DNA of 64,000 nt from Beijerinckiaceae bacterium (GTDB lineage Bacteria > Pseudomonadota > Alphaproteobacteria > Rhizobiales > Beijerinckiaceae): the NCBI GenBank assembly GCA_019745195.1, contig JAIETL010000051.1:1-64000 (forward strand). The letters run 5' to 3'. The translations under genes were made by a program, and so were the position numbers. The notes under the pieces were generated by a model, which saw only the letters and a list, made by a program, of their open reading frames with translations, made no database searches and was not told the DNA's origin. Shown here in pieces: positions 1-64,000 of this stretch (its first letter is position 1; every line of letters starts with the position of its first letter).

Positions 1-138
1 CGAGCGAACATTGGTTGCCGAGTATAGTCTTGACGAAACGTCGACGTGACCGTCGAAGCTTCAGGATAGGGCTCGGGGAAGTCGGGACGTTCGCGTGCCG
101 TTGCGACGCTCGAGCGTCCCGCGTGCTGCCTCATAGGC

Positions 139-1230
139 ATGAAGGGCGAGATGAGCGTCTCCGAACGACGAGCGCCAAAGCTCCGGGCGGCAAAGAGGAT
201 CGGCGCGGATGGAGAAGCCGTCGCCGAGTCGCTCCCGCCGTCGGACGTCGGGACCGGGCCGCTGTGGCGGATATCGCGACAAGACCTAGACAAGCTCATG
301 ACCACGCTGGAGGTCGGCCGCGTCGGTCTTTCGGAGCGCGCGCTCGTCGCAGGGGCCTCCCTGGTCCTACCACGTTGCGAGCTTTCCACGATCCACTACT
401 GCCTCGCGGGCTCGGGTAAATTACTGGTGGATGGCGAGCTGCCCATCCACTTGAGCGCCCACACGTTGGTGATCGTCCCTCCCGGAAAGGGGCTGACCAT
501 CGTCCCATCCGATCCGGTTCCGGCAGCGCAACGGGGCAACGCCAAGTTCCTCGACGACGCCTTCGTCCTCGGATCGGCGCACCGGTATGAAGTCGGGGAC
601 GGCGAGCCGTCGGTGATGCTCGTGTGCGGCTCCTTCCAAGCCGTCTGCGCGGCGGCGCTCGACCTCTTCGCGTCGCTTGCGTCCCCGATCGTCGAGACGT
701 TCGACGCGCACGATCAGCTGGATCAGGTATTGAGTTTCGCGATGGCCGAGCTCGCGGCGCAAGACGTAGGCGGCGGGCCGATGTCGGCGGCTCTTCTCAA
801 GCTGGTGCTGCTCAGCCTCCTTCGGCGTTGTCTGGTATCCGAAAACCCTTGGGTCGAGCGCTTCTCGATCCTGAACGATCCGCCTGTCGCGCGTGCCTTC
901 GCGGAAATGGCTTCTCGACCGGCCGCCCGGCATACGGTTCAAAGCCTTTCGCACTTGGTCGGCCTGAGCCGCTCGGCATTCATGTCGAGGTTCGCTTCTT
1001 CGTTCGCGGAGTCGCCGATGTCGTTGCTGCGCCGCCTGAGGATGCGGCACGCGGCCGGGCAGCTGGCGGCCAACGCACTGTCGATCGACCAGGTCGCGCT
1101 CCAAGCCGGTTACCAAAGCCGCAGCAGCTTCACCCGTACTTTCCGCAGGCATTATGGGAGCGACCCCAGCGAGTATCGAGCGGAAGCACGACGCACGCCG
1201 GGCACGGGCCCCGTGTGGCAGGCGCCATGA
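139..1230 (+). CDS. AraC-family transcriptional regulator with cupin-like N-terminus
   Basis: 363-aa ORF; C-terminal double HTH (HTVQSLSHLVGLSRSAFMSRFASSF...IDQVALQAGYQSRSSFTRTFRRHYGSDPSEYR). Confidence 0.85.
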   Translation: MKGEMSVSERRAPKLRAAKRIGADGEAVAESLPPSDVGTGPLWRISRQDLDKLMTTLEVGRVGLSERALVAGASLVLPRCELSTIHYCLAGSGKLLVDGELPIHLSAHTLVIVPPGKGLTIVPSDPVPAAQRGNAKFLDDAFVLGSAHRYEVGDGEPSVMLVCGSFQAVCAAALDLFASLASPIVETFDAHDQLDQVLSFAMAELAAQDVGGGPMSAALLKLVLLSLLRRCLVSENPWVERFSILNDPPVARAFAEMASRPAARHTVQSLSHLVGLSRSAFMSRFASSFAESPMSLLRRLRMRHAAGQLAANALSIDQVALQAGYQSRSSFTRTFRRHYGSDPSEYRAEARRTPGTGPVWQAP

Positions 1231-1376
1231 GAACGCTCCGCCCTGGAATGAGGACGCCGCCATTCATGATTGACGGTGCGTAGATAAGCCAGCGCGCCCG
1301 TCGCGGGAGTGGCCAGGGGATGATGGCACCGGCAAGCGTCGCAGTCGGGCGGAGCTGGCCGAAGATCGACGGTCGC

Positions 1377-1661
1377 TCAGTTCACTTCGACGCCTTTCCA
1401 GAACGCGACGTAGCCCGCGATGTTCGCGGCCGCCGCCGACGGCTTCGGGTAGTACCAGGCCGCATCTCGATTGGTTTCGCCGTCGACGACCAATGAATGG
1501 TAACTCGCCTTCCCCTTCCATGGGCATACGCTCGTCGTCGCACTCGGCCGGAGGAACTCCATATTGACGGAACCGGGCGGGAAATAATGATTTCCCTCCA
1601 CTACGACGGTCTCGTCGGATTGCGCGATCGTCGCCCCATTCCAGATTGCCGAGGTCATCAC
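1377..1661 (-). CDS. DUF427 domain protein
   Basis: 94 aa; CPWKGKASYHSLVVDGE...AAWYYPKPSAAAANIAGYVAFWKGVEV typical of DUF427. Confidence 0.85.
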   Translation of the reverse strand: MMTSAIWNGATIAQSDETVVVEGNHYFPPGSVNMEFLRPSATTSVCPWKGKASYHSLVVDGETNRDAAWYYPKPSAAAANIAGYVAFWKGVEVN

Positions 1662-1850
1662 CTACTCCCTATGTGCTGTTTCAGACTTGATGCGGCCCGT
1701 ATCGAACCAAGTGCGGTGGGGCCGAAGAGGAAGAAGTACGCGCCCCCTCATGCATAGGGAGTAAGCGCTAGGTCCGGAGCGCCGCGTCCGCGTGAGGCTC
1801 TCGTCTCGACGTAGTCCCGGTTCCGCTGGTCGAATGGCCACGCCACTGTT

Positions 1851-2945
1851 CTAGACGAGGCGACCGCGTGTCTCGGCGCGCAAGCTCGCAAGGTCCCTCG
1901 CGAAGATGCGAATGCCGTCCGCGAGCTTTTCGGTCGCCATGGCATCCTCGTTCATGATCCATCGGAAGGTGATCTCGTCCATGGGCCCCGCTGGATCGGG
2001 TCGCTTGATGTCGACTACATCCTCGCCGACGAACCAATGGCAGATCGCGTCTTCCGGTTCGCGCATGCTTTTTGTCGAAACGTCGCCCGGGTTTAGAACG
2101 CGCTCCAGCTTACCCATGTCCCCGGCGAGTTCGTCGAGGAGCGCAGGCGCGATCGTGAGCCTGTCGCATCCGGCCAGCGCCTCGATCTGTCCGATGCTCC
2201 GAAAAGACGCCCCCATGACGACGGTCGGGATGCCGTTCCGCTTGTAATAGCCGTATATTTCGCGAACCGACCGGACGCCGGGGTCCTCGTGCGGGGCAAA
2301 GTCCCTCCCGGTGGACGTCCTGTGCCAGTCGTAGATGCGGCCGACGAAGGGTGAAATCAGGAAAGCTCCCGCCTCTGCGCTGGCGATGGCCTGGGCCCTG
2401 TTCAGGAGAAGCGTCATGTTGCACTGGATGCCCTCTCGCTGGAGCGCTTCCGCCGCGCGGATTCCTTCCCAAGTCGAGGCCAGCTTGATGAGCACCCGCT
2501 CGCGTTCGACGCCGCGCTCGCGGTAGTCGGCGATAATTCGGCGAGCCTTGGCGATCGATGCATCGACGTTGAAGGAGAGGTTGGCGTCCACTTCCGTGGA
2601 GACGTATCCCGGCACCAGTCGCAGGAGTTCCATTCCTACGGAGATTGCCAGGCGGTCCGAAGTCGCCGCAGCTACATATGAAGCGTCGCCGCCCTTCCGC
2701 CGTCCCCACGACAGCGCCTCTTCGACGACGTCCGCATAAGCCTCGGTGCCGATCGCCTTCAAGACGATCGTTGGATTCGTCGTGCAGTCCACGGGTTTGA
2801 GGCGTGCGACTGCATCGAGATCGCCCGTATCGGCCACGATCGTGGTCATCGCACGCAGTTGATCCAGCTTGGACGTCACGACCTGCTCCTCCCTGTACCG
2901 ACCCGGTGGACGAGCCGTAGCGGCATCGGCCGCCGGCCTCGGCAC
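1851..2945 (-). CDS. tal: transaldolase (true start probably near the [10 protein letters not shown] segment)
   Basis: [35 protein letters not shown] and [17 protein letters not shown] motifs. Confidence 0.9.
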
Positions 2946-3004
2946 GGAGAACGCGGGGCTGTCGCCATCGGCTCGGCCTTCCTCTCTACCGACCTGCCTC
3001 GATG

Positions 3005-3259
3005 TCAGACGGGCTTTCCGGATTGTTCTTCCTCGAAGGTCACCGCGACGTCGGCATTCGCGGACAACCGAACCTGTTGCCCCTCGACGCCTGTGACCAA
3101 GCCGACAGCGATGAAATGGCTGTGATCCTTATGCCGGCCCTCGCCGCTGTCGCGTTTGGAGAGCCGTATCCGGCCGTCGACCACGGCCTCCACCGTGCCG
3201 ATGTGCACGCCGTCAGCACCGATCACCTTCATGTCGGGGACGATTTTGTCTTCGGTCAT
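3005..3259 (-). CDS. DUF2171 domain protein
   Basis: 84 aa PRC-barrel-like [29 protein letters not shown]. Confidence 0.8.
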
Positions 3260-3314
3260 CTTCAGCTCCTTGGTTTCGGGGCGCCGCTCGGGACAGAGCG
3301 GTCGGCGTTCCGGA

Positions 3315-4592
3315 TCAGGCGTCCTCGGCCAGCCTCAGGCCGGAGAATTGCCATCGGGTGTGCGGCGGGAAGAAATTGCGGTAGCTCGCACGGATGTGGC
3401 CGGGGGGAGTCACGCACGAACCGCCGCGCAACACGAACTGCCCCGACATGAATTTGCCGTTGTACTCTCCGACGGCCCCCTCGACGGCCCGGAAGCGCGG
3501 GTACGGCGAGAACGGGCTACGGGTCCACTCCCAGACGTCCCCGAACGTCTGCTGAAGCCCCGTCGTGCGAGAGGACGCGGGCTTCGGCCGCAGTCGGCCG
3601 GTATCGAGAAAGTTGCCGACGGGCCCGAGATTTCGGGTCGCGGCCTCCCACTCGGTTTCCGTCGGCAATCGCTTTCCTGCCCACGTGGCGAAGGCGTCGG
3701 CTTCGAAGTAGCTGACATGGGCTACCGGCGCCGTGGGATCGACGGGCTGAAAGCCCCGCAAGGTCATCGCCCAGTACTGCCCGTCACGGAGTTCCCAGTA
3801 GAGTGGCCCCGACCAGTCCTCGGCGAGGACACGCGCCCACCCCTCCGACAGCCACAGAAGCGAACTCCGGTAGCCGCCGTCTTCGATGAACTCCATCCAC
3901 TCCGCGTTGGTGACGAGACGGTCGGCGAGGCGAAAGGGCTCGATGAGAACTCGGTGACGCGGCCCCTCGCTGTCGAATGCAAAGCCCGCCCCGTCATGAC
4001 CGATCTCGACGATCCCGCCGTCGAAGGCGGTGAACGAGAGCGGAGTGGGCGCCTGTGTCTCGACCGCGACGGGGCTCGGATCGCGGTAGGCGGGCCGGAT
4101 CGGATTCTGTGCGAAGAGGTGGAGGATGTCCGTCAGCAGAAGTTCCTGATGCTGCTGTTCATGATGGCAGCCGAGCTCGACCAGTTCCGAGACCTCGGGA
4201 CCGGGTCTCGACCGCAGCAGCCTGCCGACCGCAGCATCGACGTGTTTCCGATATTTGTAGATCTCGTCCAGCGCCGGACGGGTGACCATGCCGCGACGGG
4301 GGCGCGGCTGCCGTGCGCCGAGCGTCTCGTAGTACGAGTTGAAGAGAAAGCTGAACCGCTCGTCGAACGGTTCGTATTCGGGGAGATGAGGAGAGAGGAC
4401 CATCGCCTCGAAGAACCACGTCGTGTGCGCGAGGTGCCACTTCGAGGGGCTGGCGTCGGGCATGGACTGTACCGTCGCGTCCGCGTCAGAGAGCGGCTCG
4501 CCGAGCTTTTCGCTGGTGCCCCGGACCTGTTGAAAAAGAAGCTCCAGGTCGTCGGGGGCGAGGGAGGATTGAAACAAGCGCGCGGGGTTCAT
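3315..4592 (-). CDS. egtB: ergothioneine biosynthesis protein EgtB-like (DinB_2 + FGE-sulfatase domains)
   Basis: 425 aa; SKWHLAHTTWFFEAMVL, HHEQQHQELLLTDI, VLRGGSCVTPPGHIRASYRNFF. Confidence 0.88.
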   Translation of the reverse strand: MNPARLFQSSLAPDDLELLFQQVRGTSEKLGEPLSDADATVQSMPDASPSKWHLAHTTWFFEAMVLSPHLPEYEPFDERFSFLFNSYYETLGARQPRPRRGMVTRPALDEIYKYRKHVDAAVGRLLRSRPGPEVSELVELGCHHEQQHQELLLTDILHLFAQNPIRPAYRDPSPVAVETQAPTPLSFTAFDGGIVEIGHDGAGFAFDSEGPRHRVLIEPFRLADRLVTNAEWMEFIEDGGYRSSLLWLSEGWARVLAEDWSGPLYWELRDGQYWAMTLRGFQPVDPTAPVAHVSYFEADAFATWAGKRLPTETEWEAATRNLGPVGNFLDTGRLRPKPASSRTTGLQQTFGDVWEWTRSPFSPYPRFRAVEGAVGEYNGKFMSGQFVLRGGSCVTPPGHIRASYRNFFPPHTRWQFSGLRLAEDA

Positions 4593-4839
4593 TGCAAATG
4601 CTCACGGTGGTTTTGGGATCGGCGACGGCAACGCCCCACCGTGGATGTTCGACGTTAGGTGATGACTTCAGGTCGAGAATCTCAAACGCGTGTCCGATCG
4701 TCCAAAACGGCAATCTTGCGTGAGTGTCGTCGTCCGGCGGCTCTACGCTGCGGTTGGGCCGCTTGCCTGCGCTCGGAGCAGGTAAGCTCCTCGCCGGGCA
4801 GCCCTTGGAGCGGCGGGTCAACTTTCGGAGAGTTCTACA

Positions 4840-6219
4840 GTGAGCGAAGAGTTCGACGCCCTCATCATCGGAGCCGGCCAATCCGGCCCATTTCTAGCGG
4901 CGAAGCTCGCGAAGGCGGGCCAAAAGGTCGCGTTGATCGAGCGCGAGCATTTGGGTGGGACCTGCGTGAACGATGGCTGCACGCCAACCAAGACGCTGGT
5001 CGCGAGCGCCCGGGCGGCTTGGGCGGTGCGCCACGCGGCGGAATTCGGCGTTTCGGTGCAGGGCCCGATCACCGTCGATATGCGAGCCGTCAAAGCTCGC
5101 ATGAACGAGGTGGTGGGCACCTCCGTCAAGAGTCTGACCGAATGGTTGCGGAGCTTCAAATCGTTGGAAATCATAATGGGTTCGGGCAGCTTCGTCTCCC
5201 CCCGAGAGGTCAAGGTGGGCGACCGCGTTCTGTCGGCTCCGCGGATATTCATCAACACCGGCGGTTCCGCGACCATACCGGGCTGGCCCGGCCTGGATGG
5301 CGTGTCCTATCTGACGAACACCTCGCTGTTGGAACTCGAGACGGTGCCGGAGCACCTCGTCATCGCGGGGGGCGGCTATATCGCGCTCGAATTCGCTCAG
5401 ATTTACGCCCGCTTCGGCGCCAAGGTCACCGTCGTCGAGCGCGATACGCGGATCGCCTCACGCGAGGACGAAGAGATATCCGACGCGATCCGTGACATCC
5501 TGGCGGCGGACGGCGTCTCCTTTCTCGTCGGCGCAACGGTGAGCTCGGCGGAACGGACGCAACACGGTGTGCGTCTCCATCTACGACAGGACGGCCAGGA
5601 TACCCGTATCGAAGGGTCTCATCTGCTCGTAGCCCTGGGACGCACGCCCAACACGGCCGATCTAGACCTACCCGCCGCCGGCCTAGGCACCGACGCACGC
5701 GGCTTCATACCGGTTGACGACCACCTGCTTACGACTGTGCCCGGGATCTGGGCGCTGGGCGACGTGAACGGTCGCGGCGCTTTCACGCACACCTCCTACA
5801 ACGACTACGAGATCGTGAGCGACAACCTTCTCGAGGGTGGCGAGCGCTCGATCGCGCATCGCATACCGGTCTACGGCCTCTTCATCGATCCGCCGCTAGG
5901 CCGCATCGGCATGAGCGAGGCGGAGGTCCGCAAGTCCGGAAGGAGTGCGCTTCTGGCTACCTATCCGATGGCGCGGGTGGGCCGCGCCCGCGAGCGCGGA
6001 GAAACCAAAGGTCTCATGAAGGTTCTCGTGGATGCGCAGAGCCACCAGATCCTCGGCGCCGCCATCCTCGGCATCGGTGGGGACGAGGTGATCCACTCGC
6101 TGCTGCAGCTCATGGCCGCCGGCACCCCTTACACGACCCTGATGGAAACGGTCCACATCCACCCGACGGTCAGCGAACTCATCCCGACCATGCTGGCGGG
6201 CCTCGAACCGTTGAGGTGA
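4840..6219 (+). CDS. FAD-containing class I pyridine nucleotide-disulfide oxidoreductase (mercuric reductase/Lpd-like)
   Basis: 459 aa; GAGQSGPFLAAKLAKAG, GGTCVNDGCTPTKTL redox motif, C-terminal HIHPTVSELIP. Confidence 0.85.
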   Translation: MSEEFDALIIGAGQSGPFLAAKLAKAGQKVALIEREHLGGTCVNDGCTPTKTLVASARAAWAVRHAAEFGVSVQGPITVDMRAVKARMNEVVGTSVKSLTEWLRSFKSLEIIMGSGSFVSPREVKVGDRVLSAPRIFINTGGSATIPGWPGLDGVSYLTNTSLLELETVPEHLVIAGGGYIALEFAQIYARFGAKVTVVERDTRIASREDEEISDAIRDILAADGVSFLVGATVSSAERTQHGVRLHLRQDGQDTRIEGSHLLVALGRTPNTADLDLPAAGLGTDARGFIPVDDHLLTTVPGIWALGDVNGRGAFTHTSYNDYEIVSDNLLEGGERSIAHRIPVYGLFIDPPLGRIGMSEAEVRKSGRSALLATYPMARVGRARERGETKGLMKVLVDAQSHQILGAAILGIGGDEVIHSLLQLMAAGTPYTTLMETVHIHPTVSELIPTMLAGLEPLR

Positions 6220-6712
6220 CGTCCCTATTGGCGCATTCCGAGGTCGGACGAGTCGTTCGTCCGCTGTCCGAAGTCGTTCGCCGGTGCTGATCACCTTCTT
6301 TAGGCACGAGGTTCGCGGTTGCGCCGACACCCATAGTTGTCGGGCTCCGTCGATAATTGTGTCGGTTCTGCCGCATAGTTCGTCGGTTGGCATCTCGATC
6401 GCTTCGACGACTTGGCAGACGCGCAGGTCAGGGGGGCTCCATCGTCGCTGGAGAACTTTTATTGGCTCGCATGGAAGGCAATGTCGGGTCCGCGCCACAA
6501 ACGCCGATCGCCTGTCCGGACGAGATGCGCCACTTGCCGACATTCGTGTCCTGCCAGATAGCGGACGCTTATGAGTGTCGGTCTGGAGCAGCGAGCAAGG
6601 CGCTACCGCCGTCAAACGCCTGAAGTTGCAAAATTTCTGAAGTGTGAACTGCCTCACCGAGGCACTGGGCCTCGCGCTGCCCGCGACAGGCTAACTGAAA
6701 TCGAAAGGACCC

Positions 6713-7022
6713 GGAAAAGCCTGCGCGCTCGTCACCAATGGGCGCTTCTCGGGCGGCTCGTCGGGCCCCTCGATTGGCCATATCTCGCCGGAAGCGGCCG
6801 AGGGCGGCGCGATCGGTCTAGTCGGGAGCGGCGACGTCATCGCGATCGACATCCCTAACCGCTCGATCTCGCTGCAAGTCTCCGACGAGGAATTGGCGCG
6901 CCGCCGCGCTGCGATAGAGGCGAAGGGCAAAGACGCTTGGAAGCCGGCCGCACCACGCAAGCGCAAGGCGACCACGGCGCTGCGGGCCTATGCTGCCCAT
7001 GCGAGAAGTGCGGCCAGGGGGC
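6713..7022 (+). pseudogene. 3' remnant of dihydroxy-acid dehydratase (ilvD)
   Basis: Frame-2 translation gives [76 protein letters not shown]...[15 protein letters not shown], the IlvD C-terminus; no N-terminal portion upstream. Confidence 0.8.
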
Positions 7023-7278
7023 CGTGCGAGTCGTTGCAGACTGACGCACCTGGTCAGTGTTCAAGATCGGCAGCCTGTCGAAAGCCAATGTGAACGCAGG
7101 TCGAAAGCGCCAGAAGCAGGCTTGAGAAAGCAGCCTGATGTCAAACCTACACAAACCCAACTTGTCAATTCATTTTTTTGGTGGCGGCGCCCAATAGTAA
7201 TATTCTGTCAATAATCCACACAATCTGTTATAGAATTTCTTGGTCTCTCGAACAAATTTGACCTGGTTGTGTCGCGGG

Positions 7279-8262
7279 CTATGTCAGAAGGACGACGGAC
7301 CCCTGCGTTTGTCTTTGCTCCATTTGATTGTGGGCCTGAACAACCTGAGCCAACGGCAACTTCATCCCGATCTGGGGCTTCAAGATACCTCCATTGATCG
7401 CCGTGAATACGCGTTTGGCTCCAGCAAGTAGGTCGTCCCTACGATCCGTGTAATGGGAAACGGTCGGGCGCGTCACGAACAGGGATCCGCTGTCGCGCAG
7501 TTTTGACAACGAGATTGGATCGACGTCGCCCGAAGCCCAGCCATAGCTGACCAGCAGGCCGAAGCGCCTGAGCGACCCCATCGATGCGTCGAATGTGTCT
7601 CGACCGATGGAGTCGTAAGCGACCGACACCCCGGCCCCGCCGGTCAAGGATCGAACCTCATCTGAGAGGTCGCTGGTCGCGCTCCGCACGAGAACATGGT
7701 CGCATCCGAGCGCGACCGCCATGTCGCGCTTGGATTCTCTGCCGACCACACCGATGACGATCACCCCCGCCGCCTTCAGCAGCGGAACGATGATGCTGCC
7801 GACGCCGCCGGTCGCGGCATGAACCAGGACTGGCTCGCCAGGTTCGAGCTTGCGTAGGCGGGTGACGAGATAGTCGGCCGTCAGCGCCTTGAAAAACATC
7901 GCTGCGGCGTCGATCAGCTCGACAGCTTCCGGAACCCTGACGACGCGCGACGCCGGCACGCAGCGACGCGTGGCATAAGCGCCGGGCGGACCGCCGGCAT
8001 AGACGACTCGATCGCCGACCGCCAGATCGGCAACGCCCTCACCTACTGCCACGACATGCCCACTTGCCTCGAGCCCCAGCCGATAGGGGGTCTGCTTCGA
8101 CAGTTCGCCCCGCCGCAGCAGTACATCGATGAAGTTGACGCCGATAGCGACCTGCTCGATCAGAACCTCACCCGGCTGGGGCGACGTTACTATGGTCGTG
8201 CCGACAGACAGGACATCCGGCCCCCCGAACGCTTGGCCTTCGATAAACGTGCTGCTGTCCAC
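7279..8262 (-). CDS. quinone oxidoreductase (zeta-crystallin type MDR)
   Basis: 327 aa; VLVHAATGGVGSIIVPLLKAAG; LGLEASGHVVAVGEGV. Confidence 0.88.
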   Translation of the reverse strand: MDSSTFIEGQAFGGPDVLSVGTTIVTSPQPGEVLIEQVAIGVNFIDVLLRRGELSKQTPYRLGLEASGHVVAVGEGVADLAVGDRVVYAGGPPGAYATRRCVPASRVVRVPEAVELIDAAAMFFKALTADYLVTRLRKLEPGEPVLVHAATGGVGSIIVPLLKAAGVIVIGVVGRESKRDMAVALGCDHVLVRSATSDLSDEVRSLTGGAGVSVAYDSIGRDTFDASMGSLRRFGLLVSYGWASGDVDPISLSKLRDSGSLFVTRPTVSHYTDRRDDLLAGAKRVFTAINGGILKPQIGMKLPLAQVVQAHNQMEQRQTQGSVVLLT

Positions 8263-8362
8263 GGCGTCATCCTGCGTTCCAGTGAATGACTTCAGGCTTG
8301 GATCGCGAGGCCTGCCTTGGCCACCCCGAGCAGCGGAAACCGGCTCTGCGAAAATGCAAAAC

Positions 8363-9271
8363 TTAGCCGAACGGGTCGAGTTCGGCGCGCGCGTCCATCA
8401 AAATCTGCGTCAGGCAATCGGTCACCTTCCGAACGCGCTCGGGAGCTGCCTCGTCGGCGGTGACCACCCAGACATCGACGATCAGCGGAGGTTCGCCGGT
8501 CAGCACACGCACCAGCCCGGCCACCTCCCCGACCGCGCAGGGCAGCGCGGCGATGCCCAGCCCCGCCTTGACGGCGGCGAACTGCGCCGCCATGGTCGAA
8601 GTTCGGAGCGCGAAGGTCTGTAGCGGCGCCTTCTCCATCAGCCAAGCGGCATGGATCAGGTAGTGAAAGTCGGGCAGCCACCCGATCAGTCGATGAGCGG
8701 CTAGATCCTCGCTGACGAGCGGCGCCAGCTGGTCCTGAACATAGCCCCGCGATGCATAGAGCCCGACCGCAAGCTTGGCGGCTCGGCGCATGCGATACTC
8801 GCCATGATCGGGACGCACGAGCCGTACCAAAATGTCGGCTTCGCGTCGCGCCAGCCGCAACGGGCGAACATCGGCCATGACATCGAGCGTCACACCCGGG
8901 TGTCCGGCAAGAAAAACGTTCAGGCGCGGCAGGAGGAACTCGACGCCGAGCAGCTCAGGCATCGCGATCGTGACGGGCCCCGACTGGGCCCCCAGATCGC
9001 TTCTCGCCCGCTGCTGGAACGCAGTTGCGCCGGTCTCGATCGCTTCCGCCTCTCCGAAAATCGTTCTACCCGCCTCGTTCAGCACATAGCCGGTCTGCCG
9101 CCGATGGAACAGCGGCTTGCCGACCGCGTGCTCCAGCGCGTCGATCCGCCGGGAGACCGTGGACTGGCTGACGCGAAGCTGGCGCGAGGCCTCGGTAAGG
9201 CTCTCACACCGCCCAAGCGCCAGGAAGTAGCGCAAATCGTTCCAGTCCATCGTGCTCATCGGGTTTTCCAA
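8363..9271 (-). CDS. LysR-family transcriptional regulator
   Basis: N-terminal LTEASRQLRVSQSTVSRRIDALEHAVGKPLFHRRQTGYVLNEAG. Confidence 0.9.
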   Translation of the reverse strand: MENPMSTMDWNDLRYFLALGRCESLTEASRQLRVSQSTVSRRIDALEHAVGKPLFHRRQTGYVLNEAGRTIFGEAEAIETGATAFQQRARSDLGAQSGPVTIAMPELLGVEFLLPRLNVFLAGHPGVTLDVMADVRPLRLARREADILVRLVRPDHGEYRMRRAAKLAVGLYASRGYVQDQLAPLVSEDLAAHRLIGWLPDFHYLIHAAWLMEKAPLQTFALRTSTMAAQFAAVKAGLGIAALPCAVGEVAGLVRVLTGEPPLIVDVWVVTADEAAPERVRKVTDCLTQILMDARAELDPFG

Positions 9272-9381
9272 TTCTGCAAAATCAGTGGTCGATTTTTGCG
9301 CGAGTGTGAAGGCACTTCGCCGTCTAGCCTTTCATGCCAAGAGTGTCCCGTCGGGGCGCGACGACTGCCAAGCCGGGATCG

Positions 9382-11031
9382 ATGAGTATGAACGTTGCCG
9401 ACACCATCGCCGCCATCCTGAAGTCCGAGGGCGCGGACTATCTGTTCACTTACCCGACGACTCCCCTGATCGACGCCTGTGCAAAGATCGGCGTCAGGCC
9501 GCTGCTCTGCCGACAGGAGCGCGTCGGCGTCCACATGGCGGACGCCTATGCGCGCACGCTCGACGGGACGAAGCCGGCGGTCTTCGCGATGCAGTATGGG
9601 CCGGGCGCGGAGAACGCCTTTCCCGGCGTCGCGACGGCCTATTCGGACAGTTCGCCGATCCTTGTCTTGCCGTTGGGCCACCCGCGCGATCGCGCGCAGG
9701 TGTTTCCGCATTTCAACATCGGCAAGGCGTTCGACGGCATCACCAAGCACTACGAGTGCCTTGGTCAATCGCAGGAGACGGGCGCCGTGATGCGGCGCGC
9801 GCTCAGCCGCCTGAAAATGGGGCGGCTCGGGCCGGTCATGGTTGAGGTCCCGGTCGATGTGATGAAGGAGGAGATCGACCCGACCATCGCGACATCCCAT
9901 ATCCCGGCGACCATTGCGACGCCTGGCGTCTCGTCCGCCGACATCGACCGCGCCGCAAAAGCCCTGCTGAACGCCAGGCGTCCGGTCATCGTCGCGGGTC
10001 AGGGCGTGCTCTACGCACGGGCGTCGGCCGATCTGGTCGCCTTGGCCGAGGCGTTGGCAATTCCGGTGATGACGACGCTAGAGGGCAAGAGCGCCTTCCC
10101 CGAGACCCATCCGCTCGCGTTGGGCTGCGGCGCGATCGTGATGCCCGGCCCGGTCCATCAGTTCCTCAATCGGGCCGACCTCGTCCTCGGCGTAGGGACG
10201 AGCTTCACCCGGCACCAGATGAACGCAACGATACCCGGTCGCAAGACTTTGATACAGATCACAACCGACGAGCGTGATCTCAACAAGGCTTACTCAACCG
10301 ACTATCCGATCCTTGGCGACGCCACGCTCGCGCTCCAAGCTCTCCTGGCGGCCGTGACAGATCTCGGCGTCGGACAGCGCGACCGTCATGGCGTCGAACG
10401 CGAGATCGCAGATAGCTACCAGGCCTGGCTTGCCGGCTGGTTGCCGAAACTGACGTCGGACGAAACCCCGATCACGCCCTACCGCGCCATCTGGGACTTC
10501 ATGAAGGCCGTCGACCCTGACACCGCCATCGTGACGCATGATTCAGGTAGCCCGCGCGACCAGATCACGCCGTTCTATCGCGCCGGCGGTCCGCGCAGCT
10601 ATCTCGGCTGGGGCAAATCCCACGCGCTGGGCAGCGCGCTCGGTCTCAGCATGGGGACGAAACTCGCCGCGCCCGACAAGTTCTGCGTCAGCTTCCAGGG
10701 CGACGCGGCGTTCGGCATGTGCGGCCTCGATTTCGAGACCGCCGTCCGCAACGAGATCGCGATCACCGCGGTGGTTTGGAACAACAATTCGATGGCGACG
10801 GAGGCGCATGCGCTGCCTGCCGCTCACGAGATCTATCGCGTCCGCGACATTCGCGGGACCTATGCCGAAATGGCCACCGCCATGGGCGGTCACGCCGAGC
10901 GGATCACCGACCCGCGCGAGATCATCCCCGCCTACGAACGCGCCCGCCGCATCAATGCGGAAGGGCGACCCGTCCTGATCGAGATGATGACCAGCCACGA
11001 GATCGCTTTCTCACATCGCTACGGAGCGTAA
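9382..11031 (+). CDS. thiamine pyrophosphate-dependent enzyme (acetolactate synthase-like)
   Basis: ATG at 9382 (MSMNVADTIAAILKSEGADYLFTYPTTPLID); C-terminal GDAAFGMCGLDFETAVRNEIAITAVVWNNNSM TPP-binding region. Confidence 0.85.
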   Translation: MSMNVADTIAAILKSEGADYLFTYPTTPLIDACAKIGVRPLLCRQERVGVHMADAYARTLDGTKPAVFAMQYGPGAENAFPGVATAYSDSSPILVLPLGHPRDRAQVFPHFNIGKAFDGITKHYECLGQSQETGAVMRRALSRLKMGRLGPVMVEVPVDVMKEEIDPTIATSHIPATIATPGVSSADIDRAAKALLNARRPVIVAGQGVLYARASADLVALAEALAIPVMTTLEGKSAFPETHPLALGCGAIVMPGPVHQFLNRADLVLGVGTSFTRHQMNATIPGRKTLIQITTDERDLNKAYSTDYPILGDATLALQALLAAVTDLGVGQRDRHGVEREIADSYQAWLAGWLPKLTSDETPITPYRAIWDFMKAVDPDTAIVTHDSGSPRDQITPFYRAGGPRSYLGWGKSHALGSALGLSMGTKLAAPDKFCVSFQGDAAFGMCGLDFETAVRNEIAITAVVWNNNSMATEAHALPAAHEIYRVRDIRGTYAEMATAMGGHAERITDPREIIPAYERARRINAEGRPVLIEMMTSHEIAFSHRYGA

Positions 11032-11056
11032 CGAGCGGCACGAAGGCTGGCGCCAA

Positions 11057-12034
11057 ATGGGAGAGCGCCGCATGAAGTCCCTGTTCGCAAGCCTGATATT
11101 CGCCGTCCTGAGCTGCGCCTCGTCGATGGCCCAGGATTATCCCTCGCGTCCGGTGCGGATCGTCAACCCATATCCGCCCGGCGGCGCGGCCGACGCCGTG
11201 GCGCGCTTGCTGGCCCAGGCGCTGGCTGACCGGCTGGGCGGCGCGTTCATCGTGGAGAACCTCGCTGGCGCCGGCGGGTCGATCGGCACGGCGCAGGTAG
11301 CGCGCGGCGACGCCGATGGCCATACCATCCTCTTCGCCAACACCGGCAATCTGTCGATCAATCCCTGGCTCTACAGAAACCTCGGATATGATCCGGCGAA
11401 AGCCTTTGCGCCGCTCGCCATGGTCGGAACGACCGATCTCGTCGCGATCGTGCCGCCCTCGTCGCCGTTCAGGACGATCAGCGACCTGATCGGAAAGGCG
11501 AAGGCGGAGCCGGGCAGCATCCGCTGCGCGCAGGCCGGCAGCGGCACAATCAACCACCTGACCTTGGCGATGTTCAAGGCCGCGACGGGCGTCGATTGCC
11601 TGGAGGTGCCGTTCCGTGGCGCGGCTCCTGCCGTCAACGACATTGTCGGCGGGCATGTCGATCTGTTTTTCGCGACAATCGCATCGGTGGTCGGGCAGAT
11701 CGAAGGCGGAGCCGCCCGCCCGCTCGCCGTGACGAGCCTGTCTCGTTCTGCGAGGCTTCCCAGTGTGCCGACCTTGGACGAGAGCGGCGTCAAAGGCTTC
11801 GAGGCGTCGTTGTGGCTGGGGGTAGCGCTTCGCTCGGGCACGTCCGTGCCCGTGGCCGCAAAGCTGGAGGACGCGATCCGAGTCACACTGGCGGATGCGG
11901 CGTTTCGGCAAAAGCTGACCGGCATTGTCGTCGAGCCGCGTTTCATGTCGTCCGCCGATTTCGGTCGGTTCTTGACAGTCGACCGCGAGCGCTGGCGAAA
12001 GGCTGTCGAACAGGCGGCCATCGCCCCACAATGA
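11057..12034 (+). CDS. tripartite tricarboxylate transporter (Bug family) substrate-binding protein
   Basis: Signal peptide then QDYPSRPVRIVNPYPPGGAADAVARLLAQALADRLGGAFIVENLAGAGGSIGT. Confidence 0.9.
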   Translation: MGERRMKSLFASLIFAVLSCASSMAQDYPSRPVRIVNPYPPGGAADAVARLLAQALADRLGGAFIVENLAGAGGSIGTAQVARGDADGHTILFANTGNLSINPWLYRNLGYDPAKAFAPLAMVGTTDLVAIVPPSSPFRTISDLIGKAKAEPGSIRCAQAGSGTINHLTLAMFKAATGVDCLEVPFRGAAPAVNDIVGGHVDLFFATIASVVGQIEGGAARPLAVTSLSRSARLPSVPTLDESGVKGFEASLWLGVALRSGTSVPVAAKLEDAIRVTLADAAFRQKLTGIVVEPRFMSSADFGRFLTVDRERWRKAVEQAAIAPQ

Positions 12035-13197
12035 ATGGCGCCGACCCGATGCTCGCTTCGATAGAGATCGACATGTCGGCCTGTCCCGCCTGGCGTCGAT
12101 CGCCGCGTATCCTCGTTCTCGGCGCTGGGGCGGTCGGCGGCTATTTCGCCGCCAAGCTGGCCCGGGCCGGCCATCGGGTGGCGGTCGTTGAACCATGGCG
12201 GGACCACGCCGACACCATCGGCCGTTCGGGCCTGACCATCAGCGAGCCCGACGGGACGCTTGTCAAGGCGCGCATGCCAGTACTCGACATGGCGTCGGCT
12301 TCGCGCCTGGACCTGGGGGAATCCTTTGACGTCGTGATCCTAGCCCTGAAATCCTACGATACGCCTTGGGCGGCCCGTTTCGTGGCGCCTCTGCTGTCGC
12401 GCGACGGCGTTGTGCTCACAGTCCAGAACGGTGTCAACGAAATGGAGCTCGCGTCGATCCTCGGCGCTGGCCGGGTCTCGGGCTGCGTCGTGGCGCTCCT
12501 GTCGGCCGAACTCGTCCGCCCCGGCGAGATCGTACGGACGACGCCCTTGGGCGGAAAGACTTACGTCGCGCTCCGCATCGGCGAAATCGACGCGCCCGCA
12601 TCGCTGCGATCGGCGGTGCTGGTGACCATCATGTCATGCGTTGACAGCGCCGGAGAGACCCACGACCTCATCAGCGAGCGCTGGTCGAAGCTCGTCGTCA
12701 ACGTCATGCGCAACGCTCTCAGCGCCTCAACCGGGCTGTCGGGCAATGAACGCGACCTCAATCCGCTGTCCTTGTCGATTTCGCTGAGACTAGGCGCGGA
12801 AGCAATCGCGGTCGCCCGGGCCGCGGGGCATCGCCTAATCGATATCGCCGGACTCTCGCCCTCGCAAATCGTTGCCGCCGTCGATGGCAACGTAGGGGCT
12901 TTCGGGGACGTCGCGGCGCATCTGGCTATGGCGGCCGCAAGGCGCAACGATCTGCAGCGCCCGTCGATGGCTCAGGATCTCGCTAAGGGGCGACGAACCG
13001 AAATCCGCAACATCAACGGTCTCGTTTCAGACATCGGACGCGGGCTGGGCGTTCCGACCCCAGCCAATGACACACTGATCGCGCTCGTCGAGGAGATGCA
13101 ACGCAGCCGCCAGGTCCCCGGGCGAGACAAGCTGGGATGGCTTGCAGATCGCCTGCTGCCGCACCGGTCCTCCGGCAGCGCCAAGGCGACTGGCTGA
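12031..13197 (+). CDS. ketopantoate reductase-family protein (2-dehydropantoate 2-reductase-like)
   Basis: Start overlaps previous stop (ATGA); ILVLGAGAVGGYFAAKLARAGHRVAVVEPW. Confidence 0.82.
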   Translation: MNGADPMLASIEIDMSACPAWRRSPRILVLGAGAVGGYFAAKLARAGHRVAVVEPWRDHADTIGRSGLTISEPDGTLVKARMPVLDMASASRLDLGESFDVVILALKSYDTPWAARFVAPLLSRDGVVLTVQNGVNEMELASILGAGRVSGCVVALLSAELVRPGEIVRTTPLGGKTYVALRIGEIDAPASLRSAVLVTIMSCVDSAGETHDLISERWSKLVVNVMRNALSASTGLSGNERDLNPLSLSISLRLGAEAIAVARAAGHRLIDIAGLSPSQIVAAVDGNVGAFGDVAAHLAMAAARRNDLQRPSMAQDLAKGRRTEIRNINGLVSDIGRGLGVPTPANDTLIALVEEMQRSRQVPGRDKLGWLADRLLPHRSSGSAKATG

Positions 13198-13228
13198 AGC
13201 CGCCGCGAGCCCGGCGCGGCGGACGCCA

Positions 13229-13693
13229 TCATTCAACGAAGGCGATCCAGCGCCCTGCAAAGATAGCGGCCGGCCAGACCGCCAGCGAAACCGCCGCGCC
13301 CAGCCTGATCGCGACGGACGGCTCCGAGCCCGAAAGGCGCAGATGGCGGCCGAGCCAGAGCGCGTTGGCCAGCCCGAGCGCGATGAGCGCGAATTTCAAC
13401 CAGAGCGCCGGGTTCTCCAGATAACGACCGATGCGCACGCTCAACAAAGCAAGGCCGGTGACGAGCGCCAGCGCGAGGCCGAGCGCCGCAAGGCGGCCGA
13501 GGTCCATGGCCTCGTCGCGCCAGTTCGGACGGCGTCGCCAGCCGAGAATGCGCAGATCGAGCGCCACGACCGCTCCCAGCAGCAGCCCGAGGCCGATGAT
13601 GTGGAGCGCGTTGACGGCGGGATAGGCGATCGTCGAGGTCCGCAGCGCGGCCACCGGCCCCAGCGATTCCAGGGTCTGGATCAGGCCTTCCAT
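13229..13693 (-). CDS. small membrane protein (DUF6644/DUF2214-like)
   Basis: MEGLIQTLESLGPVAALRTSTIAYPAVNALHIIGLGLLLGAVVALDLRIL; four hydrophobic segments. Confidence 0.6.
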   Translation of the reverse strand: MEGLIQTLESLGPVAALRTSTIAYPAVNALHIIGLGLLLGAVVALDLRILGWRRRPNWRDEAMDLGRLAALGLALALVTGLALLSVRIGRYLENPALWLKFALIALGLANALWLGRHLRLSGSEPSVAIRLGAAVSLAVWPAAIFAGRWIAFVE

Positions 13694-14322
13694 CAACAGC
13701 GATCGACAAGATAAGAGGCGCGCCCGGAGCGCGCCACCGGCGTCTCGCCTGCGAGCCTGACCCATTGCGCCCGCAACTGATGCGGCGCGTCGCAGTTCCG
13801 AAAGGCGATTGCCGCGACCCGCTGGCCGCGCCCGATCCTTTCGCCCAAGCGGAAGAAATCGCTCAGCGGCTGGAACTCGATCGTCACGACGCGTCCCCGC
13901 AGCTCGTCGCGAATGGCGAGGGCCTTGGCACGGATCGTATCACTCGCACCGGCGAGATCGACGGGCTCGTTCGGCAGCGTCAGCTCGGCCTCGATCGAGA
14001 GGCCGATCTCGGCATGCGGCTGTCCGGGGCGCGACGCCACGACCATGCCCTCGAGCCAGATCGGCTGCGAGAGATCGTAGCGCCCGGTGAAGCCGTGATG
14101 GGCGAGGCTCAGCCCCGACATCGCGATGCCGAATACCAGGATCGTGGCGCAAGTCGCGGCGACCTTGACGGATCGGGCCGGGCCTGCTCGTCCAGCATGA
14201 CGCCGCGGTGCATGGCGCGTCAGCATCCTTGCACCTCCGCCTGGGTCGCGCCGCCGCGCGCTACGACGTCGCCATCGGCGAGCCGGATCCAGCGGCTGCG
14301 CACCTCGTGGGGCGGCCGACAA
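13693..14322 (-). CDS. DUF6152-like exported protein (start uncertain)
   Basis: Signal-like segment then LAHHGFTGRYDLSQPIWLEGMVV; paralog of the next gene. Confidence 0.65.
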   Translation of the reverse strand: MSAAPRGAQPLDPARRWRRRSARRRDPGGGARMLTRHAPRRHAGRAGPARSVKVAATCATILVFGIAMSGLSLAHHGFTGRYDLSQPIWLEGMVVASRPGQPHAEIGLSIEAELTLPNEPVDLAGASDTIRAKALAIRDELRGRVVTIEFQPLSDFFRLGERIGRGQRVAAIAFRNCDAPHQLRAQWVRLAGETPVARSGRASYLVDRC

Positions 14323-14702
14323 TTGCGCAAGGCGATCAGCGCGACGCGATCTCCGACCTTGATGCGCCCCTGCAGTTCGGCGACGAAATTTGTGCCCGCG
14401 ATCTGGATGCGATGCCTGCCGGCCTCAATCGGTCGCAATCTGGCTGCAATGTCGGGGATGCCGAGCGTCTCCAGCCTCGGCAGTGCTTGGGGCGGCGGCG
14501 CCGGCTGCGCGACATCGACGATCAGTTCGACATGCGGCAAGGCCAGCGTCGCTCGCTCGACGACGCCTTCGAGGTAGAGCGGCCGACTGGCGTCGTAAGC
14601 GCCGGTGAAGCCGTGATGCGCCAACGATGTTCCCGCGCCTGCCAGCACGAGGCCAAGCGCGAGCGACATCGGCGGCAACCGCATTTTCGTGATAATCTTC
14701 AA
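14220..14702 (-). CDS. DUF6152-like exported protein
   Basis: 160 aa; LAHHGFTGAYDASRPLYLEGVV. Confidence 0.7.
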   Translation of the reverse strand: MKIITKMRLPPMSLALGLVLAGAGTSLAHHGFTGAYDASRPLYLEGVVERATLALPHVELIVDVAQPAPPPQALPRLETLGIPDIAARLRPIEAGRHRIQIAGTNFVAELQGRIKVGDRVALIALRNCRPPHEVRSRWIRLADGDVVARGGATQAEVQGC

Positions 14703-14762
14703 GGGTTCGCTCTCCCGTCGTAATCGTTTCTGGGGTCTTCCGGGCCCCTTGCCCGAGGTCTG

Positions 14763-17033
14763 TCAGGCGACCGGCAATCCGGGCAGCAGCTTGTCGAGCG
14801 TGATCGGAAGGCTGCGCACGCGGATGCCGGTGGCGTTGTAAACCGCGTTGGCGACAGCCGCGCTCGCCCCGCAATTGCCGAGTTCGCCGATGCCCTTGGC
14901 GCCGAAGGGATTGGCCTTGTCGTCATGCTCGTCGAGGAAGACCGCCTCGACGTTCGGCACGTCGACATGGCAGGGCACGTGATAGTCGCCGAGGTCGTGG
15001 TTGACGAAATGTCCGTGGCGGGGATCGAGCACCGTCTCCTCCGTCAGCGCCGCGCCGACGCCCCAAATCATGCCGCCGATCATCTGCGAGCGGGCGGTCT
15101 TCGAGTTGAGGAGCTTGCCGGCGGCGAAAACGCCGAGCATGCGGCGCAGGCGCGGCTCGCCGGTGTCGAGATCGACCGAGACTTCCGCGAAATGCGCGCC
15201 GTAAGCATGCTGCGAGAAGGCTGTATAGGTCTCGCCGCGCTGGGCGCTGCCCTCAGCGGAGAGGCCGCCGGGCGCGATCGCCGCGACGAGCCGGCTGAGC
15301 GGCTCGCTGCGACGGTTGACGATCAGAGCCGCACGCTCGAGCCGGGCCGCGCCGAGATCGAGGCCACGCAGCGGCGAGCGCTCGTGATCCCTGGCAGCCG
15401 TCAGCAGCTTGTTGCGCAGCGCCGCGCAAGCATTGTGAAGCGCGGTCGCGGTGCTGGTCGCGCCCCACGAGCCGCCGGAGCCGGCGCTGCGCGGCAGGTC
15501 GCTGTCGCCGAGTTCGACACGAATTGCCGAGACTGGCACGCCGAGGCGCTCCGCCGCGACTTGGCCCAGGATCGTATAGGTGCCGGTGCCGATATCGGTC
15601 ATGTCGGTCTGCACCGAGACCATGCCGCGCGCGTCGAGCGAGACCCTGACCGAAGTCGCGCCGAGATAATTGGCGCGGATGGCGGCGGCCATGCCGTAGC
15701 CGATCAGCTTGCGCCCCTCGCGCCGGCTGCCGGGCCGGCGCGGCAGGTCGTCCCAGCCGAAGCGCTTCGCGCCCTCGCGCAGGCAGGCGACGAGATTGCG
15801 GGTCGAGAACGGCACGCTGCGCTCGGGATCGCGCGCCGGCTCGTTGAGGACGCGCAGCTCGACCGGGTCCAGCCCAAGCTTCTCGGCGAGTTCGTCCATG
15901 GCGCATTCGATCGCGATCAGGCCCGGCGCCTCGCCGGGAGCACGCATCCACTCGCCGCGATGCGTGTCGAGCCGGACCAGCCGATGCGTCGTACGCCGGT
16001 TCGGCGCGGCGTAGAGCGCGCGGCCCGTCGCGGCCGCCTGCTCGGCGAACTCCTCGATCCGCGCCGTCGACGCGATCACGTCATGGCCGAACCCGGTCAG
16101 GCGGCCGTCGCGGCCGGCGGCGATGCGCATGCGCTGCACCATCGCCGGCCGGTGGCCGGCATTGGCGAACATCTGCTGGCGAGTCAACGCGACCTTGACC
16201 GGCCGGCCGATCGCGCGAGCGGCGAGCGCCGCCAGCACGGTCTCGGCATGGACGATGAGCTTGGCGCCGAAGCCGCCGCCGATGAAGGGGCTGATAACGC
16301 GGATGTTGTCGGCCGGGATGCGCAGGGTCGCCGCCAGACCCGCCCGGACATTCGCCAGCGTCTGGGTCGCAGTATAGAGCGTCAGCCGGTCGCCCTGCCA
16401 CTCCGCAACGGCCGCATGCGGCTCGAGCGGGTTGTGGCTGCCGAAGGCGGTCTCATAGGTCGAGTCGAGCGTGACCGCGGCGGAGGCCATTGCGGCGTCG
16501 AGATCGCCGATGACGGAGTCGGTCGCCATTCCGGCATTGGCGCGCTCGGGCCGGTAGGCATTCGCCAGCCCGCCATGCAGCGAGAAGGAGCCGGGTTCGC
16601 GCCGGTACGTGCAGCGGATCAGGCCGGCGGCGGCGCGTGCCTCTTCGAAGCTCTCGGCGACGACAAGCGCGACCGGCTGGTCGTGGTAATGGACGGTGTC
16701 GCCGGCGAGCACGGGGCGCGGCCGCGTGAACACCTGCGGGACCTCCGGCACGGTCGGCCCGCCAAAGGCCGGCTGTGCAGGCGCATTGCGATGGGTCATG
16801 ACGTGGATCACGCCCGGCGCGGCCTCGGCGGCTGCCGTATCGATCGCCGTCAGCACGCCGCGGGCGATGCCGGCGCCCAAGATGTAGCCATGCGCCGGCC
16901 GTCGCTCCGGCACGTGCTCGTGGCCGTAGGTCGCAAGCCCCCTCACCTTCTGCGGGCCGTCGCTCCGGTCGAGCGGCCGCCCGATGACGCCGGCTGACGC
17001 TGTGTCACGGCCTTGGACGATATGCTTTTCCAT
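14763..17033 (-). CDS. xanthine dehydrogenase-family molybdopterin-binding subunit
   Basis: 756 aa; GRPLDRSDGPQKVRGLATY, PFIGGGFGAKL, GAKGIGELGNCGASAAVANAVYNATGIR. Confidence 0.92.
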   Translation of the reverse strand: MEKHIVQGRDTASAGVIGRPLDRSDGPQKVRGLATYGHEHVPERRPAHGYILGAGIARGVLTAIDTAAAEAAPGVIHVMTHRNAPAQPAFGGPTVPEVPQVFTRPRPVLAGDTVHYHDQPVALVVAESFEEARAAAGLIRCTYRREPGSFSLHGGLANAYRPERANAGMATDSVIGDLDAAMASAAVTLDSTYETAFGSHNPLEPHAAVAEWQGDRLTLYTATQTLANVRAGLAATLRIPADNIRVISPFIGGGFGAKLIVHAETVLAALAARAIGRPVKVALTRQQMFANAGHRPAMVQRMRIAAGRDGRLTGFGHDVIASTARIEEFAEQAAATGRALYAAPNRRTTHRLVRLDTHRGEWMRAPGEAPGLIAIECAMDELAEKLGLDPVELRVLNEPARDPERSVPFSTRNLVACLREGAKRFGWDDLPRRPGSRREGRKLIGYGMAAAIRANYLGATSVRVSLDARGMVSVQTDMTDIGTGTYTILGQVAAERLGVPVSAIRVELGDSDLPRSAGSGGSWGATSTATALHNACAALRNKLLTAARDHERSPLRGLDLGAARLERAALIVNRRSEPLSRLVAAIAPGGLSAEGSAQRGETYTAFSQHAYGAHFAEVSVDLDTGEPRLRRMLGVFAAGKLLNSKTARSQMIGGMIWGVGAALTEETVLDPRHGHFVNHDLGDYHVPCHVDVPNVEAVFLDEHDDKANPFGAKGIGELGNCGASAAVANAVYNATGIRVRSLPITLDKLLPGLPVA

Positions 17034-17044
17034 GGCGATCCTCC

Positions 17045-18031
17045 TCAGCCCGGCCGGGTCGTTTCAGTGAGGGCGTGCCGCAGCGTGCGGCGCAGCAGCT
17101 CGTGCTTGAAGTCGATCTGCGCTCCCTGCCTGGCGCCGGCGAGCTCGGCGTCAGCCGCGGCGCGCCAGCCGGCCTCACCCGCTGGGCCGGCCGTCAGCGC
17201 GGCCTCGGCGGCTCGTGCTCGCCACGGCTTCGGCGCGATGCCGCCAAAGGCAAGCCGCGCCGAGCGGATGCCGGCGGCGTCGCCCTCGACGACCACCGCG
17301 ACCGAGACCAGTGCGAAGGCATAGGACGCCCTGTCGCGCACCTTTCGATAGAGCTGCCTTCCCGACGGCGGGGGTGGCAGCGTCACGGCCGTGATCATCT
17401 CGCCGGGCGCGAGCGCGGTCTCGATCGCGGGCGTCTCGCCCGGCAGACGATGCAGCTCGCCGAGCGCGAGGCTGCGCGTCCCGCCATCCGGTCCGGTTGT
17501 CTCGATCCGGGCGTCCAGCGCCGCCATCGCCACCGCCATGTCGGAGGGGTGGACGGCGGCGCAATGCTCGCTGGTTCCGAGGATGCCGAGGCTGCGCTCG
17601 AACCCGCCCAGCGCCGAGCAGCCCGAGCCGGGCTCGCGCTTGTTGCAGGCCATGGCGGGATTGTAGAAATACGGGCAGCGCGTGCGCTGGAGCAGATTGC
17701 CCGCGGTCGTCGCCTTGTTGCGCAACTGGCCGGACGCGCCGGCGAGCAGCGCCTGCGCAAGCACGGGGTAGCGCCGGCGCACCCGCATATCGGCGGCGAG
17801 ATCGCTGTTGCGCACCTGCGCGCCGATCGTGAGGCCGCCATCGGCGGCATCCGCGATCCCGGCCAGCGGCAGCCGGCTGATGTCGACGAGATGGCCGGGC
17901 CGTTCGATGCCGAGCTTCATCAGGTCGATCAGGTTGGTGCCGCCGGAGATGAACTTGGCGTCGGGACGGCCGGCGACGGCGGCGGCGGCTTCGCGCAGGC
18001 CGGTGGCGCGCTCATAGGTGAAGGGCTGCAT
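17045..18031 (-). CDS. xanthine dehydrogenase-family FAD-binding subunit
   Basis: Start [21 protein letters not shown] at 18031; [29 protein letters not shown]. Confidence 0.9.
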
Positions 18032-18036
18032 CGCCG

Positions 18037-18699
18037 TCAGGCCTTTCCGGCGGCGTCGCGGATCGCCGCGACGATGTTGGGATAGGCGGCGCAGCGGCAG
18101 AGATTGCCGCTCATGCGCTCGCGGATCTCGGCGTCGGTGAGCGCGATCTCGCTTTGCGCGACATCGGCGCTGGCATGACTCGGCCAGCCGGCCGCGGCCT
18201 CCTCCAGCATGCCGACGGCCGAGCAGATCTGGCCCGGGGTGCAGTAGCCGCATTGAAAGCCGTCATGCGTGACGAACGCCGCCTGCATCGGATGCAGGGT
18301 CTCGCCTTGCGCCAGCCCTTCGACCGTGGTGATCGCGTCGCCCTGGTGCATGATCGCCAGCGTCAGGCAGGCATTAATGCGCCGGCCGTTGACGAGGACC
18401 GTGCAGGCCCCGCACTGGCCGTGGTCGCAGCCCTTCTTCGATCCTGTCAGCCCGATCTCGTTGCGCAGGGCGTCGAGCAGGGTCGTGCGCGGATCGAGCG
18501 CGATCTCGATCGGCCTGGCGTTGATCGTCAGTGACAGCGCCTGGCGCGCAGCGGGCGTGGTCGAACTGCGCGCGGGCTCGGCGCCGAGGCGCCCCTGCGC
18601 GAGCGCTGGCGCTCCGGCGATCACGAGCGTCGCAGCGCCCCCGCCTTCCAGGATCTGCCGGCGGGTCGGTACGTTCGGACGACGGTAATCGGCATGCAT
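18037..18699 (-). CDS. (2Fe-2S)-binding subunit of a molybdenum hydroxylase with N-terminal Tat-like signal
   Basis: [64 protein letters not shown]. Confidence 0.9.
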
Positions 18700-18820
18700 A
18701 CGGGCAAGCCTCCTTGCGTTGATGACCCGCCGACGAAAAGGTGCGGCGAAGTCGACATGGCGGGAAGCTGGGGTTTGTCCGGGGCTGCGTCTGTCGCGAA
18801 GCCGGTCGTCTTGTCGCGTT

Positions 18821-19714
18821 TCAGGAAAAGGATTGCCGGTAAGCCTGCGGGGTCGCACCGCGCCTGCGCCTGAACAGAGCGGTGAAGTGGCTCTGGCTGG
18901 CGAAGCCGAGCTGCGCGGCGAGATGTGCGATCGGCACGTCGGAGCCGGCCAACGCAGCCTCTGCGCGGCTGATGCGCCGCTCCAGGACGAAGGCATAAGG
19001 CGAGAGCCCCGTCGTCGCCTTGAAGCGCCTGGCAAAGGAATCGGGCGCAAGGCCGGCTATCGCGGCCAGATCGGCCAAGCGCAGATTGGCCGCCAGATGA
19101 GCGTCGACATAGCTCTCGACGCGCTTAAGCGCGGCACCGGCCAGTTTGCCATGGCGCTGCGCATCGCGCCGCGGCTGATCGAGGGCGCGCAACCTCCGGA
19201 CGCAGAGCCAGGCAACGTGCTCGACATTTAGGTCGTCGGGCGCAACACCGGCGGCAAGATCGTCGCCGAGACTGCCCAAGAGTGCCGCCAGCAAGGGATC
19301 GCCGCGGTTCACCAAAGCGCGTTGCGGCAAGGGGCCGGCAGCGATGCCGGCGACGAAGGCTGGGTCGATCCAGAGCGCGACATAGCTCAGCCGCGCTTCG
19401 TCATAGACCCCATCCCGCGCCATCCGGGCAGGCACGAAGGACACCATGCCGGCCCGGTCGCGTCCCTCATGCGCGGCGCAGCCATCGGGCCGGATCAGCG
19501 TTCGGCCGGTGCCGCCGCTGCGCGTGAGCACCAGGAGATGGGCCGGCGCCGACCAGCGCATCTCGGCGCGAGCGCAGACCCAAGCTCGCTGATCGAGCAG
19601 GACGGAGCCGCCGCAGGCCGAGCGCGTCGCCTGAGAGACGGCAGGCTGAGCGCCGCTCTCGCGAAAATGACCGCTTCCCATGAGTGGAGCAAGATGGCTG
19701 TCGGACGATGTCAT
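18821..19714 (-). CDS. AraC-family transcriptional regulator
   Basis: 297 aa; LRLADLAAIAGLAPDSFARRFKATTGLSPYAFVLERRISRAEAAL...IAHLAAQLGFASQSHFTALFRRRRGATPQAYR. Confidence 0.9.
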   Translation of the reverse strand: MTSSDSHLAPLMGSGHFRESGAQPAVSQATRSACGGSVLLDQRAWVCARAEMRWSAPAHLLVLTRSGGTGRTLIRPDGCAAHEGRDRAGMVSFVPARMARDGVYDEARLSYVALWIDPAFVAGIAAGPLPQRALVNRGDPLLAALLGSLGDDLAAGVAPDDLNVEHVAWLCVRRLRALDQPRRDAQRHGKLAGAALKRVESYVDAHLAANLRLADLAAIAGLAPDSFARRFKATTGLSPYAFVLERRISRAEAALAGSDVPIAHLAAQLGFASQSHFTALFRRRRGATPQAYRQSFS

Positions 19715-19803
19715 GGCGAACAGGAGAGCAGCCGATCAAGGCATTGGCGAGGAGCACGGATCACGAGCGCTTGAGGTATCCGTGAAACGCCGACGCCCGG
19801 CGC

Positions 19804-20151
19804 TTACGCCTGGCCGATCGGCTTGACCTCGATCACGTCGATCTCGACGCCGGGCGGGGTCTTCGCGGCGAAGATGACGGCCCGTGTGATGTCCTCGGAC
19901 GCGATCGGCTTGTAGGGCCGGCGCTTGTAGCTCTCGACCACCGCCGGATGGTCGGTCGCGCCGAGTAGGTCGATGTCGCCGACGAGGCCGGGGCAGATCT
20001 CGGTCGAGCGGACGCCATAGGGGTTCAGCTCCTGCCGCAGCCCGGCATGGATGGCCCGCACCGCGTGCTTCGTCGCGGCATAGACCATGGTGTAAGGATA
20101 GACCGCCCGCGCCAGCGCCGACGACATCAGCACGTCAAGGGCATTGTTGTC
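19804..20151 (-). pseudogene. truncated short-chain dehydrogenase (C-terminal part only)
   Basis: VYAATKHAVRAIHAGLRQELNPYGVRSTEICPG = SDR YxxxK region onward; Rossmann GxxxGxG portion absent, in-frame TAA just upstream. Confidence 0.7.
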
Positions 20152-20203
20152 ACCAGGTTACGTTGATTGGCGACAGGCCCCTTGCGCCAAAATCAGACTC
20201 TGA

Positions 20204-21802
20204 TTAACGGCCAGGAAGCAGACCTTCAGCTCGGGCTCTCCCGTTCGCTTGGCGGTTCACTGCTGTAGGCCCGTAGCTATTCGGGGATACCAGACTTCCG
20301 CATGCCCTCAGCGAAACGCTCAACATAGCTCGGGCATTCATGGGCAGCGTTTCCAGGATCGCGGAGACCGTCATACCTGGATGGGCTGCGAGGAAGGTAT
20401 CGGCCGCTCGCCGGGCCTCCTCCACACGATCCAGGTGGGCGAGCGCGGAGGCTAGGACGCGATGGACGAAGGTTGCGCTTGGCCGGGTGGCAATCGTCGC
20501 CTCAAGCCACTCCACGGCGGCTTCGTCGCACTCTTTCCCGAAGAAGGCGCAGCCGATCCCGAAGGAGGCATTATAGTTCAGCGGATCCAATGGACTCGCC
20601 CGGATGCTCGCCCTGAAACGATCGACAGCCTCGTCGTACTGGCCGTTGTAGAAACTGTTCCACGCTCCCCTCTGCAGCGTCCACGCCGAGTTCGGGTTTA
20701 GCAACAGGGCCCTGTCGATCGCCGACGAGGCATGTTGCCAGCGTCGCGTCATCGCGTAGACCGCCCCGAGAACGGTCAGGACCATCGGATCGTCGCCGTC
20801 AAGACGTGCTGCTTCCTCGGCCAATCGGACCGCCTCGGACCGCTCGTGCACCATAGACAGGCTACTGTGATACCCGACGTTCTGCGCGTGGCACCAAGCC
20901 GCAAGCGCCTTTGGTAAGGCGTAACGCGGATCGATCGTGATCGCTTGCTCCAGAAGCCGCAGCGCCTCCATTCTGGCCGCAGCGTCCGCCGACCAGAATG
21001 CCGGCATCGCGCGCATCACGCAGTCGTAAGCGTCCAGGTCTTCGGGGCGTTTGCGTCGGCATCGTTCGATCTCCGCCTGCCGGATCGTAGGCTCGATGGC
21101 CCCGATGACGCCCGCCGTCACCTGGTCCTGCAGGTCGAAGATGTCTTGCGTGCCGCCATCAAAGCGGTCTGACCAGAGGTTCCTGCCGGTCGCCGCCTCG
21201 ATCAGTTGTCCGGTGATGCGGAGGCGTCCGCCTGATCGTCGGATGCTGCCCGTCAGGACATACCGAACGCCGAGGGCGCGGCCGACCTCACGGGTGTCGA
21301 CCTCCTTGGTCTTGAACGAGAAGCTCGAGTTCCTAGCGGTGACAATGATCTGCGAAAAGCGTGACAGGGCCGTGATGATCTCCTCGACTACGCCGTCCCC
21401 AAGGTGGTCCGGATCCCCGTCTCCAGTCATATCCGTGAAGGGCAGGACCGCGACCGACGGCTTTTCGGGGTGCGGGAGGACGGCGATGGGCGAGGAAGCA
21501 ATCGGACCCACGTAGCGGTAGCCGCGCCGCGGCAGCGTCTCGATCCAGCGATCCGACTCCCCATTCGCCAGCGCCCGTCGGAGGGCGGCGACTTGCACCG
21601 TGAGGTTACTGTCCTCGACCGAGAGACCCGGCCAAGCCGCGCGAAACAGTTCCTCTTTTGTGACGAGTAGACCTGCTCGCGCGACCAACGCTTGCAGTAC
21701 CGCCACGGCGCGAGGCCCGAGCGCGACCGGCGTGCCGGCACGTAGAAGCAGCTTCGCGACAGGATCGATCTGATAGGGGCCGAGGTATTGGACCGGCGAC
21801 AT
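20204..21802 (-). CDS. CadC-type winged-helix regulator with TolB-like/TPR C-terminus
   Basis: 532 aa; GPRAVAVLQALVARAGLLVTKEELFRAAWPGLSVEDSNLTVQVAALRRAL then PSVAVLPFTDMTGD... and TPR-like region. Confidence 0.85.
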   Translation of the reverse strand: MSPVQYLGPYQIDPVAKLLLRAGTPVALGPRAVAVLQALVARAGLLVTKEELFRAAWPGLSVEDSNLTVQVAALRRALANGESDRWIETLPRRGYRYVGPIASSPIAVLPHPEKPSVAVLPFTDMTGDGDPDHLGDGVVEEIITALSRFSQIIVTARNSSFSFKTKEVDTREVGRALGVRYVLTGSIRRSGGRLRITGQLIEAATGRNLWSDRFDGGTQDIFDLQDQVTAGVIGAIEPTIRQAEIERCRRKRPEDLDAYDCVMRAMPAFWSADAAARMEALRLLEQAITIDPRYALPKALAAWCHAQNVGYHSSLSMVHERSEAVRLAEEAARLDGDDPMVLTVLGAVYAMTRRWQHASSAIDRALLLNPNSAWTLQRGAWNSFYNGQYDEAVDRFRASIRASPLDPLNYNASFGIGCAFFGKECDEAAVEWLEATIATRPSATFVHRVLASALAHLDRVEEARRAADTFLAAHPGMTVSAILETLPMNARAMLSVSLRACGSLVSPNSYGPTAVNRQANGRARAEGLLPGR

Positions 21803-21938
21803 TCCCAGAATTTCACCCGGGCGATGCGATTTCGCAACTTTTTCCGATCCGCTTCGCGACGCGGTGCGGCGCCACGACGCAATCTACTCCAAGCTCGGCA
21901 CTGCCTGTATGCCGAGGCTCACCGCGGAGGGAACTCTC

Positions 21939-22739
21939 ATGCTCAACACTGAATGGCAGCTCAGCGGCAACATCGCGGAGCGATACGAGGAGTTCCTGGT
22001 GCCTGTGATATTCGTGCCTTGGGCACGAGATCTGCTAGCCCGCGCCGCCTTGGGTCCAAATATGAAATTGCTGGATCTGGCCTGCGGAACCGGAATTGTT
22101 GCGCGAATGGCCTCCGCAAGCGGAGTGATGGCCACAGGCGGCGATATCAACGCCGCGATGCTTGCCGTGGCGGAAAAGCATGCCAACGGCACCCAGCTAT
22201 CGTTTTGCCACGCCGACGCGCAGGCGCTTCCTTTCGACGATCAAAGCTTTGACGCGGTAATCTGCCAGCAGGGATTGCAGTTTTTCCCTGACAGGCGAGG
22301 CTCTGCAATGGAATGCCTGCGGGTTCTGAAACCCGGTGGTCGCGCTATTTTTTGCACTGCACGAGGACTGTCGGAAAATCCGTTGATGCAGGCGCAGGCT
22401 ACCGCATTCAGCCAATACTTTGGCGATGGAGCTGCGGCACCAATTCGTGCTGTCTGTGCGTTTGCAGACGCGGGTGAGACGGAATCCTTGTTTGCCGATG
22501 CCGGTTTCTCACCAGTCCGGGTCGACAAAGTCGTTCTAAATCTTTTCGCCGAGGACGCTGTTGGCTTCGTGGACGGCATGATGAAGGCAACCCCGGTTGC
22601 CGACAAAATCGGAACGCTCGAAAGCGCAACGCGGCAACAACTCAGGAGCACCATCATAGACGAGTTTGGCGCCTGCTTTGACGGCTCGTCGCTCAGATTC
22701 CCGCACAGCGCCAACGTTGCCGTGGTATCCCGACTATAG
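21939..22739 (+). CDS. class I SAM-dependent methyltransferase
   Basis: LLDLACGTGIVARMASASGVMATGGDINAAML; ORF extends upstream to 21864. Confidence 0.82.
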   Translation: MLNTEWQLSGNIAERYEEFLVPVIFVPWARDLLARAALGPNMKLLDLACGTGIVARMASASGVMATGGDINAAMLAVAEKHANGTQLSFCHADAQALPFDDQSFDAVICQQGLQFFPDRRGSAMECLRVLKPGGRAIFCTARGLSENPLMQAQATAFSQYFGDGAAAPIRAVCAFADAGETESLFADAGFSPVRVDKVVLNLFAEDAVGFVDGMMKATPVADKIGTLESATRQQLRSTIIDEFGACFDGSSLRFPHSANVAVVSRL

Positions 22740-23185
22740 GCAAACTTGCCCGGCTCAACCCGCGATCCACAGCGGTGCGATTGGATCGACAATGCGGGCC
22801 GCACCCGACGAGAGAGCATTGCGCCACAAGCCGAACTCACGACTCCGCCCTGAACCCGATCTTCATCACACAACTGTGCGAGGATCCGCGTCGCCTACCC
22901 CGCTTGTCGATCGTTACGGTTGGAACGCGTTGCGCGGAAAGCCAATTTGACGCCACCCGGCCCAGGCAGACCGGCGAACAAGCCGTCTTGCGGGTATGCG
23001 ACATAAGGCTGGAAAGCTTCGCGCTGATCGACGATGATGTGTTTCAGCGACAACGGTGGCAGCCGTTCGACCAGCCAAGTCAAAATCTTCACGCGATGGC
23101 ACTGCGGGCGACTGCATCGCTCTAGCCGGAACAATGACGATCAGCTTAAGCGGCAACCGCTTGGAACCGTATCCTGGAGAATCAA

Positions 23186-23893
23186 GTGACCCATGCGCGT
23201 CGGCCGCGCCAACTTGACGATCTGACCGATATCCCTTTGTTTCGCCACATCGAGCCGTCGGTTGCGGAGGCATACGGATCGCAAGCGGTCTGGATGACAG
23301 CCAACCCGGGCAAGCTGATCCTCGACTTCAAGGACCTGACGAGCGACGTTTTTTTCATCCTGTCGGGACGAGTGCGTGTCGTCGTCCGAACGCCGGGCGG
23401 ACAGGAATTGATCCTCACCGATATCGCCGCCGGCTCCTTCTTCGGCGAAATGGCCGCTATCGATGGCGCACCGCGTTCGGCTTGCGTGACGGCGCTGGTC
23501 CGCACGCGATTCTGCAAGTTGCCGGGCAGAGCCTTCATGCAGATTCTTGCCGAGGCGCCTGAACTGGCCAAGGAGATCATGCAGGTTATGGTCGTCCGCA
23601 TCCGTGAACTGACGCAACGCCTGTTCGAGCTCAGCCACCTCGACATCCGGCATCGTCTGCATGCCGAACTGTTGCGAGCGGCAGGGCCGCCCGGACCGCT
23701 GGGCGAACGCGTCATATCGCCACCGCCGCTCCAACAGATACTTGCCGCACGCGTCGGCGCTAGGCGGGAGCCTGTTTCGCGCGAGATCGCCCGATTGATC
23801 CGAGAGGGCACGCTCGCCCGCACACGCGGAGCACTGATCATCCGCCAGCCGCAGATACTAGAATACGGGCTCGTTTCGGCCATGCAGGATTGA
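23186..23893 (+). CDS. Crp/Fnr-family cyclic nucleotide-binding transcriptional regulator (GTG start)
   Basis: cNMP domain IPLFRHIEPSVAEAYG...VFFILSGRVRVVVRTPGGQELILTDIAAGSFFGEMAAIDGAPRSA; C-terminal HTH ILAARVGARREPVSREIARLIREG. Confidence 0.88.
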   Translation: MTHARRPRQLDDLTDIPLFRHIEPSVAEAYGSQAVWMTANPGKLILDFKDLTSDVFFILSGRVRVVVRTPGGQELILTDIAAGSFFGEMAAIDGAPRSACVTALVRTRFCKLPGRAFMQILAEAPELAKEIMQVMVVRIRELTQRLFELSHLDIRHRLHAELLRAAGPPGPLGERVISPPPLQQILAARVGARREPVSREIARLIREGTLARTRGALIIRQPQILEYGLVSAMQD

Positions 23894-23949
23894 AAGCTGC
23901 GCTGCGATGGAGCGTGGCCAACCCCTCGAACAAGGCGTGCGAAAACGCA

Positions 23950-23988
23950 CTGACAGCCATGGCGACAATGGCGAGGGTGGGCTGTCAG
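23950..23988. promoter_or_regulatory. perfect 9-bp inverted repeat between crp-like gene and SBP array
   Basis: CTGACAGCC (23950-23958) ... GGCTGTCAG (23980-23988). Confidence 0.45.
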
Positions 23989-24148
23989 CGAGGTCCTGAT
24001 CTCGCCGACCGTCACTGCCAGGTTGAGTGGGCCAAAGCGCCGCGCGGCGGCGGGTTGGAAGGGGGTGCTTGATGCATCGATCTCAGGCCGGTCCTTTCGC
24101 ATCGCGCGCCTCAGCAACGGCGATGCCGCCAGCCGACAAGATGACGGC

Positions 24149-25099
24149 ATGAATCGCCGCCGTCTCCTCGCCGGCGCCGCCGCGCTTTGCCTGTCGCCCG
24201 CCGCGCTGGCGCAACCCGCTTCGCCGCCGCTGATCGGATGGTTGCGTACCAACGCCGTCGAGCAGCCGCCGGGCGAGTCCCTACGGCGCTCGCTTGCCCG
24301 TCATGGATTGGAGGAGGGACGCGACTACCGCCTGTCGTTGAAAAACACCGGTGGCGACAACGCGCTATTTCCTGCGCTTGCGCGCGAGCTTGCGCAGGAG
24401 CGGGCGGCGATCGTCGTGGCCTTCGGAGCGCTGGCGGCGCAAGCCGTGCTGGCGGAGGCCAAAGACACACCCGTCGTCGGCACGGGCGATCTCGTCGGCT
24501 TCGGCCTGGCTCGGAGCCTGCCACGGCCCGGCGGCAACGTAACGGGGGTCAACATCCTTGCGAACGAACTCGACCTGAAAAAGTTCGAGATCCTGCGCGA
24601 GCTTCTTCCCGACGCCCGCCGCGCCGCCTTCATCTACGACGCCAGCGTGACGCGCGACGATGTAGCGCCGCGTTCGACGGCGGCCAAACTCGGTCTGGCG
24701 CTGGAGACCTATCCCGTCTCGAACGTCTCTGGCTTGGAGGTCGCCTTTGCGCAAGCGGCAATTGGCGCGCCCGTCCTCAATGTTGGCAATGGTCCCATGA
24801 TCGCGCAGAACCGCCAGCTCGTGGTCGATCAATTGCGTCGCCATCGTTTGGCCGGCGTGTGCGAATGGCGCGAGATGGCGGAGGCGGGCTGCCTCGCGAG
24901 CTACGGCTTCGCTTATGACGATCTGGTCGGCCTAGCGGCTGACTATGCCGCGCGTATCCTGCGCGGGGCAAAGCCGGCCGATCTTCCCATCACTGCGCCA
25001 ACCCGGTTGCAATTGGTCATCAATATGAAGGTGGCGCGCGAACTCGGACTGACCATCCCCGAGGCAATGCTCGCCCGCGCCGACGAGGTGATCGAATGA
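24149..25099 (+). CDS. ABC transporter substrate-binding protein (TrpX/ABC_sub_bind family), array member 1
   Basis: MNRRRLLAGAAALCLSPAALAQ signal; RPGGNVTGVN; GAKPADLPITAPTRLQLVINMKVARELGLTIPEAMLARADEVIE*. Confidence 0.9.
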   Translation: MNRRRLLAGAAALCLSPAALAQPASPPLIGWLRTNAVEQPPGESLRRSLARHGLEEGRDYRLSLKNTGGDNALFPALARELAQERAAIVVAFGALAAQAVLAEAKDTPVVGTGDLVGFGLARSLPRPGGNVTGVNILANELDLKKFEILRELLPDARRAAFIYDASVTRDDVAPRSTAAKLGLALETYPVSNVSGLEVAFAQAAIGAPVLNVGNGPMIAQNRQLVVDQLRRHRLAGVCEWREMAEAGCLASYGFAYDDLVGLAADYAARILRGAKPADLPITAPTRLQLVINMKVARELGLTIPEAMLARADEVIE

Positions 25100-26046
25100 A
25101 TCGCCGCCGTCTCCTGGCCGGCGCCGCCGCGCTCTGCCTGTCGCCCGTCGCGCTCGCCCAGCCGGCCGCGCCGCCGCTGATCGGCTGGCTGCGCACCAAC
25201 GCTGCGGAGCAACCGCCCGGCGGATCGCTGCGGATCGCGCTTGCCCGACATGGCTTGCGCGACGGTCGCGACTATCGCCTGACGCTGAAGAACACTGGCG
25301 GCGATAACGCCCGCTTTCCCGCGCTTGCGCGCGAACTCGTGCAGGAGCGGGCGTCGCTCGTGATCGCCTTCGGCTCGGTGGCGGTGCGCGCCATGCTTGC
25401 CGAGACAAAAGATATCCCCGTCGTTGGAACCGGCGACCTTGTCAGCCTCGGTTTCGCTCAGAGCACCGCCCGGCCCGGCGGCAATGTGACCGGCGTCAAT
25501 ATCTCCGCGCCCGAGCTCGACCTCAAGAAGCTGGAAGTTTTACGCGAGCTTCTCCCCTCCGCCCGCAGCGCCGCCTTTGTTTATGACGCCAGCGTCACCC
25601 CCGACGACGTCGCACCGCGCGCAACAGCGGCCAAGCTTGGCTTGATGCTCGACAGCCATCCCGTGTCGAACGCCGCCGGCATAGAGGCGGCTTTCGCCCG
25701 CGCGGCCGGCCGGGTGGCCGCCATCAATGTCGGCAACGCGCCGCTGCTCGCGCAGAACCGTCAGTTCATTGTCGATCTGCTGCGCCGCCATCGCCTGGCC
25801 GGCATCTGCGAATGGCGCGAGATGGCTGAAGCCGGCTGCCTGGCGAGCTACGGCTTCGTCCTCGACGATCTGGTCGGCCTGGCGGCGGACTACGCCGCCC
25901 GGGTTTTGCGGGGCGCCAAGGCGGGCGATCTGCCAATTATCGCGCCGACCCGACTGCAGCTTGTCATCAACATGAAGGTGGCGCGCGAACTCGGACTGAC
26001 CATCCCCGAGGCGATGCTCGCCCGCGCCGACGAGGTGATCGAATGA
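25096..26046 (+). CDS. ABC_sub_bind substrate-binding protein, array member 2
   Basis: 316 aa, same length as and close paralog of member 1; ATGA overlap with upstream gene. Confidence 0.9.
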   Translation: MNRRRLLAGAAALCLSPVALAQPAAPPLIGWLRTNAAEQPPGGSLRIALARHGLRDGRDYRLTLKNTGGDNARFPALARELVQERASLVIAFGSVAVRAMLAETKDIPVVGTGDLVSLGFAQSTARPGGNVTGVNISAPELDLKKLEVLRELLPSARSAAFVYDASVTPDDVAPRATAAKLGLMLDSHPVSNAAGIEAAFARAAGRVAAINVGNAPLLAQNRQFIVDLLRRHRLAGICEWREMAEAGCLASYGFVLDDLVGLAADYAARVLRGAKAGDLPIIAPTRLQLVINMKVARELGLTIPEAMLARADEVIE

Positions 26047-27023
26047 TCGGGCGAAGGGAATTGCTCGGCTTTCTGGCTGGCGCGGGCTGCCTCGCGGCTC
26101 CAGCGCGCGCGCAGGAGCGCGTGCGCCGCGTCGCGCTGATGATGTCGGTCGCCGAGAGCGATCCTGACTTCCAGCGGCGGATCGAGGTCTTCAGGACGGA
26201 ACTCGCCCGTCTCGGCTGGGTCGAGGGCCGCAACCTGCGCATCGACATCCGCTGGGCAGGCGGCGATCTGGAGCGCGCCGCCCGCAACGCCGCCGAACTC
26301 GTCGCGCTGTCACCCGACGTCGCGGTGGTGAACGGCACGCCGACACTGTTGGCCAGCCGCGAGGCGACGCGGGGCCTGCCGGTCGTGTTCGTCATGATCA
26401 GCGACCCGGTCGGCCAAGGCCTAGTGTCGAATTTGAGCCGGCCAGGCGGGCTGTTGACCGGCTTCGTCAACTACGAGTTCGACAACGCCGGCAAATGGCT
26501 CGAGATGCTGACTGCGCTCGAACCGGCCCTCCAGCGCGCCGTCTTCCTATATAATCCGGCAAGCCCTTCGTCTGCGCGTTTCCTTTCGGCGGTCGAAGCC
26601 GCAGTTCGGCCGCTTGGCATGGCGCTGGAGGCCGCGCCCTTCCGCGACGCCGATAGCGTCGACGCTGCGCTCGCCGGTTTCGCCAGAGCCAAGGCCGGTT
26701 TGATCGTGCAGCCCGACCTTCTCACCTCGACCCACCGCGTCAGAATCGTGACGGCGGCCGCACGGTTGCGCTTGCCAGCGGTCTATCCGTTCCGCCACTT
26801 CGTCGATGTCGGCGGGTTGATCTCGCTAGGCGTCGATATCAGCGATCTCTACCGTAGTGCCGCCGGCTATGCGAACCTTATCCTGCGTGGCGAAAAGCCC
26901 GGCGACCTGCCCGTGCAGTATCCAACGAGATTCGAAATGGTGGTCAACCTGAACGCCGCCAGAGCGCTCGGGCTGACCGTTCCGTCGGACCTCATGGCCC
27001 GTGCCGACGAGGTGATCGAATGA
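26043..27023 (+). CDS. ABC_sub_bind substrate-binding protein, array member 3
   Basis: MIGRRELLGFLAGAGCLAAPARAQ; LGWVEGRNLRIDIRWAGG; ends ARADEVIE*. Confidence 0.9.
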   Translation: MIGRRELLGFLAGAGCLAAPARAQERVRRVALMMSVAESDPDFQRRIEVFRTELARLGWVEGRNLRIDIRWAGGDLERAARNAAELVALSPDVAVVNGTPTLLASREATRGLPVVFVMISDPVGQGLVSNLSRPGGLLTGFVNYEFDNAGKWLEMLTALEPALQRAVFLYNPASPSSARFLSAVEAAVRPLGMALEAAPFRDADSVDAALAGFARAKAGLIVQPDLLTSTHRVRIVTAAARLRLPAVYPFRHFVDVGGLISLGVDISDLYRSAAGYANLILRGEKPGDLPVQYPTRFEMVVNLNAARALGLTVPSDLMARADEVIE

Positions 27024-27997
27024 TCCGGCGGCGCACCTTTCTGGCGGGGGCGACCGCCGCTGTCGCGGCGTCCCCTTCGCGCGGGCAGCAGCCCACGCGG
27101 CCGGTCGTGGGCTATATCGGCCTATCGCTCAGCGTGCGGCAGCGCTGGCTCGCGGCGTTCCGTGACGGCCTGGCGTCGGAAGGGTTCGTGGAAGGGCGGA
27201 ACGTCGCCATCGAGTATCGCGACGCAGGCGACGGCAACGAGCGCATCCCCGAGCTGCTGGCGGATCTGATCGGGCGCAGGGTCGCAGCGGTTGCGACGAC
27301 AGGGACCGCGGCCGCACTCGCGGCGCAGCGCGCGACGACGACCATCCCGATCGTGTTTGCGATTCCCGCCGACCCCGTGCGCATCGGCCTAGTGCGTAGC
27401 CTGAATCGGCCGGGCGGGAACGTGACCGGCGTGACGTTCCTGGTGACCGAACTGATCCCGAAGCGTTTCGCGCTGCTGCAAGAACTTCTGCCGGCGGCCA
27501 GGCGCATTGCGGTGCTGGTCAATCCCGCCAACCGGGACACGATGGAGCCCGCGATCCGCGAGGCCGTCGCCGTGAGCACGCGGCTGGGCCTTGAAACGCG
27601 CGTCGTATCGGCGAGTACGGCGGCGGGGATCGTCACCGCCTTCGCGGATGCCGAGGGATGGGGCGCCGAAGCGCTGTTTCTAGGTGGCGACCCCTTCTTC
27701 AACAGTGAACGGACGCTGATCGCGGCCGAGGCGGCGCGGCGCACGCTGCCCGCCAACTATCACCTGCGCGACTATGTCGATGCCGGCGGCCTGATGAGCT
27801 ACGGCCCGGACCTCGCCGACAGCAATCGTCAGGCCGGCGTCTATGTGGGCCGCATCCTGAAGGGCGAGAGGCCGGCCGACCTGCCCGTGGTGCAGCCCGT
27901 CAGGTTCGAGCTTGTCATCAACCTGAAGACGGCGAAGGCGCTGGGGCTGGCTGTCCCATCGACGCTGATCGTCCAAGCCGATGAGTTGATCGAATGA
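27020..27997 (+). CDS. ABC_sub_bind substrate-binding protein, array member 4
   Basis: MIRRRTFLAGATAAVAASPSRGQQ; RPGGNVTGVTFLVTELIPKRFALLQELLPAARRIAVLVNP; ends QADELIE*. Confidence 0.9.
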   Translation: MIRRRTFLAGATAAVAASPSRGQQPTRPVVGYIGLSLSVRQRWLAAFRDGLASEGFVEGRNVAIEYRDAGDGNERIPELLADLIGRRVAAVATTGTAAALAAQRATTTIPIVFAIPADPVRIGLVRSLNRPGGNVTGVTFLVTELIPKRFALLQELLPAARRIAVLVNPANRDTMEPAIREAVAVSTRLGLETRVVSASTAAGIVTAFADAEGWGAEALFLGGDPFFNSERTLIAAEAARRTLPANYHLRDYVDAGGLMSYGPDLADSNRQAGVYVGRILKGERPADLPVVQPVRFELVINLKTAKALGLAVPSTLIVQADELIE

Positions 27998-28977
27998 TTG
28001 GCCGGCGCACATTTCTCGCGGGAGCGGCCGCCGTGCCTCTGACGATCGCAGCCGAGGCCCAGCCGCGACGGCCTCTGCTCGGTGTGCTGCTCACCGGCAA
28101 CGAGCGCGCGGGCGCCGGATACGAGTGGTCCGGCCCGCTGCGTCGGGCGCTCGCCGCGCTCGGCTGGGTCGAGGGCCGGACGATCGACATCGCCGTGAGG
28201 CAGGCCGACAATCAGTTCGAGCGCCTGCCGAGCTTGGCTGCTCAACTGGTGATGTTGAAGCCGGACGTCATCCTGACGCATGGCGGCACGGGCAGCCGCG
28301 CCGCCGCCGAGGCAACGGCGAGCATCCCGATCGTGGTCGGGGCGGCGAGCGAGGAGGCGATCCTCGCCTATGCCGGCAATCTGTCCCGTCCCGCTCGCAA
28401 TCTCACTGGTCTTAGCCTCGTCTCGGTGGAGCAGCATGCGAAATGCATCGAGCTTTACGAGGAGATGCAGCCCGGACAGCGCAGGATCGGCGTCCTCGTC
28501 AATCCATTCAGTCAGGCCTACCGGGATTTCCCCTCTTCCCTTGTAGAGCTATTGCCCAATCGCGCGCGTGACGTGACGCGCGTCGAGGCCCATGACGTCG
28601 CGACGGTGGAGATGGCCGGAGCCGCGCTGCAGGCATGGCGAGCCGACGGCTTGCTGGTCACCTCCGATCCCGCCTTTAACCAACCGCCGATCGACCATGC
28701 GCTCGCCGCGCTTGCGACGAGGGGAATCGGGGCGATCGGCACCTTCGACGCGCTTCCCCGTGCGGGCGGACTGTTCTCGCTCGGAGCCAGCTATCCAGCC
28801 CTCGCGCTACGGGCGGCCGTCTATGTCGATCGTATCCTGAAGGGGGTGAGACCCGCCGACTTGCCGGTTGAGCGACCGACCACGTTCACGACGGTAATCA
28901 ACCTGCGGACGGCGAAGACACTCGGCATCGACATCCCTGCTTCGCTGATCGCCCGCGCCGACGAGGTGATCGAATGA
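27994..28977 (+). CDS. ABC_sub_bind substrate-binding protein, array member 5
   Basis: MIGRRTFLAGAAAVPLTIAAEAQ; LGWVEGRTIDIAVRQAD; ends ARADEVIE*. Confidence 0.88.
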   Translation: MIGRRTFLAGAAAVPLTIAAEAQPRRPLLGVLLTGNERAGAGYEWSGPLRRALAALGWVEGRTIDIAVRQADNQFERLPSLAAQLVMLKPDVILTHGGTGSRAAAEATASIPIVVGAASEEAILAYAGNLSRPARNLTGLSLVSVEQHAKCIELYEEMQPGQRRIGVLVNPFSQAYRDFPSSLVELLPNRARDVTRVEAHDVATVEMAGAALQAWRADGLLVTSDPAFNQPPIDHALAALATRGIGAIGTFDALPRAGGLFSLGASYPALALRAAVYVDRILKGVRPADLPVERPTTFTTVINLRTAKTLGIDIPASLIARADEVIE

Positions 28978-29960
28978 GCGCCGATCTGACGCGACGTGCG
29001 TTGGGAGGCGCGGCCGCCGGCCTATGGATGGTCACTGCAGCGGACGCACAGACGCGGCTGCCGCCGGTTATCGGCTTCCTTAACAGCCGGACGCCGGCCG
29101 ATGCAGCCGGTGTGGTGCAATCGTTTCAGCGCGGGCTCGCTGAAACCGGTTACGTCGAGGGGCGCGATGTCCGCATCGATTACCGATGGTCAGATGGCTA
29201 TGAGCGCCTCGCGCTCATGGCGAGGGAACTCGTCGAGTCGGCCGTGGACGTGCTTTTCGCCGCCGGGAGCTCGGCGTCGGCTCAGGCCGCGAAGGAGGCG
29301 ACCGCGAGCATTCCCGTGGTCTTCGCCATCGGACAGGATCCCGTCGCGCTGGGGCTCGTTGAGACGCTCGCCCGTCCGGGCCGCAACGTCACCGGCGCGC
29401 AGGTGCAGGCAGGCGCACTCGCGCCCAAGCATCTCGAAATGCTTCGCGAACTCTCGCCGAACTCGACCGAATTCGGGGCGGTGCTTAATGCCGCCAACCC
29501 AGGACTGCGCAGCATGGAAATCGAGATTGTCGCGGCGGCCCGCGAGGCGCGGGTCGCGATGACGACATTGCACATCGCCAACGAGGACGAACTGGACGCC
29601 GCGTTCGCACGGTTCGCGGGGCTTGGCGTCGGCGGCGTTATCGTCGGCGCTGAAGGCTGGTTTGTAAGCCGGCGGCAGGCGACTGCGGCGCTGGCCGCCA
29701 AGCACCGTCTCGTCACCATTCATCATCAGCGAGAATTCGTGGAGGCCGGCGCGCTCGTCAGCGTGGGTGCGAGCCTGCTCGATGCATACCGTCAGGGTGG
29801 GCGCTATGTCGGCCGGATTTTGAAAGGCGAGAATCCGGCCGTTCTGCCGGTCGTACGTAATGACCGTTTCGAAATCGCCATCAACCTAAAGACGGCGAGA
29901 AGCTTGGGTCTTTCGATCCCGCCTGCCGTCCTCGCCCGTGCCGACGAGGTGATCGAATGA
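28974..29960 (+). CDS. ABC_sub_bind substrate-binding protein, array member 6
   Basis: GFLNSRTPADAAGVVQSFQRGLAETGYVEGRDVRIDYRW; ends ARADEVIE*. Confidence 0.9.
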   Translation: MSADLTRRALGGAAAGLWMVTAADAQTRLPPVIGFLNSRTPADAAGVVQSFQRGLAETGYVEGRDVRIDYRWSDGYERLALMARELVESAVDVLFAAGSSASAQAAKEATASIPVVFAIGQDPVALGLVETLARPGRNVTGAQVQAGALAPKHLEMLRELSPNSTEFGAVLNAANPGLRSMEIEIVAAAREARVAMTTLHIANEDELDAAFARFAGLGVGGVIVGAEGWFVSRRQATAALAAKHRLVTIHHQREFVEAGALVSVGASLLDAYRQGGRYVGRILKGENPAVLPVVRNDRFEIAINLKTARSLGLSIPPAVLARADEVIE

Positions 29961-30949
29961 GTATCGTCAACCGTCGTCGCGCTCTTGCGCTCCTCGCCAT
30001 GACCGGCGTCCCGTCGGGAGCGATCGCACAGCCTTCCACAGGCCGCCGGCTGGTCGGCGCTCTGCTGTCCCAGTCAGCCGACGATCCAGAAGGGCAGGCC
30101 CGGCTGAACGCCTTCCGGGACGGCCTGCGGATGCTCGGATGGATCCAAGGCGTGAACTTGGAATTCGATATACGCTGGTCGAACGGAGATGCCGGGCGGT
30201 TGCAACGGTCGGCCCGCGAGCTGGCCGCGCTCGCTCCCGCCGCGATTCTCGCCAGCGCGACGACGGCATTGGTGGCCCTCAAGGATGCGACCACAACCGT
30301 GCCGATTATCTTCGCGCAGGTAACCGATCCGGTCGGCCTCGGCGTCGTTGCGAGCCTGGCGCGGCCGGGAGGCAACATCACCGGCGTGACCCAGCACGAC
30401 TTTACGGTCGGCGCTAAATGGGTGGAACTGCTGCGGCAACTCAGCCCGAACGTGGATCGTGTCGGAATCTTCTTCGATCCCAGCAACCCTGCCAATGAGG
30501 GCTATGTCGAGGCGGCAGGGTCCGTAGCGTTGGGTTTTGACATGCGCATCTCGCCGATCCCCGTTCGCACCGCTCAAGCGCTAGGGGACCAGACGCGCTA
30601 CTTCGGCGCGTCGCCGGGCGGCGGCGTCATTCTCCTGCCGGGCCCGCTCGGTGCGGCCAACCGCGACATCTTCATCGCCGAGGCGAATGCGGCCCGGATG
30701 CCCAGCGTTTTCGCCTTTCGTTACCATGTGTTGAGCGGCGGCCTCGCCTGTTACGGCGTCGAGAACATCGCGCTCTATCGCCAGGCCGCGCGGCTGGCGG
30801 ACCGGGTGCTGCGCGGGGAACGGCCGGCCGTTCTGCCGGTCGAGAACGGCGACGCTTTCCGGCTGGTGTTGAACCTGCATACCGCGAAACTCATCGGTCT
30901 CGACCTGCCGCCGTCGATTCTTGCCAGAGCCGACGAGGTGATCGAATGA
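29957..30949 (+). CDS. ABC_sub_bind substrate-binding protein, array member 7
   Basis: MLGWIQGVNLEFDIRWSNGD; RPGGNITGVTQHDFTVGAKWVELLRQLSPNVDRVGIFFDP; ends ARADEVIE*. Confidence 0.9.
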   Translation: MSIVNRRRALALLAMTGVPSGAIAQPSTGRRLVGALLSQSADDPEGQARLNAFRDGLRMLGWIQGVNLEFDIRWSNGDAGRLQRSARELAALAPAAILASATTALVALKDATTTVPIIFAQVTDPVGLGVVASLARPGGNITGVTQHDFTVGAKWVELLRQLSPNVDRVGIFFDPSNPANEGYVEAAGSVALGFDMRISPIPVRTAQALGDQTRYFGASPGGGVILLPGPLGAANRDIFIAEANAARMPSVFAFRYHVLSGGLACYGVENIALYRQAARLADRVLRGERPAVLPVENGDAFRLVLNLHTAKLIGLDLPPSILARADEVIE

Positions 30950-31932
30950 TAGCGCGCAGGTACACCTTGATGCTTCTCGGCGGCGCCTTGGGGTCTGCCG
31001 TCATCCCGCTCGCGGCACAAACCCGTCGCCTGCCGCAGGTCGTGTTAGTGCTCGGCACCGCGCCAGCAAACGCCATCATCGGCGCTGCACCAAAGGCTGC
31101 GTTCGTGCGCAGTTTCGTTGAAGGCCTGGCGGAAGCTGGCTGGATCGACGGCTCTAACGTTACGATTGAGCGGCGTTCGGCCGAAGGTGATCCGGGACGC
31201 GCGCGCGCGATCCTGGCCGAGGTGCTCGCACGCGCGCCCGACGTGATCGCCGTAGGCGGCGAGCGCTGGCTCATCGACGCAGCCCGCGGCGCCACGCGGA
31301 CGATCCCGATCGTCGCCAACCTCGTCGATGATCCGGTCGCCAGCGGGCTGGTCGCAAGCCTGGCGCGCCCCGGCGGCAATCTCACGGGGATCACCGAAGC
31401 GACGGGGCCGGAATTCGACGGCAAGCGGCTGCAGTTGCTGCGCGAGATGGCGCCGGCGGCATACCGCATCGCCTTCATCGCCTCGTCGAGGCGGCTTGAC
31501 CAGTTCCACGCGGTGCCGCTTCCGCCGAGAGTCTCGATCCTGCCCGCGCGCCTCGACACGCTGGGGGAGTTGGAGGCCGCGTTCGCCGCAATCGCAGACG
31601 GCGCGGTACAAGGGCTAATGGTTTCCAATGACGGCCCGACCTATTTTGGCCTGCCGCGTATCGTCGCTTTCGCAGCGGCCCAGCGCCTGCCGGCGATCTA
31701 TGCCGTCCGCGACGGCGTCGATGCCGGCGGGCTGATGAGCTACGGCGCCGTCAACCGTTTTGCACAGATCGCGCGGATGGCAGCGAGATTCCTCGACGGC
31801 GCCAAGCCCGGCGATGTGCCGGTCGAACAACCTACCCAGTTCCGGCTCGCTATCAATGCCAAGGCGGCCGCCTCGCTCGGCCTCGACATGCCGAGGGCGC
31901 TCGCGGCACAAGCCGACGAGGTGATCGAATGA
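30946..31932 (+). CDS. ABC_sub_bind substrate-binding protein, array member 8
   Basis: MIARRYTLMLLGGALGSAVIPLAAQ; RPGGNLTGITEATGPEFDGKRLQLLREMAP; ends AQADEVIE*. Confidence 0.88.
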   Translation: MIARRYTLMLLGGALGSAVIPLAAQTRRLPQVVLVLGTAPANAIIGAAPKAAFVRSFVEGLAEAGWIDGSNVTIERRSAEGDPGRARAILAEVLARAPDVIAVGGERWLIDAARGATRTIPIVANLVDDPVASGLVASLARPGGNLTGITEATGPEFDGKRLQLLREMAPAAYRIAFIASSRRLDQFHAVPLPPRVSILPARLDTLGELEAAFAAIADGAVQGLMVSNDGPTYFGLPRIVAFAAAQRLPAIYAVRDGVDAGGLMSYGAVNRFAQIARMAARFLDGAKPGDVPVEQPTQFRLAINAKAAASLGLDMPRALAAQADEVIE

Positions 31933-32900
31933 TCTGTCGGCGCGCCTTCCTGGCCGGCGGCCTCGCGGCTGGGGCGATGCGACTCGCGCAAGCACAGTCG
32001 CCGCCGGTCGTCGGTTATCTCGGGCTTTCGACGCCGGACGGCGATCGCGCCGCGCTCGATGCGTTGCGGAGCGGTCTCGCGAGCTTGGGCCGCGAGGATG
32101 GCCGCAACATCGTAATCCTCGCACGCCACGCCGCCGGCGACATGGCGCTGGCGGAGGAGTTCATGGCAGAGATGGTGGCGGCGCGGGCGACCGTGGTCGT
32201 CGCGCCCGGCCAGGCCGCCACGCGGGCGCTGCGGCGCCGGACGACGTTGCCCGTCGTCTCGATGGGGCTGCCGCCGAGCGATCCGCAACTTTTCGCGAGT
32301 CTGGCCCGGCCAGGCGGTACAGTCACTGGCTTCGCCGATTTCGGCGACGAACTCGCTGCCAAGCGGATCGAAGTGCTGAAGGAAACCATTCCGGGGCTCT
32401 CGCTGATCGGCGTCCTGCACAATGGCATCGATCCGACCTTCAAGCGGTGGGGCGAGCAGGCCAGGGCACAGGCGGAAAATCAGGGCTTGCGCGCCGTGTC
32501 GTTGCCTCTGTCGACGAGCGCAGAGGCGGAAGTCGGCGCGCTCGTCGGGGGCCTCGCGGCGGGCGGCGGGCAGGCGCTCGTTGTAGTGCGCGATTTCCTC
32601 ACTTCGGCGGTGATCGCCGCTACGGCCGCCGCCGGCATGGCGCGCGGCATCGCCGTTTGCGGCGAACAAACTTCCTGGCCCGAGGGCGGCGCGCTGATGA
32701 GCTATGGACCCGATTTCCACGACCTTTTCCGTCGCGCCGCCCTCTATGTCGATCGCATCCTGAAGGGCGAGAAGGCAGGCGACCTGCCGATTCAACGTCC
32801 GACCAAGATTGAGTTCGTGATCAATCAGGAGACTGCGCGGCGGTTGCATCTGGTCCTACCGACCGCCATCATGCTGCAAGCTGACCGGGTCATCGAATGA
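31929..32900 (+). CDS. ABC_sub_bind substrate-binding protein, array member 9
   Basis: MICRRAFLAGGLAAGAMRLAQAQ; RPGGTVTGFADFGDELAAKRIEVLKETIPG; ends QADRVIE*. Confidence 0.88.
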   Translation: MICRRAFLAGGLAAGAMRLAQAQSPPVVGYLGLSTPDGDRAALDALRSGLASLGREDGRNIVILARHAAGDMALAEEFMAEMVAARATVVVAPGQAATRALRRRTTLPVVSMGLPPSDPQLFASLARPGGTVTGFADFGDELAAKRIEVLKETIPGLSLIGVLHNGIDPTFKRWGEQARAQAENQGLRAVSLPLSTSAEAEVGALVGGLAAGGGQALVVVRDFLTSAVIAATAAAGMARGIAVCGEQTSWPEGGALMSYGPDFHDLFRRAALYVDRILKGEKAGDLPIQRPTKIEFVINQETARRLHLVLPTAIMLQADRVIE

Positions 32901-35311
32901 AGGACGCCATCGCCGGAGCGGCCAATATTGACACCGCGGCGCCACAGGAGCCGCGTAGCCTCGCCAGGCGCTACATGCTCTGGCTGATCGCGCTGGTCGG
33001 CGTGCTCCTGACTTTGACATCTGGCCTCAACGCCTGGCTGTCCTACCGTCAGGCAAGCGAGGCGGCGGCGCGCCTGCAGGACGACAAGGCCGATGCAGCC
33101 GCCCAGCGCATCGCCGAGTTCATCGCCGAGATCGAGCGGCAGATCGGCTGGACGACCCATGTGCAATGGGATTTCGGCTCGGTCGAACAGCGCCGGCTCG
33201 ATTATATCCGTCTGCTGCGCCAGGTGCCGGCGATCTCGGAGCTGGTGCAGCTCGACCGCGAGGGCAAGGAGCAGCTCAAGGTGTCCCGGCTCTCGGTCGA
33301 CGTAGTCGGCTCTGGGCAGGACTACTCAGCGGATCCGCGCTTCACCGAGGCGCTGGCCAGCCGGGTGCGCTTCAGTCCGGTCTATTTCCGCAAAGAATCA
33401 GAGCCGTTCCTGAGCCTGTCGGTCGCGCGCGGCGGCCGCCAGCCCGGCGTCACCATCGCAGAGGTCAACCTCAAGCTGATCTGGGATGTCGTGAACACCA
33501 TCCGGATCGGCGAAACGGGCTACGCCTACGCCGTCGATGGCAAGGGCCGACTAATCGCGCATCCCGACATCAGCCAGGTTCTCAGGAACAGCGATCTATC
33601 GACGGCGCCGCAGGTGCGGGTGGCACTGGCGAGGATCGAGGGACGGCCCGATTCCGCTGAAGGCGCCGTCGTGTCGGGCCATGACCTCCAGCACCGCGCC
33701 GTCCTGGCCGCCTACGCCACGATCCCGAAACTGAAATGGGCCGTCTTCGTCGAGCAGCCCGCGCGCGAGGCGCTGGCGCCGCTGTACGCTGCGCTGCTGC
33801 GCAATCTTGGCTTGCTCGCAGTCGGCCTTGTCGTCGCGGCTTTAGCCGCCTACGCGCTGGCGCGCCGCATGGTGGTGCCAATCCAGGAACTCTCGGCGAG
33901 CGCCGCCAGGCTCGGCGCGGGCGACCTCGCGCATCGCGTCGAGCCGCGCCAGGGTTCGGGCGCCGAGATCGCCGCACTGGCGAAAAACTTCAACGCCATG
34001 GGCGCCCAGCTTCAGGAGAGCTATGCCGGGCTCGAGGCCAAGGTCGAAGCGCGCACGCAGGAACTGGCGCGATCCATTGGCGAGCTTCGGGCGCTTGCCG
34101 AGGTCGGCCGCGCTGTCTCATCCACGCTCGACCTCAGGCTGGTCCTCGACACCATCGTGACCCACGCCGTCGGTCTCGCCGGGGCCGAGGCTGGCGCGAT
34201 CTATCGCTATCGCCGATCGTCGGAGGCCTTCTGGCTGGCCGGCATGACGGGCGGCGACCATTTTCCCGACGAGATAGCTCGGGACACGTTCAGCAGTCGC
34301 ATGGCGATCGGTAATGCCCTCGCAAGCCGCGAAACCATTCAGATTCCCGACATGGCCACCTTGCCGCCCTTCCCGGTGCGCGACCGCACGCTCGCGGCCG
34401 GCTTCCGGGCGGTGCTGGTGACACCGCTCGTCTTCGGTGAGCGCGTGCACGGCATGCTCGTTCTGCAGCGCCGCGCCGCCGGCGCCTTCGAGCCATCCGT
34501 GGTGGAGGCGATGGAGGCCTTCGCGACGCAGTCCGCCATCGCCATCCAGAATGCTCGCCTGTTTCGTGAGATTGAGGAGAAGGGACGTCAATTGGAGGTC
34601 GCCAGCCAGCATAAATCGCAGTTCCTAGCCAATATGAGCCATGAGCTGCGCACGCCCCTCAACGCCATCCTAGGCTATGCCGAACTAATGGCCGACGGCA
34701 TCTATGGCGACCTTCCAGACAAGCCGCGCGAGGTGTTGGCGCGCATCCAGGCGAACGGCAAGCATTTGCTTGGACTCATCAACGACGTGCTCGACCTGTC
34801 CAAAATCGAGGCGGGCCAGTTCGAACTGCGCCTCGAACGCTACACCATGCGGACGCTCGTCGATGCGGCTGTCGCTTCGGCCGAGCCGCTCGCCACGGCC
34901 AAGGGCCTGTCTCTTGCGGTCGATGTCGCCGAGGGCTTGCCGGCCGGTCTGGGGGACACGCAGCGGCTCGCGCAAGTGCTGCTCAATCTCGTGGGCAATT
35001 CAATCAAGTTCACGGAACGTGGCGGCGTAACGCTGACCTGCCGGTTCGACGACCGGCGCTTTCACGTCGCCGTCGCTGACACAGGTTCGGGCATCGCCAC
35101 GGAGGACCAGGCCGCGATCTTCGAGGAGTTCAAGCAGGTCGACAATTCGAGCACGCGCAACAAGGGGGGCACCGGCCTCGGCCTCGCAATTTCCCGTCGC
35201 ATCGCCAGGCTACACGGTGGCGACATCTCCTTATCGTCGGAACTTGGCGTCGGTTCGGTCTTCACGCTCGTCGTCCCTGTAGATGCAGAGCCTCTCGAGG
35301 AAGCAGCATGA
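32897..35311 (+). CDS. membrane histidine kinase: periplasmic Cache-like sensor, HAMP, GAF, HisKA, HATPase
   Basis: 804 aa; TM MLWLIALVGVLLTLTSGL; VNTIRIGETGYAYAVDGKGRLIAHPDISQVL (Cache); KSQFLANMSHELRTPLNAILGYAELM (H-box); GGTGLGLAISRRIARLHGG. Confidence 0.92.
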   Translation: MKDAIAGAANIDTAAPQEPRSLARRYMLWLIALVGVLLTLTSGLNAWLSYRQASEAAARLQDDKADAAAQRIAEFIAEIERQIGWTTHVQWDFGSVEQRRLDYIRLLRQVPAISELVQLDREGKEQLKVSRLSVDVVGSGQDYSADPRFTEALASRVRFSPVYFRKESEPFLSLSVARGGRQPGVTIAEVNLKLIWDVVNTIRIGETGYAYAVDGKGRLIAHPDISQVLRNSDLSTAPQVRVALARIEGRPDSAEGAVVSGHDLQHRAVLAAYATIPKLKWAVFVEQPAREALAPLYAALLRNLGLLAVGLVVAALAAYALARRMVVPIQELSASAARLGAGDLAHRVEPRQGSGAEIAALAKNFNAMGAQLQESYAGLEAKVEARTQELARSIGELRALAEVGRAVSSTLDLRLVLDTIVTHAVGLAGAEAGAIYRYRRSSEAFWLAGMTGGDHFPDEIARDTFSSRMAIGNALASRETIQIPDMATLPPFPVRDRTLAAGFRAVLVTPLVFGERVHGMLVLQRRAAGAFEPSVVEAMEAFATQSAIAIQNARLFREIEEKGRQLEVASQHKSQFLANMSHELRTPLNAILGYAELMADGIYGDLPDKPREVLARIQANGKHLLGLINDVLDLSKIEAGQFELRLERYTMRTLVDAAVASAEPLATAKGLSLAVDVAEGLPAGLGDTQRLAQVLLNLVGNSIKFTERGGVTLTCRFDDRRFHVAVADTGSGIATEDQAAIFEEFKQVDNSSTRNKGGTGLGLAISRRIARLHGGDISLSSELGVGSVFTLVVPVDAEPLEEAA

Positions 35312-35673
35312 CGAAACGCATTCTGATTGTTGAAGATACGCTCGACAACCGGCAGATCATGCGCGACCTTCTGACCAGCAGCGGTTACGAATGCCATGAA
35401 GCGGTCGATGGCCTGCAGGGCGTCGAGATGGCGAGCACCGTCAGCCCTGACCTCATCCTGATGGACATCCAGTTGCCGAAGCTTGACGGCTACGACACCA
35501 CCAGGCGCATCAAGGCCGACCCGGCGACGGCCGCGATCCCGATCATCGCGGTCACGTCCTACGCGCTCAGCGGCGACGAGCTGAAGGCGCGTGCCGCCGG
35601 TTGCGACGACTATCTCTCGAAACCGTTCAGCCCCCGCGAACTCCTGGCGCATGTGCGCCGCTTCCTAGGCTGA
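35308..35673 (+). CDS. single-domain CheY/DivK-like response regulator
   Basis: MTKRILIVEDTLDNRQIMRDLL...LILMDIQLPKLDGYDTTRRIKAD...SKPFSPREL. Confidence 0.92.
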   Translation: MTKRILIVEDTLDNRQIMRDLLTSSGYECHEAVDGLQGVEMASTVSPDLILMDIQLPKLDGYDTTRRIKADPATAAIPIIAVTSYALSGDELKARAAGCDDYLSKPFSPRELLAHVRRFLG

Positions 35674-35681
35674 GCCAGCCG

Positions 35682-36815
35682 ATGCGCAACAGGCCCCTCA
35701 TCCTCGTGGTCGATGATGTGCCCGACAACATCGAAATCGCGCGCTTGAGGCTCGAAAGCCAGGGATATCTGGTTGAGTCTGCCGCCGATGGGGAGGAAGC
35801 GCTGCTGAAAACCGCCCAGCTGCGACCCGATCTGCTGCTGCTGGACGTGATGATGCCAAAACTCGACGGGCTCGAGACAGTCCGGCGCCTGAAGGCCGAT
35901 CCTTCGCTGCCCTTCATCCCGGTGATCCTGCTCACTGCCAAATCGGATCTTGCCGAGGTCGTGCGCGGGCTCGACGCGGGAGCCGACGACTACCTGACGA
36001 AACCCTTCGACCACGCAGCGCTGCTCGCCCGTGTGCGCGCGATGCTACGCATCAAGTCTTTGACCGATCAGGTCCGACAGCAGGCGAGCGAATTGGCCGA
36101 CATCAACGCGACGTTGGAGCAACGCGTCGCCGCGCAGGTCGGCGAAATCGAGCGCGTCGGCCGGTTGAAGCGCTTCCTGCCTCCGGAGATCGTCGGCATC
36201 GTCCTCGCCGAAGGTGCGGAGTCGCTGCTCGATAGCCATCGACGGGACATTGCCGTCCTGTTCTGCGATCTGCGCGGGTTCACCGCCTTCACCGAGGCGG
36301 CCGAGCCAGAGGAGGTAATGCGGGTGCTCGGCGACTATCACGCCGCACTCGGCCCGCTGGTCCGGCGCTTCGAGGGAACGCTCGACCATTTCGCCGGCGA
36401 CGGCATCATGGTGTTCTTCAACGATCCCGTGCCGTGCGCAGACCCCGAGCTTCGGGCCGTGAACCTCGCCGACGCCATCCGCGAGGCGATGCGCGAGCTG
36501 TCGACGCGCTGGCGCCGGCGCGGATACGTTCTGGGTTGCGGCATCGGTATCGCCCAGGGCTTCGCCACGCTCGGCCGCATCGGATTTGCCGACCGCATGG
36601 ACTACGCGGCTATCGGCACGGTGACCAATCTCGCCGCCCGGCTGTGCGCCGAGGCGGCAGACGGTCAGATCCTTGTCAGCGAGCGCATTGCAGCAGCCGT
36701 GGAGGGCAGCTTCGCGCTGAGTCCGGTTGGTGGCATTACGCTCAAAGGCATCACGCGCCCTGTGCTCGTGCATGACGTTCGTGGTCGGGTCGCACCGGCC
36801 AGCGAGTTGGCATGA
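35682..36815 (+). CDS. response regulator receiver fused to class III nucleotidyl cyclase domain
   Basis: ATG at 35682 (MRNRPLILVVDDVPDNIEIARL); LFCDLRGFTAFTEAAEPEEVM, DHFAGDGIMVFFNDPVPCADPEL, DRMDYAAIGTVTNLAARLC. Confidence 0.92.
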   Translation: MRNRPLILVVDDVPDNIEIARLRLESQGYLVESAADGEEALLKTAQLRPDLLLLDVMMPKLDGLETVRRLKADPSLPFIPVILLTAKSDLAEVVRGLDAGADDYLTKPFDHAALLARVRAMLRIKSLTDQVRQQASELADINATLEQRVAAQVGEIERVGRLKRFLPPEIVGIVLAEGAESLLDSHRRDIAVLFCDLRGFTAFTEAAEPEEVMRVLGDYHAALGPLVRRFEGTLDHFAGDGIMVFFNDPVPCADPELRAVNLADAIREAMRELSTRWRRRGYVLGCGIGIAQGFATLGRIGFADRMDYAAIGTVTNLAARLCAEAADGQILVSERIAAAVEGSFALSPVGGITLKGITRPVLVHDVRGRVAPASELA

Positions 36816-37330
36816 TGACGGACTTCGCGCCAACGCCGGAGACCGACGCGATGCGCCGTGAGCGGGTTGAGTTCCTCAGAAGCGCGGTTGCTTTCGCGGA
36901 AGCTGGCATCCGTTCCTTCGACGCGAAGGCGCAGATCGCGCTTGCGGCTTTCGTGCTCTCCTTCGGGCCGTTGCTGTCCATCATCAGCGACGTCGCCGGC
37001 GATTCCGCAAAGCCCCTCATGGCGGGCTGCGGCTCGCTCTACGTCGTCGCCATCGGCTGCTTCCTGCATGTGCTTTGGCCTGTGGCTGCATCAGGCGCCG
37101 CGAAGCAGCGCAAAGGTGCTTTCTATCCGCGATTGGATGAGAGACTCGACGCGACGTCCTATCGCCTGCGCGTCGAGGAAATGGAGATCGAGAACGAGCT
37201 TGCACAAGAGGTCCTGGCGCTGACGCGGATCCGTTCGATCAAGGGGCGACGGTTCCGTGTGGCCGTGCTCACGGCCGGGGTTTTCTATGCGGCCTGCCTG
37301 GCAGCGATCCATGTCTCGCTTCTGCGGTAA
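36812..37330 (+). CDS. small multi-TM protein resembling Pycsar-effector TM / SLATT-type proteins
   Basis: 172 aa; ATGA overlap with cyclase; SFDAKAQIALAAFVLSFGPLLSII then a second hydrophobic hairpin and a C-terminal TM (FRVAVLTAGVFYAACLAAIHVSLL); DxKA before TM1. Confidence 0.6.
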   Translation: MMTDFAPTPETDAMRRERVEFLRSAVAFAEAGIRSFDAKAQIALAAFVLSFGPLLSIISDVAGDSAKPLMAGCGSLYVVAIGCFLHVLWPVAASGAAKQRKGAFYPRLDERLDATSYRLRVEEMEIENELAQEVLALTRIRSIKGRRFRVAVLTAGVFYAACLAAIHVSLLR

Positions 37331-37381
37331 TCCCGTCGAGCAATCGGCGCTGGCTCACGCTGCTTCGATGCAGCGCAGCCG

Positions 37382-40300
37382 ATGAGCCCGCTGTTCGGCT
37401 ATATCTGGCGCAACAGCCGCGGCGAGCAGGCCCGCATCCTGACTATCGTGCTTGCCTCTCTGCCGTTCTACTATCTGTCGCTCGAACTGCCGAAATACAT
37501 CGTATCCGACGCGATCCAGGGACGAGCCTTTCGCGACGGACAGGCAACCGCGCAACTGCTGCGGTTTGATTTCTCCCTGCCGACCTGGCTTGGCAGCAAG
37601 CGGCTGATCCTCGATGGCTTTGCGCTCGATCGGCTTGGCTATCTATTAGCGCTTTCGGGTTTCTTCCTGCTGCTTGTGTTGGTCAATGGCGGCTTCAAAT
37701 ACGTCGTCAACATGCGCAAGGGCGCGCTCGGCGAGCGGCTGCTGCAACGCCTGCGCTTCGATCTCTTTTCGAGCCTGCTCCGGCTCACGCCCGAAGCCGC
37801 CCGGCACATCAAGCCGTCGGAAGCCGCGACCATCATCAAGGATGAGGTCGAGCCCATCGGCGGTTTCGTTGGCGACGCGTTCGTGCAGCCCTTCTTCTGC
37901 GGCGGCCAGGCGCTCACCGCTCTTGCCTTCATCCTTCTCCAGAGTCTGCCGCTCGGGATGATAGCGGCGGCGACGGTGCTCACGCAGGCCATTATCATTC
38001 CACGCCTGCGCCATGAGCAACTGCGTCTCGCCAAGCAGCGTCAACTGGCGTCGCGCGCATTGGCCGGCAAGATCGGCGAGGTGGTCGAGGCGCTGGGCGA
38101 GGTCGCCAATCACGGCACGCAGGCGCTGGAACGCGACCAGATCGCGCGCAGGCTCGAAGCCCTGTTCGGCATCCGCTACCGGCTCTATGGCCGCAAATTC
38201 GCGGTCAAGCTGCTCAACAACCTGATCGCGCAGGCGGCACCCTTCCTGTTTTACAGCATCGGTGGCTATTATGCACTGACGGGCCAGCTCGACATCGGCC
38301 AATTGGTCGCCGTGATCGCCGCCTATCGCGACCTGCCGCCACCGATCAAGGACCTGATCGACTGGGATCAGCAACGGCTCGACGCGGAAGCAAAATTCCA
38401 GCAGGTCGCAGATCAATTTGCCTTCGCCGAGCCCGAGAAGGAGGGGCCTTCGGCGCAGGCCTTGCCATCGCCGGCTGCCGGGCTCGATCCCGACGGCGCG
38501 ATCCAGATTACAGGCTTGAGCGTCGTCGGCCCATCCGGCGACCATCTGCTGGACCGTGTGTCGCTGACGCTGCCGCTCGGTCAGAGTATCCTACTAGCTG
38601 ACCGAAGCGGAGAGGGCGCGGCGACGCTGGCGCAGGTTCTAGGTGGCCGCATCACCAGCTATGCCGGCGTCGTGACACTTCCCGGGGAAGCCTGGACGCG
38701 ACCCGACGCGCAGGAAAGCCGGCGTGCAATTGCCTATATCGGCCCTGAGGCGACGATCATGGACCGTAGTCTCCGGGACAACATCATCTATGGTCTGCGC
38801 CGCGTTCCGGCATCGGGCGATCGCGGCAATGCACCGGCGGGAGAAACAGATCCCAGCGCCGAGACGCTCGATCTCTCGCTCGCTGGTTGCGACGACGCGG
38901 CCGGGCTGACGCGGCGACTGATCTCGACGCTGCGAACGACGGGGCTCGACGATCTGGTCTTTCGCTTCGGGCTGGCGCGCCGACTCAGCCCCGCGGCCGC
39001 AGGCCCGATCGCGCGCGACATCGCCGCCATCCGGGCGCGGATCCGACACAGGCTGGGCGCGCTCGGAGCCGCTGGCGCTATCGAGCCTTACGAACCGCAG
39101 CGCTATATCCGCAACGGCTCGATCGCCGAGAATCTGCTGTTCGGTTGGCCGATCGACCCAACGCTGACGGTCGATCGTCTGGCGGGCCACGCTTTCGTCG
39201 GCGACGTCCTCGAGCAGACCCGTCTGGCGGAGCCGCTGATCGAATTGGGACGCCGCATTGCCGCGACGATGCTGGAGATCTTCGAAGGCCTGCCGCCCGA
39301 CCATATGCTCTTCGAGCAGTTTGCATTCTTCTCGGCAGATGCGTTTCCAGCCTACAGGGAGATTCTGGTGCGTCTTGCCGGCAGTCGGGCCGGCGCGGCC
39401 GATCTCGCTCAGTTGACGGGACTTGCAATGCTTTATTGCGAGCCGCGTCATCGCCTCGGATTTCTCGACGAGGCTCTCGAACAACACATCGTCACGGTGC
39501 GCGGGATCATTCATCGGGAGCCGACCCCGGACTTCCGCAGATTGGTCGCCTTCTTCAACCCGCTGCAATTCTGCGATGCGGCGCCGCTGCTGGACAATCT
39601 CCTGTTTGGCGCGATCGTTCCGCAAGCATCCTCTGCGCAGGAGCGGATCATGGCGGCGATCCGCGAGGCGCTGAGCGACCTCGGCCTGGTCGAACAGGTT
39701 TTCGAACTGGGGCTCGACCAGCAAGCCGGCTATGGCGGGCGCCTCCTGTTTCCAGCCGCGAGAGGTGCGGTGGCGTTGGCCCGAAGCCTGATCCGGCAGC
39801 CCCAGGTCCTGATTCTCAACGACGCGCTCAGTGCTCTCGGGCAGATCGAGGCGGCAGAGACGCTCGCGCGCATCCAGGCGGAAATGGCGGGGCGAACCCT
39901 GATCGTGACGGGGCGCAACGTCGCCAATGTCGTGGGGGTGGATCTGCGGGTCGACTTCGCCGACGCTAGAGTTGCATCGGTCACAAAGATGGCGTCCGGC
40001 GAGGCGCTTGTGGTGGAACAGACGCCGCCTACCGCGCTGAACCTGCGGGAGAGTGAGGACCTGCGCGCGCTGAGGGCAGTTGACCTATTCGCCGGGATCG
40101 ACACGCCGCGCCTGCGGTTGCTGGCGTTCACAAGCACGCGCGTGAACTTCAAAGCGGGCGAGTTAATGTGTCGCCAGGGTGAGAGCTCAGACACCGCCTA
40201 TATCGTACTTTCGGGAACCGCCGACGTGCTTATCGCGACCGCTGATGGTGCCACGATCACCTCGATCATCGGACAGAACGCCATCATCGGCGAAATAGGC

Positions 40301-40501
40301 ATCGTGACCGGTGAACCGCGCTCAGCCACAATAATTGCGCACAGCGACATGACAACGTTGCGTTTGCGGAAAGAGATTTTCCTGGCCCTGCTCGTAGAGT
40401 TCCCGCAAGTCGGGCTCTCAATTACGCGGCTGATGGTCAGGCGCCTCCAGGACAACATCGCCGCAGCCAGCAGCCGCGGCCACGGGAATCGACCCCAATG
40501 A
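37382..40501 (+). CDS. ABC exporter-like TM protein with degenerate nucleotide-binding domain and C-terminal cyclic nucleotide-binding domain
   Basis: 1039 aa; N-terminal TM region; ABC-like DHLLDRVSLTLPLGQSILLADRSGEGAATLAQVLGG and RGAVALARSLIRQPQVLILNDALSALGQIEAAETL; C-terminal CNB NFKAGELMCRQGESSDTAYIVLSGTADVLIA...IIGEIGIVTGEPRSATIIA. Confidence 0.85.
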   Translation: MSPLFGYIWRNSRGEQARILTIVLASLPFYYLSLELPKYIVSDAIQGRAFRDGQATAQLLRFDFSLPTWLGSKRLILDGFALDRLGYLLALSGFFLLLVLVNGGFKYVVNMRKGALGERLLQRLRFDLFSSLLRLTPEAARHIKPSEAATIIKDEVEPIGGFVGDAFVQPFFCGGQALTALAFILLQSLPLGMIAAATVLTQAIIIPRLRHEQLRLAKQRQLASRALAGKIGEVVEALGEVANHGTQALERDQIARRLEALFGIRYRLYGRKFAVKLLNNLIAQAAPFLFYSIGGYYALTGQLDIGQLVAVIAAYRDLPPPIKDLIDWDQQRLDAEAKFQQVADQFAFAEPEKEGPSAQALPSPAAGLDPDGAIQITGLSVVGPSGDHLLDRVSLTLPLGQSILLADRSGEGAATLAQVLGGRITSYAGVVTLPGEAWTRPDAQESRRAIAYIGPEATIMDRSLRDNIIYGLRRVPASGDRGNAPAGETDPSAETLDLSLAGCDDAAGLTRRLISTLRTTGLDDLVFRFGLARRLSPAAAGPIARDIAAIRARIRHRLGALGAAGAIEPYEPQRYIRNGSIAENLLFGWPIDPTLTVDRLAGHAFVGDVLEQTRLAEPLIELGRRIAATMLEIFEGLPPDHMLFEQFAFFSADAFPAYREILVRLAGSRAGAADLAQLTGLAMLYCEPRHRLGFLDEALEQHIVTVRGIIHREPTPDFRRLVAFFNPLQFCDAAPLLDNLLFGAIVPQASSAQERIMAAIREALSDLGLVEQVFELGLDQQAGYGGRLLFPAARGAVALARSLIRQPQVLILNDALSALGQIEAAETLARIQAEMAGRTLIVTGRNVANVVGVDLRVDFADARVASVTKMASGEALVVEQTPPTALNLRESEDLRALRAVDLFAGIDTPRLRLLAFTSTRVNFKAGELMCRQGESSDTAYIVLSGTADVLIATADGATITSIIGQNAIIGEIGIVTGEPRSATIIAHSDMTTLRLRKEIFLALLVEFPQVGLSITRLMVRRLQDNIAAASSRGHGNRPQ

Positions 40502-40930
40502 GCCAGCAAAGGATGCTTCAAGCGTCTCTAAGGGGTGGTATGGCGCTTGGACGAGCATCGCCAAGCAGCTGAGCCGCTGAAATCAATCTCACCTAAAGCG
40601 GACGTAACCAAGGTCGGCTCAGGGCCAGTTTGGGAAGCGACAACTGACCCTCTCCCCGCGAAGGGATCCAGGATACTAAAATGCTGTAAGCGGTTAATCC
40701 GCGTAACAATGCACTGGAAACTGCCGCGACGCTGCTCTCGCTGGAGCCTACGAAGTTGAAAGACGCGGCATGGTCTGGACCTCCTTCGCTAAAGGCAACG
40801 AGGGCGAGCACAATCTCATCCGATCAGGCTTAAACTTCCCAACGGCGCTCCGCACAACCGCCGGGCGCCGCTACTCGTTCACGTAGCTCAGCGCCCGATA
40901 GCCTGCGCGACGCTCTAGAGCGGAATCCCA

Positions 40931-41281
40931 TCAGGTTGCGTCGTACCCTGCCGCGCTGAAGTAGTTGGCGCACTCGGCGGGCGGGAAGAGGTCGATGATG
41001 CGGCCGATGGTGTCCCAGAGGCCGCCGATGGTTCGCTCGGAGGCCTTTCTCAGCAGCGCCTTGAGCTTGGCGAAGGCGTTCTCGATGGGGTTGAAGTCGG
41101 GACTGTTGGGCGGGAGGTAGCGAAGGTCCACGCCGGCCGCCTCGATCATCTCACGCACGCGCGGCCCCTTGTGGCTCGACAGGTTGTCCATGACGACGAT
41201 GTTGCCGGGGCGCAGTTCCGGGACCAAGACCTTTTGGACATAGGTCTCGAAGGCGTCGCGGTTGATCGGCCCGTCGAGCAC
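40931..41281 (-). pseudogene. IS630-family transposase, C-terminal half
   Basis: VVMDNLSSHKGPRVREMIEAAGVDLRYLPPNSPDFNPIENAFAKLKALLRKA (DDE). Confidence 0.9.
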
Positions 41282-41341
41282 CCAGGGAGCGATGAAACCG
41301 CGAAGGGTCAGCGCACCGACGAAGGTCGTTGTCTTCCAGTG

Positions 41342-42699
41342 ATGGGGTGGACGCCCCCCGACGGCATCAACGTGCCAAGGTGGTGGTGTTTCAGAGCCAC
41401 CACAGGAGAGCGCCCGTGACGGAGGTTAGCATCATCGGCCTGGATCTGGCCAAGAACGTCTTTCAGGCGCACGGCGCTGATGCCGCCGGCGCGCCTGTCT
41501 TTCGCAAGAAGCTGCGGCGCGAGCAGGTGATCGCGTTCTTTTCTGGTCAGCCACCGTGCGTGGTGGCGATGGAGGCTTGTCCCGGAGCGCACTATTGGGG
41601 CCGCGAGATCGGCAAGCTTGGCCACATCATCCGGCTGATCGCGCCGGTCTATGTGAAGCCCTTCGTCAAGCGCCAGAAGAACGACGCAGCCGATGCCGAA
41701 GCGATCTGCGAGGCTGCGCAGCGCCCGACCATGCGCTTCGTGGCGGTGAAGAGTGAGGACAAGCAGGCCTCTGCCGTGATCTTTCGGACTCGCGACGTGC
41801 TGGTCGGCCAGCGCACGCAACTGATCAACTCTATCCGCGGCCATCTGGCCGAGTATGGGCTGATCGCACCACAAGGCCCTTTCCACATCGAGAAGCTGAT
41901 CGCACAGATCGAAGATCCCGCCTCGGCTTTGCCGCAGCCGGCCCGCACCTGCCTCGCCGTGCTCGTTGATGCGCTCCGCCATCTTCAGGAGCAGACGGCC
42001 GCGCTCGATGCTGAGATTGCCGCTCGCGCCAAGGCCGATGACGTCACCCGCCGGCTCATGACAGTGCCCGGCATTGGCCCTCTGATCGCCACCGCCATCG
42101 AGGCGTTGGCGCCGCCTCCCGAGACCTTCCGATCGGGGCGGGACTTTGCTGCCTGGACTGGCCTTACGCCCGTGCAGAGATCGACCGGCGGGAAAGAGCG
42201 CCTTGGGCGAACATCGCGGATGGGCGAGCGGACGCTCAGGCGCCTGCTTATCATCGCGGCTAGCGGCGTAGTGCGGTGGGCAAAGCGCAAGGGTGTGCCG
42301 CCGGATTCCTGCCTCGGCCGGATGCTGGCCCGCAAACCGCCGATGCTGGTGATCGTCGCGTTGGCGAACAAGAACGCGCGCATCGCTTGGGCGCTGCTGA
42401 CAAAGGGAGGAGTTTACCGAGCTCCGGCCGTCGCCGCTTAAGCGATCGACGGGTGTGAGGCTGTCGGAGGCGTGAAGGTCGAAGGATAGGTATGGCGCAA
42501 CGTCGGTAAGGCGGGATCGAGAGAACCAGGCGCACGGCGAGCGCTTCGAGCGCGTTCCAGTGATGTGGTCTCGATCCTCGTACTCCCATACGGGCCCGCG
42601 GCACAGCTTCGCCGCATCAGAGGCCGGACACATGGCAGCACCCGATCACGCGAAGGACTATCCCGAGATTTTGCTTGCGCCCGAGGGGGCGTCCACACA
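41342..42699 (+). mobile_element. IS110-family (IS1111 group) insertion sequence
   Basis: 11-bp subterminal IR TGGACGCCCCC at 41348-41358 and its complement at 42685-42695, a few bp inside each end; interrupts the IS630 transposase between ...PHGH and WKTTTFVG... Confidence 0.85.
41416..42441 (+). CDS. IS110-family transposase (DEDD/Transposase_20)
   Basis: MTEVSIIGLDLAKNVFQAHGADAAG...; MTVPGIGPLIATAIEAL; AAWTGLTPVQRSTGGKERLGRTSRMGERTLRRLLI. Confidence 0.93.
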   Translation: MTEVSIIGLDLAKNVFQAHGADAAGAPVFRKKLRREQVIAFFSGQPPCVVAMEACPGAHYWGREIGKLGHIIRLIAPVYVKPFVKRQKNDAADAEAICEAAQRPTMRFVAVKSEDKQASAVIFRTRDVLVGQRTQLINSIRGHLAEYGLIAPQGPFHIEKLIAQIEDPASALPQPARTCLAVLVDALRHLQEQTAALDAEIAARAKADDVTRRLMTVPGIGPLIATAIEALAPPPETFRSGRDFAAWTGLTPVQRSTGGKERLGRTSRMGERTLRRLLIIAASGVVRWAKRKGVPPDSCLGRMLARKPPMLVIVALANKNARIAWALLTKGGVYRAPAVAA

Positions 42700-43279
42700 T
42701 GGCCATGCGGCACGCCGACCCGAAGCCGCTCGCTGCGCCGGCAACGCCCGTGGCGGCGGGCCATGTTGGTGGATGCCCAGGTCTCGTCGATGAACACCAA
42801 CCGGTCGGGATCGAGGTCGAGCTGATCCTCGAACCACTCTTCACGCCGGGTCAGGACGTCGGGGCGGTCCTGTTCGGTGGCGTGCGCGGTCTTTTTTTGC
42901 GCGTGATGGTTTGCCGGGCGAAGAAGCGCTGGATCTCGCCGAAGCCGAAGGCGAGACCCTGCCGCGCCAGGATTGCGCGAACCTCCTCGATCGTGGCGTC
43001 CCGGCCTGGGCCGAGCGCCGACATCACCGCGTCATGGTGCGCTTCGATCCGATCCGGACGCCGATCGCCACCAAGCCGCCCGGGCCGCGGATCGCCCTGA
43101 TCGCGCTCACGCTTGCGCCAGCGGCTCACGCTGACCGCGCTCACGCCGAAACGCTCGGCCGCCTCGCGATGCGTAGCGCCAGCCGCCACAGCTCCAAGAA
43201 CCCGAACCCGAAGATCGACCGAAAGCGCTCTCGAGATGCCTGCCGGCCTCCATCCGGCAGACAGTGTGAACCACTTCAC
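42680..43279 (-). pseudogene. IS630-family transposase, N-terminal half (frameshift/interruption within)
   Basis: SVDLRVRVLGAVAAGATHREAAERFGVSAVSVSRWRKRERDQG; then VFIDETWASTNMARRHGRCRRSERLRVGVPHGH in overlapping frames. Confidence 0.8.
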
Positions 43280-43325
43280 CCCTGATTTGGGAATCCTTCC
43301 CGATTCAATCAGGTCGGGTTCCGCT

Positions 43326-44750
43326 CTAACATCCGATCCTGACGATGGTATCCGCTACTGCTCGAACCAGCGCCCGGTCGTGACTGATCAGTACCAGGCC
43401 CAGGCCTTCCTCATCGACGATTTCGCGTAGCAGCGTGAGGACCTCGCGCTGAACGATTGGATCGAGCCTCGATGTCGGTTCGTCGGCGACGATGAGGGCG
43501 GGCCGCAGCATGAGAAGTCGCGCGATCGCGATGCGCTGCGCCTCGCCACCGGAAATTTCGTCTGGAAAGCGGTCGAGCAGGACCCTGCGCAATCTGAGCC
43601 GGTCCATGACCGATAACAGGCGGTCCTCAAAACCCTGTTCGGGAACGACCTCTTTCAGGTCCGCCAGTTGGCGCCCGAGCGTCCGGCCCGGCAAAAAGGT
43701 GGAGGACGGGTCCTGATGGAGCTTTTGGTATCGCTGTCGCAGGCGCCTGCGTTCGCACCGATTTTCGTAAGGTAGGACCTCCCCCCAGAAGACGCGCCCG
43801 GCAGAAGGTCGCTTGAGGCCGAGCAGGACATCGCCAAGCGTCGATTTTCCCGATCCGCTCGGACCCACGAGCGCCAGCACGCCGCTGCGGGATACCGAGA
43901 AGCTCAACGCTTCGAAGAGAGGCCGCCCGCCGGGATAGGCGAATGCCAGATTGCTCGCCACAATAGCCGACCGGCTTGCCCCATCCCGATCGCCATGCGA
44001 TGGCCACGAGGCCGGGTGGGCCTCGATCCAGGCTTTCGTGTAGTGGTGCGTCGGCGCCGCCAGGATTTGCACGGTGGGCCCTGTTTCGACGACGACACCG
44101 TCGTGAAGGACCACGATGGTGCCTTCCGGGAAAGCCTCAGCCACGATCGGATCATGCGTGACGACGAGGAGGCTGCGCCCGTCACGCAACAGCCGCTTCA
44201 GAAGGTCGATCGCGATATCGATCCTCTCGACATCCAGCCCCTTGGTCGGCTCATCGGCGATCACGAGCAGCGCCTTGCTGGCGAGCGCATTCGCTACGAG
44301 CACACGCTGCGCCATGCCTCCTGAGAGGCGGAACGGATGGGCGCGCGAGATGTCGAGCGGAAGATCGACTGCGGCCAACGCCTCGGCCGACCTCGCCGGC
44401 GAAACGTTCTGAGACAGCTGCCGGCCGATAGCTGCGGTCGGATCGAGCGCTTGCGACGGCTCCTGCGGTACGAGTGCGATTTCGCGAGCCCATAACGATC
44501 TCAGGGCCTCGGTGCTGCCTGCGTCGATGGGCGGACCATCGCCGACGCGGATCGTGCCCGCGGCCGAGAAGCCCGGCGGAATCAGGCCGAGCAGGGCATG
44601 GACGATGAGGCTCTTGCCGCTTCCCGTCTCGCCGATCACGACGAGAGGTCCGCCCCGTGCCACCGTGAAGCTGACACCGTCGACGACGGCGATGCCCGCC
44701 CGATCACGGATGACCAGCCCCGCGACAGTCAACGCGAAGCCGCCGGTCAT
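43326..44750 (-). CDS. Dpp/Opp-type ABC transporter, two fused ATPase domains
   Basis: Two Walker A motifs (GETGSGKSLIVHALLG; GPSGSGKSTLGDVLLG) and two signatures (LSGGMAQRVLVANAL; ISGGEAQRIAIARLL); start MTGGFALTVAGLVI overlaps permease stop. Confidence 0.9.
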   Translation of the reverse strand: MTGGFALTVAGLVIRDRAGIAVVDGVSFTVARGGPLVVIGETGSGKSLIVHALLGLIPPGFSAAGTIRVGDGPPIDAGSTEALRSLWAREIALVPQEPSQALDPTAAIGRQLSQNVSPARSAEALAAVDLPLDISRAHPFRLSGGMAQRVLVANALASKALLVIADEPTKGLDVERIDIAIDLLKRLLRDGRSLLVVTHDPIVAEAFPEGTIVVLHDGVVVETGPTVQILAAPTHHYTKAWIEAHPASWPSHGDRDGASRSAIVASNLAFAYPGGRPLFEALSFSVSRSGVLALVGPSGSGKSTLGDVLLGLKRPSAGRVFWGEVLPYENRCERRRLRQRYQKLHQDPSSTFLPGRTLGRQLADLKEVVPEQGFEDRLLSVMDRLRLRRVLLDRFPDEISGGEAQRIAIARLLMLRPALIVADEPTSRLDPIVQREVLTLLREIVDEEGLGLVLISHDRALVRAVADTIVRIGC

Positions 44751-45571
44751 GCCGGCAGCCGTGTCCGGCGCGACAGAACGAATTCGCCGAGTACCGAAAC
44801 CGTCAGAACGGTGAGGAAGATCGCGATGCAAGGCGCGGCCATCTGGACAGGCGCGTCAGCCAGATAAGGGATGAGTTCGCTGGTCATCGCGCCCCATTCC
44901 GGCGTGGGCGGCTTCAGTCCGAGCCCGAGAAAGCCGAGTGCGGAAATCGACATCACGGCGGCGCCCGTACCCAGGCTCGCCAGGATCATGGTCTGACGAA
45001 GCACGGGCGGCAGCACATGGCGCAGCAAGATCGTGCGCGCGGGAAACCCGGCGAGCCGCGCAGCCTCGACATGCGGTTCGTTGAGGACGCCGAGCGCAAC
45101 AGAACGGCTCATCCGCGTGAACTGCGGCCACAGCGCCAGCTTGATGCCGATCAGCATCGGAATGATGCCGCCGCCCAGAAAGCCGGCCAGCAGCAGCGCT
45201 AGCAGAATTCCCGGCAGCGCCAGCAGCAGGTCGCAGAGACGCATGATGCAGATGTCGACGAGGCGTCCCGCATAGGCCGCCACGAGCCCGAGCGCTATGC
45301 CGAGGCCCGCGGCCCCAGTCACACAGACAAGCGCGATCCCGAGCGAGCGGGGGGCTGCATGGACGACGCGCGCCAGCACATCGCGCCCGAGATGATCGGT
45401 CCCGAGCGGATGGGCGAGGCTGGGCGGCTCCAGCGTGTTCATCAGGTCCTGGCTCAGCGGATCGAGCGATAGTGCCGCCAGCGCCGCGACCACCAGCAGG
45501 CCGCAAGCCAGGATCGCGGCCGTCCTGGCCGGCCGCTTCGCCGCAATCGCGGAATTTGCCGCAGCCGTCAT
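44747..45571 (-). CDS. Dpp/Nik-type ABC transporter permease (DppC-like)
   Basis: PLGTDHLGRDVLARVVHAAPRSLGIALV; WPQFTRMSRSVALGVLNEPHVEAARLAGFP. Confidence 0.9.
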   Translation of the reverse strand: MTAAANSAIAAKRPARTAAILACGLLVVAALAALSLDPLSQDLMNTLEPPSLAHPLGTDHLGRDVLARVVHAAPRSLGIALVCVTGAAGLGIALGLVAAYAGRLVDICIMRLCDLLLALPGILLALLLAGFLGGGIIPMLIGIKLALWPQFTRMSRSVALGVLNEPHVEAARLAGFPARTILLRHVLPPVLRQTMILASLGTGAAVMSISALGFLGLGLKPPTPEWGAMTSELIPYLADAPVQMAAPCIAIFLTVLTVSVLGEFVLSRRTRLPA

Positions 45572-46530
45572 GCCGCGTCCCTGACCGACCGGCGCGGATC
45601 GAGCTTCAGGCAGGTCAGGTCGGCGGCGAGATTGATGAACGCGTAGGTCCAGCCGATCAGGAGCGCCGCTCCCACCACCACCGGCACGTCCCGCGCCAGC
45701 AGCGACCGGACAAGGAGATCGCCGAGGCCGGGATAGTTGAAGAGCGTTTCGACGATGACGAAGCCATCGACGAGGTAGGCGAACTGCAGGGCAGCGAAGG
45801 TGACGATCGGTATCGCCGCATTGCGAATGCCGTGATGGCGGAAGGCGCCCGTCGCGCTGTGGCCGCGAATGCGCGCATAGGTCAGATAGAACGCCTGCCG
45901 CACCTCGACGACCGCATTGCGCACGATCCGCACCGAATAGGCGGCAAGGCCGAGCGCAAGCGTCAGTGCCGGCAGGATCATGTGGGCGCCAGTCCGGAAT
46001 CCGGCCGGCGGCAGCCAGTGCAACGTCAGCGCAAAGGCCGAGATCAGGCCGATCCCGACCAGGAATGTCGGCAGCGACGCCAGCACGACGGCCAACCCCA
46101 TCGACAAACGATCGACGGCGCCGCCCGGCCACCAGCCGGCCCAGAAGCCGATTGGCAGCGCAAGCAGATAGGACAAAAGCCATCCGATCGTGCCGAGCAT
46201 CAGTGTATAGCGCCCGTGATCGATGATCTCGGCCAGAACCGGCTTGCCCGAGACGAGCGAGCGACCAAGGTCGCCCTTTACCAGGCGCATCATCCAGGCG
46301 CCGTACTGGTCAAGGACCGGCAGGCCAAGTCCCTCTTCCTGCCTGATCCGGTCCGCCGCCTCGGCGGTAACCCGGTCGTCCCCGATCCGCGCGGCCGCAA
46401 CCCTGAGCGCGACGTCGCCGGGAAGCGCGTGCGTGAAGGCAAAACAGAGGGTGGCGAGTAACCAGCCCGTGATCAGGGCCTGCCAGAGGCGTGGCGCCGC
46501 GACATCCCATAGCGCTTTCACAGCGTCCAC
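45568..46530 (-). CDS. Dpp/Nik-type ABC transporter permease (DppB-like)
   Basis: LPGDVALRVAAARIGDDRVTAE; VRIVRNAVVEVRQAFYLTYARIRG; FVIVETLFNYPGLGDLLVRSLLARD. Confidence 0.9.
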   Translation of the reverse strand: MDAVKALWDVAAPRLWQALITGWLLATLCFAFTHALPGDVALRVAAARIGDDRVTAEAADRIRQEEGLGLPVLDQYGAWMMRLVKGDLGRSLVSGKPVLAEIIDHGRYTLMLGTIGWLLSYLLALPIGFWAGWWPGGAVDRLSMGLAVVLASLPTFLVGIGLISAFALTLHWLPPAGFRTGAHMILPALTLALGLAAYSVRIVRNAVVEVRQAFYLTYARIRGHSATGAFRHHGIRNAAIPIVTFAALQFAYLVDGFVIVETLFNYPGLGDLLVRSLLARDVPVVVGAALLIGWTYAFINLAADLTCLKLDPRRSVRDAA

Positions 46531-46550
46531 CCCGTCGGGCCCACCGGGGC

Positions 46551-48110
46551 TCAGGCCTTTGTCCGGATACGTTCGAGAAGATAGCGCTGCTCGAAGGGGT
46601 CGATCGGCACCTCGCCGATGCGGTTAGCGACCGTCACGAGCTGGTCGTACCAGACGATCGGCATGACCGGCAGTTCATCATGCAGCACGCCGACGATGCG
46701 CCTTCGCAGCGGCGCGCGCAGCGTCTCGTCGTTGGTCGCGAGATAGGCGGCAACGTCCTGGCGCAAACCGTCATGGCTCCAACTGGTCGCGCCGGTGTCG
46801 AGGCTGGTCGCGTTGTCAGTGGTGAAGTCGAGCGCTAGCGAGGAGATCGGATCCGGTACGATTGCGACATTGCGTGAATTCAGCGCGAGGTCGAGGCTGC
46901 CGTCGCGCTTGGCGTCCGTGATGGCCTGCCACTCGCCGACGCTGACCGACAGGTCGAAGCCGACGGCCTTCAGCTGCGACTGGAGAGCGGTTGCGATTAC
47001 GGGCAGTTCCGGGCGATTCGCGAAGGTCTTCAGGTTGCCGGCAAACTTCACCCCGTCCTTGACCCTGATACCATCAGGGCCAGTGGCCCAACCCGCTTCG
47101 TCAAGTAGCCGGTTGGCTGCGGCAAGATCACGCTTGTGCGGCGTCAGGTCGGCAAAGTGCCATTTGGCCAGTGGCGGCGGCAGATACTGGGTCGCCGCCA
47201 AAGCCGCATTTCGCATGATGCTCGCTGCAATGCCGGCCCGGTCGACGGCGAGGTTCAACGCGCGCCGCGTCCGCACGTCGGAGAATTGCGGCTTGGCGCA
47301 GTTGACCATCAGGATGTGCACGCGCGGGATGATGACGCGCTCGATCCGAGCCGTGCCTGCACTCTGCAGCCGCGACAGGCTCGGCGTCGGGACGTTGATG
47401 ACGATATCGGCGTCTCCAGCCGCGGCGATGTTCGCGCGCGTCTCGCCGTTGACGACCGCATCGACCGAGGCGCTGGCGAAGGCCGGCTTCGGCCCCCAAT
47501 ACTTGTCGAAGCGCGCCAGGACGAGGCCACGCGGCAGATCCGCTTCCACGATACGATAGGGCCCGGTGGCAACGATCTGTGAGACCTCGCCGGCGGAATC
47601 GAACGAGGCCGGCGCCAGCACGTGGGTCGAGTAGTCGACCAGATAGTCGAGGAACGACCCGAACGGCGTGCCAAGTTTGAAAACGACTTCGCCGGGTTCG
47701 GCGGAGACCGAGACGATCCCTGCTGATTTGAGATAGAGGGCCGACGGCAGCAGCCGGTCGAACGACGCCTTCACGGTGGCTGCGGTGACAGGCGAGCCGT
47801 CATGAAAGATCGCCGCGGCTCGAAGCTTGAACCGCCACGTGAGCCCGTCTGCGCTCGCGCTCCAGCTCTCCGCCAGTGCCGGCGCGATCTGGCCGTCGGG
47901 CTCGACGGCGACCAGCCCTTCTGTGATGCCGGGGCGGCTGAGGCCGGAGCCGCTTGTGGAGAGCTTCAAGGACCGCAGCGCCCAAGGCTGCACGACACGC
48001 AACCTTTCGGCTGCCTGCGCGAAGACGCGCCGTGCCGGGACAAGCGACGCTGCGGAGAAAGCGCCGGCGCCCGCCAGAAGAGCGCGGCGGTGAAACGAGT
48101 CGATCGTCAT
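46551..48110 (-). CDS. Dpp/Nik-type ABC transporter substrate-binding protein (SBP_bac_5) with Tat-like signal
   Basis: FHRRALLAGAGAFSAASLVPARRVFAQ; GITEGLVAVEPDGQIAPALAESWSASADGLTWRFKLR. Confidence 0.9.
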   Translation of the reverse strand: MTIDSFHRRALLAGAGAFSAASLVPARRVFAQAAERLRVVQPWALRSLKLSTSGSGLSRPGITEGLVAVEPDGQIAPALAESWSASADGLTWRFKLRAAAIFHDGSPVTAATVKASFDRLLPSALYLKSAGIVSVSAEPGEVVFKLGTPFGSFLDYLVDYSTHVLAPASFDSAGEVSQIVATGPYRIVEADLPRGLVLARFDKYWGPKPAFASASVDAVVNGETRANIAAAGDADIVINVPTPSLSRLQSAGTARIERVIIPRVHILMVNCAKPQFSDVRTRRALNLAVDRAGIAASIMRNAALAATQYLPPPLAKWHFADLTPHKRDLAAANRLLDEAGWATGPDGIRVKDGVKFAGNLKTFANRPELPVIATALQSQLKAVGFDLSVSVGEWQAITDAKRDGSLDLALNSRNVAIVPDPISSLALDFTTDNATSLDTGATSWSHDGLRQDVAAYLATNDETLRAPLRRRIVGVLHDELPVMPIVWYDQLVTVANRIGEVPIDPFEQRYLLERIRTKA

Positions 48111-48138
48111 GCGTTCTGTCTCCGGGAGAGGGCGAGGA

Positions 48139-48948
48139 TTAGGGCCGGCGTACGGAAAGGGCGAAGGTGCGCCCGGCTGCGCCGATCAGGCGCATCCGTT
48201 CGCTCAAGTTCGCGGTGACGAACTGACGCCGCTTGATGCCGCTGACCGGCGATCGGCGAGGTTCGGTGAAGCCTGCCTCTGTCAGCATGCGTTCGAGCTC
48301 GGCCAGGCGCAGGCCGGTCTTGAAGTGGACGCGCTCCACGATCGACTGGTGCATGCGCTGGTCCCAGAGCGGCTTTTCTCCCTGGAGTTGGTCGATCACA
48401 GCCGATATCCGCGAGAAGACCCGCGAGCGCAGGCTGGAGGAGACCCAGTCGCCATCGACGATCACGAGAACGCCGCCTGGCTTCAGCACACGGTGCCAAT
48501 CTGCGAGGGCTTGCACGGGATCGATCAAGGTCCAGACCAGATGCCGGCAGATAACGGCGTCGTAGGTCGCGTCGGGCATCATCGTGTTCTCGGCATCGCC
48601 GAGATGGAAGCGGACATGCCTGTCTGGATGCTTTGCCTTGGCGCGGGCGATCATCGGTTCGCACAGGTCGATGGCATCGACCTCGCATTGCAGCGCCCGC
48701 AGGACACGCGTCACCTCGCCGGTGCCGGAGGCGAGTTCCAGAACGCGGCTGCCGGGGGCAAGCGGCGCGAGACTGGTGAACAGCCGGCCCCATTCGCGGA
48801 GTTCGGCGTCGGAGCGGATCTTGTGGCCGGACGACAGGTCGAAGGTCTCCGACCGCGCAGCCCAATAGGCGCGAATGTCTTCCCGCAGATCGAAGTTGCG
48901 CCTGTCGTCGGACGCCGTGGCAGACGAGGATTGAACCGTGCGCGACAT
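48139..48948 (-). CDS. class I SAM-dependent methyltransferase
   Basis: VLELASGTGEVTRVLRALQCEVDAIDLCEPMIARAKAKH. Confidence 0.88.
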   Translation of the reverse strand: MSRTVQSSSATASDDRRNFDLREDIRAYWAARSETFDLSSGHKIRSDAELREWGRLFTSLAPLAPGSRVLELASGTGEVTRVLRALQCEVDAIDLCEPMIARAKAKHPDRHVRFHLGDAENTMMPDATYDAVICRHLVWTLIDPVQALADWHRVLKPGGVLVIVDGDWVSSSLRSRVFSRISAVIDQLQGEKPLWDQRMHQSIVERVHFKTGLRLAELERMLTEAGFTEPRRSPVSGIKRRQFVTANLSERMRLIGAAGRTFALSVRRP

Positions 48949-49114
48949 GACTAGGCGGTCCCGGCCAGGCCGCAGTCCATGCAGGTATCGGATATTAAGG
49001 CAAAGCCCATAGCGAGTGGTTCCGGCGTGTCACGTCACGGCGGGCATGGGCGAAAAAGGCCGCAGGCGGCCCTCCGAAACCCCATCGAGAATCCCCGCTC
49101 GACGCGCTCGCGTG

Positions 49115-49320
49115 TGACCACGGCTGACGGCAGGTCTCCTGGCTCACGGGTCAGCGCCTTGTCACCGCCTTCCCGGGACCGATGCCCCAGTGGCGTATGG
49201 CGAAAGGCTCGCCGCTTACAGTTGCGGGGGCAGCCGCAGCATAGAATGGCGAGCCATCCGCACTGCGTTCCCTTTTGATCCCGTATGGGAACCGTCGCGA
49301 CTACGAGTAGGGTGCAACCC
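49115..49320 (-). promoter_or_regulatory. cobalamin riboswitch upstream of methyltransferase/ABC transporter genes
   Basis: Reverse-strand AAAAGGGAACGCAGTGCGG...GGCTGCCCCCGCAACTGTAAGCGGCGAG...CCACTGG...CGGGAAGGCGG...GAGCCAGGAGACCTGCCG (B12 box). Confidence 0.93.
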
Positions 49321-49364
49321 TGCCAGGGTCAATGCGTCGTGGTCAGTGTCCCAGCGCCCCGCTG

Positions 49365-50207
49365 TCATTTGCGGTTTCTGTAACTTTGCAGATGCAGCGG
49401 CTCAGGGTCGTCGCTTGCGGCCTTCGAACGAAGTATCTGTTTTTTTCCCGTGGCCTCATAGGCCAGTTCCGGCACAGGTTCTCCGGCCAGCAGATGCCGG
49501 GCGATGATTGCGTCGATGCCGGCCTCGTCGACGCCGCCATAATAAGTGCCCTCGGGCCAGACCTGGACGACAGGAGCGAGATTGCACGGACCCAAACAGC
49601 TCGACTTCGCGCTCATCGTGCCTTCGCCGGCGGTCCGCAGGGAGAGTCTCTCCTGTTCGTTGCGCAGATGACCCCAGACGATTTCGGCGCCCGCGACGTT
49701 GCACGGGCCGCCCATGCAGACGAGGACGCGGCGCTTCGGCGACGGCACGATCGAGCCCTCGACGGCAGTCTTCGAGGTCTCCAGAGCAAGCGGCGCCGGA
49801 TTGCTGGCGAGTGTAGCCGTCAGGGCCTGGGCAGCACTGTCGTCACTCGCCAGAAGCGGCGCGACCGTGATCTCCGGCCAGGGCCGCCCGTCCTTGCCGC
49901 GCCAGCGGATCAGCGTGCGCGTGAGCCAGGCCTGGAAGCTCGCCTCGAAGGGCAGTTGCATCGGTACGATGGTCAGGCGTTCGCAGCCCTGCGTGACGAG
50001 GTCGTCGATCACGTGACGCAGCGAGGGCGAGCCCTGTTCGGAGAACGCGAAAAGGGCGCACTCGACGCCCGGAAGCGCGGCCGCCACGGCCCGGAACCGC
50101 TCCATCTCCTTCAGCGGCGGCGCGGAGATCGCCGAGCGCGCCAGCAGGAGGACGGACGACGCCCCAGGCGGAACGAGGCTGGCTGCGGCGTCGGACATGG
50201 GCCTCAC
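49365..50207 (-). CDS. CbiX/SirB-like domain fused to thioredoxin-like (2Fe-2S) ferredoxin domain
   Basis: [82 protein letters not shown]...[29 protein letters not shown] overlap with nrdB stop. Confidence 0.78.
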
Positions 50208-51334
50208 TCCCAGCTCAGCGCGCCGCCGTTCTGGTACTCGATCACGCGGGTCTCGAAGAAGTTCTTCTCCTTCTTGAGGTCCATCGCCTCGCTCATCCAG
50301 GGGAACGGGTTCTCGGTCTCGGTGAAGACCGGGCTCAGGCCGAGCTGGGCGCAGCGGCGGTTGGCGATGAAGTGCATGTATTGCTCGCAGAGCGCGGCAT
50401 TCAGTCCGAGGAAGCCGCGCGGCATGGTATCCCGGCCGTAGGCGGCTTCCAGCTCGGCGGCATCGCGGATCATGCCGCGCACTTCATCCTGGAATGCCTT
50501 AGTCCAGAGATGCGGGTTCTCGATCTTGATCTGGTTGATCACGTCGATGCCGAAGTTCAGATGGATCGACTCGTCGCGCAGGATGTACTGGTACTGCTCG
50601 GCGATGCCGACCATCTTGTTGCGCCGGCCGAGCGAGAGGATCTGGGCGAAGCCGGTATAGAACCACATGCCCTCGAAGATCGCGTAGAAGGTGATCAGGT
50701 CGCGCAGCAGGGCCTGATCGTTGTCTGGCGTTCCGGTCCGGAAGTCCGGATCCTCGATGGTCTGCGTGTGCTTAAGCGCCCAGGCCGCCTTCTCGGTGAT
50801 CGAGGGCACCTCGCGATACATGTTGAACAGCTCGCCCTCGTCGAGGCCGAGGCTCTCGACGATGTATTGGAAGGTGTGCGTGTGGATCGCCTCCTCGAAA
50901 GCCTGTCGCAGCAGATATTGCCGGCATTCCGGGTTGGTCAGGTGGCGATAGATCGCCAGCACGATGTTGTTGGCGACGAGGCTTTCCGACGCCGCGAAGA
51001 AGCCGAGATTGCGCTTGAGCATGCGCCGCTCGTCCTCGCTGAGACCATCCTTCGACTTCCACAGCGCGATGTCGGCCTGCATCGAGACCTCGGTCGGCAT
51101 CCAGTGGTTGTTGCAGCCGGCGAGATATTTCTCCCAAGCCCATTTGTATTTGAGCGGCAGGAGTTGATTCACGTCGGCGCGGCAGTTGATCATCCGCTTC
51201 TCGTCGACCGAGACGCGGCCGCCGGAGCGGTCAATCTCGCCGAGGCCGGTGGCGTCGGCGGCTTTGCCGGTCAGGATCGCGGGATGGATGGTGGAAGCTT
51301 CGGGCTTGCTGTCTGACCAGTCGAGCATCGTCAT
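50204..51334 (-). CDS. nrdB: class I ribonucleotide reductase beta subunit
   Basis: Start [14 protein letters not shown] at 51334; [54 protein letters not shown]. Confidence 0.93.
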
Positions 51335-51354
51335 GGTTCCTTGGGTTCCGCCGG

Positions 51355-54267
51355 TCACTGGCACGCTTCGCAGGTCGGATCGTCGATCGAACAGGCGTTG
51401 GGCACGGCCATGCCGTTCTCCAGCGGGATGTCGACGAGGATCGGCGCGGCTGCCTTGGCTGCGATCGGCGTGGCCGACACCGCATTGAGCTTGCCGTCGG
51501 TGCCCTTCAGCGTCGACTTCTCGACATGGGTCGCCGACAGGGCGCGCAAGTAATAGGTCGTCTTCAGGCCGAGGCGCCAGGCGAGCCGATAGGCCTCGTC
51601 GAGCTTCCGGCCGGAAGGCTGCGCCATGTAGAGATTGAGCGACTGGCCCTGGTCGATCCATTTCTGGCGGCGCGCGGCGGCGCGGATCAGCCAGGAGGTC
51701 TCGATCTCGAAGGAGGTCGCGTAGAGCGCCTTGAGATCGTCGGGCACGCGGTCGATGCCGCTGACCTTGCCGTCATAGTATTTGAGGTCGGAGACCATGA
51801 CCTCGTCCCAGAGCCCGCGCGCCTTCAGGTCGTGCACCAGCCCGGCGTTCACCACCGTGAAGTCGCCCGACATGTTCGCCTTGACGTAGAGCTGGCTGTA
51901 GGACGGCTCGATCGATTGCGAGACGCCGACGATGTTGGAGATCGTGGCGGTCGGCGCGATCGCCATCGTGTTCGAGTTGCGCATGCCGGTGGTGACGACG
52001 CGCTGGCGAAGTGAGTCCCAATCCAGCGTCGAGGAGCGATCGAGCTCGACATCGCCGTCGCGGGCTTCCGAGAGGATTTCGAGCGAGTCGATCGGCAGGA
52101 TGCCCTTCGACCAGAGCGAGCCGTCGAAGCTCGGATAGCGCCCGCGCTCGGCGGCCAGATCGACCGAAGCCGAGATCGCAAACCAGCTCACCGCCTCCAT
52201 CGACGTGTCGGCAAAGGCGACCGCGCCTTCCGAGGCCGCAGCCAGGCGCAGCGTCTGCAGCGCATCCTGGAAGCCCATGATACCGAGGCCTACCGGGCGA
52301 TGGCGCAGGTTCGAGCGGCGCGCCTCCGGGATCGTGTAGAAGTTGATGTCGATGACGTTGTCGAGCATGCGCATCGCGGTCTTCACCGTGCGCGCGAGTC
52401 GCGCCTGATCGAGCCCCTCGGCGGTGACATGGGCGGCGAGATTGACCGAGCCCAGATTGCAGACCGCGACCTCGTCGGCTGAAGTGTTCAGGGTGATCTC
52501 GGTGCAGAGGTTCGAGGAATGGACCACGCCCGCATGCTGCTGCGGCGAGCGCAGGTTGCAGGCATCCTTGAAGGTGATCCAGGGATGGCCGGTCTCGAAC
52601 AGCATGGTCAGCATCTTGCGCCAGAGATCGAGCGCGGCCACGCGCTTGAACACCTTGATCTCGCCGCGCTCAGCCTTGGACTCATAGGCCTCGTAGGCCG
52701 CCTTGAAGGGCTTGCCGTAGAGGTCGTGCAGGTCCGGCACCTCGTCGGGCGAGAACAGCGTCCACTGCCCGCCCGCCGTGACACGCTGCATGAACAGGTC
52801 GGGAATCCAGTTCGCCGTGTTCATATCGTGGGTGCGGCGGCGCTCGTCGCCCGTGTTCTTGCGGAGATCGAGGAACTCCTCGATGTCGACGTGCCAGGTC
52901 TCGAGATAGGCGCAGACCGCGCCCTTGCGCTTGCCACCCTGGTTGACGGCGATGGCGGTGTCGTTGGCGACCTTCAGGAAGGGCACGATGCCCTGGCTTT
53001 CGCCATTGGTGCCCTTGATATGGGCGCCCAGGCCCCGAACCGGCGTCCAGTCATTGCCGAGCCCGCCGGAGTATTTGGCGAGCAGCGCATTGTCCTTGAC
53101 CGCCTTGAAGATGCCGTCGAGATCGTCTGCAACCGTGGTCAGGAAGCAGGATGAGAGCTGCGGCCGCAGCGTGCCGGCATTGAACAGGGTCGGCGTCGAG
53201 GCCATGAAGTCGAACGACGACAGCAGGTCGTAGAACTCGATGGCGCGCGCCTCGCGGTCGATCTCGCGGATGGCGAGGCCCATGGCGACGCGCATGAAGA
53301 AAGCCTGCGGCAGCTCGAAGCGGTTGCCTCGCACATGCAGGAAATAGCGGTCATAGAGCGTCTGGAAGCCGAGATAGTCGAACTGCAGATCGCGCTCGGG
53401 CTTCAGCGCCGCGGCCATGCGGTCGAGATCGAAGCGGCCGAGCTCGGGATCGAGCAATTCGTTGGCGATGCCGGTCTTTACATAGGCGTGGAGATATTCG
53501 CCGTAGCGCCCGGCCATCTCGGCTTGAGTTGCCTGCTCGGTGCGGCCATGCACGAAGCTCAGCGCCTCGCGCCGCAGCTTGTCGAGCAGGAGGCGGGCCG
53601 ACACCTTGGAATAGTTCGGCTCGGTCTCGACTAGCGTGCGCGCCGCCAGGATCGGCGCCTGTGCCAGTTCTTCGAGCGAGATGCCGTCATAGAGATTGCG
53701 CTGCGCTTCCGTCAGTACGGCTTCCGCCGAGACGCCATCGAGATCGGCGCAGGCCTCGCGGATCACGGTTGCGAGACGGACTGCGTCGAGCGGCACGAGA
53801 GCGCCATCGGCGGCCTTCATCCGCAGGGCCGGCGCGGCGACCACGACAGGCTTGGCCTCGGCCTTGGCGCGGGCGCGCTCCTGCGCACGCTCCTCGCGAT
53901 AGAGCACATAGGCGCGGGCGACCTTGTGGTGCTCGGAGCGCATCAGCGCGAGCTCGACCTGGTCCTGCACGTCCTCGATATGGAAAGTCCGGCCTGCATC
54001 AGCGCGGCGGGTCAGGCCGGCGACGATCTGCGTGGTCAAATCGGCGACGATGTCGTGGATGCGGCGCGAGGCGGCGGCGCTGGAGCCCTCGACCGCCAGG
54101 AACGCCTTGGTCAGCGCGACGCTGATCTTCGAGGCGTCGAAGGGCGTGACGCCGCCATTGCGGCGGATGATCTGAAAGCCCGGCTCGCTCGCGGCGCGCT
54201 GCTCGCTGCCCGGCGAGGCATCAACATAAGGCGTCGCAGGGCGCATGGTATCGGTCGCGAGGGACAT
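51355..54267 (-). CDS. nrdA: class I ribonucleoside-diphosphate reductase alpha subunit
   Basis: 970 aa; ATP-cone(s) at N-terminus; [51 protein letters not shown]-terminal [12 protein letters not shown]. Confidence 0.95.
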
Positions 54268-54384
54268 CGGCTTTCAAACCCCATCTGTTGGGGGCAAGAG
54301 CCGAGGCGGAGTCGCGGCACAGTCGGACGCGGCGAAAATCGCCAGCGGACGCTGCAAAGCGATCCACCGGGACACCCCGCCCGA

Positions 54385-54590
54385 GGAACTTCATGTCGTC
54401 GCGGCAGGTCTCCTGGCTCGCGGGTCGTCGCTCTTGTCCGTCTTCCCAGCGCCTTGCGGCACCAGTGACATAGGCTGGACTTAAGAACTCGCCGCTGACA
54501 GTTGCGGGGGCAGCGCCGGTTTCGCACCGGCTTCCCTCTTAGCTCTCGATCTTGCGATTCGAGAGACCGTGACAACCACATCTAGTGGCC
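54385..54590 (-). promoter_or_regulatory. cobalamin riboswitch upstream of nrdA
   Basis: Reverse-strand AGAGGGAAGCCGGTGCGAAACCGGCGCTGCCCCCGCAACTGTCAGCGGCGAG...GAGCCAGGAGACCTGCCGC. Confidence 0.95.
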
Positions 54591-54600
54591 AGGGGCTGAT

Positions 54601-55164
54601 TCATGTCAATAAATTGTTTGCCGGTTGCGGCAGGCTGTGAACAGCGGGGATTGCCGCGCCATCCGCGGCGGCATCCGCCGCACGCCAGACAGCAATCACC
54701 TCGGGGTTACGGGCAATCGCCGCAATCCGATCCGGAGGATGCAGTGGAAAGTGAATATCCTGTCTGCCGCGCCGGAATGATCCGCTGCCGGATGTCGGAA
54801 GGCGCCCGTCCTTGATCCAGCGGAGCCGTTCCCGCGATGTGATGCCGAGAATATCCTCGACGATCCTCGGGTGGAGACGCTCCCTCCGGAACTGGCTGAT
54901 GGAGACGTCGATCCGGTTCACAAGAACACCGATCTCCTCTTCGTCAATTGGCTCGAACGTGGCTTCCACCCGTGTCGGGGCTATCCGCACCTTGGCAAAT
55001 TTGCTGCGTCGGATCATCAGACCGACGCGGCGGCACAGGTCTCGAGCCAGACGGGTCGATCCCATTGTCAGCTCGGGCGTCGGCGAAAAACTGAACACGA
55101 ATCCGACCGCATCTCGGCCGATCTCGCAGTAGCGACTGCTCGCGATCAATGTGGACGCGCTCAA
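54601..55164 (-). CDS. hypothetical protein, possibly DNA-binding
   Basis: 187-aa ORF with ILGITSRERLRWIKDGRLPTSG HTH-like segment; family not recognised. Confidence 0.35.
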   Translation of the reverse strand: MSASTLIASSRYCEIGRDAVGFVFSFSPTPELTMGSTRLARDLCRRVGLMIRRSKFAKVRIAPTRVEATFEPIDEEEIGVLVNRIDVSISQFRRERLHPRIVEDILGITSRERLRWIKDGRLPTSGSGSFRRGRQDIHFPLHPPDRIAAIARNPEVIAVWRAADAAADGAAIPAVHSLPQPANNLLT

Positions 55165-55222
55165 TTGGTGGATCCGGTCACCGACACCCTTAGGTCCAAC
55201 ATCGCCATTCCTCGCCTGATCG

Positions 55223-56647
55223 TCAATTTGCAGCGTAGGGCGCGAAGGCGGTCTGGTTCTCGTCGACGCTCAACGGGCGGCCGATCGGCGGGAAGGCCCG
55301 CTGCGGGCAAGCTGGCCTTTCGCAGATCTTGCAGCCAGCGCCGATCCGCGTCGCAGCGGCTGGGTTTCTGAGGTCAATGCCGTCGGAATAGACAAGTCGG
55401 CCGGCATGCTGGATGTCGCAACCGAGCGCGACCGAGAAGGTCTTGCGCGGCGAATGATAGCCGCCGCGTCCGCGCGAGACCGAGCGCGCGATCCAGAGAT
55501 AGGTGCGCTCGTCAGGCATTCTGGCGATCTGCGTCAGCACGCGCTCCGGCTGGGCGAAGGCCTCGTAGACGTTCCAGAGCGGACAGGTGCCGCCGACGCG
55601 CGAGAAGTGGAAATCGGTCGCCGATTGCCGCTTCGAGATATTGCCGGCCCGGTCGACGCGGATAAAGAAGAACGGCACGCCGAGCGCACCGGGACGCTGC
55701 AGAGTGCTGAGGCGGTGGCAAACGGTCTCGAAGCCGACGCCGAAGCGCTCGCCCAGCAGTTCGATGTCGTAGCGGCTCGCCTCCGCCGCGTTGCGAAACG
55801 CCGTGTAGGGCAGGATCAATGCGCCGGCGAAATAGTTGGCGAGACCGATGCGTGCGAGCCGGCGCGAGCCCGCGTCGGAGAACGGACTCGCCGCCACGAT
55901 CGCGTCGATGGCCTGGCGCTGTTCGAGAAAGGCGAGTTGCGTCGCGACCTGAAACGCCGTCTGTCCAGCGCCGAGATGCGGCGACAGCCGCAGGACCCGG
56001 CTGTCGGGGTCGTAGCTGCGCTGCACCTCGCCCGTTACCTCTTCAGCTCCGCTCATCATGACGCGGACGCCGTGCTCACGCTGCAGCCTGTCGCTGATGG
56101 CCGCGGCCATGGCCCCGATCGGCAGCCCGGCGTCGAGCGCAATCCGCTCGGCGACATCGTCGAGCTCGGCGATATGGTTGTGCCTGGCGTAGAAGAAATC
56201 CCGCACCTCCTCGAAGGGCGTCGCCGCGATGACGGGGGCGTGGCCCTGGCGGTCGTCGCCGAGGCGCGATGCCAGCGCTGCGGCCTGCTCCAAGGCGCGA
56301 TGGTAGCGGCGGTGGATCGAGACCAGCGCGCGGCCGACGGCGGGCATGTTGCTCGCCAGTTCGCGAAGTTCCGCCGTCGCGATCGTCTCGCTGATGGCCG
56401 GGTCCGACAGTGCCTCTCGGAGGTCACCAATCAGCCTCGCCTCGTCGTCCTCCGAGAAGAGCTGGACATCGACGCCGAAGGCCGCGTTGAGCTTCAGCAG
56501 CACCGGCACGGTCAAGGGCCGCTGGTTGTTCTCGAGCTGGTTCAGATAGCTCAGCGACAAGCCCAGCGCCGAGGCGAGCGCGGCCTGCGTCAACTGCCGC
56601 TCCTCGCGCAGGCGCTTGATGCGCACCCCCATGAACGCCTTCCTCAT
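55223..56647 (-). CDS. XRE-family/short-chain fatty acyl-type regulator (HTH_3 + IrrE-like + DUF2083)
   Basis: GVRIKRLREERQLTQAALASALGLSLSYLNQLENNQRPLTVPVLLKL; C-terminal CxxC-rich RNPAAATRIGAGCKICERPACPQRAFPPIGRPL. Confidence 0.88.
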   Translation of the reverse strand: MRKAFMGVRIKRLREERQLTQAALASALGLSLSYLNQLENNQRPLTVPVLLKLNAAFGVDVQLFSEDDEARLIGDLREALSDPAISETIATAELRELASNMPAVGRALVSIHRRYHRALEQAAALASRLGDDRQGHAPVIAATPFEEVRDFFYARHNHIAELDDVAERIALDAGLPIGAMAAAISDRLQREHGVRVMMSGAEEVTGEVQRSYDPDSRVLRLSPHLGAGQTAFQVATQLAFLEQRQAIDAIVAASPFSDAGSRRLARIGLANYFAGALILPYTAFRNAAEASRYDIELLGERFGVGFETVCHRLSTLQRPGALGVPFFFIRVDRAGNISKRQSATDFHFSRVGGTCPLWNVYEAFAQPERVLTQIARMPDERTYLWIARSVSRGRGGYHSPRKTFSVALGCDIQHAGRLVYSDGIDLRNPAAATRIGAGCKICERPACPQRAFPPIGRPLSVDENQTAFAPYAAN

Positions 56648-56747
56648 CGGCTTGCCTCTCGGCTGCGGAAAACTTCGCAGACTTTGCAGATTTGCAGCAT
56701 CGCCTTCGCATAACTCCGCATTTTCAGCCCTTTAAGGCCCTCTCGAT

Positions 56748-57230
56748 ATGCGGATATTGCGAAAAGAGACGATGATTGCAAGCGAGGACCAAAGCGCGAT
56801 GCCCGGATCTGCAGCCCAGGAAAACGGCCGGCGCGAGCAGACCCGCTTCATCGAGATGATCTTTCCCGAGCAGGCCAATCATTACGGCACGCTGTTCGGT
56901 GGCCATGCCCTGAGCCTGATGGGCAAGGCCGCCTTCGTCGCGGCGACGCGCCGGGCGCGCTGCGCCGTGGTGATGGCGACCTCCGACAAGGTCGAATTCC
57001 ACGAGCCGGTCCGCGTCGGCGAACTCGTCGAGCTGACAGCGAGCGTCTCGCGCGTCGGCCGCTCCTCGATGACGGTCACCGTCGATGTCGTCGCCGAAGC
57101 GCTCGTCTCAGGCCGCCGGCGCCTCGCCGTCCGTGGCTCCTTCGAGATGGTCGCCGTCGATGCGGCCGGCCGCCCGGTCTCGATCACCGCCGATCCCATT
57201 GCCTTGCCTGAAGAGGAAGTCCTGTCGTGA
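56748..57230 (+). CDS. acyl-CoA thioesterase (hotdog fold)
   Basis: [41 protein letters not shown]. Confidence 0.88.
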
Positions 57231-58780
57231 AGAGCCATTCCGTCCGCACGCATAAGTCCGCCGAAAACCTGCCGCGCGCGGCGCAACTCGCCTGGAAGAC
57301 CGCCGAGGTCGCAGCCGATCCGGTGCCGGTCGAGCCCGCCGTCGTCGAGATGATCGGCAACCGCATCATCGACAACGCCGCCGTGGCCGCAGCCTCGCTG
57401 TCGCGCCGCCCCGTGGCGAGCGCGCGGACGCAGTCGCTGGCGCATCCGTTCAAGCCTGGCGCCACCGTCTTCGGCTTGTCGCAGCATCGCCGAGTCTCAC
57501 CGGAATGGGCGGCCTGGGCCAATGGCGTGGCCGTGCGCGAGCTCGATTTCCACGATACCTTCCTTGCCGCGGATTACTCGCACCCCGGCGACAACATTCC
57601 GCCCGTGCTCGCGGTGGCGCAGCATTGCGGGCTGGACGGTGCTGCCCTCGTGCGCGGTCTTGCTGCGTCCTACGAGGTCCATGTCGATCTGGTGAAGGGC
57701 ATCTGCCTGCACGAGCACAAGATCGATCATATCGCCCATCTCGGCCCCTCGGCCGCGGCTGGCATCGGCGCGGCGCTCGGCCTGCCGACCGAGACGATCT
57801 ATCAGGCCGTGCAGCAGGCGCTGCACGTGACGACGACGACACGCCAGTCGCGCAAGGGCGAGATTTCGAGCTGGAAGGCCTATGCGCCCGCCTTCGCCGG
57901 CAAGATGGCGGTCGAGGCGGTCGACCGCGTCATGCGCGGCGAAGGCGCGCCCTCGCCGGCCTGGGAGGGCGAGGACGGCTTCATCGCCTGGCTGCTGTCG
58001 GGTCCGAAGGCGGAATACCAGGTGCCGCTGCCCGAGAAGGGCGAGCCGAAGCGCGCCATCCTCGACACCTACACCAAGGAGCACTCGGCCGAATACCAGA
58101 GCCAAGCGCTGATCGACCTCGCCCGCCGCATGGGGCCGAAGCTCGGCGATCTCTCCAAGGTCGCCAGCGTCGTCATCCACACCAGCCACCACACGCACTA
58201 CGTCATCGGAACTGGCGCCAACGACCCGCAGAAGATGGATCCGAAGGCGAGCCGGGAGACGCTCGACCATTCGATCATGTACATCTTTGCCGTCGCGCTC
58301 GAAGACGGCGGCTGGCATCACGAGGCCTCCTATGCGCCGCAGCGCGCCAACCGCCCCGAGACCATCGCGCTCTGGCACAAGATTTCGACGGTCGAGGATG
58401 CCGATTGGACGCGGCGCTATCACAGCCGTGATCCCCGCGAAAAGGCGTTCGGCGGCCGCGTCGTCGTGACCCTCACCGACGGCCGGGTTATCGAGGACGA
58501 ACTCGCCATCGCCGATGCCCATCCGCTCGGCGCCCGGCCGTTCGCGCGTGCCCAATATGTCCAGAAATTCCGCACGCTGGCGCAGGGGATCATCGCCCTG
58601 TCCGAGCAGGACCGCTTTCTCGGCATGGTCGAGCGGCTGGAGCGGCTCAAGGCCGACGATCTCGCCGGCCTGAGCTTCACGGTCGATCCCGGTATGCTCG
58701 GCACCCAACGCGCGACCGGAATCTTCGACTGGAGCGGGGACGCGCCGGCGGCGACCCACGGCCTTTCCGTCGTGGCATGA
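57227..58780 (+). CDS. prpD: MmgE/PrpD-family 2-methylcitrate dehydratase
   Basis: 517 aa; [66 protein letters not shown]; operon with prpC, prpB. Confidence 0.9.
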
Positions 58781-58794
58781 ACAGGGAGGTTCAG

Positions 58795-59982
58795 ATGGCC
58801 CAGGACATAACGATCCCGGCAAAGCCGGCCCCGAAGAAGTCCGTGGCGCTGTCCGGCGTCGTCGCCGGCAACACTGCGCTCTGCACGGTCGGGCGCACCG
58901 GCAACGACCTGCATTACCGCGGCTTCGATATCCTCGACATCGCCGAGACCTGCGAATTCGAGGAGATCGCGCATCTGCTCGTCCATGGCAGCCTGCCGAC
59001 GCCGGCGGAACTTGCAGCCTACAAGGCCAAGCTCAAGGCGCTGCGCGGCCTGCCGGCGGCGGTGCGCGCGACGCTGGAGGCGCTACCGGCAGCGGCCCAT
59101 CCGATGGATGTGATGCGCTCGGGCGTCTCGGCGCTGGGCTGCGTTTTGCCCGAGGCCCATGATCATAACCATCCCGGCGCGCGCGACATCGCCGACCGTC
59201 TGATGGCCTGCCTCGGGTCGATCCTGCTCTATTGGCACCATTTCGCCCATAACGGCCGGCGCATTCCGGTCGAGACCGAGGACGAGAGCATCGCCGGCCA
59301 TTTCCTGCATCTCCTGCACGGCGTCGCGCCGTCGCAGGCCCATGTCCGGGCGATGCAGACCTCGCTCAATCTTTATGCCGAGCACGAGTTCAACGCCTCG
59401 ACCTTCACGGCGCGCTCGATCGCCGGTACCGGCGCGGACATGTATTCCGCCATCACCGGCGCGATCGGGGCGCTGCGCGGGCCCAAGCACGGCGGCGCCA
59501 ACGAGGTCGCGTTCGAGATTCAGAAGCGCTACACCGATCCCGACGAGGCAGAGGCCGATATCCGCCGCCGCATCGAGGCGAAGGAGGTCGTGATCGGCTT
59601 CGGCCATCCGGTCTACACGGTCGCCGACCCGCGCAATGTCGTGATCAAGGAAGTCGCCCGCCAGCTTTCCCGCGAGGCCGGCGCCATGAGGATGTTCGAG
59701 ATCGCCGACCGGATCGAGAGCGTCATGGCGCAGACCAAGCGCATGTTCGCCAATCTCGATTGGTTCAGCGCCGTCTCCTATCATCAGATGGGCGTGCCGA
59801 CGGCGATGTTCACGCCGCTTTTCGTGATCGCGCGGACCTCGGGTTGGAGCGCGCATGTGATCGAGCAGCGCCAGGACAACAAGATCATCCGCCCATCGGC
59901 CAATTATGTCGGCCCCGAGAACCAGGTCTTCGTGCCGATCGAGGCACGGGGACGTGCGGCCTCGACCATCCGCGCGGCTTAA
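58795..59982 (+). CDS. prpC: 2-methylcitrate synthase
   Basis: [84 protein letters not shown]. Confidence 0.92.
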
Positions 59983-59992
59983 GGAGCTTTTC

Positions 59993-60928
59993 ATGCCATA
60001 TCTGGTCGCATCCGAACTCCCATCCGAGCCCGCCGGCCTGCGCTTTCGTGCCCTGATCGAACGCGGCGGGATCCTGCGGATTCCCGGCAGCCATAACGGC
60101 ATGGCGGCGCTGCAGGCGAAGGCTGCAGGCTTCGAGGCGCTGTATCTCTCGGGCGCGGCGATGACCGCCTCGATGGGCCTGCCCGATCTCGGCATCATCA
60201 CCGTCGACGAGGTCGCCTTCTTCATCCGGCAGGTGGTTCGTTCGAGCGGGCTGCCGGTGCTGGTCGATGGCGACACCGGCTATGGCGAGGCGCTCAACGT
60301 CATGCACATGGTCAGGACCTTCGAGGAGGCCGGCGCCGGCGCCGTCCATATCGAGGACCAGCTTCTGCCGAAGAAATGCGGCCATCTGAACGACAAGAAG
60401 CTCGCCGATGCCCATGACATGGCGGCCAAGGTCGCAGCGGCGGCCAAGGCCCGCCGGCACCTCTATCTCATCGCCCGGACCGACGCTGCGGCAAGCGAAG
60501 GCATGGACGGCGCGGTCGCGCGCGCCAAGCTCTTCGTCGAGGCCGGCGCGGACGCGATCTTCCCGGAGGCGTTGGCGACAGCCGAGATGTTCCGGGAGTT
60601 CGCGCGCCGCCTGCCGGGCGTACCGCTGCTCGCCAACATGACCGAGTTCGGCCGCACGCCCTTCTTCACCGCCGACGAATTCGAGGCATTGGGCTACCGG
60701 ATGGTGATCTGGCCGGTCTCGTCACTTCGCGTCGCGAACAAGGCCCAGCAGCGCCTCTATGCGGCCATCGCGCGCGACGGCGGGACCCACGCCATGGTCG
60801 AGCAGATGCAGACCCGCGCGGAGCTCTACCAGACGATCGGTCTTGCAGATTACGAGGCGCTCGACGCCTCGATCGTGGCGACCATCGTTCCGGAAGGGAT
60901 GCCGCAGCGCGAGCGCAAAGCGTCGTAA
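59993..60928 (+). CDS. prpB: methylisocitrate lyase
   Basis: GDTGYGEALNVMHMVRTFEEAGAGAVHIEDQLLPKKCGHLNDKKL. Confidence 0.92.
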   Translation: MPYLVASELPSEPAGLRFRALIERGGILRIPGSHNGMAALQAKAAGFEALYLSGAAMTASMGLPDLGIITVDEVAFFIRQVVRSSGLPVLVDGDTGYGEALNVMHMVRTFEEAGAGAVHIEDQLLPKKCGHLNDKKLADAHDMAAKVAAAAKARRHLYLIARTDAAASEGMDGAVARAKLFVEAGADAIFPEALATAEMFREFARRLPGVPLLANMTEFGRTPFFTADEFEALGYRMVIWPVSSLRVANKAQQRLYAAIARDGGTHAMVEQMQTRAELYQTIGLADYEALDASIVATIVPEGMPQRERKAS

Positions 60929-60970
60929 CATCCGAGGTCCTTGGCGTCGCGGGAGGTATGTCGGCTTGAT

Positions 60971-61858
60971 TTAGGCCGATGTCCGACGCGACGTTGCGAG
61001 AAAGCCGGCGATGAAATCGACGGTTTCGTCGCCGGTTCTCAAGCCCAGATGGATGCTTTTCTGAATCCCGGTCTCGCCGATGCGGACGGCTCGAACGCCG
61101 AGCGACTCCTCCTGCTGACGCACCAGCCAGTTCGGGATCGCACTGACGCCGCGACCAGCCGCCACGAGCTGAAGCATCATTTCCGTGGTCTCGACGTTCC
61201 GGTGGTGGCGCGGGCGGCTGTTGGCGGGCACCAGGAACTGTGTGAAGATGTCGAGCCGCTCGGGCGGCACCGGATAGGTGAAGAGCGTTTCTTCCAGCAG
61301 ATCCGCGGGCTTGGCATGCTCTTCGGCCGCCAGCGAATGAGCAGCCGGAACGGCGAGAACCAGCTCGTAGTCGAAGACCGGCAGATAATGAATGCCCGGC
61401 GCCTCGATCGGGTCCGGCGTGATCAGGATATCGATCTCATATCCCGTCAGCGCCGCCACGCCGCCGAAGGCGAATGATGTCGTCAGTTCCAGGTCCACAT
61501 GAGGCCAGGCCATGAGATAGGGCTTTGTCACGCCCATCAGCCATTGATGGCAGGGATGACACTCCATGCCGATCTTCAACGATCCGCGCTGGCCATCGCG
61601 ATAGTCCGACAGCGCCTCCTCGGCCCTCTCGATCTGGGGCAGAACGCGCTGCGCCAGCGTCACGATGGAACGGCCGGCTTCGGTGAGACGGACCTTGCGG
61701 CCGTCCTTCTCCCACATGGCCACGCCATAGCGCTCCTCCAGCTTGCGGACCGTGTGGCTGAGAGCGGATTGCGTGACGTTCAGCCGCTCCGCCGCGGCCG
61801 TCAGGCTGCCCATTCGGTCAACCTCGCGGAGGATCGAGAGATGTTGCCTGTCCAGCAT
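60971..61858 (-). CDS. LysR-family regulator, MetR-like
   Basis: MLDRQHLSILREVDRMGSLTAAAERLNVTQSALSHTVRKLEERYGVAMWEKDGRKVRLTEAG; divergent from MesX/MesD-like genes. Confidence 0.85.
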   Translation of the reverse strand: MLDRQHLSILREVDRMGSLTAAAERLNVTQSALSHTVRKLEERYGVAMWEKDGRKVRLTEAGRSIVTLAQRVLPQIERAEEALSDYRDGQRGSLKIGMECHPCHQWLMGVTKPYLMAWPHVDLELTTSFAFGGVAALTGYEIDILITPDPIEAPGIHYLPVFDYELVLAVPAAHSLAAEEHAKPADLLEETLFTYPVPPERLDIFTQFLVPANSRPRHHRNVETTEMMLQLVAAGRGVSAIPNWLVRQQEESLGVRAVRIGETGIQKSIHLGLRTGDETVDFIAGFLATSRRTSA

Positions 61859-61917
61859 CGCTATGCCTGCCCAATTCCCGGCACTCGCAACAACCAATGA
61901 CGAGCGCTCATACATTC

Positions 61918-61951
61918 ATGAGATATTACCATTTTTTGTCAACTATCTCAT
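61918..61951. promoter_or_regulatory. candidate LysR operator (7-bp inverted repeat)
   Basis: ATGAGAT (61918-61924) ... ATCTCAT (61945-61951) in the divergent intergenic region. Confidence 0.4.
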
Positions 61952-62089
61952 CCGTTATAAAGGACGAAATGTATCACCTGAAGACGGGCGCGATGACTGC
62001 CGATGGAGATGGCCCCTAAGCAAAATGGGGCCATCTTGGAATCGCGGGCCGTCATCGTAGAATCGTCTTGGAAGTTGGGGTGCCGGATC

Positions 62090-63076
62090 ATGACGAGCCA
62101 GGATTTCACGTTCACGATCAAGACGATCCGCTTCGACGAGGATTATCATCCTTCGGAGAGCACGCGCGCCACGACCAACTTCGCCAACCTGGCGCGGGGT
62201 GACAACCGGCGAGAGAACCTGCGCAATGCGCTCAAGATGATCGACAGCCGCTTCAACAGCCTAGCGCATTGGGACAATCCGAACGCGGACCGCTATTCCG
62301 TCCAGATCGAGATCATCTCGGTCGAGATGAATCTCGGAGCGGACAACGGCAGCGACGCGTTTCCACTAATCGAGATCCTGAAGACGAGCATCGTCGACCG
62401 GCAGACAGACGAGGTGACGGAAGGCATCATCGGCAACAATTTTTCGTCCTACGTCCGAGATTACGATTTCAGCGTGCTCCTGCCGGAGCACAACCGGGAC
62501 CGCACCGAATTCAGTACGCCGGAAAAATTCGGCGAGCTGCACGGCAACCTGTTCAAGCTATTCCTGAGTTCGGAGGCGTACAGGGAGCATTTCAGCAAGC
62601 CGCCGGTGATCTGCCTGAGCGCCTCCAGCAGCAAGATGTATCAACGCACCGAAAACCACCACCCCATTCTCGGTGTCGAGTACCTCCAGAGCGCATTGTC
62701 TCCGACGGACGCGTATTTCAGCAAAATGGGCCTGAAGGTCCGCTTCTTTATGCCGCCGAACAGCGTCGCGCCGTTCGCCTTCTATTTCACCGGCGACATC
62801 CTGCGCGACTACACCAATCTGGAACTGATCAGCACGATCAGCACGATGGAGACGTTCCAGAAGATCTACCGGCCGGAGATCTACAACGCCAATGCGGCCG
62901 CAGGCACCCGCTATCAGCCGAGCCTGAAGAACCAGGACTATTCGCTGACCCGGATCGTCTACGATCGCGAGGAGCGCAACCGTCTGGCCGTCGAGCAGGG
63001 GAAGTTCGCCGAGGAGAAATTCATCGCTCCTTACAGGACCATTCTTGAGCAGTGGTCGGCCACAAACGTTTCCTGA
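62090..63076 (+). CDS. mesX: DUF1852 protein (MesX-type accessory of folate-independent methionine synthase)
   Basis: 328 aa; FTFTIKTIRFDEDYHPSESTRATTNFANLARGDNRRENLRNALKMIDSRFN; adjacent to MetE-core gene. Confidence 0.82.
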   Translation: MTSQDFTFTIKTIRFDEDYHPSESTRATTNFANLARGDNRRENLRNALKMIDSRFNSLAHWDNPNADRYSVQIEIISVEMNLGADNGSDAFPLIEILKTSIVDRQTDEVTEGIIGNNFSSYVRDYDFSVLLPEHNRDRTEFSTPEKFGELHGNLFKLFLSSEAYREHFSKPPVICLSASSSKMYQRTENHHPILGVEYLQSALSPTDAYFSKMGLKVRFFMPPNSVAPFAFYFTGDILRDYTNLELISTISTMETFQKIYRPEIYNANAAAGTRYQPSLKNQDYSLTRIVYDREERNRLAVEQGKFAEEKFIAPYRTILEQWSATNVS

Positions 63077-63102
63077 CGAACCGAAGATACAAGGCTGCCC
63101 TC

Positions 63103-64000
63103 ATGACCAAACTGTTGCCTACCTCGACCGCCGGCAGCTTGCCGAAGCCGTCCTGGCTTGCCGAGCCCGAGAAGCTCTGGTCTCCCTGGAAGCTTCAGGA
63201 TGAGGAATTGGCCGAGGGCAAGCGGGATGCGCTGCTCCTGTCTCTGGAAGCCCAGTCCCATTCCGGCATCGACATCGTCAGCGACGGCGAGCAGACGCGC
63301 CAGCATTTCGTCACGACGTTCATCGAGAACCTCGACGGCGTCGACTTCGAGAAGCGCGAGACCGTCCGGATCCGCAATCGCTATGACGCAAGCGTGCCGA
63401 CGGTTGTCGGCGCCGTGTCTCGCCCCAAGCCGGTTTTCGTCGAGGACGCCAAATTTCTGCGCCAGCAGACCAGTCAGCCGATCAAATGGGCGCTGCCGGG
63501 CCCCATGACAATGATCGATACGCTCTTCGACAGCCACTATAAGAGCCGCGAGAAACTGGCCTGGGAGTTCGCCAAGATACTCAACGAGGAAGCCAAGGAG
63601 CTGGAGGCGGCCGGGGTCGACATCATCCAGTTCGACGAGCCGTCGTTCAACGTCTTCTTCGACGAGGTGAACGACTGGGGCATCGCCACCCTGGAGAAGG
63701 CGGCCGAAGGCCTCAAATGCGAGACCGCCGTGCACATCTGCTATGGCTACGGCATCAAGGCCAATACGGACTGGAAGAAGACCCTGGGTTCGGAGTGGAG
63801 GCAGTACGAGGGGACGTTCCCGAAGCTTCAGAAGTCCAGCATCGATATCGTCTCTCTCGAATGTCAGAACTCCCACGTTCCGATAGACCTCATCGAGCTT
63901 CTCCGGGGCAAGAAGGTCATGGTTGGGGCCATCGACGTCGCCAGCGACACCATCGAGACGCCCGAGCAGGTCGCCGAAACGCTCAGGAAGGCGCTCAACT
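63103..64000 (+). CDS. mesD: cobalamin-independent methionine synthase, MetE catalytic-core (MesD-type), truncated by window end
   Basis: MTKLLPTSTAGSLPKPSWLAEPEKLW...KWALPGPMTMIDTLFD...IIQFDEPSFNVFF...VHICYGYG. Confidence 0.82.
   Translation, partial: MTKLLPTSTAGSLPKPSWLAEPEKLWSPWKLQDEELAEGKRDALLLSLEAQSHSGIDIVSDGEQTRQHFVTTFIENLDGVDFEKRETVRIRNRYDASVPTVVGAVSRPKPVFVEDAKFLRQQTSQPIKWALPGPMTMIDTLFDSHYKSREKLAWEFAKILNEEAKELEAAGVDIIQFDEPSFNVFFDEVNDWGIATLEKAAEGLKCETAVHICYGYGIKANTDWKKTLGSEWRQYEGTFPKLQKSSIDIVSLECQNSHVPIDLIELLRGKKVMVGAIDVASDTIETPEQVAETLRKALN

Follow-up and report, generated by a model that had tools for sequence, protein, structure and literature searches.

The last gene of a putative operon in a Beijerinckiaceae genome encodes a protein, here named pABC-CNB, that is built as one half of an ABC type IV exporter, with a transmembrane domain (TMD) and a nucleotide-binding domain (NBD), followed by a C-terminal cyclic-nucleotide-binding (CNB) domain. 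A first-pass annotation, made from the sequence of the window alone (the whole 64,000-nucleotide stretch that was analysed), had reported eroded ATPase motifs and proposed a pseudo-ATPase that acts as a cyclic-nucleotide-responsive scaffold, channel or regulator rather than as a pump. This raises the question as to whether such a protein still depends on ATP or answers to a different input, and what its membrane part would then do. A description of the family (pABC) was not found in the open-access literature, most subscription journals lying outside the search, and the annotated records that were read name its members only as ABC transporter ATP-binding protein together with Crp/Fnr regulator or CNB protein.

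Domain architecture and operon context

The open reading frame and the Walker A, signature, Walker B and H-loop motifs are as first annotated, every one of the motifs being degenerate (Table 1). Pfam recognises ABC_membrane at residues 86-313 (35.4 bits vs. a cut-off of 28), ABC_tran at residues 390-481 (33.4 bits vs. 25), a match confined to the front of the domain, and cNMP_binding (PF00027) at residues 921-1004 (67.6 bits vs. 27.5). By the fold of its TMD and NBD, pABC-CNB belongs with the ABC type IV (ABCB-like) exporters; by its catalytic residues it does not. Nor is it of the HetC type, for which a C39 peptidase and an intact ATPase are diagnostic, and Pfam gives neither a C39 nor a TIR domain match in the protein.

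pABC-CNB closes a run of 14 genes on one strand (24149-40501), nearly all joined by four-base overlaps, a layout that points to a single operon. No permease or ATPase belonging to the nine ABC_sub_bind genes is present in the operon. In Ancylobacter, the neighbours of a fused relative (L018) include an ABC_sub_bind gene and one for a dCache-HAMP-cyclase; together with the operon layout, this suggests that sensing of outside ligands lies upstream of pABC-CNB and feeds cyclic nucleotide to it, a direction that we infer. Just upstream of the operon is a gene for a CRP-family transcription factor with CNB and HTH_Crp_2 domains (23186-23893), and downstream of it one for an IS110-type transposase (41329-42441).

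Table 1 Features of the operon and of pABC-CNB, in window coordinates
Feature	Coordinates	Strand	Remarks
Nine tandem ABC_sub_bind (PF04392) periplasmic binding protein genes	24149..32900	+	4-nt overlap each
dCache-HAMP-GAF histidine kinase	32897..35311	+	Pfam
Single-domain response regulator	35308..35673	+	Pfam
REC-cyclase: response-regulator receiver and class III nucleotide cyclase	35682..36815	+	FCDLRGFT, AGDGIMVFF and TNLAARL segments present
Small membrane protein, weakly PycTM-like (Pycsar effector)	36812..37330	+	Start overlaps REC-cyclase stop
Pseudo-ABC exporter-CNB protein (pABC-CNB), 1039 aa	37382..40501	+	ATG start, ORF confirmed
ABC exporter TMD, residues 1-345	37382..38416	+	
NBD, front part, residues 372-448	38495..38725	+	
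Degenerate Walker A, residues 407-415 (DRSGEGAAT)	38600..38626	+	
Q-loop/helical unit 1, residues 449-550 (SLRDNIIYG)	38726..39031	+	Q-loop Gln replaced by Pro455
Q-loop/helical unit 2, residues 551-700 (SIAENLLFG), inserted	39032..39481	+	
Q-loop/helical unit 3, residues 701-782 (PLLDNLLFG), inserted; continues into pre-signature segment	39482..39727	+	
NBD, rear part, residues 783-870	39728..39991	+	
Degenerate signature region, residues 788-803 (LLFPAARGAVALARSL)	39743..39790	+	
Degenerate Walker B, residues 809-819 (VLILNDALSAL)	39806..39838	+	
Degenerate H-loop region, residues 841-851 (IVTGRNVANVV)	39902..39934	+	
CNB domain, residues 899-1023	40076..40450	+	
Phosphate-binding cassette, Glu971 to Arg980	40292..40321	+	

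Catalytic motifs in the window protein and its family

Searches recovered homologues of pABC-CNB from 80 loci, almost all of them in Hyphomicrobiales. Of the genomes of the same family group, 40 of 99 have a homologue, as do 110 of 289 sampled alphaproteobacterial genomes; for the phylum the figure is 28 of 299, where all but one fall inside the class and the exception matches the TMD alone. One relative is encoded on pSymB of Sinorhizobium meliloti. Aligned with a canonical exporter from the same genome, the window protein has DRSGEGAA for GSTGSGKS in Walker A, Pro455 for the Q-loop Gln, LFPAA for LSGGE, VLILND for ILILDE in Walker B and Arg845 for the H-loop His. The first-pass annotation had asked for the same erosion in homologues, and a first alignment of 105 of them provides it: the Walker A Lys, the Q-loop Gln and the Walker B Glu are found in none, the signature glycines are almost gone, and the H-loop His is aligned in two. 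Loss across these 105 homologues rules out strain-specific decay of the motifs.

In a wider set of 169 homologues, the Walker A Lys is present in 31, the Glu in 22 and the His in 16, counts that depend slightly on the alignment, since on realignment two sequences of the first set gained a Lys (L117) or a Glu (L015). Partial retention is mostly confined to other alphaproteobacterial lineages, whose distant members keep a Walker A Lys, DE or HR, the position after a retained Lys being usually Glu or Asp. Homologues with canonical motifs had been named at the outset as the finding that would speak for degeneration in this strain only; some of these motifs do occur, but the complete set is absent from every sequence displayed, distant alphaproteobacterial relatives included. 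A quick tree of the TMD, the deep part of which is unsure owing to long branches, has at least 12 state changes for the Walker A Lys and at least 11 for the Glu, so that the catalytic motifs seem to have been lost repeatedly. The alignments support a view of pABC as pseudo-ATPases throughout the family. Degenerate sites of known exporters can still bind ATP.

Extra Q-loop/helical units interrupt the NBD

A feature overlooked by the first-pass annotation is that the NBD of pABC-CNB is split, with ~270 residues between the Q-loop and the signature. Walker A and the Q-loop lie within residues 372-480 and the stretch from signature to H-loop within residues 783-870, phmmer comparison with solved structures (ABCB1/ABCB4) placing the rear NBD at residues ~755 to ~865-870. 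The insert carries the Q-loop/helical segment, the part of the NBD that touches the TMD in ordinary exporters, two further times, giving three tandem units in all, with motifs at residues 463, 580 and 735. Profile comparison of the units with hhalign gave E-values of 1.4e-15 for units 2 and 3 (raw score 90), 1e-8 for units 1 and 3 (51) and 1e-5 for units 1 and 2 (38), with raw scores of at most 23 for decoys made by shuffling the columns of unit 3. A motif pattern for the unit finds three copies in 116 of the 169 homologues and two in 50, numbers that are valid inside the family only, because the pattern was derived from these very sequences and misses the Q-loop of the canonical control exporter.

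The NBD with its insert is predicted by AF2 at a pLDDT of 91 and a pTM of 0.89, and Foldseek matches of the predicted domain include Atm1-family exporters and, at a target TM-score of 0.72, the ATPase domain of TAP1. The full-length model (pLDDT 77), in which the CNB domain is poorly modelled and of low confidence, resembles ABC type IV exporters, with BmrCD, TmrAB and SUR2B among its fold matches. The comparison with ABC exporters proposed in the first-pass annotation thus returns an exporter fold, and pABC-CNB is predicted to have retained it.

Conservation and selection

The TMD is the most conserved part of pABC, with 101 of 345 columns at least 95% identical. Mean pairwise identity among 105 homologues is 63.5% in the TMD and 39-44% in the parts of the NBD; for the CNB domain, calculated on its own set of 90 sequences, it is 55.8%. 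In overlapping genomes, a canonical exporter has pairwise identities of 64.2% (TMD) and 75.7% (NBD), whereas pABC has 64.7% in the TMD, 40.9% in the NBD and 35.7% in the NBD core. The pABC TMD matches its canonical counterpart in degree of conservation; the NBD falls short of it. In four pairs of relatives, dN/dS lies between 0.05 and 0.15 in the TMD and between 0.17 and 0.27 in the NBD, and in Ancylobacter and Bosea relatives the ratio is well below 1 for all domains. The pABC protein is maintained under purifying selection, but its NBD has been freed from catalytic constraint.

The host genome also encodes two homologues of the pABC TMD alone (L130:3504-4865 and L131:4850-5860, contigs C70 and C35). 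Neither has an adjoining NBD gene, and in Pfam both match ABC_membrane only weakly and SbmA/BacA not at all; a similar protein occurs in another genome (L204). A further, more degraded subfamily of ~850-900 residues (L125, L127, L128 and L129) is without a linked CNB gene.

Linkage to CNB domains and class III cyclases

The CNB domain reported in the first-pass annotation is borne out by its Pfam score and by its ligand residues, the phosphate-binding Glu (Glu971 in the window protein) being kept in 83 of 90 family CNB domains and the Arg (Arg980) in 87. On these residues, pABC-CNB would be expected to bind cyclic nucleotide. The CNB domain of the cyanobacterial exporter HetC was not significantly protected by cAMP, and the ligand that it bound was ppGpp (PMC10986499), so a CNB domain by itself is no proof of a cyclic-nucleotide ligand.

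Also overlooked at first was that linkage to a CNB domain, fused or, more often, encoded by the next gene, spans the Alphaproteobacteria. The domain is fused in 28 of 191 loci and encoded just downstream in 149, in a count that includes near-duplicate loci and overlapping fetches and for which one initial search peptide lay in the CNB domain; the same linkage is seen in loci from genome searches with a profile spanning TMD and NBD (L146-L184). The 14 loci of the 191 without a CNB link are mostly TMD-only homologues, the further degenerate subfamily and contig ends, and a search of the retrieved flanks of L150 and L166, which partly retain motifs, revealed no linked CNB gene. The window protein is one of 11 fused proteins that form a clade with an SH-aLRT of 100, and the tree has three changes of the fused state.

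Class III cyclases lie near pABC genes far more often than chance, which makes for a strong genomic link. Across 36 genomes, at least 12 of 39 pABC genes have a cyclase within 10 kb, compared with 1.5 expected, and 1,000,000 random draws never exceeded 10, under a simple model that ignores contig ends and the relatedness of the genomes. Of the three class III cyclases of the host genome, two lie close to its two copies of pABC, less than 1.8 kb away (633 bp from the window pABC and 1714 bp from a paralogue on contig C1), and the single class III cyclase of a genome of the same genus is 1756 bp from pABC. With flanks of ~8 kb, a cyclase is present in just 37 of 79 loci.

Other neighbours recur as well. 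Within 8 kb, members of a MurG-like (GT28) cluster occur in 57 of the 79 loci and members of a GT4 cluster in 54, these clusters being loose single-linkage groups that hold some other proteins and were run through Pfam by representatives; pairing of pABC with glycosyltransferases recurs in other alphaproteobacterial lineages. The neighbourhood often includes a dual-NBD importer system, and two conserved neighbouring families are without a Pfam match. Such neighbours would fit an ancestral role of pABC in the handling of glycans or glycolipids of the envelope, a genomic setting that the window copy has left for another. The paralogue of the window copy (L124, G000:C1:110000-129000; 44% identity, separate CNB gene) lies in surroundings that are common among relatives, with glycosyltransferase-cluster genes and a membrane cyclase of a 2Fe-2S-bearing cluster as neighbours. 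A DUF3095 protein is encoded near pABC in L022 (15710-16858), and its cluster is found in 18 of the 79 loci.

A proposed cyclic-nucleotide switch and its alternatives

Since the parts that use ATP have been lost across the family while the TMD and the linked CNB domain have been kept, the input is likely a signal molecule, and pABC-CNB probably answers to such a molecule rather than to ATP. On balance, we favour a non-hydrolysing ABC-fold membrane protein that is switched by cyclic nucleotide. The NBD would survive as a scaffold enlarged by the extra Q-loop/helical copies; cyclic nucleotide from the nearby cyclase would bind the CNB domain, fused here and a separate adjoining gene product in most relatives; and the ligand-bound CNB domain would alter the NBD scaffold and, through it, the conformational state of the conserved TMD. 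In the window, an outside ligand may be sensed by the periplasmic binding proteins and/or the Cache domain, upon which the histidine kinase would phosphorylate the receiver domain of the cyclase, cyclic nucleotide would rise, and pABC-CNB, perhaps with the PycTM-like protein, would respond. Read from sequence, the motif loss, the predicted retention of the fold, the conserved ligand residues of the CNB domain, the linkage to CNB domains and cyclases, the layout of the operon and the purifying selection are the features behind this proposal, which would entail cyclic-nucleotide binding, dimerisation, TMD gating and the signalling direction given here. The idea of a pseudo-ATPase regulator responsive to cyclic nucleotide, put forward in the first-pass annotation, gains from the family-wide motif loss, the CNB residues and the cyclase link; distant relatives, which keep some of the motifs but in no displayed sequence all of them, count against it only in part.

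More specifically, and tentatively, pABC-CNB may be a cyclic-nucleotide-gated permease or channel in which, within the Alphaproteobacteria, a second messenger has replaced ATP and the NBD has been rebuilt by triplication of the segment that contacts the TMD. Given the strong conservation of the TMD, a gated permease is no less likely than its counterpart, a scaffold or receptor that only signals and does not transport, whose TMD would hold membrane partners (the histidine kinase, glycosyltransferases) and regulate them in response to cyclic nucleotide. Such a scaffold, a sub-reading that overlaps with the switched protein favoured above, is conceivable rather than probable. It would suit the absence of catalytic residues, the histidine kinase in the same operon, the glycosyltransferase genes near pABC in most relatives and the presence of SUR2B among the fold matches. 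SUR1/SUR2 and CFTR are ABC proteins that do not pump, the SUR subunits regulating channels. As in those proteins, an exporter fold would serve regulation or gating, but they keep nucleotide-binding NBDs, whereas pABC-CNB has a single NBD without catalytic residues and a CNB domain as its ligand domain. A further parallel is BceAB, which controls the kinase BceS. Its genes accompany those of a two-component system (BceRS), and it forms a sensory complex with BceS (PMC7828314), although it belongs to a different ABC class and is an active transporter. Two points tell against a pure scaffold: conservation of the TMD at the level of a canonical exporter seems more than docking would need, and the TMD-only homologues stand alone, with no NBD gene adjoining.

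Those TMD-only relatives (L130 and L131, in the same genome) indicate that the TMD can do without an NBD and, like the strict conservation of the TMD, speak for a secondary transporter. SbmA/BacA is thought to use the proton gradient with an exporter-type TMD, and pABC-CNB could similarly run on an energy source other than ATP, with cyclic nucleotide as the switch. The weak ABC_membrane match of L130 and L131 and their lack of an SbmA/BacA match in Pfam tell against this, and we regard it as rather doubtful.

That pABC-CNB still pumps, as a heterodimer energised by an unlinked canonical half-transporter, is less likely again. Heterodimeric exporters in which one of the two sites is degenerate have been described, such as BmrCD (PMC7828314), BmrCD and TmrAB are among the fold matches, and the host genome has 150 NBD matches among the matches listed. 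The degenerate half of such a pair, however, normally supplies a signature or a Walker A and pABC has neither, and its NBD is without the conservation that a catalytic partner keeps. The conserved ABC neighbours that were checked (cluster 5, 14 loci) are dual-NBD importer ATPases or fragments, save for one exporter-like neighbour in L185, and an adjacent canonical exporter half was rejected as the partner. With MsbA, the PCAT1 core, P-gp, BmrCD and TmrAB, pABC-CNB shares the TMD fold, the NBD fold and the order of the two; it differs in the family-wide loss of motifs, the extra Q-loop/helical units inside the NBD, a near-constant CNB partner and a TMD conserved above the NBD. HetC likewise has a CNB domain attached to an ABC exporter, but its CNB domain is N-terminal, it carries a C39 peptidase, and its ATPase is required for function (PMC10986499).

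An anti-phage module akin to Pycsar, in which infection triggers the cyclase and the PycTM-like protein and pABC-CNB act as cyclic-nucleotide-activated membrane effectors, is improbable. Pycsar systems (PycC with PycTM or PycTIR) also place a class III cyclase beside membrane and CNB-bearing proteins, and PycTM is described as a membrane pore-former (PMC11224242). PADLOC models match the REC-cyclase (PycC, E 4.8e-20), the CNB domain of pABC-CNB (PycTIR, E 8.6e-13) and the small membrane protein (PycTM, E 1.2e-7; Pfam PycTM E 0.0028, below the cut-off), but the PycC and PycTIR scores span general cyclase and CNB domains. The window further departs from Pycsar in having an ABC-fold protein in place of a TIR or PycTM effector; the receiver domain on the cyclase, the Cache histidine kinase in the operon and the nine binding proteins suggest environmental sensing, and in relatives pABC sits in glycosyltransferase clusters. 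Finally, a decaying pseudogene, to which the degeneracy of every catalytic motif might point, is rejected on an open frame of 1039 codons, dN/dS well below 1 in relatives and conservation across the Alphaproteobacteria.

If pABC-CNB is indeed controlled by cyclic nucleotide and independent of ATP, it would connect alphaproteobacterial cyclases with an effector other than a transcription factor and would illustrate how an exporter of the ABC class can give up ATP hydrolysis and still be kept by selection. The graded loss of motifs across its relatives provides a ready series for asking which residues matter.
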